DNA of 35,413 nucleotides. It comes from Streptomyces albogriseolus. Lineage in GTDB: Bacteria; Actinomycetota; Actinomycetes; Streptomycetales; Streptomycetaceae. Position 1 is the first letter of the stretch, and each line of letters opens with the position of its first letter. The position numbers were made by a program, and so were the translations under genes. The notes under the pieces were generated by a model. It worked only from the letters and a program-made list of their open reading frames with translations, was not told the DNA's origin and made no database searches. Shown here one piece after another: positions 1 through 35,413 of this stretch. Location: assembly GCA_014650475.1 (NCBI GenBank), contig BMVA01000034.1, positions 1-35,413 on the forward strand. The letters run 5' to 3'.

Positions 1-1
1 G

Positions 2-1264
2 GCTCCCGCGCCGGCGCCGGTGCCGGCCGCCGCGGCGCAGGCGGCCGCGGCGCAGTACCCGGCCGCCCCGCACGTCCCGCCCGGCGGGCAGCCCATGCCG
101 TTCACCACCGGATACGTCACGACCGGCATGGTCGCGGGCGAACACCTGTCGATGCACCGGGAGTACCTGGACGGCCAGCTGCGGGTGGCCGACCGGCTCA
201 GCGGGGTGCTGCTGGAGGAGACCGGGCGCGGCGGCCCCAGCGAGAACGTCGTCGCGGGCATCACCGCGGTCACCCAGCACAGCCTGGCGATCGGGCAGAG
301 CCACGTCCAGGCCAGCGAGGTGCTGCGCAGCCTCGCCCAGATGGAGAGCGGCGTGGCGGTGGCCGACGGCCGGACCGCGGCCGACGGACCCGCGGGCTTC
401 GTCCCGGCGAACGGGAACGGGAACGGCCACGCGTACGCGCTCGCCAACGGCAACGGGTACCCGGCCGGCGCGAACGGCAACGGGTACGCCCTGGCGGGCG
501 GGAACGGGCATGCCGCGTACGCGGAGGCGGCCCCTTCGTACGACGCCTACGCGCCCGCGCTCGCCCCGGCGGCCGCCCCGGCGCCGGCGCCCGTCGCGCC
601 CGAGCCGGCGGTCGTCCCCGCCGCGCCGGAACCGGCCGCCGCGCCCGCGGCCTCCACGCCCGTGCCCGCGCCCGCCGCCACGTCGGTCGACGAGGTGCGC
701 AGGGTGCTCCTGGAGAGCGTCGCCGCCAAGACCGGCTACCCCGCCGACATGCTCGAAACCGGCATGGACATCGAAGCCGACCTCGGCATCGACTCCATCA
801 AACGCGTCGAGATCATGGGCACCCTCCGCGACCGCTTCCCCGGATCCGCCGACGCCGCCCCCGAACAACTCGCCGAACTCCGCACCCTCGACGACATCAT
901 CACCTTCATCACCGACGCCACCGGCGCCACCGCACAGCCGCAGGCGACCTCCGGACCCGCCGGCACCCCCGCGGCCGTCTCCGCCGACGGGGTGCGCAAG
1001 GTGCTCCTCGAAAGCGTCGCCGCCAAGACCGGCTACCCCGCCGACATGCTCGAAACCGGCATGGACATCGAAGCCGACCTCGGCATCGACTCCATCAAAC
1101 GCGTCGAGATCATGGGCACCCTCCGCGACCGCTTCCCCGGATCCGCCGACGCCGCCCCCGAACAACTCGCCGAACTCCGCACCCTCGACGACATCATCAC
1201 CTTCATCACCGACGCCGCCGGCGCCACCGCACAGCCGGAGGTGGTGGCCGCCCCAAAAGCCTGA
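2..1264 (+). CDS. pfaA: PfaA-like PUFA synthase subunit, 5'-truncated: linker and two tandem ACPs (frame ends at a UGA)
   Basis: The frame is open from the window edge, so the N-terminal KS and AT domains expected for PfaA lie outside it. What is seen: an Ala/Pro linker, a segment of the type that follows the AT in PfaA proteins (about 95-360, with HREYLDGQL), an Asn-Gly-rich flexible linker (about 408-520), a long Ala/Pro linker, and two ACPs (about 690-920 and 990-1215). Each ACP carries LGIDSIKRVE, whose Ser is the phosphopantetheine site. The frame ends at TGA 1262-1264, yet the next PfaA domain (KR) continues directly in the -1 frame. The ACPs carry the growing chain for the KS, KR, DH and ER activities. 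Two ACPs is low for PfaA proteins, which usually have four to nine. The family call is secure; whether this frame makes a separate product is open. Confidence 0.85.
   Translation, partial: APAPAPVPAAAAQAAAAQYPAAPHVPPGGQPMPFTTGYVTTGMVAGEHLSMHREYLDGQLRVADRLSGVLLEETGRGGPSENVVAGITAVTQHSLAIGQSHVQASEVLRSLAQMESGVAVADGRTAADGPAGFVPANGNGNGHAYALANGNGYPAGANGNGYALAGGNGHAAYAEAAPSYDAYAPALAPAAAPAPAPVAPEPAVVPAAPEPAAAPAASTPVPAPAATSVDEVRRVLLESVAAKTGYPADMLETGMDIEADLGIDSIKRVEIMGTLRDRFPGSADAAPEQLAELRTLDDIITFITDATGATAQPQATSGPAGTPAAVSADGVRKVLLESVAAKTGYPADMLETGMDIEADLGIDSIKRVEIMGTLRDRFPGSADAAPEQLAELRTLDDIITFITDAAGATAQPEVVAAPKA
716..1237 (+). repeat. Direct repeat of the ACP coding sequence (2 x 225 bp, offset 297 bp)
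   Basis: Bases 716-940 and 1013-1237 match at 224 of 225 positions; the only difference is A920 versus G1217. The unit covers nearly all of each ACP and keeps frame, since 297 bp is 99 codons. Such identity at synonymous positions points to recent duplication or ongoing gene conversion. It is also a place where an assembly could collapse or miscount copies. Confidence 0.95.
1237..1264 (+). promoter_or_regulatory. Candidate -1 programmed ribosomal frameshift site
   Basis: In the ACP frame the codons read GCC CCA AAA GCC TGA. Bases 1252-1258 are C CCA AAA, a canonical X XXY YYZ heptamer. A -1 slip gives CCC AAA AGC CTG and enters the open KR frame. GGAGG at 1237-1241 lies ten bases upstream, the distance at which an internal Shine-Dalgarno sequence stimulates -1 shifting in dnaX. 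CCA and AAA are both rare codons in high-GC actinomycetes. Downstream, 1265-1271 can pair with 1335-1341 after a six-base spacer, and 1311-1317 with 1323-1329. Short GC-rich complementarity is common here, so the structures are weak evidence. A missing base in the C4A4 run is the alternative. Confidence 0.5.
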
Positions 1265-3573
1265 CGCCCGGCCTCGGACGCTTCCACGCCGCGCTGACCG
1301 CCGTACCGGAGCCGGACGAGCTGTCCGGCGCCTACCGGGCGGACCCGGTGGCGCTGCTGGCGGGCTCGGGTGAGCTGCTCGAACCGCTGGCCGGGGCGTT
1401 GCGGGCGCGGGGCTGGACGGTGCACACCGGCCGGGAGGCGCCCGAGGGCGCCGAGCGGCTGGACCTGGTCGTCGACTGCGTCGAGGCCGGCGGGCACGAG
1501 GCGCAGCTCGCCGCGCTGCGGGAGACGCTGCTGCTGGCGGGCCGGACGCAGCCGCTGCTGGAGCGGGCCGCGGGCGAGGGGCGCGCCGCGTTCGTCACCG
1601 TGACCCGGCTGGACGGCCGGCTGGGCCTGTCGGGGACGGCGGGCGTGGAGCGGGCCGCGCTGGGCGGTGTCACAGGGTTGGTGAAGACCCTCGCGATCGA
1701 GGCGCCGGCGCTGTTCTGCCGGGCGCTGGACCTGGCGCCGGAGCTGCCGGCCGAGCGCTGCGCGGAGGTGTTCCTGGCGGAGCTGTACGACGCCGAGCGT
1801 GCGCTGACCGAGGTCGGGCGCCCGGCGGACGGGACACGTCTGACCGTGACGCCGGCCGACGAGGCGGACCCGTCGTCGCCGGGCGAGCCGGGCGCCGGCG
1901 CCCCCGGCGCGGACGATCTGCTGGTGGTCACCGGCGGGGCCCGCGGGGTGACGGCGTCCTGCGTGCTGGGGCTCGCCCGGCGCCACCGCACGGGCCTGCT
2001 GCTGCTGGGCCGTACCCCGCTGACCGAGGAGCCCGGGTGGGCGTCCGGGGTGGCGGAGGACGGTCTGCGGGCCGCCGCGGCGGCCGAGCTGAAGCGGTCG
2101 GGCGCCAAGCCGTCGCCGCGCGCCGTGGAGGCGATGGCCCGCGAGGTGACCGCCGTCCGCGAGATCCGCGGCACGCTGGCGGACCTGCGGGCGGCCGGCT
2201 CCGCGGCCGAGTACCTGGCGGTGGACGTCAGCGACGCGGACGCCGTGCGCGAGGCGCTCGCCCCGCACCGTGCCCGGGTCACCGGGGTGGTGCACGGCGC
2301 CGGTGTGCTGGCCGACGGCCTGGTGCGGGACAAGAAGGCCGGCGACGTGGACCGGGTGCTGGCCACCAAGCTGACCGGGCTGCGCAACGTGCTCGGGGCG
2401 CTGGACGGCGCGCGGGTGCGGCACGTGGTGCTGTTCTCCTCGGTCGCCGGTTTCTTCGGCAACCGCGGCCAGTCCGACTACGCGATGGCCAACGAGGCGC
2501 TCAACCGGTGGGCCTGCGCCCTGCGCGCGGCTGCCCCGCGGACCCGGGTCACCTCGGTGAACTGGGGCGCGTGGGCGGGCGGCATGGTCACCCCGGCGCT
2601 GGAGAAGATGTTCGCCGAGCGGGGCGTGACGCTGATCCCGGTCGAGGAGGGCGTGCGGTACTTCGTGGAGCAGTTCTCCGCGGAGCGGGCCGCCGACACG
2701 GTGTGCGTGGTCGGGCCGAGGAGCCCGCTGTCCGCGCGCGAGCCGGCCCCGCTGCCGGCCGGCGGGCTGGTGCTGCGCCGCGCCATGGCGGCCACGGCGG
2801 CCGACGCGGTGATCGCGGACCACGCGATCGGCGGGGTGCCGGTGCTGCCGGCCACCGCGGCCGTGGGAGGTCTGCTGGGCGCGGTGCACCGGGCGGCGCC
2901 CGGGACGCGCGTCACCTCGGTGCGCGGGTTCCAGGTGCACAAGGGCGTCGTCTTCGACGACGGGCGTCCGGACGTGCTGGAGACGACGGTGCGCCAGGCG
3001 GACGGCGCACCGGAGTACGAGGTGTCGGTGCGGGACGGCTCCGGTCGGCCCCGCTACCGGGCGCTGCTGGCGGCCGGTCCGGCGCCGGCGGCCGCGCGGG
3101 TGACGGGTCTGCCGCAGGGCGGGGACGGGGCCCCGGCGCCGTACTACGAGGACGGGACGCTGTTCCACGGCCCGGCCCTGCGCGGCATCACCGGCGTCCT
3201 CGACGCGGGCCGCCGGCTGGTGCTGGCCGCCCGGCTGGCCGACCCCGGCATCGCCCGGGGCGCGTGGCAGGCGCCCGGCTACAGCCCCGTGCTGTCCGAC
3301 CTGCTGCTGCAGGCGGTGCTGGTGTGGGCGCGTCTGCACCGCGGCGAGGCCGTGCTGCCGACCGCGGTGGGCGAGGTCGAACTGCTCGCGCCGCTGCCCG
3401 AGGACGAGCCCTTCCGGCTGGTCGTCGACGCGGTGTCCGAGACGGCGAGCGGCATCCGCTGCACGGTCACGGCGTGCACGCCCGACGGGCGGGTGCTGCA
3501 GCGGATGCGCGAGGTCGAGGCAGTGCCGAGCCCGGGGCTGGCGGAGAAGTTCGCCGCGGCGTCCGGGTCCTGA
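1258..3573 (+). CDS. pfaA: PfaA-like PUFA synthase, C-terminal part: ketoreductase and dehydratase (-1 frame relative to the ACPs)
   Basis: This is the -1 frame continuation of the ACP frame; AGC at 1258 is its first codon after the proposed slip. The first potential independent start is GTG 1348, which has no good ribosome binding site and would cut off residues (RFHAAL...PEPDEL) resembling the linker that precedes the KR in PfaA proteins. KR: nucleotide-binding TGGARGVTA at 1930-1956, catalytic Ser at about 2437-2442 and Tyr at 2479 in SDYAMANEAL. It reduces the beta-keto group with NADPH. The C-terminal third is a hot-dog dehydratase with His at 2821 in an HxxxGxxxxP motif and a later SPVLSDLLLQ segment carrying the expected Asp. 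It ends 27 bp before the pfaC-like gene. I believe it is normally fused to the ACP part. Confidence 0.85.
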   Translation, partial: SLTPGLGRFHAALTAVPEPDELSGAYRADPVALLAGSGELLEPLAGALRARGWTVHTGREAPEGAERLDLVVDCVEAGGHEAQLAALRETLLLAGRTQPLLERAAGEGRAAFVTVTRLDGRLGLSGTAGVERAALGGVTGLVKTLAIEAPALFCRALDLAPELPAERCAEVFLAELYDAERALTEVGRPADGTRLTVTPADEADPSSPGEPGAGAPGADDLLVVTGGARGVTASCVLGLARRHRTGLLLLGRTPLTEEPGWASGVAEDGLRAAAAAELKRSGAKPSPRAVEAMAREVTAVREIRGTLADLRAAGSAAEYLAVDVSDADAVREALAPHRARVTGVVHGAGVLADGLVRDKKAGDVDRVLATKLTGLRNVLGALDGARVRHVVLFSSVAGFFGNRGQSDYAMANEALNRWACALRAAAPRTRVTSVNWGAWAGGMVTPALEKMFAERGVTLIPVEEGVRYFVEQFSAERAADTVCVVGPRSPLSAREPAPLPAGGLVLRRAMAATAADAVIADHAIGGVPVLPATAAVGGLLGAVHRAAPGTRVTSVRGFQVHKGVVFDDGRPDVLETTVRQADGAPEYEVSVRDGSGRPRYRALLAAGPAPAAARVTGLPQGGDGAPAPYYEDGTLFHGPALRGITGVLDAGRRLVLAARLADPGIARGAWQAPGYSPVLSDLLLQAVLVWARLHRGEAVLPTAVGEVELLAPLPEDEPFRLVVDAVSETASGIRCTVTACTPDGRVLQRMREVEAVPSPGLAEKFAAASGS

Positions 3574-3600
3574 CGAGTCGAGTGGGAGAACTGGGAAACC

Positions 3601-6600
3601 ATGTCCAGCACACTCCGCGGCGCCGGTCGCCGCGACGAGCCGGTGGCCATCGTGGGTATGGCCTGCCTCCTTCCCGGTGCGCACACCCCCGACGAGTTCT
3701 GGGAGGCGCTGCTCGCCGGGGAGGACCACCGCACGGAGGGCGGCCGGGAGGTCTTCGGGACCGACCCGGCCGTGCCCGGCGGGTGGGGTGACGCGGACCA
3801 CCGTGTCACCGCCACGCGCGGCGGATTCGTCCATGAACCGCCGATCGACCTGACCGGCCTGAACGTGCCCGCCGGTGAACTCGCCGCCCTGGACCGGGTG
3901 GTGCTGTGGTCGCTGCACACGGTCCGCCAGGCGCTCGCCGACGCGGGCCTGGACGGGCCGGACGGGCTGGCGCGCACCGGGCTGGTGCTGGGCAACTACT
4001 CGTTCCCCACCGAGGCGTCGGTGGGTCTGTGCACCCCGCCCGTGCGGCGGGCGGTCACCGAGGGCCTGGCGCGTGCCGGGCTGCCCGTGCCGCCCGCCGC
4101 GGCGGGTGAGCCGGAGCCCGCGGCGGAGAACCTGTGGCCGTTCGGGCAGCCGGCGACGGTGACCGCGCGGGCGCTCGGTCTGGGCGGGCCCCGGCTGGCG
4201 CTGGACGCGGCGTGCTCCTCGGCGCTGTACGCGATGGCGCTGGCCCGGGACTACCTGGCCACCGGCGCGGCCGACGTGATGGTGGCCGGAGCGGTGTGCG
4301 CGCCCGACCCGCTGCTGATCCACCTGTCCTTCTCGGATCTGCACGCCTACCCGGACAACGGGGTCAGCCAGCCCTTCGACGGCCGGTCCTCCGGCATCGT
4401 CACCGGCCAGGGCGCGGGCGTGCTGGTGCTCAAGCGGCTCTCGGACGCGCTGCGGGACGGCGACCGGGTGCACGCGGTGCTGGAGTCGGTCGGGCTGACC
4501 AACGACGGGGCCGGCCGGCACCTGCTGAGCCCGAACGTGCGCGGTCAGCTGGGCGCCTACCGGCAGGCGTACACGCACGTGGACCCGGCGTCGGTGGACT
4601 ACATCGAGTGCCACGCGACGGGGACCCCGCTGGGGGACGCGACGGAACTGCGCGGCCTGGCCGAGTACTTCGGCTCGGTGGGCGCCGAGGTGCCGCTGCT
4701 GGGGTCGGTGAAGGGCAACGTCGGCCATCTGCTGACGGTCGCCGGCTTCACCAGTGTGCTCAAGACGGTGCTGGCGCTGCGGCACGGCGTCGTCCCCGCC
4801 ACGCCCGGGGTGCTCTCGCCGCTGCGGCCGGAGGGCGCCGAGGCGGTCGCGGACCGGCTGGTGCTGGAGTCCCGCCCGTGGCCGGAGCGGGATGGTCCGC
4901 GGCGTGCCGCGGTGTCCGCGTTCGGCTTCGGCGGCACCAACGCGCACGCGGTGCTGACCGGCCCCCGGGCGCTGACCGGCTCCTCCCCCGCCGTGGGGCT
5001 GAAGCCCGGCGAGGAGTCCGGTGCCGCCGGTGCGCGGCCGGTGCGGCAGCCGCGGCTCGCGGTGGTGGGGCTGGGGACGCGGCTCGGGCCGCTCACCGGC
5101 ACCGGTGAGCTGGCACGCGCGGCGCGGTCGGGACGGCCGGCGCTGACCGGGCGGCCCGCGAACCGCTGGTACGGCGCCGAGCAGGTGCCGGGCGGTCCGC
5201 TGGCCACGACCGTGGCCGAGGGCGCCGACCCGGCCGGCGGCTACGTCGACGCCGTGGACGTGCGTCCGCGTACCTACCGCATCCCGCCGAACGAGCTGGC
5301 CCAGGCCAACCCGCAGCACCTGGCGCTGTTCGAGGCGGCGGAGCAGGCGTTGGCGGACGCCGGTCTCGACGCCCCGCCGCCCGGGGTCAAGGCGGACGAG
5401 CTGCCCGGGTCCCGGGTCGGCGTGGTGGTCGCCATGGAGATGGAGCCGCGCACCCACACCCACCGCGCCCGGTTCGACATCGGCGCCCATGTCCGCGCCG
5501 AGTGCGCGCGGGCCGGGGTGACGCTGGACGCGGAGCGGCTGGACCGCCTGGAGGAGGCGGTGCGCGGCGCCGTGCACGACCCGATCGGCGCCAACGAGGT
5601 CCTCAGCTACATCGGCAACGTGATGGCGAGCCGGATCTCCTCCTCCCGCAACCTGACCGGCCCGTCGTTCACCCTGGCGGCCGACGGCACCGCCGCGGTG
5701 CGGGCCCTGGAGGTGGCCCGTCTGCTGCTGCTCGACCCCACCGTGGACGCCGTGCTGGTGGGCGCGGTGGACCTGGCCGCCGGCGCGGAGAACACCCGGG
5801 CCAGGGCCCGGATCGCCACCGCGCGCGGCGAGGAGATGCCGGTGCTGGGCGACGGGGCCGCCGCCGTGGTCGTCACCCGTGAGGACGCCGTGCGGGGGCG
5901 GCGCGTGTACGCCACGGTCGACGCGCTGGCCGTGCACTGTGCGCCGGACCGCGCGGACGCGGTGGCCGGGGCGGCCCGGCAGGCCCTGTCGGCCGCGGAG
6001 GCCGGCCCGGCGGACGTGGCCTACCTGGAGCTGTCGGGGGCCGTCGCGGACGCCCGCCGGGAGGAGGCCGCCGCGCTGGCCGCGGTGTACCGGGCCGGCG
6101 AGGGCGACGACCCGTACGGGTGCGCGCTGGGCGGCACCACCGCGCTGGTCGGGGACACCGGCCGGGCGGCGCCGCTGGCGTCGCTGGTCTCGGCCGTCCT
6201 CGCGGTGCACCACGCGGAGTTCCCGCCCGCGCCGGAGGGTCTGCTGGACGCGTCCGCGCCCGGGCTCGAGGGGTCGCGGTTCACGCTGCTCGGCGATCCC
6301 CAGCCGTGGCTGCCCGAGCGGCGCGGCGGGCGGCGGACGGCCGCGGTGAGCGTGCTCGGCGACGACGGCCCGCACGGAGCGACCGCCGCCCACCTCGTGG
6401 TGCGCGGCACGGCGCCGGACGCCGCCGGGGCGCCGGCGGCGTCCTGGACGGACGGTCCGGGCGTGTGGATCCTGCCGTTCTCCGCCGAGGACGGTCCGGC
6501 GCTCGCCTCCGCCGCGGCGGCCCTGCGCGCGGAGATCGCGGGCCGGGGCGCCGAGGCGGTGGTGCGGGAGGCCGCGCACCTGCCCAGGGCCGGCCGGCTG

Positions 6601-9600
6601 ACGGCGGTGGTGGTCGCGGCCGACGAGGCCCGGCTGGACGCCGAACTGGCCGCGGCCGAACGGGACCTGCCGTCGGTCGCCGACGGGGGCGGGGAGTGGA
6701 GCACGCCGTCCGGCAGCTTCTGCACCGCCCGGCCGGTCGGCCCCGAGGGCCGGGTCGCGTTCGTCTATCCGGGCGCCTTCGCCACCTACCCGGGCGCCGG
6801 ACGTGATCTGTTCCGGCTGTTCCCGGGGCTGCGGGCCGCCTTCGAGCGGGAGGCGGACCGGCCGGCCGAGCGGCTCAAGCACCGCTCGCTGTTCCCGCGG
6901 GCGCGGGGGCCGGTCGACCGGCGCGCGATGATGCGGCACGAGGCGGAGCTGATCGAGGACATCCCGGTGATGCTGGCCGCGGGCACCAACTTCGCGGTGC
7001 TGCAGACCCGGTTGCTGCGGGACGTCCTGGGCGTGGCCCCGGACGGCGCGTTCGGCTACAGCCTGGGCGAGTCCAGCATGCTGTTCGCGACCGGGGTGTG
7101 GGCCGAGGCGGCGCGCGACGACGCCGCCCTGGCCGCGACGCCGCTGTTCCGCGACCGGCTGCGCGGACGCAAGGAGCAGGTGCGCGAGGCGTGGTCGCTG
7201 CCGGCGGACACCCCGGACGCGGGGGTGTGGACGACGCGGGTGCTGCTGGCGGGCGCCGACCGGGTGCGCGACGCCATGACCGGCCTGGACCGGGTGTTCC
7301 TCACGCACGTCAACACCCCGCGGGAGACGGTGGTCGCGGGCGATCCCGGGCAGGTCCGCGAGCTTGTCGAGCGGGTGGGGTGCCAGGCGGCCAAGGCGCC
7401 CGCCAACCATGTGATGCACTGCCCCGTCGTCGACCCCGCGCTGCCCGGCCTGGCCGCGCTGAACGACTACCCGCTCGCCGGCGACGTCCCGTCGCTCGAG
7501 CTGCTGTCCGCCTACGACTACGACACCGTCCCGGTCACCGACCGGGCGGAGCTGGCCGGGCGGATCGCGCACACCCTGCGCTCCACGATCGACTTCGCGC
7601 GGCTGGCGCGGACCGCGCACGACCGCGGCTACCGCTACTTCGTCGAGGTCGGCCCCGGCGCCACCTGCACCCGCTGGATCACCGAGACGCTCGGCGGGCG
7701 CGCGCATCTGGCGGTGTCGGTGGACCGGCGCGGCGCCGCCGGCGCGGCCGCCCTCGCGCAGGCCCTGGCCCGGCTGGTCGCCCACGGTCTGGACGTGGAC
7801 CTGGGCGTGCTCTTCCCCGCCCCCCGCACCGCCGCCGCGCCCGGGCCCGTCCTGAGGGTGGCCTGCGGGGGCGAGGCGACCGTGGAGCGGGTGGCCCGCG
7901 CGGCGGCCCCGCTGCTCGCCCCGACCGCTTCCGCCGACTCCCCCGAGGTGACCGCCGTCATGAGCCCCGCTCCCCCGCCGAGTGCCGTCCCGCCCCAGGA
8001 GGCGGCGGCCGGGCCCGTCCCGGTGTCCGAGGGGATCGTCGTCGAGGGAACTCCCTTCGTCCATCTGCCGGAACCGGCTCATGTGCCCGCTCTCGCGGGC
8101 GCCGGGGCGCACCGGGCGGCGCCGGCCGTTCCGGCCGCCCGGGCGTCCCTGCCGGGGCCGGTGTCGCCGCTCCAGGCGATCGCGGCGAGCGTGGCGCACG
8201 CCCACCGGGCCGCGCTGCGGGCCCAGCACGCCGTGCTGGAGGCCTCGCTGCGGACGCTGACGCCGTCCGGGCCGGCGTATCCGGGCCGGCCCGCACCGTC
8301 CCTGCCGCCGGCCGGCCCGCCGGGGCCGCGGACGCCGGAGCCGCAGGCGCCCGCGCCGGAGCCGGGCGGTGACGGCGGCGGGCCCGTGGTCTGGGACGAG
8401 CGGGATCTGCTGGAGTTCGCACAGGGCCGCGTGGCCCCGGTGTTCGGGCCGGCGTTCGCCGAGGTCGACACCTACCCGCGGCGCTGCCGGCTGCCGGAGC
8501 CGCCGTACCACTTCGTCAGCCGGGTCACCCGTGTCAAGGGCGAGACCGGGGTGTTCGAACCGTCGGAGATCACCACCGAGTACGACGTGCCGGTGGGCGC
8601 CTGGTACAGCGTCGACGGTCTGGTGCCGTGCGCGGTCACCATCGAGGCCGGTCAGTGCGACATGCTGCTGATCAGCTACCTGGGCATCGACTTCCGCACC
8701 CGGGGCGAGCGCGTCTACCGGCTGCTGGACAGCCGGCTGGTCTTCCACGGCCCGCTGCCGCGCGAGGGGCAGACGCTGCGCTACGACATCCGCATCGACC
8801 GGTTCGTGTGGAACGGCGACAGCCTGCTGTTCTTCTTCAACTACCGCTGCTACGCGGACGGCGAGCTGATCCTCGAACTGCTCGACGCGTGCGCCGGGTT
8901 CTTCACCCCCGCCGAGCTGGAGGACTCCCTCGGCGTGGTGGAGACGGCCGCCGACCGGGCGCGCCGCGCGGCGATGACGCCGGCCTGGTTCAAGCCGCTG
9001 GCCCGCACCGACGTCACGTCGCTGAGCGGGGCCGATCTGGCGCTGCTCGCCGAGGGACGGCCGGGTGAGGTGTTCGGGCCGCGCTGGGACCAGCGGGCGG
9101 ACGGTGCGAACCGTTCGCTGCGGCTGCCCGGCGAGATGCTCCGCATGATCGACGAGATCACGTCGGTGGACCGCCTGGGCGGTCCGCGCGGCCTGGGACG
9201 TCTGTCGGCGGTCAAGCGGCTCGACCCGGACGGCTGGTACTTCCGCTGCCACTTCACCGGCGACCCGGTGCTGGCCGGTTCGCTCATCGCCGAGGGCGGT
9301 GTGCAGCTGCTCCAGGTGTACGCGATGTACCTGGGCATGCACCTGGTGCTGCCCGACGGGGAGTTCCAGTCGGTGCCGGGGCTGGAGACCGAGGTGAAGG
9401 TGCGCGGGCAGATCACCCCGGACATGCGGCAGGTCCGCTACGAGGTGGACGTGATCGAGCTGACGATGCTGCCGCGGCCCACGGTGATCGCGGACATCAC
9501 CGTGTACGACGGGGACAAGCCGATCGTGTCGATGCGCAACTTCGGCGTCCGCGTCCAGGAGAAGCCGGGCACGCCGTACCGGCCCGAGACCGGCGGGCTC

Positions 9601-10797
9601 CCCGCCTTCCTCGGCCGCCGCAACGAGCGCGGCGAGGCGGCCTTCATCAACGAACTGCACCTGGCCCACGCCGCCAAGGGCGACCTCGGCACGGCGATGG
9701 GCACCGAGTTCGAGATCTACGCCGGCCGGCGCGCGCCGTACATCCCCAACGGGGACTTCCGGTTCGTGGACCGCATCATGCGGCTCGACGGGACCCGCGG
9801 CGACCTGTCGCCCGGTTCCACGATGGCCACCGAGTACGACTCGCCGCCGGAGGCCTGGTACTACGCGGACAACGGCCCGGCGGGCATGCCCAACTGCGTC
9901 GTGATGGAGACCTCGCTGCAGGCGGCGATCCTGCTCGGCTACTACCTGGGCGCGACCCTGGCCAAGCCCGAGGAAGAGCTGTCCATCCGCAACCTCGACG
10001 GCCGGGCCACCTTCGTCAAGGACCTGGACCTGCGCGGGAGGACGATCCGGCACGAGTCGGAGCTGCTGTCCAGCCAGGCGGTGCCGGGGGCCACCCTGCA
10101 GAACTTCCGCTACCGGCTGCTCGCCGACGACGAGGTGTTCTACGAGGGCGAGTCGCTGTTCGGCTACTTCACCGAGCAGGCGCTGTCCAACCAGGTCGGA
10201 CTGGACTCCGGGCAGTACGTGCCGCCGTGGCTGGAGTCGGCCCGCGAGCGGCTCGAGGAGTCCGCGGTGCGCCGGCTGCCGGTGCGCTCGGACGACCGCT
10301 GGTTCACCCCGGCCGCGGGCAGCGGCCTGCGCCTCGGCGACGGGCATCTGCGGCTGGTCGACGAGGTGACGCTGGTCGACGGGGGCGGTGAGCACGGCAA
10401 GGGCTATGTGCACGGTCACCGCCGTATCGACCCCGACGACTGGTACTTCTCCTGCCACTTCCACCGCGACCCGGTGATGCCCGGCTCGCTGGGCGTCGAG
10501 GCCGTGCTCCAGGGGCTGCAGGCCCTGGTGATCGAGTCCGGACTGGCCGACGGCATGGGCCCGGTGCGGTTCGCCGTGCCGCGGGACGTGCCGATGGGCT
10601 GGAAGTACCGCGGGCAGATCCTGCGCGAGGACCGCGAGATGACCTTCGACGCGCACATCAAGGAGGTCCGCCGCACCGACGGCCGGCTGACCGTCGTCGC
10701 CGACGCCAGCGTGTGGAAGCCGGGTCTGCGCATCTACGAACTGACCGACATCGCCGTGGACGTCGTTCCCGACGAGTCCGCCGAGGAGGACCAGTGA
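3601..10797 (+). CDS. pfaC: PfaC-like PUFA synthase subunit: KS, chain-length factor, AT, four hot-dog dehydratase domains
   Basis: A 2398-residue multidomain synthase. KS (about 15-455): Cys205 in DAACSSA, His338 in CHATGTP and His376 in NVGH. Chain-length factor (about 480-900): a KS fold with the Cys position replaced by Asp695 (AADGTA). Acyltransferase (about 1045-1400): nucleophile Ser1154 in GYSLGES. A Pro/Ala linker runs from about 1440 to 1595. The C-terminus is two FabA-like double hot dogs: a non-catalytic half (about 1600-1780) then a catalytic half with His1884 in CHFTGDPVL; a second non-catalytic half (about 2020-2220) then one with His2286 in CHFHRDPVMPG. It condenses the chain, sets its length and dehydrates or isomerises double bonds. 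Marine bacterial PfaC lacks the AT, which sits on PfaB; this layout is closer to fused forms. ATG 3601 follows GGGAGAA; the stop overlaps the pfaD start. Confidence 0.9.
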   Translation: MSSTLRGAGRRDEPVAIVGMACLLPGAHTPDEFWEALLAGEDHRTEGGREVFGTDPAVPGGWGDADHRVTATRGGFVHEPPIDLTGLNVPAGELAALDRVVLWSLHTVRQALADAGLDGPDGLARTGLVLGNYSFPTEASVGLCTPPVRRAVTEGLARAGLPVPPAAAGEPEPAAENLWPFGQPATVTARALGLGGPRLALDAACSSALYAMALARDYLATGAADVMVAGAVCAPDPLLIHLSFSDLHAYPDNGVSQPFDGRSSGIVTGQGAGVLVLKRLSDALRDGDRVHAVLESVGLTNDGAGRHLLSPNVRGQLGAYRQAYTHVDPASVDYIECHATGTPLGDATELRGLAEYFGSVGAEVPLLGSVKGNVGHLLTVAGFTSVLKTVLALRHGVVPATPGVLSPLRPEGAEAVADRLVLESRPWPERDGPRRAAVSAFGFGGTNAHAVLTGPRALTGSSPAVGLKPGEESGAAGARPVRQPRLAVVGLGTRLGPLTGTGELARAARSGRPALTGRPANRWYGAEQVPGGPLATTVAEGADPAGGYVDAVDVRPRTYRIPPNELAQANPQHLALFEAAEQALADAGLDAPPPGVKADELPGSRVGVVVAMEMEPRTHTHRARFDIGAHVRAECARAGVTLDAERLDRLEEAVRGAVHDPIGANEVLSYIGNVMASRISSSRNLTGPSFTLAADGTAAVRALEVARLLLLDPTVDAVLVGAVDLAAGAENTRARARIATARGEEMPVLGDGAAAVVVTREDAVRGRRVYATVDALAVHCAPDRADAVAGAARQALSAAEAGPADVAYLELSGAVADARREEAAALAAVYRAGEGDDPYGCALGGTTALVGDTGRAAPLASLVSAVLAVHHAEFPPAPEGLLDASAPGLEGSRFTLLGDPQPWLPERRGGRRTAAVSVLGDDGPHGATAAHLVVRGTAPDAAGAPAASWTDGPGVWILPFSAEDGPALASAAAALRAEIAGRGAEAVVREAAHLPRAGRLTAVVVAADEARLDAELAAAERDLPSVADGGGEWSTPSGSFCTARPVGPEGRVAFVYPGAFATYPGAGRDLFRLFPGLRAAFEREADRPAERLKHRSLFPRARGPVDRRAMMRHEAELIEDIPVMLAAGTNFAVLQTRLLRDVLGVAPDGAFGYSLGESSMLFATGVWAEAARDDAALAATPLFRDRLRGRKEQVREAWSLPADTPDAGVWTTRVLLAGADRVRDAMTGLDRVFLTHVNTPRETVVAGDPGQVRELVERVGCQAAKAPANHVMHCPVVDPALPGLAALNDYPLAGDVPSLELLSAYDYDTVPVTDRAELAGRIAHTLRSTIDFARLARTAHDRGYRYFVEVGPGATCTRWITETLGGRAHLAVSVDRRGAAGAAALAQALARLVAHGLDVDLGVLFPAPRTAAAPGPVLRVACGGEATVERVARAAAPLLAPTASADSPEVTAVMSPAPPPSAVPPQEAAAGPVPVSEGIVVEGTPFVHLPEPAHVPALAGAGAHRAAPAVPAARASLPGPVSPLQAIAASVAHAHRAALRAQHAVLEASLRTLTPSGPAYPGRPAPSLPPAGPPGPRTPEPQAPAPEPGGDGGGPVVWDERDLLEFAQGRVAPVFGPAFAEVDTYPRRCRLPEPPYHFVSRVTRVKGETGVFEPSEITTEYDVPVGAWYSVDGLVPCAVTIEAGQCDMLLISYLGIDFRTRGERVYRLLDSRLVFHGPLPREGQTLRYDIRIDRFVWNGDSLLFFFNYRCYADGELILELLDACAGFFTPAELEDSLGVVETAADRARRAAMTPAWFKPLARTDVTSLSGADLALLAEGRPGEVFGPRWDQRADGANRSLRLPGEMLRMIDEITSVDRLGGPRGLGRLSAVKRLDPDGWYFRCHFTGDPVLAGSLIAEGGVQLLQVYAMYLGMHLVLPDGEFQSVPGLETEVKVRGQITPDMRQVRYEVDVIELTMLPRPTVIADITVYDGDKPIVSMRNFGVRVQEKPGTPYRPETGGLPAFLGRRNERGEAAFINELHLAHAAKGDLGTAMGTEFEIYAGRRAPYIPNGDFRFVDRIMRLDGTRGDLSPGSTMATEYDSPPEAWYYADNGPAGMPNCVVMETSLQAAILLGYYLGATLAKPEEELSIRNLDGRATFVKDLDLRGRTIRHESELLSSQAVPGATLQNFRYRLLADDEVFYEGESLFGYFTEQALSNQVGLDSGQYVPPWLESARERLEESAVRRLPVRSDDRWFTPAAGSGLRLGDGHLRLVDEVTLVDGGGEHGKGYVHGHRRIDPDDWYFSCHFHRDPVMPGSLGVEAVLQGLQALVIESGLADGMGPVRFAVPRDVPMGWKYRGQILREDREMTFDAHIKEVRRTDGRLTVVADASVWKPGLRIYELTDIAVDVVPDESAEEDQ

Positions 10798-12374
10798 CCA
10801 CCGCCCCCGCCCGGACCACCACCCCGCCCGTGCACACGGATCCCGCCGGGATCCACCGGGTGCTCGGCGCCCTGGAACAGCCCTGCTACATCGTCGGCAC
10901 CGGACAGGGCGTCGGCGCCGCGAACGCCGCGCCCGGCCCCGGCGGCCGGATCGTGGCGGCCGTCGGGCCGCTGCCGCCCGAGCGGCTCGGCTGCTCCGCC
11001 TTCCGCGCCCGCCACGGCGTCGGACACGCGTACATGGCCGGCGCGATGGCCGGCGGCATCGCCTCCGAGGAGCTGGTGATCGCGCTGGCCCGGGCCGGGG
11101 TGCTGGCGTCCTTCGGGGCGGCAGGGCTGCTGCCCGGGCGGATCGACCGGGCGCTGACCCGCTTCGCCGCGGAGATCCCCGCCCTGCCGTACGCGGTCAA
11201 CCTGATCCACAGCCCGAGCGAGGACGCCCTGGAACGCGAGGGCGTGGAGCTGCTGCTGCGGCACCGGGTGCGGTGCGTGGAGGCCTCCGCGTTCATGGAC
11301 CTCACCCCGCACGTGGTGCGCTACCGCGCCGCCGGGCTGAGCCGCACCCCCGACGGCCGGGTGCACGTGGGCCACCGGATCGTCGCGAAGGTCTCGCGCG
11401 CCGAGGTCGCCGAGCGGTTCATGCGCCCGGCGCCCGAGGCGATCACCGCGGACCTGGTGGCACGCGGGCTGATCACCGCCGAACAGGCGGAACTGGCGCG
11501 GCGGGTGCCGATGGCCGACGACGTCACCGCCGAGGCCGACTCCGGCGGCCACACCGACCGGCGTCCGCTGACCGCCCTGTTCCCGGGGCTGCTCCGGGTG
11601 CGCGACACCGTCCAGCGGGAGCTGGGGTACGGGCAGCGGATCGGTCTGGGCGCCGCGGGAGGCATCGGCACGCCGCGTGCCGCGGCCGCCGCGTTCGCGC
11701 TGGGCGCCGACTACGTCGTCGTCGGCTCCGTCCACCAGTCCTGCCTGGAGTCGGGCACGTCGGACGCGGCGCGCCGGCTGCTGGCGGGAGCGGGACTCGC
11801 GGACTTCGAGATGGCGCCGGCGGCCGACATGTTCGAACTCGGCGTGGAACTGCAGGTGCTGAAGAAGGGCACCTTGTTCCCGATGCGCGCCAAGAAGCTC
11901 TACGAGCTGTACAAGGCGTACGACGGTGTGGAGGCGCTGCCCGAGGAGGCGCGCGGGCAGCTGGAGCGGCAGGTGTTCCGACGGCCGCTCGACGACGTGT
12001 GGGCGGACGTGGAGGAGTACTTCACCCGCCGCGACCCGGACCAGCTGCTCCGCGCCCGGCAGTCGCCGCGGCGGCGCATGGCGCTGGTCTTCCGCTGGTA
12101 CCTGGGCATGGCGTCGCGGTGGGCGGTGACCGGTGAGGGCGAGCGGACCGCCGACTACCAGGTGTGGTGCGGGCCGGCGATGGGCGGCTTCAACGAGTGG
12201 GTGCGCGGCAGCTATCTCGCCGCGCTGGAGAACCGCAGGGCCGCCGACGTCGCCCATCACCTGATGCGCGGGGCCGCGTTCACCGCGCGGGTGCAGCAGC
12301 TCGCCTGGAACGGGGTCCGGCTGCCGGCCGCGTGCACCGAGTACGTGCCCGTCCCGCCCGGGGAGGCGCGATGA
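10794..12374 (+). CDS. pfaD: PfaD-like FMN-dependent enoyl reductase of the PUFA synthase
   Basis: A 526-residue trans-acting enoyl reductase of the nitronate monooxygenase-like TIM-barrel family. It reduces enoyl-ACP intermediates in selected rounds. Seen: the N-terminal YIVGTGQGVGAAN segment, barrel motifs AYMAGAMAGGIASEELV and GLGAAGGIGTPRAAAAAFALGADYVVVGS (flavin phosphate region), and a C-terminal part with MFELGVELQVLKKG, FPMRAKKLYELY and WCGPAMGGFNEWV, typical of PfaD. GTG 10794 is chosen because GAGGAGGA precedes it and it overlaps the pfaC TGA in a GTGA arrangement, implying translational coupling. A longer open frame upstream only shadows the end of pfaC. It ends in an ATGA overlap with the next gene. 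Confidence 0.92.
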   Translation: MTTAPARTTTPPVHTDPAGIHRVLGALEQPCYIVGTGQGVGAANAAPGPGGRIVAAVGPLPPERLGCSAFRARHGVGHAYMAGAMAGGIASEELVIALARAGVLASFGAAGLLPGRIDRALTRFAAEIPALPYAVNLIHSPSEDALEREGVELLLRHRVRCVEASAFMDLTPHVVRYRAAGLSRTPDGRVHVGHRIVAKVSRAEVAERFMRPAPEAITADLVARGLITAEQAELARRVPMADDVTAEADSGGHTDRRPLTALFPGLLRVRDTVQRELGYGQRIGLGAAGGIGTPRAAAAAFALGADYVVVGSVHQSCLESGTSDAARRLLAGAGLADFEMAPAADMFELGVELQVLKKGTLFPMRAKKLYELYKAYDGVEALPEEARGQLERQVFRRPLDDVWADVEEYFTRRDPDQLLRARQSPRRRMALVFRWYLGMASRWAVTGEGERTADYQVWCGPAMGGFNEWVRGSYLAALENRRAADVAHHLMRGAAFTARVQQLAWNGVRLPAACTEYVPVPPGEAR

Positions 12375-14140
12375 GGACGGCGGCGACGACGGCCGCGCCG
12401 TACGCGGCCGTGACGGAACTCGACCTGGCGCTGGGCGACCCGCGGGACCCGGGCAGCCCGTACGGGTTCGCGGCCATGGCCCGCCGGGACGCCGGCGAGG
12501 CCTACCCGCGGGAGCTGGCCGAGCGGGTCGGGCCCTGGCTGCGGACGGCGTTCGTGCCGGCCGGTCAGGGCGGCGACCTGGTCTCCCTGGACCACACGCT
12601 GATGCTGGTGCGGGCGGCGGCCCGCCGGGACCCGGCGGTGATGCCGGCGACGATGTTCAGCATCACCGCGGCGGTCTGCGTGCTCGCCGCGGGGTCGGCC
12701 GGGCAGCGCGAGCGGGTGGTACGGCTGCTGCGCGAGGGCGGATCCGTCGGTTTCGCCCTGTCGGAGGCGGAGCACGGCGGCGATCTGCTGGCCAACTCCT
12801 GCACCGCCGCGCCCGCTTCGGGCAAGGACGGCGGGGGCTATGTGCTGGACGGCGAGAAGTGGCTGGTGGGGCTCGGCGAGCGCTGCCAGGCGCTGCTGGT
12901 GGTGGCGCGCACCGGACGCCGCGGGCCGGGCGCCTTCTCGGCGCTGTTGCTGGAGGGCAGCGAGGTGGACAAGGCGCGCTCGGGGATCCGGCAGCGGCCG
13001 GCCGGGATGCGCGGCGTCGACTTCGCCGGGTTCCGCTTCGAGGGGCTGCCGGTGCGCGCGGACGCGCTGGTCGGGCAGCCCGGGCACGGCCTAGAGATCG
13101 CGATGAAGGCCATGCAGGTGGTGCGGACCATGAGCACCGGGTGCAGTCTGGCCTGCGCGGACACCGGGCTGCGGCTGGCGTGGGACTTCGCCCGCGAGCG
13201 GCGGGTGGGCGGGCGCGGCGCGGACGGACTGCCGTATCCGCGGCGGGAGCTGGCGACGGCGGCCGCGCTGGTGCTGGCCGCCGACGTGGCGGCGCTGACG
13301 GCCGCGCGGGGCGCGCATGCGCTGCCTCAGGCGCAGTCCCTGTGGTCGAGTGTGGCGAAGAAGACAGCCACCGACTTCGCGGACGAGGCCCTCGCCCGCT
13401 GCGCGGACGTCCTGGGCACCCGGAGCCTGCTGCGGGACGGCCCGTACGCGGCGTTCGACACCGTCCGCCGGGACAACGCCGTGGTGCGGTACATCGACAC
13501 CAGCCCGGTGGCGAACACCCGGCTGGTGGCGGCGCAGCTGGCCCGGCTCGCCGGGGCGGCCGGCAGCGCGGACGACGGGGACGGGGCGCAGGACGCGCTG
13601 GGCCGGGTCTTCGACCTGGGGGCCGCGCTGCCCGAGGCGGACTGGGACCGGCTGCGGCTGTCGGGCCGGGGCGGGGATCCGGTGCTGTCCCGGCTGCCGG
13701 CGGTGGCGGCGGCGGTGCGGCACGCGGTGACCGAGGGGGCCGCGGCGCCGGTCGCCGACGCCGCCCGGATCGTCGCCCGCACCCGGGAGCTGGAGTGCGC
13801 GGTGGGCGGGCTGCTGCACGACGTGTCCTGGCGGCTGGGCGGCGGCAAGGACCAGGACGGCGGCCCGCCGGAGCTGGGCCACCTGGCGGAGCGGCTGTGC
13901 CTGCTGCACACCGCGGCGAGCTGTGTGCACCTGTGGTGGGCCTGCCGCGACCGCTCGCTGTTCGGGCTGCCGCCCGGCGACGCGGGGTGGCTGAGCCCGG
14001 TGCTGACGGCCGTGCTGGACCGTGCGGGCGGGCGCGTCGCCCCGCTGCCCGACGCGGAGGCGCGCCGGCTCATGGACGTCGTCACCCCCTTGTACGAGGA
14101 GAACCGCATGTTCTCCTGCGCCGCCCCCCATCTGGCCTGA
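12371..14140 (+). CDS. Long acyl-CoA dehydrogenase-like flavoprotein (589 aa), copy 1
   Basis: An acyl-CoA dehydrogenase fold (about residues 25-390) with a C-terminal extension of about 200 residues absent from typical 380-residue members. Seen: the FALSEAEHGGDLLANS flavin/substrate segment, GYVLDGEKWLVG, and a helical domain ending in RYIDTSPVANTRLVAAQLARL. At the position where medium-chain enzymes have the catalytic Glu of YEGT, this reads YIDTS, so an Asp or a residue elsewhere would have to be the base. It probably introduces or moves a double bond in the synthase product; the substrate is unknown. ATG 12371 overlaps the pfaD stop (ATGA), so it is co-translated with the synthase. It is paralogous to the following gene. 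Confidence 0.8.
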   Translation: MRTAATTAAPYAAVTELDLALGDPRDPGSPYGFAAMARRDAGEAYPRELAERVGPWLRTAFVPAGQGGDLVSLDHTLMLVRAAARRDPAVMPATMFSITAAVCVLAAGSAGQRERVVRLLREGGSVGFALSEAEHGGDLLANSCTAAPASGKDGGGYVLDGEKWLVGLGERCQALLVVARTGRRGPGAFSALLLEGSEVDKARSGIRQRPAGMRGVDFAGFRFEGLPVRADALVGQPGHGLEIAMKAMQVVRTMSTGCSLACADTGLRLAWDFARERRVGGRGADGLPYPRRELATAAALVLAADVAALTAARGAHALPQAQSLWSSVAKKTATDFADEALARCADVLGTRSLLRDGPYAAFDTVRRDNAVVRYIDTSPVANTRLVAAQLARLAGAAGSADDGDGAQDALGRVFDLGAALPEADWDRLRLSGRGGDPVLSRLPAVAAAVRHAVTEGAAAPVADAARIVARTRELECAVGGLLHDVSWRLGGGKDQDGGPPELGHLAERLCLLHTAASCVHLWWACRDRSLFGLPPGDAGWLSPVLTAVLDRAGGRVAPLPDAEARRLMDVVTPLYEENRMFSCAAPHLA

Positions 14141-14177
14141 ACCGACCGCGCGCACCGCGCAGGGAAGGAACCGCACC

Positions 14178-15962
14178 GTGACAGTCGACGACCTCGTCGC
14201 CCTGGCGGAGGGGCTGGAGGACCACCTCGGGGACCCGCACGACGCCGGGGCCCGTATGCCGTTCTCGAAGGTGCTGGCCTTCGACGAGCGGGAGGAGTTC
14301 CCCTACGAGCTCACCGATCTGCTCCAGGCCTGGGGCGTGCACGAGTACTGCCTGCCCGAACGGTGGGGCGGGCGGGCCGGTGACGTGGAGGTGGGATTCA
14401 ACCTGGTGCGTCTTGTGGCCCGCCGGGACCCGACCACCGCGACCGCGCTGATGATCACCAATGTGGCGTTCATGCCGCACTGGATCGCCGCCGGCGACGA
14501 GCAGGGCCGGGCCGCCGTGCACGGCATCCGGCACGGCGTCCGGATGTCCTGGGGGCTGTCCGAACGGCGGCACGGCAGCGACGTGCTGGCCAACGAGATG
14601 CGGGCCGAGCGGGTGCCCGGCGGCTGGCGGCTCACCGGCGAGAAGTACCTGATCGGCAACGCCACGATCGCCGACGTGGTGAGCGTCCAGGCGCGCACGG
14701 CCGAGCGCGGGGGGCCGGGCGGCTGGTCGGTGTTCGCGCTGGACCGGCGGCGGTGCCCGGCCGGCACGGTCGCGGCCCTGCCCAACGAGCGCCTGCACGG
14801 GCTGCGGGCGCTGGACATGAGCGGCATCCGGGTCGACGGCGTGTTCGTGCCGGAGGACGCCCTGGTCGGGGCCGAGGGTCAGGGTCTGGAACTGGCCCTG
14901 AAGAGCGCCCAGGTGGCCCGGGTGGTCATCGGCAGCATCGCCCTGGGGGCGGTGGACACCGCGCTGCGGCTGACGATGGACTTCGCCGCGCGGCGGGAGA
15001 TCTTCGGGCAGCGGGTCGCCGACATCCCCTACTCCCGGCGCCAGCTGGCCGAGTGCTTCGCCGACCTGATGGTGGCGGACGCGGTGTGCGGCGGCGCGGT
15101 GCGCGCGCTGCAGAGCAACCCGGCGCAGGCCAGCGTGTACTCCTCGGTGGTCAAGTACTTCGTGCCGACGCTGCTGGAGCGCACCATGGGGCAGCTGTCG
15201 GTGCTGCTCGGGGCGCGGCTGTACCTGCGGGACCACCCGCACTTCGGCGTCTACCAGAAGATGCTGCGGGACCTGGCGGCGGTCTCGTTCGTCGACGGCA
15301 ACACCGTGGTGAACCTGAAGAACATCGCGGCGCAGCTCGACGGGCTGCTGCGCACGGCGCGGGACGCCGGTGACGGCCTGCGGGCGGAGGCGGTGGAGCG
15401 CGTCGGCGTCATGTTCGGCCTGAACGCCGAGCTGCCGGTGTGGCGTCCGGAGCGGCAGCTGCTGGTCAGCCGGGGCCGGGACGACGTCCTGCTGGCCCTG
15501 CCCGACGCGCTGGAGCGGCTGCGGGACCTGGCGGAGCGTCAGCGCGACGAGCGGGACCGGGCGTTGTTCCACCGTGCGGCGGAGACGGGTGACCGGCTGC
15601 TGAAGGAGTTCGACCGGCTGCTGGGCGAGACGGCCCGGCTGAAGGAGGACGTGGGACGCGGGTACGCCGCGACCGCCGAGCAGTTCCGCCTGGCCGAGCA
15701 GTACTGCGCCCTGCACGCGGGCGCGGCGGCGATCCACCTGGCGGTGCGCTCGCAGGGCGCGCTGGGCGAGGGCTTCCCCGACCCGGCGGTGCTGCTGCTG
15801 TGCCTGGAGCGGGTGTGGCGTCAGTTCCGTCCGACGGAGACGGTGACGGACGCGGCCGTGGTCGACCGGGTGGCGGGGGTCCTGAGCGGACTGCACGAGG
15901 AGGGCCGGCTGTTCTCCCACTGGCCGGTCCGGGTGCGGGCGTCGGCGGACTGGACGGCGTGA
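14178..15962 (+). CDS. Long acyl-CoA dehydrogenase-like flavoprotein (594 aa), copy 2
   Basis: A paralogue of the preceding gene, matching it along its length; compare MRGVDFAGF/LVGQPGHGLEIA with LRALDMSGI/LVGAEGQGLELA. Seen: WGLSERRHGSDVLANEM, GWRLTGEKYLIGNATIADVV, and a C-terminal helical extension with coiled character (RDLAERQRDERDRALF, DRLLGETARLKEDV). The usual catalytic YEGT position reads FVDGNT, again Asp in place of Glu. GTG 14178 is chosen for the AGGGAAGGAA site at 14161-14170; the frame runs on upstream inside the previous gene but that part is its shadow. It is the last gene of the + strand synthase operon and faces the reductase gene across a bidirectional terminator. A heterodimer or sequential pair with copy 1 is possible but not shown. 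Confidence 0.8.
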   Translation: MTVDDLVALAEGLEDHLGDPHDAGARMPFSKVLAFDEREEFPYELTDLLQAWGVHEYCLPERWGGRAGDVEVGFNLVRLVARRDPTTATALMITNVAFMPHWIAAGDEQGRAAVHGIRHGVRMSWGLSERRHGSDVLANEMRAERVPGGWRLTGEKYLIGNATIADVVSVQARTAERGGPGGWSVFALDRRRCPAGTVAALPNERLHGLRALDMSGIRVDGVFVPEDALVGAEGQGLELALKSAQVARVVIGSIALGAVDTALRLTMDFAARREIFGQRVADIPYSRRQLAECFADLMVADAVCGGAVRALQSNPAQASVYSSVVKYFVPTLLERTMGQLSVLLGARLYLRDHPHFGVYQKMLRDLAAVSFVDGNTVVNLKNIAAQLDGLLRTARDAGDGLRAEAVERVGVMFGLNAELPVWRPERQLLVSRGRDDVLLALPDALERLRDLAERQRDERDRALFHRAAETGDRLLKEFDRLLGETARLKEDVGRGYAATAEQFRLAEQYCALHAGAAAIHLAVRSQGALGEGFPDPAVLLLCLERVWRQFRPTETVTDAAVVDRVAGVLSGLHEEGRLFSHWPVRVRASADWTA

Positions 15963-15983
15963 GCGGGGGCCGGCGGGCGGGAC

Positions 15984-16028
15984 GGCGGCGGTCCGCCGGG
16001 CGACGGGGCGCGCCCGTGGACCGCCGCC
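15984..16028. terminator. Bidirectional hairpin terminator between convergent genes
   Basis: Bases 15984-15994 (GGCGGCGGTCC) pair perfectly with 16018-16028 over 11 bp. The 23-base loop can itself form a small GGGCG/CGCCC stem. It fills the 70-bp gap between two convergent stops. There is no U-tract, as is common in actinomycete terminators. Confidence 0.6.
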
Positions 16029-16032
16029 CGGG

Positions 16033-17637
16033 TCACAGGTCGACGACCAGGCGTGCGCCGCGGGCCCGGGACACGCACGGGTAGACGATGTCGGTGCGCC
16101 CGCGCTCCGTGGCGGGGAGCACGTCGTCGCGGTGGTCGGGGGTCCCCGCGAGGACGCGCAGTTCGCAGGAGCCGCACAGGCCGTCCTCGCAGGAGGCGGC
16201 GAGCTGCGGCGCGGACTCGCGCAGCGCCTCCAGGGCCGACCGGCCGGCGGGCACGTGGACGACCTCGCCGGTGCTGCTCAGCTCGATCTCGAAGGGCCGG
16301 TCGCCCTCGGGCGAGGCCGGCCGGGCGCTCGGGGTGAACCGTTCCAGGTGCAGGGTGCCCTGCGGGCAGGCGCGGTCCATGAGCTCCTCCACGGCGCGCA
16401 TCATGCCGTCCGGGCCGCAGCAGTGGACCGCGGTGCCGGCCGGGGAGGCGGCGAGCAGGGCCGCGAGGTCGGGGCGCTCCGACTCGTCGCGGGCGTGGAC
16501 GAGCACCCGGTCGGGCCCGTACCGCTCCAGCTCCGTCAGGAACGCCATGCCGGCCCTGCTGCGGCCGACGTAGACCAGCCGCCAGTCGGCGCCGCGCCGT
16601 TCGGCCTCCTCGATCATCGGCAGGAAGGGGACCACGCCGATGCCTCCGGCGACGAACAGGTACCGCTCCGCGTCGGCCAGCGGGAAGTGGTTGCGCGGTC
16701 CGCGCACGGCGATGCGGTCGCCGGCGGCGAGCCGGTGCGCCTCCAGCGATCCGCCGCGGCCCTCGGGCTCCTTCAGCACCGCCACCCGGTAGCAGGAGCG
16801 GTCGTCCGGGTCGCCGTGGAGGGAGTACTGCCGGATCCGTCCGGAGGGCAGCACCAGGTCGATGTGCGCGCCGGCCGTCCACGGGGCGACCGGCCCGCCC
16901 GCCGCGGGTTCGAGCCGCAGGCCGACGACGCCGTCGGCGAGGCGGTCGACGGCCGCCACGGTCACCGGCGTGTCCGCGGGGGCGCCGGCCGTGGACGCCC
17001 TGCGCCGGGCGCCGGCCTCCGCGTGGCGCCGGCCGCGCGGGGTGCGGCCCCACGGCTTGTACACCGACAGCAGGGAGAGGAACACCAGCAGGGCGAACAC
17101 CGGGGGGACCGTCCAGGCCAGCACGGCCGCCTCGGTCCCAGGCCGGTAGGTGTCGCCGCGGGTCTCCCCCGCGCGCTCCGCGGCGGTCAGCACCAGGGGG
17201 TGGGTGTAGACCCAGGCGAACACCGCGACGGACAGGGCGAGCACCCATTTGACCAGCACCCACCAGTGGCGCAGCAGCCCCCAGGGGGTGCCGCAGCCCA
17301 GCAGGACGCCGGTGACTCCGCTGACGAGGCTGACGAGCGACACCGTTGTCTCGTCGAAGACGTACATCGCGTAGTACGCGCCCTCGGCGACGCCCGGGTC
17401 GGAGGTGAGGTAGCCGATCAGGGCGAGGGTGGCCATCGACATCGACAGGCCCATCCAGCCGACCGACGACGCGATGTGCAGGGCGAGCGTCAGCTTCCGC
17501 CCCCGCGCGCCGAGGCGGAACTCCTCTCGCCGTCCGCGCCGTCTCCGCTTCCCGCCGTCCGGCCTCTCCTCGGGCCGGGGTTGCTCCTGACGCTGTGGCG
17601 GCCGGGGCGCCGGCCGGTCCAGTGCGGGGGTGGACAC
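16033..17637 (-). CDS. Membrane-anchored flavin/[2Fe-2S] NAD(P)H oxidoreductase
   Basis: A 534-residue fusion. A basic N-terminus (about 1-45) is followed by four predicted membrane helices (about 48-200: LTLALHIASSVGWMGLSM; VSLVSLVSGVTGVLLG; VLVKWVLALSVAVFAWV; VPPVFALLVFLSLLSVY). Then comes a phthalate-dioxygenase-reductase-like module: flavin motif RQYSLHG, nucleotide motif GGIGVVPFLPMI, CCGPDGMM, and a C-terminal plant-type ferredoxin with Cys483, 488, 491 and 521 (CX4CX2CX29C). Electrons would pass from NAD(P)H through flavin to the iron-sulfur centre, then to a partner oxygenase; the P450 at 18756 is the obvious candidate. GTG 17637 starts the frame. The membrane domain resembles small DUF2269-type helical bundles; this fusion is unusual to me. 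Function as a reductase is well supported; its partner is inferred. Confidence 0.85.
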   Translation of the reverse strand: MSTPALDRPAPRPPQRQEQPRPEERPDGGKRRRRGRREEFRLGARGRKLTLALHIASSVGWMGLSMSMATLALIGYLTSDPGVAEGAYYAMYVFDETTVSLVSLVSGVTGVLLGCGTPWGLLRHWWVLVKWVLALSVAVFAWVYTHPLVLTAAERAGETRGDTYRPGTEAAVLAWTVPPVFALLVFLSLLSVYKPWGRTPRGRRHAEAGARRRASTAGAPADTPVTVAAVDRLADGVVGLRLEPAAGGPVAPWTAGAHIDLVLPSGRIRQYSLHGDPDDRSCYRVAVLKEPEGRGGSLEAHRLAAGDRIAVRGPRNHFPLADAERYLFVAGGIGVVPFLPMIEEAERRGADWRLVYVGRSRAGMAFLTELERYGPDRVLVHARDESERPDLAALLAASPAGTAVHCCGPDGMMRAVEELMDRACPQGTLHLERFTPSARPASPEGDRPFEIELSSTGEVVHVPAGRSALEALRESAPQLAASCEDGLCGSCELRVLAGTPDHRDDVLPATERGRTDIVYPCVSRARGARLVVDL

Positions 17638-18014
17638 GTGACCTCACGTTCCCTTCGTGTCGGTGGGGGGGGGTCGACGGGGCCGAGGGTCACAGGCGCC
17701 GCTGGAGTCCGGACGGAAACCGGCCGACCGGTTCCGATTCCTTTTCCGGAACGGCCTGCCGAACGAAGCCCGAAAATGGCCGGCTGACAATCCGCTGACG
17801 GTCGTCCCGAAAGCTGACGGTCTTCTGTCAGTTCCGTTTTGTGCGGGGGGAAACCGCAGGCAACCGAGTTGCGCACCGCGGGAATGCGAGCCGTAGGAAA
17901 GCCTTCGTCGCTTTTCGGACAGGTCGCTTCTTTGCCGGGTGTGTGGCGCGAACCCTAATGTCGCCGCCCTGGCTCAGGAACACGCACGACCCTTCCGGAA
18001 AGGAATGGCGGCCT
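17638..18014. promoter_or_regulatory. Divergent intergenic region with CTGAC repeats
   Basis: A 377-bp gap between the - strand reductase and the + strand sigma factor, so promoters for both should lie here. It is less GC-rich than its flanks around 17735-17850. GCTGAC occurs at 17783, 17794 and 17813, and the inverted half-site GTCAG at 17827-17831 pairs with CTGAC 17814-17818. This looks like an operator cluster. I could not place -10/-35 boxes with confidence. Confidence 0.4.
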
Positions 18015-18638
18015 GTGGTGATACGTCCTGTCGACCGAAGAAACAAGCCCGACCGTGAGAGGCGGCGCCCCGAACGCGGGCCCGCCGTCGGGCTGGAGCA
18101 GCTGATCCAGCAGTGCCGGGCGGGTGACGTCAAGGCGTGGGAGAGGCTGATCCGGCTCTACAGTCCGGCCGTGTGGACCGTGGTGCGTTCGCACGGTCTC
18201 GGCCACGCCGACTGCGAGGACGCCTATCAGCTGACCTGGCAGCGGCTGGTGGAGCACATCCACACGCTGAAGCAGCCGGGGCGGATAGCGGCCTGGCTGG
18301 TCACGGTGGCCAAGCGGGAGGCGCTCGCCCGGGCCCGGCAGTCCCGGCGGGTGGTGAGCGTCCCGGAACCCGCCGACCTGGTGCGGGCCGCGGATCCCGA
18401 GCACGCGATGCCCGCGCCGGAGGAGCGTGTGCTCGCCCGCGCGGACGGGGAGCGGCTCCAGGCGGTGCTGGAGGATCTGCCCGACCAGCAGCGGGAGTTG
18501 CTGGGGCTGCTCTTCGCCGAGCCGCCCCTCAGCTACGACCACATCTCGCAGACCCTGGGCATCGCCCGCGGGTCCATAGGCCCCACCCGGCGCCGCATCC
18601 TCGCCAAGCTGCACGGCGAGCTCGCCGGGCAGGAGTGA
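18015..18638 (+). CDS. ECF-like RNA polymerase sigma factor
   Basis: A 207-residue sigma-70 family protein with region 2 (about 35-110: AWERLIRLYSPAVWTVV, DCEDAYQLTWQRLVEHI, RIAAWLVTVAKREAL) and region 4 helix-turn-helix (about 150-203: LPDQQRELLGLLF, LSYDHISQTLGIARGSIGP). Regions 1 and 3 are absent, as in ECF factors. It would direct transcription of a specific promoter set, perhaps in this cluster. The start is GTG 18015 or 18018, placed about ten bases after GGAAAGGAA; the longer frame upstream has no such support and does not look coding. No anti-sigma gene is adjacent. The divergent CTGAC repeats upstream may mark regulation of this gene. Confidence 0.85.
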   Translation: MVIRPVDRRNKPDRERRRPERGPAVGLEQLIQQCRAGDVKAWERLIRLYSPAVWTVVRSHGLGHADCEDAYQLTWQRLVEHIHTLKQPGRIAAWLVTVAKREALARARQSRRVVSVPEPADLVRAADPEHAMPAPEERVLARADGERLQAVLEDLPDQQRELLGLLFAEPPLSYDHISQTLGIARGSIGPTRRRILAKLHGELAGQE

Positions 18639-18755
18639 GCACGGCGGAGGCCGACGGCGCCCGGACGCCCTGACCGCCCGCCGGATGTATCCAGGGCTCC
18701 CCCCGCCCCCTCTGTTTCTGCGACGACGGCGACGCACGAGGGAGTGTGAGAGCAC

Positions 18756-19904
18756 GTGACGGACACCGGGATCCTGCGTCTGCTCGAACCGAGTGCGCTG
18801 GCCGACCCGCATCCCCTCTACCGGGAATGGCGGCAACAGGGCCCCGTCCTCTGGGACTCCGGCATCGAGGCCTGGCTCGTCACAGGGTACGAGGAGGCCT
18901 TCACCACCCTGCGCGACGCCGAGACCTTCTGCCAGGACTGGCGGCGGGTCGGCGTCGACACCCCGCCCGCCCTGCTGAGCCTCCAGACCCTGGACCCGCC
19001 GGAGCACACCCGGATACGGAAGCTGATGCTCGACGGCTTCAAGGCGGCCGGTCCGGGCCGGCCGGCCGAGGCGGTCCGCACCGTGCTCGACGAACGACTG
19101 GCGCTGGCGGAGAAGGAGGACGACGGCTTCGACTTCGTACGGCTGGTCGCCGAACCCGTCGCCCTGCGGGCCGTCACCGCGCTCCTGGGCGTGCCGCAGC
19201 CGGACCGGGACTGGTTCGTGCCGCTGTCCGACACGATCGTGGACGGCATGGACGCGAGCCTGCGCCCCGAGACGTACGAACCCGGGGTGGCGGCGCGCGC
19301 CGAGCTGTCACGGCTGGTGAGCCGCTGGGCCGGGGAACCGCTGCCGGACGGGTTCGCCCGGCATGTGCTGGCGACGGCGCCGGACGCCGGCGTGGACCGC
19401 GAGGTCGTGCTCAACTCGCTGCGGGTGGTGCTGCAGGCCGGGTTCCAGACGGCCAGCAGGTTCCTCGCCACCGGACTGCTGACCCTGCTGCGCATCCCCC
19501 CGGACGAGCGCGTCGTGGTCGACACCGACAAGGCCGTCCACGAACTGGTCCGCCACTCCGGTCCCGTGCACGTGGAGAGCCGCGCCTGCGTCCGCGACAC
19601 CGTGCTGGGCGGGCGGCGCATCCGCAGGGGCCAGATCGTCTCCTGCTTCCTCGGCGCCGCCAACCGGGACGCCTCCGTCTTCCCCGAGCCCGACCGGCTC
19701 GTGTGGGACCGCACACCCAACCGCCATCTGGGCTTCGGCCGGGGCCCGCACGCCTGCCTCGGCGCCCAGGTCGCCGTCGAGGTCGCCCGCCAGGTCCTCG
19801 GCACCGTCGGCCGCCGGTTCCCCCAGGCCCGGCTGCTGGCCGAGCCGGTGCCGCGGCCCAACGTGACCGAACACGGGATGTACTCCCTCCGAGTTTCGTT
19901 CTGA
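18756..19904 (+). CDS. Cytochrome P450 with an unusual I-helix (AGFQT)
   Basis: A 382-residue bacterial class P450, slightly shorter than the usual 400. Seen: K-helix ELVR, the downstream Arg in VESRACVRD, NRDASVFPEPDRL, and the heme-binding loop FGRGPHACLG with the axial Cys334. The I-helix oxygen-activation motif, normally (A/G)Gx(D/E)T, is AGFQT with Gln231 replacing the acid. Proton delivery may therefore differ, or the reaction may not be plain hydroxylation. GTG 18756 lies after GAGGGAGTGTGAGAG. It stands 117 bp downstream of the sigma factor in the same direction and could share its transcript. The membrane reductase at 16033 may supply electrons. The substrate is unknown; a late oxidation of the cluster product is likely. 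Confidence 0.9.
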   Translation: MTDTGILRLLEPSALADPHPLYREWRQQGPVLWDSGIEAWLVTGYEEAFTTLRDAETFCQDWRRVGVDTPPALLSLQTLDPPEHTRIRKLMLDGFKAAGPGRPAEAVRTVLDERLALAEKEDDGFDFVRLVAEPVALRAVTALLGVPQPDRDWFVPLSDTIVDGMDASLRPETYEPGVAARAELSRLVSRWAGEPLPDGFARHVLATAPDAGVDREVVLNSLRVVLQAGFQTASRFLATGLLTLLRIPPDERVVVDTDKAVHELVRHSGPVHVESRACVRDTVLGGRRIRRGQIVSCFLGAANRDASVFPEPDRLVWDRTPNRHLGFGRGPHACLGAQVAVEVARQVLGTVGRRFPQARLLAEPVPRPNVTEHGMYSLRVSF

Positions 19905-20042
19905 CGCGCCCCAGCGGGCGCCGCCGGAACGAGCCCCCCGCCGCCGAGACCTCCGGGAGGTGACAGCGATGCGTCACATCCACTGAATGCCCCGCCACGC
20001 GGGACGAGTCCCCCACACGTGGGACTGAGCCGAGCACATGGT

Positions 20043-20077
20043 CCGCCGGGTACAACGGGACGCCCCGTACCCGGCGG
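20043..20077. terminator. Hairpin between the P450 and MFS genes
   Basis: CCGCCGGGTAC (20043-20053) pairs perfectly with 20067-20077, an 11-bp stem with a 13-base loop. A second hairpin at 20007-20026 (AGTCCC...GGGACT) lies just upstream. It sits after the P450 stop and 49 bp before the exporter start, so it may terminate the P450 transcript or structure the exporter's leader. Confidence 0.45.
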
Positions 20078-20125
20078 GCCCGTGGCGTCGAAGGACCGGA
20101 CGACGCACGAGCGAGGGGACCGCCT

Positions 20126-21355
20126 GTGGCACGGACCGGAACGGAGCCGGCGCCGGCCCCCGCGGCACCGGCACCCGGCTACCGGGCGGTGCTGCGCGCC
20201 CCGGGCATGCGGGCCGTGTTCGCCGCCCACGCCGTCTCGATGGCCGGGAAGCTGGCCGCCGAGGTGGCCCTGTCGATCCTCGTCCACCAGCGCACCGGCT
20301 CCCCGCTGCTGTCGTCGCTCGTGCTGGTCTGCGCCTTCGCGCCGCACGCCGTCGGCGGCACCGCCCTGTCCGCGCTCGCCGACCGCTTCCCGCCCCGCCG
20401 GGTCCTGGCCGGCTGCGACCTGCTGGCCGCCGGCTGCGTCGCCGCCATGCTCCTGCCCGGTCTGCCCGTGGCCGCGCTGCTGCTCCTGCTGCTGGGCACC
20501 GGGCTGGTCGCGCCCGTGGCGCAGGGGGCCCGCGCCGCGATCCTGACCCAGCTGCTGGACGACGGCCTGTTCCCGGTCGGCCGGTCGCTGCTGCGGACCG
20601 TCAGCCAGACCGCCGTCGTCACCGGCTTCGCCCTGGGCGGCGTCCTGGTCGCCGCGGTCGGCCCGTACCGGACGCTCGCCGCCGACGCCGTGAGCCTGCT
20701 GGTGTCCGCCGCCCTGGCCGGTCTGTGCACCCCCGCGACGCCGGCGCTCGCCCCGGACGGCCGCCGCTCCCCCGCCGGCGTCCTCGCGGACTCCGCCGAC
20801 GGCCTGCGGCGCCTGTTCGCCGACCGCACGGTCCGCCGGCTCGTCCTGCTGACCTGGGCCGTGCCCGGGTTCTCCGCGGTGGGCGACGGTCTGGCCGTCG
20901 CCTACACCGCCCAGGCCGGAGCCCCGGCCACCGCCGCGGGCGCCCTCTTCACCGGGTACGCCGCCGGGACGGTGCTCGGCGAGACCGCGGTGGCCCGGCT
21001 CGCACCGGCACGCAGGCGGCGGCTGGTCGTCCCGCTGCTGGTCTGCTCCCAGGCCCCGCTGGCCGCGTTCCTCCTGGGGCCGCCCGTGCCGGCGGCGGTG
21101 GCGCTGCTGGCTCTCTCCGGGGCCGGCTTCGCCTGCAACCAGGGAATCGACCCGCTGATCCTGGCGGCGACCGAACCGGCCTGCCGCGGACGCCTGTTCA
21201 CCGTGCAGACCAGCGGGATGATGACGGTGCAGGGCGCGGCGATCGCACTGTCCGGCGCGGCCGGCACCGTGGTCGCCCCCGGGCTGGTCATCGGGGCGTC
21301 CGGGGTGGCGGGGACGGCCGTGGTGGTCATTCTGTTCGTGCGGGCGCGGGGCTGA
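20126..21355 (+). CDS. Major facilitator superfamily transporter
   Basis: A 409-residue protein rich in hydrophobic helices, consistent with about 12 membrane segments. It has an N-terminal helix SMAGKLAAEVALSILVH, the loop 2-3 segment ALADRFPPRRVLAGCDLLAAG with the basic-residue pattern typical of MFS proteins, and LLRTVSQTAVVTGFALGGVL. It belongs to the enterobactin-exporter-like MFS group by general appearance and probably exports the product or a toxic intermediate. GTG 20126 is preceded by GAGGGG. Its last 29 bp overlap the end of the convergent trpF-like gene. Drug:H+ antiport is inferred from family membership only. Confidence 0.85.
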   Translation: MARTGTEPAPAPAAPAPGYRAVLRAPGMRAVFAAHAVSMAGKLAAEVALSILVHQRTGSPLLSSLVLVCAFAPHAVGGTALSALADRFPPRRVLAGCDLLAAGCVAAMLLPGLPVAALLLLLLGTGLVAPVAQGARAAILTQLLDDGLFPVGRSLLRTVSQTAVVTGFALGGVLVAAVGPYRTLAADAVSLLVSAALAGLCTPATPALAPDGRRSPAGVLADSADGLRRLFADRTVRRLVLLTWAVPGFSAVGDGLAVAYTAQAGAPATAAGALFTGYAAGTVLGETAVARLAPARRRRLVVPLLVCSQAPLAAFLLGPPVPAAVALLALSGAGFACNQGIDPLILAATEPACRGRLFTVQTSGMMTVQGAAIALSGAAGTVVAPGLVIGASGVAGTAVVVILFVRARG

Positions 21356-22025
21356 GGGCCGCCGCGGTCCACGCCTCGCGCACGGCGCGGGCCCGGGCCC
21401 CGTCGAGCCGTCCCGAGGCGCCGCGGGCTGCGGAGTCGACGTCCACGCCGAGGAAACGGGGATGGGCGGTGAGGGACGCGTAGGCCGGGGCGTTCTCCGC
21501 GTCCAGCCCGCCGGCCAGGAGGAAGGGCCGGGTGAGCCGGCCGGCGAGGGCGGCTGCGGCCGCGGCGTCGAGGGGCCGCCCGGTGGAGCCCAGAATGCCG
21601 TCCGCGGTGGCGCTGTCCAGCAGGAACACGTCGGCGCCGGTGCGTTCGTAGGCGCTCAGCAGACCCGACTCCAGGCAGCCGCCTCCGCGCAGGTGCAGCA
21701 CCTTGACGACCGTCAGGTCCGGCGGCCCGTGCCGTTTGAGGGCGCGGACCATCGCCGGTGGCTGGTGACCGTGCAGCTGGACCCAGCGGATCCCGGTGGC
21801 CCCGAGGACGGCGGTCACCTCGTCGCGGTCGGCGGAGAGGGTGACCAGCACCGGGGTCAGGCCGCTGTCGCGCGCCGTGGCGGCCAGGACGGCGAGCCGG
21901 TCCCGCGGCAGCTCCGCCCGGCCGCCGGGCACGCCGTGCCACAGGCCGACCAGGTCGGCGCCGGCCCCGGCCAGTTCCCGCACCTCGCGCCGGGTGACGG
22001 CCCCGCAGAACTTCACCAGCGTCAC
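21327..22025 (-). CDS. trpF: TrpF-like phosphoribosylanthranilate isomerase
   Basis: A 232-residue TIM barrel. Residues matching TrpF catalytic positions are kept: Cys7 in VKFCGAV (general base), Arg36, and Asp137 in FLLDSATADGILGSTG (general acid). VQLHG and LLAGGLDAEN are also TrpF hallmarks. The phosphate-gripping segment that usually reads GVDVSSGVE is GVDVDSAARG, so substrate binding may differ. TrpF isomerises phosphoribosylanthranilate to the ribulose form in tryptophan synthesis. Streptomycetes normally lack trpF and use the bifunctional PriA, so a cluster copy suggests a specialised role. GTG 22025 overlaps the stop of the transglutaminase-like gene (GTGA), implying coupling; it is the last gene of the - strand operon. 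Confidence 0.75.
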   Translation of the reverse strand: MTLVKFCGAVTRREVRELAGAGADLVGLWHGVPGGRAELPRDRLAVLAATARDSGLTPVLVTLSADRDEVTAVLGATGIRWVQLHGHQPPAMVRALKRHGPPDLTVVKVLHLRGGGCLESGLLSAYERTGADVFLLDSATADGILGSTGRPLDAAAAAALAGRLTRPFLLAGGLDAENAPAYASLTAHPRFLGVDVDSAARGASGRLDGARARAVREAWTAAALSPAPARTE

Positions 22026-22705
22026 GCGGCGCTCCCGTCCCGCGCCTCGCCGGCCAGGGAGCCGGCGGCGAGACGGGCGCCGTCCCCGCGGAAGAGGCCG
22101 GGGTGCGCGGCGCGCAGGTCGGCGAGGACGAACTCGTAGGGCAGGTCGTCGAACTCCCCGTGGTGGCGGAGGAATTCCATCTGGCGGCGGCCCTCGGCGT
22201 CGTAGGGGTGGTGGACGCTGTCGGCGGTCCCGTCGAAGTCGAGGGGCGCCATGCGGTACAGCCGGCACAGGGTGCGGTTGAACACGGGCGTGGCCTTCAC
22301 CCAGCGGCCGTTCAGGAACACCGACGTCAGGCAGTGCTGGTGGAACACGTCGCCGCCGAGCAGCCGGATCAGGCGCGGCGAGGCCAGGTGGTTGCGCACG
22401 TCGGTGAGGACCAGCCGGGCGGGGACGCCGACGGAGCGCAGCGCCGCCGCGTAGACGACGGACTTGTGCAGGCACATGCCGGAGCCGGTGCGCAGCACGC
22501 TGCCGGCCCTCAGGCCCTCGCGGCTGAGGTCGGCGCCGTAGACCTCGTAGCGGATGCCGTCGCGCACGGCGTGGTAGAGCGCCACGGCGCGCTCCGTGGG
22601 GGTCGCGTCGGGGGCGGTGTCCGCGAGCGCCGTGCGGACGAACCCGGTCACCTCCGGGGAGGTGTGGTCGAGGAACTCGGTGGCGCGCAGGGCGGCTTCG
22701 GTCAT
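22022..22705 (-). CDS. Transglutaminase-fold protein
   Basis: A 227-residue transglutaminase-like cysteine-enzyme core. The nucleophile is probably Cys78 in RTGSGMCLHKSVVYAAALR, followed by GVPARLVL. The His is His122 or His124 in FHQHCLTSVFLNGRWVKATP. The third acid is not obvious: the usual W..(L)D position reads WVKATP. In primary metabolism such proteins act as peptidases. In the andrimid pathway a member (AdmF) forms an amide bond between carrier-bound acyl groups, so amide formation or cleavage on a carrier-linked intermediate is plausible. ATG 22705 follows GAAGGA and lies 44 bp after the acyl-CoA dehydrogenase; the next gene overlaps its stop. Fold confidence is good; the reaction is inferred. 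Confidence 0.75.
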   Translation of the reverse strand: MTEAALRATEFLDHTSPEVTGFVRTALADTAPDATPTERAVALYHAVRDGIRYEVYGADLSREGLRAGSVLRTGSGMCLHKSVVYAAALRSVGVPARLVLTDVRNHLASPRLIRLLGGDVFHQHCLTSVFLNGRWVKATPVFNRTLCRLYRMAPLDFDGTADSVHHPYDAEGRRQMEFLRHHGEFDDLPYEFVLADLRAAHPGLFRGDGARLAAGSLAGEARDGSAA

Positions 22706-22749
22706 CGGGTGTCCTTCGGGTCCTCGGCGGCCTCGGGGCACGTGCCCGC

Positions 22750-23886
22750 TCACAGGCCGAGCATGGTGGCGATGCGGTTGCGCTGGATCTCGGAGCTGCC
22801 CGAGTAGATGGTCCCGGCCACTGAGTCGCGCAGCTGTCGTTCGATGCCGTATTCGGTCATGTAGCCGTTGCCGCCGAAGATCTGGACCGCGGAGAGCGCG
22901 GAGGCGACGTTGGCCTCGCTGGTGACCAGCTTGGCGATCGCCACGTCCTCGGTGACGTTCTCCCCTGCCACGAGTTTCTCCGCGGTGCCGTACAGCCAGC
23001 GGCGGGCGGTCTCCACGCCGATCCGCATGTCGACGATGCGGTGGGAGACGGCCTGGAAGGAGCCGATGGTCCGGCCGAACTGGCTGCGGGTGCGGGCGTG
23101 TTCGACGCAGCGCGCCAGGCGGTGGCTCATCTCTCCGGCGGTGACGGCGAAGGAGCACAGGATCTCCCACTTCATCACGTGGTCCAGTACCAGGAAGCCG
23201 CCGCCCACGCGGCCGAGGACCCGGTCGGCGGGGATCCGGCAGCCGTCGAGGAACAGCTCGCCCAGCGGCGAGGACCGCAGGCCCATCTTGGACACGGGGC
23301 GGCCGACGCCGAGGCCGGGGGTGTCCCGGTCGACGAGGAACGCGGTGATGCCCAGCGGGCCGCCGCGCGGATCGGTCCTGGCGTACACCACGAACACGTC
23401 GGCGACGGGTCCGTTGCTGACGAACGCCTTGCCCCCGGTGAGGACGAAGGAGTCGCCGTCGCGTTCGGCGCGGGTGCGCATCGCCAGGGCGTCCGAGCCG
23501 CTGTCGGGTTCGCTGATGGCGTGGGCGCCGATCAGTTCCCCGGAGCAGACGCCGGGCAGGTAGCGCTCCTTGAGCGCGGCGGAGCCGTACCGCTGCAGCG
23601 GTACGCCGGTGCTGACCATGCTGGTGCACACCGAGAAGCTGAGCCCCGCGTCGCGGCACCCCTCCCCCAGTCCTTCCAGCACGTGCATCGTGGTGGGCAG
23701 GGACCGTCCGAGGCCGCCGAAGCGCTCCTCGAAGGGCAGGCCGAGGATGCCGGTGCGCCGGACCAGTTCCCAGGCGTCCCGGGAGAAGACGGCGTCGGCG
23801 TCGCGTTCGGCGTGGCCGTCGTTCAGCTTGTCCAGCCACGGCCGCAGGCCCTGGCGCAGTGCTTCGTCGTCGTCGCTGAAACGCAT
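22750..23886 (-). CDS. Acyl-CoA dehydrogenase, resembling carrier-bound amino-acyl oxidases
   Basis: A 378-residue acyl-CoA dehydrogenase of normal length, with AHAISEPDSGSDALAM, FVLTGGKAFVSNGPVADVF and the C-terminal QIFGGNGYMTEYGIERQLRDS region split as usual by the flavin site. The common catalytic Glu position (YEGT) is Ser here (IYSGSSEIQ), but Glu241 in VMKWEIL sits where isovaleryl-CoA dehydrogenase and, as I recall, the prolyl-carrier oxidases PigA/PltE place their base. With the adjacent adenylating enzyme it may oxidise an amino acid held on a carrier protein, as in pyrrole formation, though no carrier gene is in view. ATG 23886 starts one base after the trpA-like stop. Confidence 0.85.
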   Translation of the reverse strand: MRFSDDDEALRQGLRPWLDKLNDGHAERDADAVFSRDAWELVRRTGILGLPFEERFGGLGRSLPTTMHVLEGLGEGCRDAGLSFSVCTSMVSTGVPLQRYGSAALKERYLPGVCSGELIGAHAISEPDSGSDALAMRTRAERDGDSFVLTGGKAFVSNGPVADVFVVYARTDPRGGPLGITAFLVDRDTPGLGVGRPVSKMGLRSSPLGELFLDGCRIPADRVLGRVGGGFLVLDHVMKWEILCSFAVTAGEMSHRLARCVEHARTRSQFGRTIGSFQAVSHRIVDMRIGVETARRWLYGTAEKLVAGENVTEDVAIAKLVTSEANVASALSAVQIFGGNGYMTEYGIERQLRDSVAGTIYSGSSEIQRNRIATMLGL

Positions 23887-23887
23887 G

Positions 23888-24805
23888 TCACACCGTCCCG
23901 GTCCCGGCGGTCGCCGGCTCGGAGGTGGGGGCGGTCACGGCGGAGGATCCTTCCGTCGGGGTGGGGATGTCCGGACGCAGGCCGGCGGCGAACACGGCGA
24001 GCCGTGCCACGGGGTCGTCACCCGCCTCGAGGGCCTGCTCGACCCGGGCGACGGCCGCGCTGCCGACGACGGCGGCGTCGGCGCCGAGCCGTCCCAGCCG
24101 TTCGACGTCCGCGGCGGTGCGCACGCCGAAACCGACGGCGACGGGCACCCGCGCGGCCGGGCGCAGCGCGGCGAGGGTCCGGGCCAGCGCGTCCTGGTCG
24201 GGGGGTGCGGTGGTGCCGCTGCGGCCGTAGTGCGCGACCAGGTAGAGGTAGGCGGAGGCGTCGGCGGCGGCACGGGCGACGGCCTCGGGCCTGGAGACGG
24301 CGTAGCAGGTGGCCACGACCGGCAGGCCGGCCCGCGCGGCGGCGTCCAGGTAGGGCTCGCGCAGCCGTGGCGGCAGACCGTGCAGCAGCAGGCCGTCGCA
24401 GCCGGCGTCGGCGGCCCGGGCGGTGAAGGCGGCGAGCCCGGGGCCCTTGACGGTGTGCCCGAAGTCGGCGAGCAGCGCGATGCGCAGCCGGCGCAGGCGC
24501 GGCCGCACGGCCGCGACCGCGTCGAGGACGGCGGCGGCGGTGACGCCGGCGTCCAGGGCGCGGCGGGCCGAGCGGCGCACGACCGGTCCGTCGGTGACCG
24601 AGTCCGGGAAGGGCACGGCCAGTTCGAGGCACTCCACCCCGCTGTCGTCGAGCGCGGCGGCCACGTCGGCCAGCCGGTCCAGGGGCGGGTCACCGGCGTT
24701 GAGGAAGAGGGCGAGGCCCGGCCGTGCGTCGTCGCGCCGGGGGAAGAAGCCCGGCGTCGGGGGCACGACGGCGGCAGGGCCCGCCGGGGGCTCGGCGTGG
24801 GGCAT
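23888..24805 (-). CDS. trpA: TrpA-like indole-3-glycerol phosphate lyase (no TrpB partner)
   Basis: A 305-residue TIM barrel of the tryptophan synthase alpha family. The catalytic residues are kept: Glu61 in CLELAVPF and Asp72 in TDGPVV. The phosphate-binding VGFGVRTAADV and VVGSAAV segments are present. Loop regions differ (ADFGHTVKGPG instead of the usual MxYxNP; AHYGRSGTT instead of SRxGVTG), and the C-terminus has a Thr/Ala-rich tail. TrpA splits indole-3-glycerol phosphate into indole and glyceraldehyde 3-phosphate and normally needs TrpB for good activity; no TrpB is in the window. Plant BX1/IGL enzymes are precedents for a stand-alone version that releases indole. ATG 24805 follows AGGAGGAGCCCC. 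A repurposed barrel with another aldol-type substrate is possible. Confidence 0.8.
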   Translation of the reverse strand: MPHAEPPAGPAAVVPPTPGFFPRRDDARPGLALFLNAGDPPLDRLADVAAALDDSGVECLELAVPFPDSVTDGPVVRRSARRALDAGVTAAAVLDAVAAVRPRLRRLRIALLADFGHTVKGPGLAAFTARAADAGCDGLLLHGLPPRLREPYLDAAARAGLPVVATCYAVSRPEAVARAAADASAYLYLVAHYGRSGTTAPPDQDALARTLAALRPAARVPVAVGFGVRTAADVERLGRLGADAAVVGSAAVARVEQALEAGDDPVARLAVFAAGLRPDIPTPTEGSSAVTAPTSEPATAGTGTV

Positions 24806-24904
24806 GGGGCTCCTCCTGGCGGACGGTGAGCGGGTACGTGGGCGGCTGAGGGCGGGCTGACGGGTCGTCGGGACGGGGCCGTGGCCGGGCTGCGTGCCGG
24901 TCCG

Positions 24905-26356
24905 TCACCCCGGCTGGAGCGTGCGGGCGACCCGTTCGCGGTCGACCTTGCCCGTGCTGGTCCTGGGCAGGGGGTGCCCGGTGACGCGCACCGTGGAGGG
25001 GATCGCGGCGCGGGGCAGTCCGCGCGCCAGATGGCCGCGCAGCGCCAGCCCGTCGAGGCCGTCGGCGCCGCGGACCACGGCGTGCAGCAGCTTCCCGGCC
25101 AGCGGGTCGGGCAGGGCCAGCACGGCCGCCTCGCGCACCAGGGGGTGGGTGAGCAGGACCGCCTCGACCTCCTGCGGGTTGACGCGTACGCCGCGCACCT
25201 TGACCTGGAAGTCGGTGCGGCCCCGGAGGGTGCAGGTGCCGTCGGCGGCGCGGTGCACCAGGTCGCCGCTGCGGAAGTAGCGCCGGCCGGGCAGGCCCCG
25301 CGGGTGGGGGGCGAAGGCCGTGCCGGCGGAGGCGCCGAGGTAGCCCTCGCTCTGGAACGGGGTGGCGACGTACAGCTCGCCGCGGCCCTCGCCCTCGACG
25401 ACGGAGCCGTCCTCGGCGACGACCAGGGCGTGCACCCCGGGCAGCGGCCGGCCGATGGGCAGCGGGCCGGGGCCGGCGTCCCGGTCCGGGTCGATCTCGT
25501 GCAGGAAGCTGTCGTTGGTCTCGGTGCAGCCGTAGACGTTGTGCAGGCGGGCCGCGGGCAGCAGCGGGGGCAGCGCGGCCAGCACGGGCGAGGGAAGGGC
25601 GTCGCCGGTGGTGAGGGCGTGCCGCACGGCGGGCAGCGCGCGTCCGGCGGCGCCGTCCGCGAGCAGCCGGTAGAACAGGGGCACCGCCTGGACGACCTCC
25701 ACCCGGTGCCGGTGGAGCAGGTCGAAGAGATGGGCGCCGCGCGCCGCCCGGCCGGGGTCGGCGAGCACCACCCGGCCGCCGCGGGCGAGCGTGGTCCACA
25801 CGTCCAGCAGGCACAGGTCGAAGTTGAGGGGCGCGTGGTTGAGGACCGGGGTGTCCTCGGTGATGCCGAAGGCGTCCGCCGCCCAGCCGGTGAAGCGGTC
25901 GACCGCCGCCGCGGGCAGCGGGACCGCCTTGGGCACGCCGGTGGAACCGGACGTCGTCAGGATGAAGGCGGTGCCGTCCCGGCGGTCGACACGGGCGGGG
26001 GCGCGGGGCTCCGCGGTGGCGGTGTCGTCGTCCCGCGCGGTCAGCAGCACGGGGACGCCGGCCGCGTCGGTGAGCCGGGCGCGGACGTCCTGCCCGAGGG
26101 TGGGCGAGGGCAGCAGCACCGGCCGGCGTTCCAGCAGGCAGGCGAGCACCAGGGCGACGGTGGCGGGCGACTTGACGGCGAGGACGCCGACGGGTTCGCC
26201 GGGGGCGAGGCCGAGGTCCGCGACGCGCCCGCGCTGGGCGGTGGCGCGGGCGAGGAGCGTCCCGTAGGTGACCTCCTCGCAGTCCCCGGTCAGTGCCACG
26301 GCGTCCGGCCGGCGCCGGGCCTGTGCCAGGAAGCCGTCCACCAGCGTGGCGCTCAT
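24905..26356 (-). CDS. Standalone adenylating enzyme (aminoacyl-AMP ligase type)
   Basis: A 483-residue ANL-superfamily enzyme without an attached carrier domain. Core motifs: LTTSGSTGVPKAV (A3, P-loop), HAPLNFDLCLLD (A4) with Asp180 where amino-acid-activating domains bind the alpha-amino group, NVYGCTETND (A5), YFRSGD (A7), GRTDFQVKVRGVRVNPQEVE (A8), and Lys470 in PRTSTGKVDRE (A10). The NHAPLxFDL signature and length match standalone prolyl-AMP-ligase-like enzymes such as PltF. It would activate an amino acid with ATP and load it on a carrier protein encoded elsewhere, or on one of the synthase ACPs. ATG 26356 gives the normal family start; the frame extends 58 codons upstream through a terminator hairpin and does not look coding. 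First gene of the trpF/trpA operon. Confidence 0.85.
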   Translation of the reverse strand: MSATLVDGFLAQARRRPDAVALTGDCEEVTYGTLLARATAQRGRVADLGLAPGEPVGVLAVKSPATVALVLACLLERRPVLLPSPTLGQDVRARLTDAAGVPVLLTARDDDTATAEPRAPARVDRRDGTAFILTTSGSTGVPKAVPLPAAAVDRFTGWAADAFGITEDTPVLNHAPLNFDLCLLDVWTTLARGGRVVLADPGRAARGAHLFDLLHRHRVEVVQAVPLFYRLLADGAAGRALPAVRHALTTGDALPSPVLAALPPLLPAARLHNVYGCTETNDSFLHEIDPDRDAGPGPLPIGRPLPGVHALVVAEDGSVVEGEGRGELYVATPFQSEGYLGASAGTAFAPHPRGLPGRRYFRSGDLVHRAADGTCTLRGRTDFQVKVRGVRVNPQEVEAVLLTHPLVREAAVLALPDPLAGKLLHAVVRGADGLDGLALRGHLARGLPRAAIPSTVRVTGHPLPRTSTGKVDRERVARTLQPG

Positions 26357-26499
26357 GCGCTGCCCCCCTGCCGTCGTCGTCGCCGGGTCACGCCTCGTCC
26401 CGCCCGGTGCGGGAGGCGTCGTCCGCCTCGATGCTCGGGCCGGCCCCTGGAGCGGCGTTCGAGCCGCGGTGCAGGCGGCGGGCCGGGCCCGGACAGGAC

Positions 26500-26536
26500 G
26501 GTGCCGTGGACACAGGGGGGATGTGTCCACGGCACC
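26500..26536. terminator. Strong hairpin terminator after the hydrolase gene
   Basis: GGTGCCGTGGACACA (26500-26514) pairs perfectly over 15 bp with 26522-26536 around a seven-base G-rich loop. It starts 22 bases past the hydrolase stop on the - strand and separates that transcript from the adenylating-enzyme operon. The rest of 26357-26557 shows no gene. Confidence 0.8.
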
Positions 26537-26557
26537 TGGGAGGGGGGTCGGGTGGTC

Positions 26558-27601
26558 TCAGCCGGCGCCGTCCACGCGGCGCTCGACCCATTCCTGGGCG
26601 CGGTCGTACCACTGGGAGGTGGTGCGGTGCAGGTTGAGCACATGGCCGGTGCGCGGCACGGCGATGGCCTCCAGCCGGGCCTTCGGCCCGTACAGCGGGG
26701 CCGCGGAGGCCCGCAGCGCCGCGGAGCTGGAGCAGTCGCTGCCCGAGCCGCCGCAGATGAGCCGGTCGTTCTGGCCGACGACGACCAGCACGGGGACGGT
26801 GATGCGCCGGTTGAGCGCGACGTCCCCGTAGCCGGGGTCGGCCGGGTACACGTCCGGCTCGGGATGCAGCTCGTCGTGCAGCACCACGCGGGGGTCGGCC
26901 GTGCTGTGGTCGTAGAACCAGGCCGCCTTCCCGCCCGGCGCGAGCGCCACATAGCCGTCGTCCAGCCCGCGCCGGGCGAGCAGCGGATGCCCGGAGGCGG
27001 TCCGGTAGAGCGCGCCCATCTGCTCGAAGGCGCCCTCGTCGGGCGGCGCCCCCTCACCGGTCAGGATCAGTCCCTGGACCGCGCCGGGGTACCGGGCGGC
27101 CACCATCCGGGCCACGGTGGCGCCGAAGGAGTTGCCGGTCAGGACCACCTTGCGGTGGCCGCGTTCGCGCAGCACCCGGGTCAGGTGCAGCACGACCTTC
27201 TCATGGGTGTCGTCGGTGAAGCGGGAGCTGTGCGGGGCCGAACTGCGGCCGGTGCCCAGCCGGTCCACGGCCAGGGCGGCGTGGCCGGCGCGGGCGGCGG
27301 CCTCGGCGTAGGAGGGACTGCGGGCGTCCGACCGGATCGTCCAGTACGTGTGGTCGTAGGTCCCGCCGTGCAGCAGGAGCTGGGCGGTTCTGGCGCGCCG
27401 CCCGAGCGGTTCGCACAGGGTGCCCGCGATGCGCTGCGTGCCGTGGGCGTCCGGGCCGAGGGGGATCTGGGCGGAGAAGGGCGCGCAGCGGACGGGGGCG
27501 GGGGCGCGGGGGCCCTCCGCCGCCGCTGCGGGAAGGGTGGTCAGCGCGAGCGCGGCCGCTGAGGCCACGGTGGTCAGCCTGGCTCGAAGGCGCAGAGGCA
27601 T
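26558..27601 (-). CDS. Secreted alpha/beta hydrolase
   Basis: A 347-residue protein with a Sec signal peptide: basic RLRAR, a hydrophobic VASAAALALTTL stretch and an Ala-rich cleavage region near residue 28. The mature part has the alpha/beta-hydrolase fold: LLLHGGTYDHTYW (oxyanion region), nucleophile Ser158 in LTGNSFGATVARM, Asp in VVVGQNDRLICGG and His in PRTGHVLNLH. It is probably an esterase, lipase or amidase acting outside the membrane. It lies 35 bp downstream of the ABC permease in the same direction, so it may act on the exported product, for example by removing an acyl or protecting group. That role is a guess; the enzyme class and secretion are well supported. ATG 27601 places the signal peptide at the very N-terminus. 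Confidence 0.88.
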   Translation of the reverse strand: MPLRLRARLTTVASAAALALTTLPAAAAEGPRAPAPVRCAPFSAQIPLGPDAHGTQRIAGTLCEPLGRRARTAQLLLHGGTYDHTYWTIRSDARSPSYAEAAARAGHAALAVDRLGTGRSSAPHSSRFTDDTHEKVVLHLTRVLRERGHRKVVLTGNSFGATVARMVAARYPGAVQGLILTGEGAPPDEGAFEQMGALYRTASGHPLLARRGLDDGYVALAPGGKAAWFYDHSTADPRVVLHDELHPEPDVYPADPGYGDVALNRRITVPVLVVVGQNDRLICGGSGSDCSSSAALRASAAPLYGPKARLEAIAVPRTGHVLNLHRTTSQWYDRAQEWVERRVDGAG

Positions 27602-27636
27602 GGGGTCGTCTCCGCAGGTGGGGGGTGGGAGGGGGG

Positions 27637-28464
27637 TCAGCCGGTCAGGGTGCGGAACCGGCGTACGGACAGCGGGAAGAAGACGGCGAAGATGACGGCC
27701 GGCCACACCACGGCCATGAGGGTGGCGTGCTGCGCGATCCAGGAGTCGCCGCCCCAGCCGGGGTTGCCGAACAGTTCCCTGCTCGCGGCGACGGTCGAGG
27801 ACAGCGGGTTCCACTCGGCGATGGTCCCCAGCCAGCCCGGCATCGTGGACGGGGCGACGAAGGCGCTGGTGAGGAAGCCGACCGGGAACTCCAGGGTCTG
27901 CACCAGGGTGATGCCCTCCGGTCCCTTCATCAGCAGGCCGAAGTAGATGCCCATCCAGGTCAGCGCGAACCGCAGCAGCAGGAGCAGGCCGACGGCGAAC
28001 ACGGTGTCGGCGACGCTGCCGTGGGCCTCCCAGCCGACGGCGAGACCGACGGCGAAGAGCACGGCCAGGGCGAGGACCGAGTTGAGCATGTCGGTGACGC
28101 ACCGGCCGACCAGCACGGCGGAGGGCGCCATCGGCATGGAGCGGAAGCGGGAGGTGACGCCGCGGTTCTTGTCGGCGGAGACGGCGGTGACGGTCTCGCC
28201 CATGCCGAACACCATGGTCATCACGAACATGCCCGGGATGAGGAACTCCCGGTAGTTGCCCCCTCCGGGCACCTCCATGGCGCCGCCGAAGAAGTAGCCG
28301 AACATCAGCACCATCATCACGGGGAACAGCAGTCCGCCGATGACCGTGCCGGGTTCGCGGGACCAGTGCGTCAGGCCGCGCAGGGTGACGGTCCAGCCGT
28401 CGGCCAGCGCCCAGCGCAGCCGCCCGAAGGGGCCGCGGGGCAGGTCGGGGATCGCGACGCTCAT
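27637..28464 (-). CDS. ABC-2 type exporter permease (DrrB-like)
   Basis: A 275-residue membrane protein with about six hydrophobic segments (GTVIGGLLFPVMMVLMFGYF; FLIPGMFVMTMVFGMGETV; MLNSVLALAVLFAVGLAVG; VFAVGLLLLLRFALTWMGI; TLEFPVGFLTSAFVAPSTMPG; LMAVVWPAVIFAVFFPL). The order and the segment DKNRGVTSRFRSMPMAPSAV are typical of DrrB-family drug exporters. It forms the membrane channel with the ATPase encoded just upstream. Its ATG at 28464 overlaps the ATPase stop (ATGA), so the two are translationally coupled. It probably exports the cluster product or gives self-resistance. Confidence 0.9.
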   Translation of the reverse strand: MSVAIPDLPRGPFGRLRWALADGWTVTLRGLTHWSREPGTVIGGLLFPVMMVLMFGYFFGGAMEVPGGGNYREFLIPGMFVMTMVFGMGETVTAVSADKNRGVTSRFRSMPMAPSAVLVGRCVTDMLNSVLALAVLFAVGLAVGWEAHGSVADTVFAVGLLLLLRFALTWMGIYFGLLMKGPEGITLVQTLEFPVGFLTSAFVAPSTMPGWLGTIAEWNPLSSTVAASRELFGNPGWGGDSWIAQHATLMAVVWPAVIFAVFFPLSVRRFRTLTG

Positions 28465-29474
28465 GCCGCTGCGCCCTCCGTCTTCTTCTCGTCGCTGGTG
28501 TGCGGTTCGGGGTGTTCCGCCGAGGCTCCCGGGGCGGAACCGGTCAGGTGCAGGAAGACCTCGTCGAGGGTGGGCCGGCGCAGCGCGATGTCCTCGGCCG
28601 CGATGCCCGCGGTGTCCAGGACGCGGACCACGTCGGCGAGGGCGGCGGCCCGGTCGCGCACCGGCACGGAGATCTGCCGGGTGTCCTCGTCGGTGACGAC
28701 CTCCCCGGCGGCGACCGGGGCGAGCACCCCGCCGGCCGCCCTCAGGTCGCCGGCGCGGCGCACCACCACGTCCACCCGGTCGCCGCCGATACGGCGCTTC
28801 AGCTCGTCGGGGGTTCCCTCGGCGATGACCCGTCCGGTGTCGATGACGGAGATCCGGTCGGCGAGCTGGTCGGCCTCCTCGAGGTACTGCGTGGTGAGCA
28901 GCACGGTGGTGCCGCCGTCGACGAGGGCGCGGACGGCGTCCCAGACCTCGTTGCGGCTGCGCGGGTCCAGACCGGTGGTCGGCTCGTCCAGGAAGAGCAC
29001 CGGCGGCGCGAGCACCATGCCGGCCGCGAGGTCCAGACGGCGGCGCATGCCCCCGGAGTACGCCTTGACCGGCTTGCTGCCGGTGTCGGTCAGCCGGAAC
29101 CGCTCCAGCAGTTCGTCCGCGCGGCGCCGGGCCGCGGCCGGGGACAGGTGGTAGAGCCTGCCGAACATGACCAGGTTCTGCCGCCCGCTGAGGACCTCGT
29201 CGACGGCGGCGTGCTGGCCGACGAGCCCGATCCGGTAGCGGACCTGCGCGGCCTGGCGGGCGACGTCGAAGCCGGCGACCTCGGCCCGGCCGCCGTCGGC
29301 GCGCAGCAGGGTGGACAGGATGCCCACGGTGGTGGTCTTGCCGGCGCCGTTGGGTCCGAGCAGGCCGCACACCGAGCCCTCGGGCACGACGAGGTCGAGT
29401 CCGTCGAGCACGGTGGCCTTCCCGTAGCGTTTGCGGAGCCCTTCGGCGACCACGGCCGACTTGCTCGATTCCAC
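28461..29474 (-). CDS. ABC exporter ATP-binding protein (DrrA-like)
   Basis: A 337-residue ATPase with Walker A GPNGAGKT (residues 40-47), Q-loop IGLVGQHAAVDE, signature YSGGMRRRLDLA, Walker B VLFLDEPTTGLD and H-loop LLTTQYLEEADQLADRI. A C-terminal extension of about 100 residues, ending near TLDEVFLHLTG, is typical of DrrA-type drug-resistance ATPases. GTG 29474 is chosen for the AAGGAAG site just upstream; the same frame stays open far upstream as a shadow of the E1 genes. It powers the permease encoded next. A 65-bp gap with a hairpin separates it from the E1-beta gene. Confidence 0.93.
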   Translation of the reverse strand: MESSKSAVVAEGLRKRYGKATVLDGLDLVVPEGSVCGLLGPNGAGKTTTVGILSTLLRADGGRAEVAGFDVARQAAQVRYRIGLVGQHAAVDEVLSGRQNLVMFGRLYHLSPAAARRRADELLERFRLTDTGSKPVKAYSGGMRRRLDLAAGMVLAPPVLFLDEPTTGLDPRSRNEVWDAVRALVDGGTTVLLTTQYLEEADQLADRISVIDTGRVIAEGTPDELKRRIGGDRVDVVVRRAGDLRAAGGVLAPVAAGEVVTDEDTRQISVPVRDRAAALADVVRVLDTAGIAAEDIALRRPTLDEVFLHLTGSAPGASAEHPEPHTSDEKKTEGAAA

Positions 29475-29497
29475 GTGTCTTCCTTTCGTCGTGGGAC

Positions 29498-29521
29498 AAC
29501 CGGCCGCCGGGCGGCCCGGTT
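29498..29521. terminator. Hairpin between the E1-beta and ABC genes
   Basis: AACCGG at 29498-29503 pairs with CCGGTT at 29516-29521, extended inward by GCCGCC-type pairing with one bulge. It lies about 20 bases past the E1-beta stop on the - strand. A direct repeat of CCGGTTCAG follows. It may attenuate read-through into the exporter genes. Confidence 0.4.
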
Positions 29522-29539
29522 CAGGCCGGGCGGTCCGGT

Positions 29540-30577
29540 TCAGTAGGGCCCGATGAACCCGGCGTCCACACCGGCCAGGGCGGGCACGGCGGACCGGTCG
29601 CCGCCGACCAGCTCCAGACAGGCGTCGGCGATCTTCTGCGCGCCGGGGTGGAACGCCTCCTCCAGCGGCCAGGACACCGGCGCCGGACAGTCCGGGGGCG
29701 TCACCCGGCGGACCGGGGCGCGCAGCGCATGAGGGACGTGCTCGGCGATGACGGCGGCGACCTCGGCGGAGAAGCCGTAGCGGGCCCAGCTGGTGTCGGC
29801 GATCACGACCCGGCCGGTGCGGGCGGCGGAGGAGCAGATGACGTCCTCGTCGAGCGGCCGGACGCTGCGCACGTCGACCACCTCCACGTCGACGCCCTGG
29901 CCGGCCAGCAGCTCGGCGGCCCGCAGCGCCTCGTGGACCATGAGCGAGGCGGCCACCACGGTGACGTCGGCGCCGGGGCGCGCGACGCGGCCCTTGCCGA
30001 ACGGCACCGTGTACGGCTCCTCGGGGACCTCGCCCTCGGTGGCGTACAGCGACCGGTTCTCCATCAGCACCACGGGCGTGTCGGCGCGCAGGGCGGAGAT
30101 CAGCAGGCCCTTGGCGTCCGCGGGCGAGGCGGGCGCGGCCACGTACAGGCCGGGGAAGTGGCCGAACACGGAGTGCAGGCTCTGCGAGTGGGTGGCGCCC
30201 TGACCCCAGCCACGGCCGACGACACCGCGCATGACGACGGGCACCCCGCCCTGGTCGCCGTACATGTAGCGCCACTTGGACCCCAGGTTGATCAGCGCGT
30301 CCATGGCCAGGAACATGAAGTCGGCGCGGGTGTGCACCACCAGCGGCCGCAGTCCCTGGTCGGCGGCGCCGATGCAGATCCCGGCCACGGCGTTCTCGCT
30401 GTTGGGGGTGTCGACGACCCGGGCGGCGCCGAAACGCTCGTAGGCCGCGCGGGTGGTGCCGTAGGAGCCCTTGGCGTCGTCGACGTTCTGTCCCACGACG
30501 ACGACGGCAGGGTCCGCCTCCATGCACTGCACGGTGGCCTCGGCGATCGCCTGCCAGTACGTGAGCGTCCGTCCCAT
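29540..30577 (-). CDS. TPP-dependent 2-oxoacid dehydrogenase E1, beta subunit
   Basis: A 345-residue transketolase-like pyrimidine-binding plus C-terminal domain protein of the PdhB/AcoB family. Seen: VVDTPNSENAVAGICIGAA with the Glu that activates the thiamine ring, RADFMFLAMDALINLGSKWRY, GWGQGATHSQSLHSVFGHFPGLYVAAP, and the C-terminal DVEVVDVRSVRPLDED. With the alpha subunit it decarboxylates a 2-oxoacid to a TPP-bound acyl anion. No E2 (lipoyl acyltransferase) or E3 gene is in the window, so it either borrows the cellular E2/E3 or works as a carboligase or decarboxylase. ATG 30577 follows AGGAGAAC; the gap to the alpha gene is 29 bp. Confidence 0.9.
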   Translation of the reverse strand: MGRTLTYWQAIAEATVQCMEADPAVVVVGQNVDDAKGSYGTTRAAYERFGAARVVDTPNSENAVAGICIGAADQGLRPLVVHTRADFMFLAMDALINLGSKWRYMYGDQGGVPVVMRGVVGRGWGQGATHSQSLHSVFGHFPGLYVAAPASPADAKGLLISALRADTPVVLMENRSLYATEGEVPEEPYTVPFGKGRVARPGADVTVVAASLMVHEALRAAELLAGQGVDVEVVDVRSVRPLDEDVICSSAARTGRVVIADTSWARYGFSAEVAAVIAEHVPHALRAPVRRVTPPDCPAPVSWPLEEAFHPGAQKIADACLELVGGDRSAVPALAGVDAGFIGPY

Positions 30578-30606
30578 CGGGTGTTCTCCTGTCAGCTCTC
30601 GCGTGG

Positions 30607-31614
30607 TCAGCTCGCGTGGACGGGGCTGCCGTAGGCGCCGTCGGTGAGGCGGTCGACGGCGGGGAAGGGCGCGGCCTTGGCCGCGGCGACCGCGAGGCGC
30701 GTCTCGTCGCGGAACTCCTCGTCCCAGGCCGCGAGCCGCTCCTCGACATCGGGCGCACCCGGGCGCAGGGCGTCCGCGGCCCGGCGCACCGGGCAGCGCT
30801 CCAGCCAGCTCTCGACCTCCTCGCGGGGGCGGTCGACGCCGGTGTCGTGGCCGGGTCCCACATGCTCGCGCCAGCGGTAGGTGTCCAGCTCCAGGAAGGC
30901 GGGACCCTGTCCGGCGCGGCAGGCCGCGACGGCCCGGCGGGCGGCGGCGTGCACCGCGGCGACGTCGTTGCCGTCGACCCGCTCGGCGGTGATGCCGAAC
31001 GCGCGGGCGCGGGCGGTGACGGAGCCGTCCGCCGGCTGGCGGGCGGCGATCGGCGAGGAGATCGAGTAGGCGTTGTTCTCGCAGACGTAGACGACCGGGG
31101 CGCGGTGCACGGCGGCGAAGTTCAGCGACTCGTGGAAGACGCCCTCCTCGGCGGCGCCGTCCCCGAAGAACGTCACGACGACCTGCCGGGAGCCCTGCCG
31201 GCGCAGCGCCCAGGCGGCGCCGGTCGCCACCGAGATCATCTCGCCTAGGATCGCGGCGGACCCGGCGAAGCCCGCGGCCCGGTCGGTCAGATGCACGGAG
31301 CCGCCGCGTCCGCGGGCGCAGCCGGTCTCCTTGCCGTACAGCTCGGCGACCATCGCGGGCAGGTCGCCGCCCTTGGCGAGATAGGCGGCGTGGCTGCGGT
31401 GGCCGGTGTAGACGAGGTCGTCCTCGCGCAGCGCGGCGCACACCCCGACGGCGGCGGCCTCCTGGCCGACGGAGAAGTGCACGGGGGTGCGCATCTCCTG
31501 CTCGTCGCGGTACAGGTCGGCGAGTTCCTCCTCGACGCAGCGGATGCGCACCATGTCCCGGAGCAGGGCGGCCGGATCCGCCACCGCTTCCTCCGGTGTG
31601 TTCGAGGTCGGCAC
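30607..31614 (-). CDS. TPP-dependent 2-oxoacid dehydrogenase E1, alpha subunit
   Basis: A 335-residue protein of the PdhA/AcoA family. The TPP-binding motif runs from GDG (151-153) to NN (180-181), with the usual spacing. Also seen: HFSVGQEAAAVGVCAAL, VYTGHRSHAAYLAKGGD and GRGGSVHLTDRAAGF. Length and motifs are closest to acetoin- or pyruvate-dehydrogenase E1-alpha types. It forms an alpha2beta2 E1 with the next gene and may supply an unusual acyl starter or perform an acyloin condensation for the pathway. GTG 31614 is preceded by GGAGGTGA. It is the first gene of the - strand block and is divergent from the EryCII-like gene. Confidence 0.9.
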   Translation of the reverse strand: MPTSNTPEEAVADPAALLRDMVRIRCVEEELADLYRDEQEMRTPVHFSVGQEAAAVGVCAALREDDLVYTGHRSHAAYLAKGGDLPAMVAELYGKETGCARGRGGSVHLTDRAAGFAGSAAILGEMISVATGAAWALRRQGSRQVVVTFFGDGAAEEGVFHESLNFAAVHRAPVVYVCENNAYSISSPIAARQPADGSVTARARAFGITAERVDGNDVAAVHAAARRAVAACRAGQGPAFLELDTYRWREHVGPGHDTGVDRPREEVESWLERCPVRRAADALRPGAPDVEERLAAWDEEFRDETRLAVAAAKAAPFPAVDRLTDGAYGSPVHAS

Positions 31615-31913
31615 GGCCTTCGGTCACCTCCGCAGCTCGGGCAGCCGGTCAACGGCATGGGGCTTGTGGGGCCGATGGTCGTGGGGGCGGGTGGAGCGGC
31701 AGTGGAGCGTGGGCGGACCGGCGACCGGCGGACCGGCGGACCGGCGGGGTGCGGGGGCGGGGGTGACCTGGGCGGGCTGGGCTAGCCGGTCGAGCCGCCT
31801 GCGGCCGCTCGACGGGGGCCGCACGCGCTGCCCGCGGGCGGCTCGACCGGGGCTCCGCCGTCGCGGCCTAGCCTGCGCCTGCCACGCAGGCCACGAGCAG
31901 AGAGGTGCCGTCC
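31615..31913. promoter_or_regulatory. Divergent intergenic region with tandem and nested inverted repeats
   Basis: A 299-bp gap holding promoters for the E1 operon (-) and the EryCII-like gene (+). About 31712-31748 is a run of near-identical GACCGGCG units. A perfect 14-bp inverted repeat joins 31786-31799 (CCGGTCGAGCCGCC) with 31837-31850, enclosing a hairpin of 31800-31806 with 31817-31823. A third hairpin (GCCTGCG 31871-31877 with 31885-31891) sits just before the ribosome binding site of the EryCII-like gene. I see no confident promoter boxes. Confidence 0.5.
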
Positions 31914-33029
31914 ATGGCGCTGGTCACGGCGGAGAGGGAGCTGGGGCGACGGCTTCAGCTCGTCCAGGGGATCCACTGGCTGTACGGGGCACAGGGCGAC
32001 GCGTACGCGGCCCTGCTGCGGGGGTACGGAAGCGACCCGAGCCCCGCCTATGAACGGGCCCGGGCCGCGGGCCCGTTGTGGCGCAGCAAGCTGGGCGTCC
32101 GGGTGTGCACCGGGTACGCGCCGGCCCGCCGGCTGCTCGCGGCGCGTACCGCCGACGGGCCGGCGGCGCAGCCGCAGTCGGCGCTCGCCTGGGACCAAGG
32201 ACTGCCGGACGCCGGGGAACTGCCCGGCGCCGACCGGGTGCGGGAGCCGGCCGCGCGGGCCGCCGAGCGGGCCCTGGCCGGACTGCGGGGCGAGGTGGAC
32301 CTGGTGGCCTCCGTGGCCGCGCGGGTGCCGGTGGAGGTGCTCGCCGACGTGCACGGACTGACCGGGGCCGACCGCGTCCGGCTCGCCGAGGCCTGCGCGG
32401 GGGCGGCGGGCGCCCTGGACGCGGCCCTCGCGCCTCCTGCGTACGACGACGCCGTGCGGCTGCTCGACGCGGTCGGCGCGCTGAGGGACCTGCTCGGGGA
32501 CGAGGCGGCGCGGGCCGCGGTGGTGGGCGTGCGCGCGGCGCGGGAGCTGATCGCCGGTGTGCTGCACGCGCTGCTCGGCGATCCGGAGGCCGCCGCCGCG
32601 GCGGTGCGGGAGGACCCGGCCCTGCTGGTGACCGAGACACTGCGGCACGACCCGCCGGTGAAGCTGCACACGTTCTCCCTCGCGGAGGACGTGGAGGCGG
32701 CCGGGGAGCGGGTCGCGGCCGGTGAGCAGGTGGCGGTACTGGTGGCGGCCGCCAACCGCGACCCGGAGGCGTTCACCACGCCCGACCGGTTCGTCCCGGA
32801 CCGCTACGCGGCGGCCGGCGTGCCGGAACCTCTGGTGCCCGCGCCGCACGGGGTGGCCGTGGAGGCCTTCGCGCGCGGGCAGGCGGAAGCGGTGGTGGCG
32901 GCGGTGGCCGAGGTGGGGGGTCTGGCAGCGGCGGGGGGTCTGCCGACGGCGGCGGGCGGCGCGGTGCGGGTGCGGCGCTCGCCGGTGACGTGGGGGCTGG
33001 AGCGGGTTCCGGCGCGGGTGGCGGGGTAG
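31914..33029 (+). CDS. EryCII/DesVIII-like P450-fold glycosyltransferase activator (no heme Cys)
   Basis: A 371-residue P450 homologue without the heme ligand. The N-terminus ELGRRLQLVQGIHWLYGAQGDAYAALLRG...AYERARAAGPL follows the pattern of DesVIII/EryCII proteins. The K-helix TLRHDPPVKLH and AANRDPEAFTTPDRFVPDRY survive, but the heme loop reads PAPHGVAVEAFARGQ with no Cys, and there is no I-helix AGxET. Known members bind and activate a partner deoxysugar glycosyltransferase (EryCIII, DesVII) as allosteric helpers. That suggests the cluster product is glycosylated, although no glycosyltransferase or sugar gene is in the window. ATG 31914 is preferred over GTG 31905 because AGAGAGG lies eight bases upstream. 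A decayed P450 is the alternative, but the conserved N-terminus argues against it. Confidence 0.82.
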   Translation: MALVTAERELGRRLQLVQGIHWLYGAQGDAYAALLRGYGSDPSPAYERARAAGPLWRSKLGVRVCTGYAPARRLLAARTADGPAAQPQSALAWDQGLPDAGELPGADRVREPAARAAERALAGLRGEVDLVASVAARVPVEVLADVHGLTGADRVRLAEACAGAAGALDAALAPPAYDDAVRLLDAVGALRDLLGDEAARAAVVGVRAARELIAGVLHALLGDPEAAAAAVREDPALLVTETLRHDPPVKLHTFSLAEDVEAAGERVAAGEQVAVLVAAANRDPEAFTTPDRFVPDRYAAAGVPEPLVPAPHGVAVEAFARGQAEAVVAAVAEVGGLAAAGGLPTAAGGAVRVRRSPVTWGLERVPARVAG

Positions 33030-33083
33030 GGGCGCGCACGACGACGGGGCCCGGGCGGGCGGCCGGGTCCTCGGACGTCGCCT

Positions 33084-33108
33084 CGCCCCGTTCGGTCCGA
33101 ACGGGGCG
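33084..33108. terminator. Hairpin terminator at the right edge of the gene cluster
   Basis: CGCCCCGTTCG (33084-33094) pairs perfectly with 33098-33108 around a three-base loop, 55 bases after the EryCII-like stop. Base composition drops beyond this point. The rest of 33030-33341 holds only a weak small frame. Confidence 0.75.
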
Positions 33109-33177
33109 ACGGGATGCCCTGGGACACGCTGGCAACACTCAGGAGACCGAACGTCGTCGGCATTCGGGCGTAAGCAG

Positions 33178-33345
33178 ATGGGTATGCTGCTCCTGGCAGT
33201 CAGCGCCTGCCCGCTCCGAGTCACGGTGGCCCACGTCCGCCGAGACGACGAAGACAAGGTTCTCCGAATCGCGCCCATCGCTACCGCCAAGTCATCAGAC
33301 ATCCGTGCGGGGAACGTGGGCAGCCCCGCGAGGAGTACCCGATGA
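33178..33345 (+). CDS. Possible 55-residue small protein
   Basis: A short frame (MGMLLLAVSACPLRV...) whose TGA overlaps the ATG of the next gene as ATGA, an arrangement common for coupled genes. About three quarters of third codon positions are G or C. There is no clear ribosome binding site and no recognisable domain, so it may be chance. Confidence 0.2.
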   Translation: MGMLLLAVSACPLRVTVAHVRRDDEDKVLRIAPIATAKSSDIRAGNVGSPARSTR

Positions 33346-33803
33346 CCCAGAACCACCGTCAGAAGTCGTGGATCCGCGATTACCAGGCCGCCACCGGTAC
33401 GACGTACTTGAACGCTCGACGCCGCCAGCTCAACTGGCCGACCCTGGCGGAAGTGATGGACGAGCACGAGATGCTCGGCAACTTCGGCATCGGCGTCTTC
33501 AACTCCCCTCGCCTGGCCATCAAGCAGCGGCGCGCTGAACTCGCCGTCGAGCGCGAAAACCTGCGACGACATGAAGGCCTGGTCGCGGAGACGGCCCTGT
33601 GGTTGCGAGACAACATCACGCCGATCAAGACACCCACCATTGGCAGCTACGGTTTGAAGCACTTGATCGAGCGGGCGACTGACGTATACCTGCCCAACGG
33701 CGTGCTCATCGCCTCCGCCTTCATCGTCGGGTACCCCTTCAGGTACGACCAGCCGAACGTGCGGTTCGGTATGAGCCGACGCGACCTGAACAAGCTGAGG
33801 TGA
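33342..33803 (+). CDS. Unrecognised 153-residue protein beside the CRISPR leader
   Basis: I do not recognise the family. The protein is soluble-looking, basic at the N-terminus (QKSWIRDYQAATGTTYLNARRRQ) with a helical charged middle (IKQRRAELAVERENLRRHEGLVAETALWLRDN) and a C-terminal segment (SYGLKHLIERATDVYLPNGVLIASAFIVGYPF...NVRFGMSRRDL) that reads like a compact conserved domain. ATG 33342 has a good site, GCGAGGAG. Base composition is clearly lower in GC than the cluster to its left, suggesting a separate origin. It ends about 315 bp before the first CRISPR repeat and points toward the array. My impression that it is a hypothetical of the accessory genome is not more than that; no Cas motif is visible. 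Confidence 0.7.
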   Translation: MTQNHRQKSWIRDYQAATGTTYLNARRRQLNWPTLAEVMDEHEMLGNFGIGVFNSPRLAIKQRRAELAVERENLRRHEGLVAETALWLRDNITPIKTPTIGSYGLKHLIERATDVYLPNGVLIASAFIVGYPFRYDQPNVRFGMSRRDLNKLR

Positions 33804-34118
33804 GCGCGAACGCACGCTGCTGACCGGGCCCCTCGGGCGTGTTCCGAGCAGGCCACGTACGCACCCGATAGGCCTTCCGCCCCGCCGGAGGTCGTGTCCC
33901 ACGTCGTGACACCTGGCGGGGCGCCACCCGCCGCTGCTCCCGGATCAGGGGAATCTGGTCTCCCAGGGAAGACGGCAAAGGGATCAGGCAGTCTGACCTC
34001 GGCCAGGCCATACCGCGTAGGCTGAGTCAGCCGGACCGACACAACCGAGGCCCATACCTTGCCGAGAGTCATCAGTAAAGCAATGGAAAAGCCTTATCAA
34101 CAGCGCAGGTCGGAGAGT
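33804..34118 (+). promoter_or_regulatory. CRISPR leader region
   Basis: No gene is seen here. The last 60 or so bases before the first repeat are unusually AT-rich for this genome (CAGTAAAGCAATGGAAAAGC), as expected for a CRISPR leader, which carries the array promoter and the site of spacer integration. The repeat orientation also matches type I-E arrays with the leader on this side. Newest spacers should therefore be at the left. Confidence 0.6.
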
Positions 34119-35413
34119 GTCCTCTCCGCGCGAGCGGAGGTGAGCCGCACGGGAGATCGCCCACGGCTTCCGGGACCACGTCCTCTCCGCGCGAGCGGAG
34201 GTGAGCCGGTCCGGGAGGGAAGCGATGAACCTGTCCAGGAGTCCTCTCCGCGCGAGCGGAGGTGAGCCATGTTGCCCTCGGCGAAGAAGCCGTCGACCGG
34301 CGTCCTCTCCGCGCGAGCGGAGGTGAGCCGCCCAGACCCACGCCGACCAGATCACCACCCGCGTCCTCTCCGCGCGAGCGGAGGTGAGCCGCGGCTGTAG
34401 AGGGGGCGGCCGGTGCGGGAGAGGTCCTCTCCGCGCGAGCGGAGGTGAGCCGCTCCTCGCCGACCTCCTCCAGGTCGACGAAGGGTCCTCTCCGCGCGAG
34501 CGGAGGTGAGCCGGAACACAAGCCCTTCCAGGTCTCCGACGTGCCGTCCTCTCCGCGCGAGCGGAGGTGAGCCGGCCATCGCCAAGCTGCACCCGGACAT
34601 CACCGAGTCCTCTCCGCGCGAGCGGAGGTGAGCCGCGCGTCACCATCGACGCGTGGTCCTGGCTGAAGTCCTCTCCGCGCGAGCGGAGGTGAGCCGCAGT
34701 TCACCCAGGAAGAGCTTGAGCGCATAGCGTCCTCTCCGCGCGAGCGGAGGTGAGCCATCCCGGCCAGCTCCAGGTTGTCCTGGGCGTGCGTCCTCTCCGC
34801 GCGAGCGGAGGTGAGCCTTTCGAGTCGAAGGCGTCCGTCCTGAAGGTGGCGTCCTCTCCGCGCGAGCGGAGGTGAGCCGTCGTGGGCGCGCCGCTTCCAG
34901 GGTGTCCGCCGGTCCTCTCCGCGCGAGCGGAGGTGAGCCGTGCCTTAGGCGTATTCCTGGCCGGGCAATCTCGTCCTCTCCGCGCGAGCGGAGGTGAGCC
35001 GCTGCTGAGCATGCGGATGTGCTGGCGGACGGGGTCCTCTCCGCGCGAGCGGAGGTGAGCCGTCGGACCTGGTCAATCAGCGGTTCAAGCTGGAGTCCTC
35101 TCCGCGCGAGCGGAGGTGAGCCGACGTGTACCTCGACCGGCGGAGGTGAGCGTGTGTCCTCTCCGCGCGAGCGGAGGTGAGCCGGTCACCAGGGCGGAGC
35201 CGGTCGCCGCGCTCACCGAGCAGGGCGTCCTCTCCGCGCGAGCGGAGGTGAGCCTGACATCGCCGTCAACCGTGCTCACATGGCGATGTCCTCTCCGCGC
35301 GAGCGGAGGTGAGCCTGACATCGCCGTCAACCGTGCTCACATGGCGATGTCCTCTCCGCGCGAGCGGAGGTGAGCCGCTGCCGGCGCTGAGCTGGATCGT
35401 CTCGACGTCGTCC
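34119..35413 (+). CRISPR. Type I-E-like CRISPR array, 21 full repeats plus the start of a 22nd, cut by the window edge
   Basis: Identical 28-base repeats begin GTCCTCTCC, contain the hairpin CTCCGC-GCGA-GCGGAG and end GTGAGCC. They start at 34119 and recur every 61 bases (34180, 34241 ... 35156), then at 35227, 35288 and 35349, with a 22nd beginning at 35410. Spacers are 33 bases counting the first variable base, which is G in 16 of 21 cases, or 32 with a 29-base repeat. The layout matches the type I-E repeat family of E. coli and actinomycetes. Exceptions: spacer 18 (35184-35226) is 43 bases, and spacers 19 and 20 are identical. No cas genes lie in the window. Transcription is expected left to right from the leader. 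Confidence 0.98.

Follow-up and report, generated by a model that had tools for sequence, protein, structure and literature searches.

The pfaA gene of Streptomyces albogriseolus changes reading frame at the boundary between its ACPs and its KR, and this frame break is real and conserved. Very probably, as judged from the sequence, the boundary is a site of programmed −1 frameshifting that would set the proportion of PfaA made without a KR to PfaA made with one. The comparison of related loci shows a frame switch at the junction and the conservation of the slippery heptamer, the stops and the Shine-Dalgarno (SD) register; it also shows two polarities from which one and the same product pair is predicted. 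From these features we infer the slippage itself, its efficiency and the tRNA details; setting the subunit ratio would be its purpose.

The frame break and its setting in the pfa cluster

The analyzed window is a whole contig of 35,413 nucleotides, and the 5′ end of pfaA lies beyond its edge. All features described here are on the forward strand. The C-terminal part of the zero-frame product (2–1264) consists of a linker and two ACPs, recognized from the translation and two Pfam PP-binding stretches, and ends with VVAAPKA. ACP 1 (704–910) matches PP-binding at residues 235–303 of the zero-frame ORF. ACP 2 (1001–1207, approximate limits) was placed by its offset from ACP 1, to which it is 98% identical over 242 nt. 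Downstream of the ACPs lies an internal SD-like element, GGAGGTG (1237–1243), with an anti-SD docking energy of −13.7 kcal/mol in register −18. Ten bases separate its GGAGG (1237–1241) from the slippery heptamer C CCA AAA (1252–1258), which takes the X XXY YYZ form in the zero frame. A single zero-frame codon, GCC, is followed by the TGA (1262–1264) that ends the short, KR-less form. The −1 frame continues PfaA (1252–3573, stop at 3571–3573), starting with PKSLTPGLGR and harboring the KR (residues 225–442), PKS_DH_N (514–592) and PS-DH (633–760) Pfam domains; it aligns to positions 1854–2581 of TIGR02813. The ACPs are read in frame 2 up to the TGA and the KR-DH in frame 1 up to 3573. No special RNA structure of the stem-loop kind was detected in the window downstream of the heptamer (79 nt, z −0.37).

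The preliminary description of this DNA had reported these frames, the TGA, the heptamer, the GGAGG spacing and the one codon to the stop, all of which hold. It had also called the two codons at the site rare. In a count over the 66 signal-bearing loci, window included, both are indeed minority codons: CCA accounts for 301 of 7,013 codons for Pro, and 141 of the 1,183 codons for Lys are AAA.

The gene is identified as pfaA by its domain order, its neighbors and its family score. The order KS-AT-ACPn-KR is found in the copy on a finished plasmid of a second strain, S. albogriseolus LBX-2, which carries KS, AT and two ACPs followed by KR-DH. In the window, the KR-DH is followed by a PfaC-like protein with two ketosynthase-type stretches, an AT/PfaB-like region and two FabA-type DH domains (3601–10797), and by a PfaD-like enoyl reductase ORF (10713–12374) whose true start is probably later than 10713. 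Against TIGR02813 (omega_3_PfaA; curated cut-off 1010.1), the LBX-2 copy scores 1266.6 with its zero-frame part; the cut-off is also exceeded by L046, L048 (zero-frame part) and L062, whereas the KR-DH fragment of the window by itself reaches 436.6 as a partial match. What sets the loci described here apart from the TIGR02813 family is a split frame or a −1 stop next to the slippery motif.

An alignment of the LBX-2 plasmid with the window, 11,576 columns long, contains 51 differing positions and two gap openings; the junction, including C4A4, is identical. A base-calling error is therefore excluded, and the extra C or A that would have joined the two frames, raised in the preliminary description, does not occur in this independent sequence. 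Additionally, close homologs keep the heptamer, the SD and the frame change.

Conservation and polarity of the signal

Actinobacterial PfaA loci were compared at the same boundary. After 142 loci had been scored (L037 and L038 fell below the score limit of 200 and were excluded), nine were dropped because no ACP was found (L010, L014, L026, L028, L032, L052, L060, L121, and L166) and identical junctions were merged, leaving 117 distinct loci. The heptamer search was restricted to Y = A or T. An in-phase CCCAAAA lies just past the last ACP in 64 of the 117 (66/119 if L135 and L185, two class B loci outside the tree and statistics with −1 stops after two and one codons, are counted in). In the 66 signal-bearing loci used for the statistics (464,834 nt, read on the given strand), CCCAAAA occurs nowhere else. 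A chance origin of the signal is excluded, since it is conserved among relatives. In the KR-DH tree (a quick tree whose rows start about 40 or more residues beyond the slip), the motif is present throughout two clades, namely that of the window (28 of 28 rows) and a second one with support 88 (31 of 31 rows).

Two polarities can be differentiated among the 64 CCCAAAA loci. In class A (20 loci, among them the window), a stop closes the zero frame and a slip would lead to the long form; in class B (44 loci), the zero frame encodes the long form and a slip would lead to the short one. Both classes predict the same pair of products, KS-AT-ACP and KS-AT-ACP-KR-DH. Three of the class A loci, L045, L047, and L164, have a −1 frame of only 466–587 codons, which ends short of a full DH. 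The −1 stops of class B follow after one or two further codons at 39 loci and after seven to ten at five, four of which are at chance levels of 9–23%. T-ending codons make up only 7.3% in these genes, yet all 39 close stops use one of five such codons (GCT 20, GGT 10, CGT 5, CCT 2, and GTT 2); one of these stops is TAA. The inference of two products made in the preliminary description is thereby strongly supported at the level of sequence comparison, which additionally revealed the dnaX-like polarity in most signal-bearing relatives, variant heptamers, a narrow anti-SD register and a downstream hairpin at many sites of opposite polarity.

Stimulators, proposed mechanism and alternatives

Docking of the 16S tail (anti-SD) reaches −6 kcal/mol or lower at 58 of 66 sites compared to 87 of 660 controls. 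The best register is −18/−17 at 49 of the 66 sites and −18 to −15 at 58. Downstream stems of at least eight pairs, 4–12 nt from the heptamer, are present at 23 of 46 class B-type sites and in 65 of 1,320 controls. These class B-type stems show compensatory changes, with two of five covariation measures not clearly above shuffles (72 and 70 of 500). In class A, a proximal stem of at least eight pairs is nearly absent (1 of 20 sites). Downstream structure as a general requirement was rejected, as it was found neither for class A nor for the window. According to PMC4066793, such structure is not always present in bacterial −1 frameshift cases, and C_CC.A_AA.A and C_CC.U_UU.U are among the Escherichia coli motifs that shift above 0.10% without a stimulator.

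In the proposed mechanism, the 16S tail of the translating ribosome would pair with GGAGGTG and cause a pause, with tRNA-Pro on CCA and tRNA-Lys(UUU) on AAA. In some ribosomes the tRNAs would subsequently slip back by one base, pair with CCC AAA and allow reading to continue into the KR-DH, while those that do not slip would add one Ala and stop at the TGA. From an assumed ATG start in the LBX-2 plasmid copy, the predicted products are a short KS-AT-ACP-ACP protein of 1,394 residues and a long KS-AT-ACP-ACP-KR-DH protein of 2,164 residues, which would read ...VVAAPKSLTPGLGR across the slip. Short and long forms may then assemble into mixed PfaA subunits.

The alternative that survives best, though improbable, is that frameshifting is real but yields the short form as a useless by-product, the site merely rescuing a tolerated frame error. 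The short form has no known function, and 51 of the 117 relatives have a fused gene with no A- or T-type heptamer at the boundary; not every PfaA thus depends on a second product. However, class B requires no rescue and still keeps the heptamer, the SD and a close −1 stop, with a hairpin at half of the sites. Both predicted products are also kept through five polarity changes on the KR-DH tree, although branches with good support require only two of these changes, counted for class A.

Programmed frameshifting is also preferred over two translationally coupled genes, in which ribosomes stop at the TGA and reinitiate on the KR-DH ORF. The KR-DH frame does overlap the TGA, and its first ATG, GTG or TTG in the window is GTG 1348. 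Among the 20 class A loci, however, the first start codon of the KR frame is scattered from +9 to +222, and none has an ATG or GTG in this frame within 60 nt upstream. Moreover, in nine of the 20 class A loci, those examined from the Streptomyces/Glycomyces group, the −1-frame peptide (PKSL) is conserved directly after the slip, and 118 of 199 downstream differences fall on the −1-frame wobble position, a bias that starts within the first 30 nt. Reinitiation also leaves class B unexplained, where the long frame is unbroken and the heptamer, SD and −1 stop are nonetheless kept. It was rejected because there is no conserved start codon, and we regard it as quite unlikely.

Slippage of RNA polymerase rather than of the ribosome is more doubtful still as the source of the second frame. 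It is conceivable at the A-runs of 7 to 10 found at this boundary in SAR324 (L068 and L070) and Anaerolineae (L072), but A4 after C4 is probably too short, CCCTTTT occupies the boundary elsewhere, and only ribosomes should be sensitive to the X XXY YYZ phase and to the anti-SD register. That the gene is dead, or that the break stems from faulty sequencing or assembly, as a 66-contig draft and a homopolymer junction might suggest, was rejected as next to impossible, since the junction type recurs in the LBX-2 plasmid, in Kutzneria (L048, a complete chromosome) and in 18 other class A loci, and the KR-DH is still under codon-level constraint.

Relation to known recoding and other motifs at the boundary

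In dnaX, which yields tau and gamma, the heptamer A AAA AAG is accompanied by an SD, a stem-loop and a quick stop in one frame. The pfaA junction resembles it in the heptamer, the SD about ten nt upstream, the quick stop and two proteins, predicted in the case of pfaA, that differ in their C-terminal part. Class B additionally shares the polarity of dnaX and often has a downstream stem-loop, whereas in the window the polarity is reversed and a proximal hairpin is absent. The gene itself is different, and its heptamer is C CCA AAA where dnaX has A AAA AAG. In transposases of the IS3/IS911 type, a −1 shift makes the long protein, which is the polarity of the window; those are mobile elements, whereas pfaA encodes a cellular biosynthetic megasynthase. 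The stimulators of IS3 and IS911 are treated in PMC4066793.

Actinobacterial PfaA-type synthases are likewise found in the type M secondary lipid (Pfa-like) clusters of Frankia, Actinosynnema, Streptomyces avermitilis and further bacteria (Shulse and Allen 2011, PMC3098273); the searched text of that paper contains no word starting with "frame". A "Polyketide cyclase" cluster, which is not a synthase, is listed under translational coupling in PMC3711429. No report of programmed frameshifting in a PUFA or polyketide synthase was found in a literature search that covered few subscription papers. If true, the proposed recoding in pfaA would be the first known programmed frameshift setting subunit stoichiometry in a fatty-acid/polyketide megasynthase, and would mean that an iterative lipid/polyketide megasynthase exploits translational recoding for two subunit forms. 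This bears on the modelling, expression and engineering of PUFA-type synthases: a codon-optimized synthetic pfaA would silently lose one form, and recoding-blind gene prediction would split class A genes and miss the short form of class B.

Other slippery motifs occupy the same boundary. CCCTTTT, likewise of the X XXY YYZ form, is present with an immediate −1 TGA in all six genus-g4 actinobacterial loci examined, one of which is among the 117. The non-actinobacterial set comprises 50 loci (L067–L118, excluding L071 and L084), with an ACP found in 46; CCCTTTT, again with an immediate −1 TGA, occurs in two of these 46, both proteobacterial MAGs (L095 and L102). In four loci from other phyla (L067, L068, L070, and L072), the frame breaks at an A-run; L070 and L072 are weak cases because of further frame changes downstream. 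The ACP/KR boundary of PfaA-type synthases may well be an ancient recoding point across several phyla, at which the two subunits were kept while the motif (CCCAAAA, CCCTTTT, A-runs) and the long frame turned over. The loci would then form a natural series within one gene family, in which the two-product outcome is kept as motif, hairpin and polarity vary. Heptamers treated as chance are the A-run heptamers of L073, L104, and L112, with −1 stops 3–5 codons on, and those of L088, L107, and L118, with more distant −1 stops. The actinobacterial L202, with GGGAAAA and a −1 stop 11 codons on, was counted as a variant and is probably a chance occurrence.

The pfaA junction and its copy in strain LBX-2

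The window is the entire 35,413-bp contig of an 8.07-Mb draft genome in 66 contigs, and its start falls within the pfaA gene. On the plus strand, translation places a linker and two near-identical ACPs in frame 2, which ends at the TGA at 1262-1264. Translation and domain search place the KR and DH domains in frame 1, from the slip site to 3573, and this -1 continuation opens with PKSLTPGLGR. The junction reads GGAGG-(10 nt)-C CCA AAA GCC TGA, with the heptamer at 1252-1258, and matches exactly the sequence from which the preliminary description had proposed programmed -1 frameshifting. The two ACPs (704-1207) share 98% identity over 242 nt, implying a recent duplication or gene conversion. 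PfaC- and PfaD-like genes lie downstream of pfaA. Their neighbors (12164-26530) are two acyl-CoA-dehydrogenase-like genes, a 2Fe-2S/DmmA-like protein, a sigma-70-like factor, a P450, an MFS transporter, a further acyl-CoA dehydrogenase, a TrpA-like gene, and an AMP ligase.

A homopolymer undercall in the C4A4 run had been considered as an alternative that would restore a single frame. Sequencing error as the cause of the frame break is ruled out by the same junction in pSALBX2, a finished linear plasmid of 336,677 bp from S. albogriseolus LBX-2 that was found by tblastn against plasmids. The plasmid encodes the -1-frame part with 100% protein identity (773 residues). The alignment with the window is 99.4% identical over 11,576 columns (51 mismatches, 2 gap openings), which makes LBX-2 a different strain from that of the window; the heptamer, the Shine-Dalgarno-like (SD) element, and the TGA show no difference. 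The LBX-2 zero-frame product has 1,394 aa (KS-AT-ACP-ACP), and the -1 product would measure 1,391 + 773 = 2,164 aa. The LBX-2 pfaA locus (CP042595.1, 207802-226120) lies on this 337-kb linear plasmid, in a record without annotation, and matches the window over at least the first 11.6 kb. Its pfaA likewise carries two ACPs, with linkers that differ slightly from those of the window.

Conservation and polarity of the slip site

Relatives were gathered by protein search, and in each one the KR frame and the final ACP were mapped. A- or T-type heptamers were sought in the 117 distinct loci for which an ACP was found. CCCAAAA occurs in the matching phase in 64 loci, and SD docking is found upstream at most of the 66 signal-bearing sites. 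Two loci carry other heptamers (CCCTTTT in L136, GGGAAAA in L202). The remaining 51 of 117 are fused without such a heptamer, and the short, KR-less form is therefore dispensable for some PfaA.

The signal-bearing loci occur in two polarities. In class A (20 loci including the window), a stop codon closes the zero frame and KR-DH is encoded in the -1 frame; exactly one codon precedes the zero-frame TGA in 16 loci, 4 codons in two, and 13 in two. In class B (44 loci), the zero frame reads through into KR-DH, and a slip would terminate the protein early: 39 loci have the -1 stop one or two further codons on, and 5 have it after seven to ten. L135 and L185 also belong to class B and stand outside all statistics. 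Since a slip would lead to the long form in class A and to the short form in class B, both predict the same protein pair.

On a KR-DH tree built by a quick method, whose rows start some 40 residues or more after the slip, the class labels need 5 changes; when each class is set against all other rows, the well-supported branches demand 2 changes for A and 5 for B. Every row carries the heptamer in two clades (28/28, support 98; 31/31, support 88), as does every row of a further set of three; in a Frankia-like clade it is present in 2/4 rows. Streptomyces sp. SW4 (L047) has the same slip site, a second frame break within KR-DH near residue 440, and broken neighboring ORFs; its assembly looks error-prone. 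The Rhodococcus opacus plasmid pfaA (L295, 2817-3240) may have lost the signal: it retains a PKA peptide after the last ACP and has no slippery heptamer.

Apparent selection, docking, and downstream structure

Judged from the sequences, it is frameshifting rather than the peptide that appears to be under selection at the junction. Across the 66 signal-bearing loci, CCA accounts for 4.3% of Pro codons, AAA accounts for 11.9% of Lys codons, and the 464,834 nt contain no further CCCAAAA on the given strand. At the 39 close class B stops, GCT, GGT, CGT, CCT, or GTT precedes GA or AA, and T-ending codons account for just 4,220 of 58,089 in the 46 class B-type genes. The per-gene chance of an equally close -1 stop is 0.8-7.7% for these 39 sites and 6-23% for the five distant ones. 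In nine Streptomyces/Glycomyces-group loci of the 20 in class A, pair differences in the upstream ACP block fall at zero-frame wobble positions in 462 of 648 cases. Downstream of the heptamer they fall mostly at -1-frame wobble positions (118 of 199 in the first 30 nt), which contribute 545 of 1,226 over 120 nt.

The upstream stretch was scored for pairing with the 16S 3' tail. The mean best docking energy is -9.7 kcal/mol at the 66 sites versus -3.3 at 660 control positions in the same loci. The best register is -18 or -17 in 49 sites and -18 to -15 in 58; the window docks at -18 with -13.7. Weakly docking sites include L142 (-3.7), L129 (-2.8), and L125 (-1.1). A perfect stem of at least 8 pairs starting 4-12 nt past the heptamer is found at 23/46 class B-type sites, 1/20 class A sites, and 65/1,320 controls. 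Compensatory changes back two class B hairpins, in alignments chosen for visible hairpins. The first (15 sequences) has 97.5% pairing cells and 6 cells with changes on both sides, a level that none of 500 shuffles attained; two of five measures are equaled by 72 and 70 of 500 shuffles. The second (3 sequences) has 5 pairs with changes on both sides, a count matched by 7/500 shuffles. Folding of pseudoknot-free structures against controls gives no special downstream fold in the window (z -0.37).

Proposed mechanism and variant sites

The host carries three CUU and one UUU tRNA-Lys genes, and one UGG, one CGG, and three GGG tRNA-Pro genes. After the slip, tRNA-Lys(UUU) alone would re-pair well on AAA, which may explain why AAA is kept over AAG. 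This differs from E. coli, for which PMC4066793 ranks C_CC.A_AA.G highest, at 54% with the IS3 pseudoknot; C_CC.A_AA.A and C_CC.U_UU.U are there among the motifs above 0.10% without stimulators. The short and long PfaA forms might assemble into mixed complexes with more KS-AT-ACP stations than ketoreductases. In the literature searched, frameshift and recoding terms included, a programmed frameshift was not found for any PUFA or polyketide synthase. Frameshifting itself is a known event; its use in PfaA, and with two polarities in a single gene family, would be new.

C CCT TTT with an immediate -1 TGA is found in 6/6 loci examined from one actinobacterial genus (g4, family f4), for which four more matches exist, and in two proteobacterial MAG loci (L095, L102) with GGAGG nine bases upstream. 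In a MAG labeled Bacteroidetes (L067), a zero-frame TAA comes after A AAA AAG, the -1 frame encodes KR-DH, and GGAGGTGA stands upstream with the ten-base spacing of the window. A frame break at an A7-A10 run is seen in three loci from SAR324 and Anaerolineae (L068, L070, L072), the last two of which have additional frame changes; here polymerase slippage instead of ribosomal slippage is possible. Of the 46 non-actinobacterial loci in which an ACP was found, the other 40 showed no convincing site. The cross-phylum reading is weakest for the proteobacterial, Bacteroidetes, SAR324, and Anaerolineae cases, each of which rests on one or two loci. In Persicobacter psychrovividus (L297, 2431-3000), pfaA changes frame after the sixth ACP, the zero frame ends in GKIMA*, and no X XXY YYZ heptamer is listed for the change; pfaA of Persicobacter sp. 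JZB09 (L296), unlike this gene, is fused.
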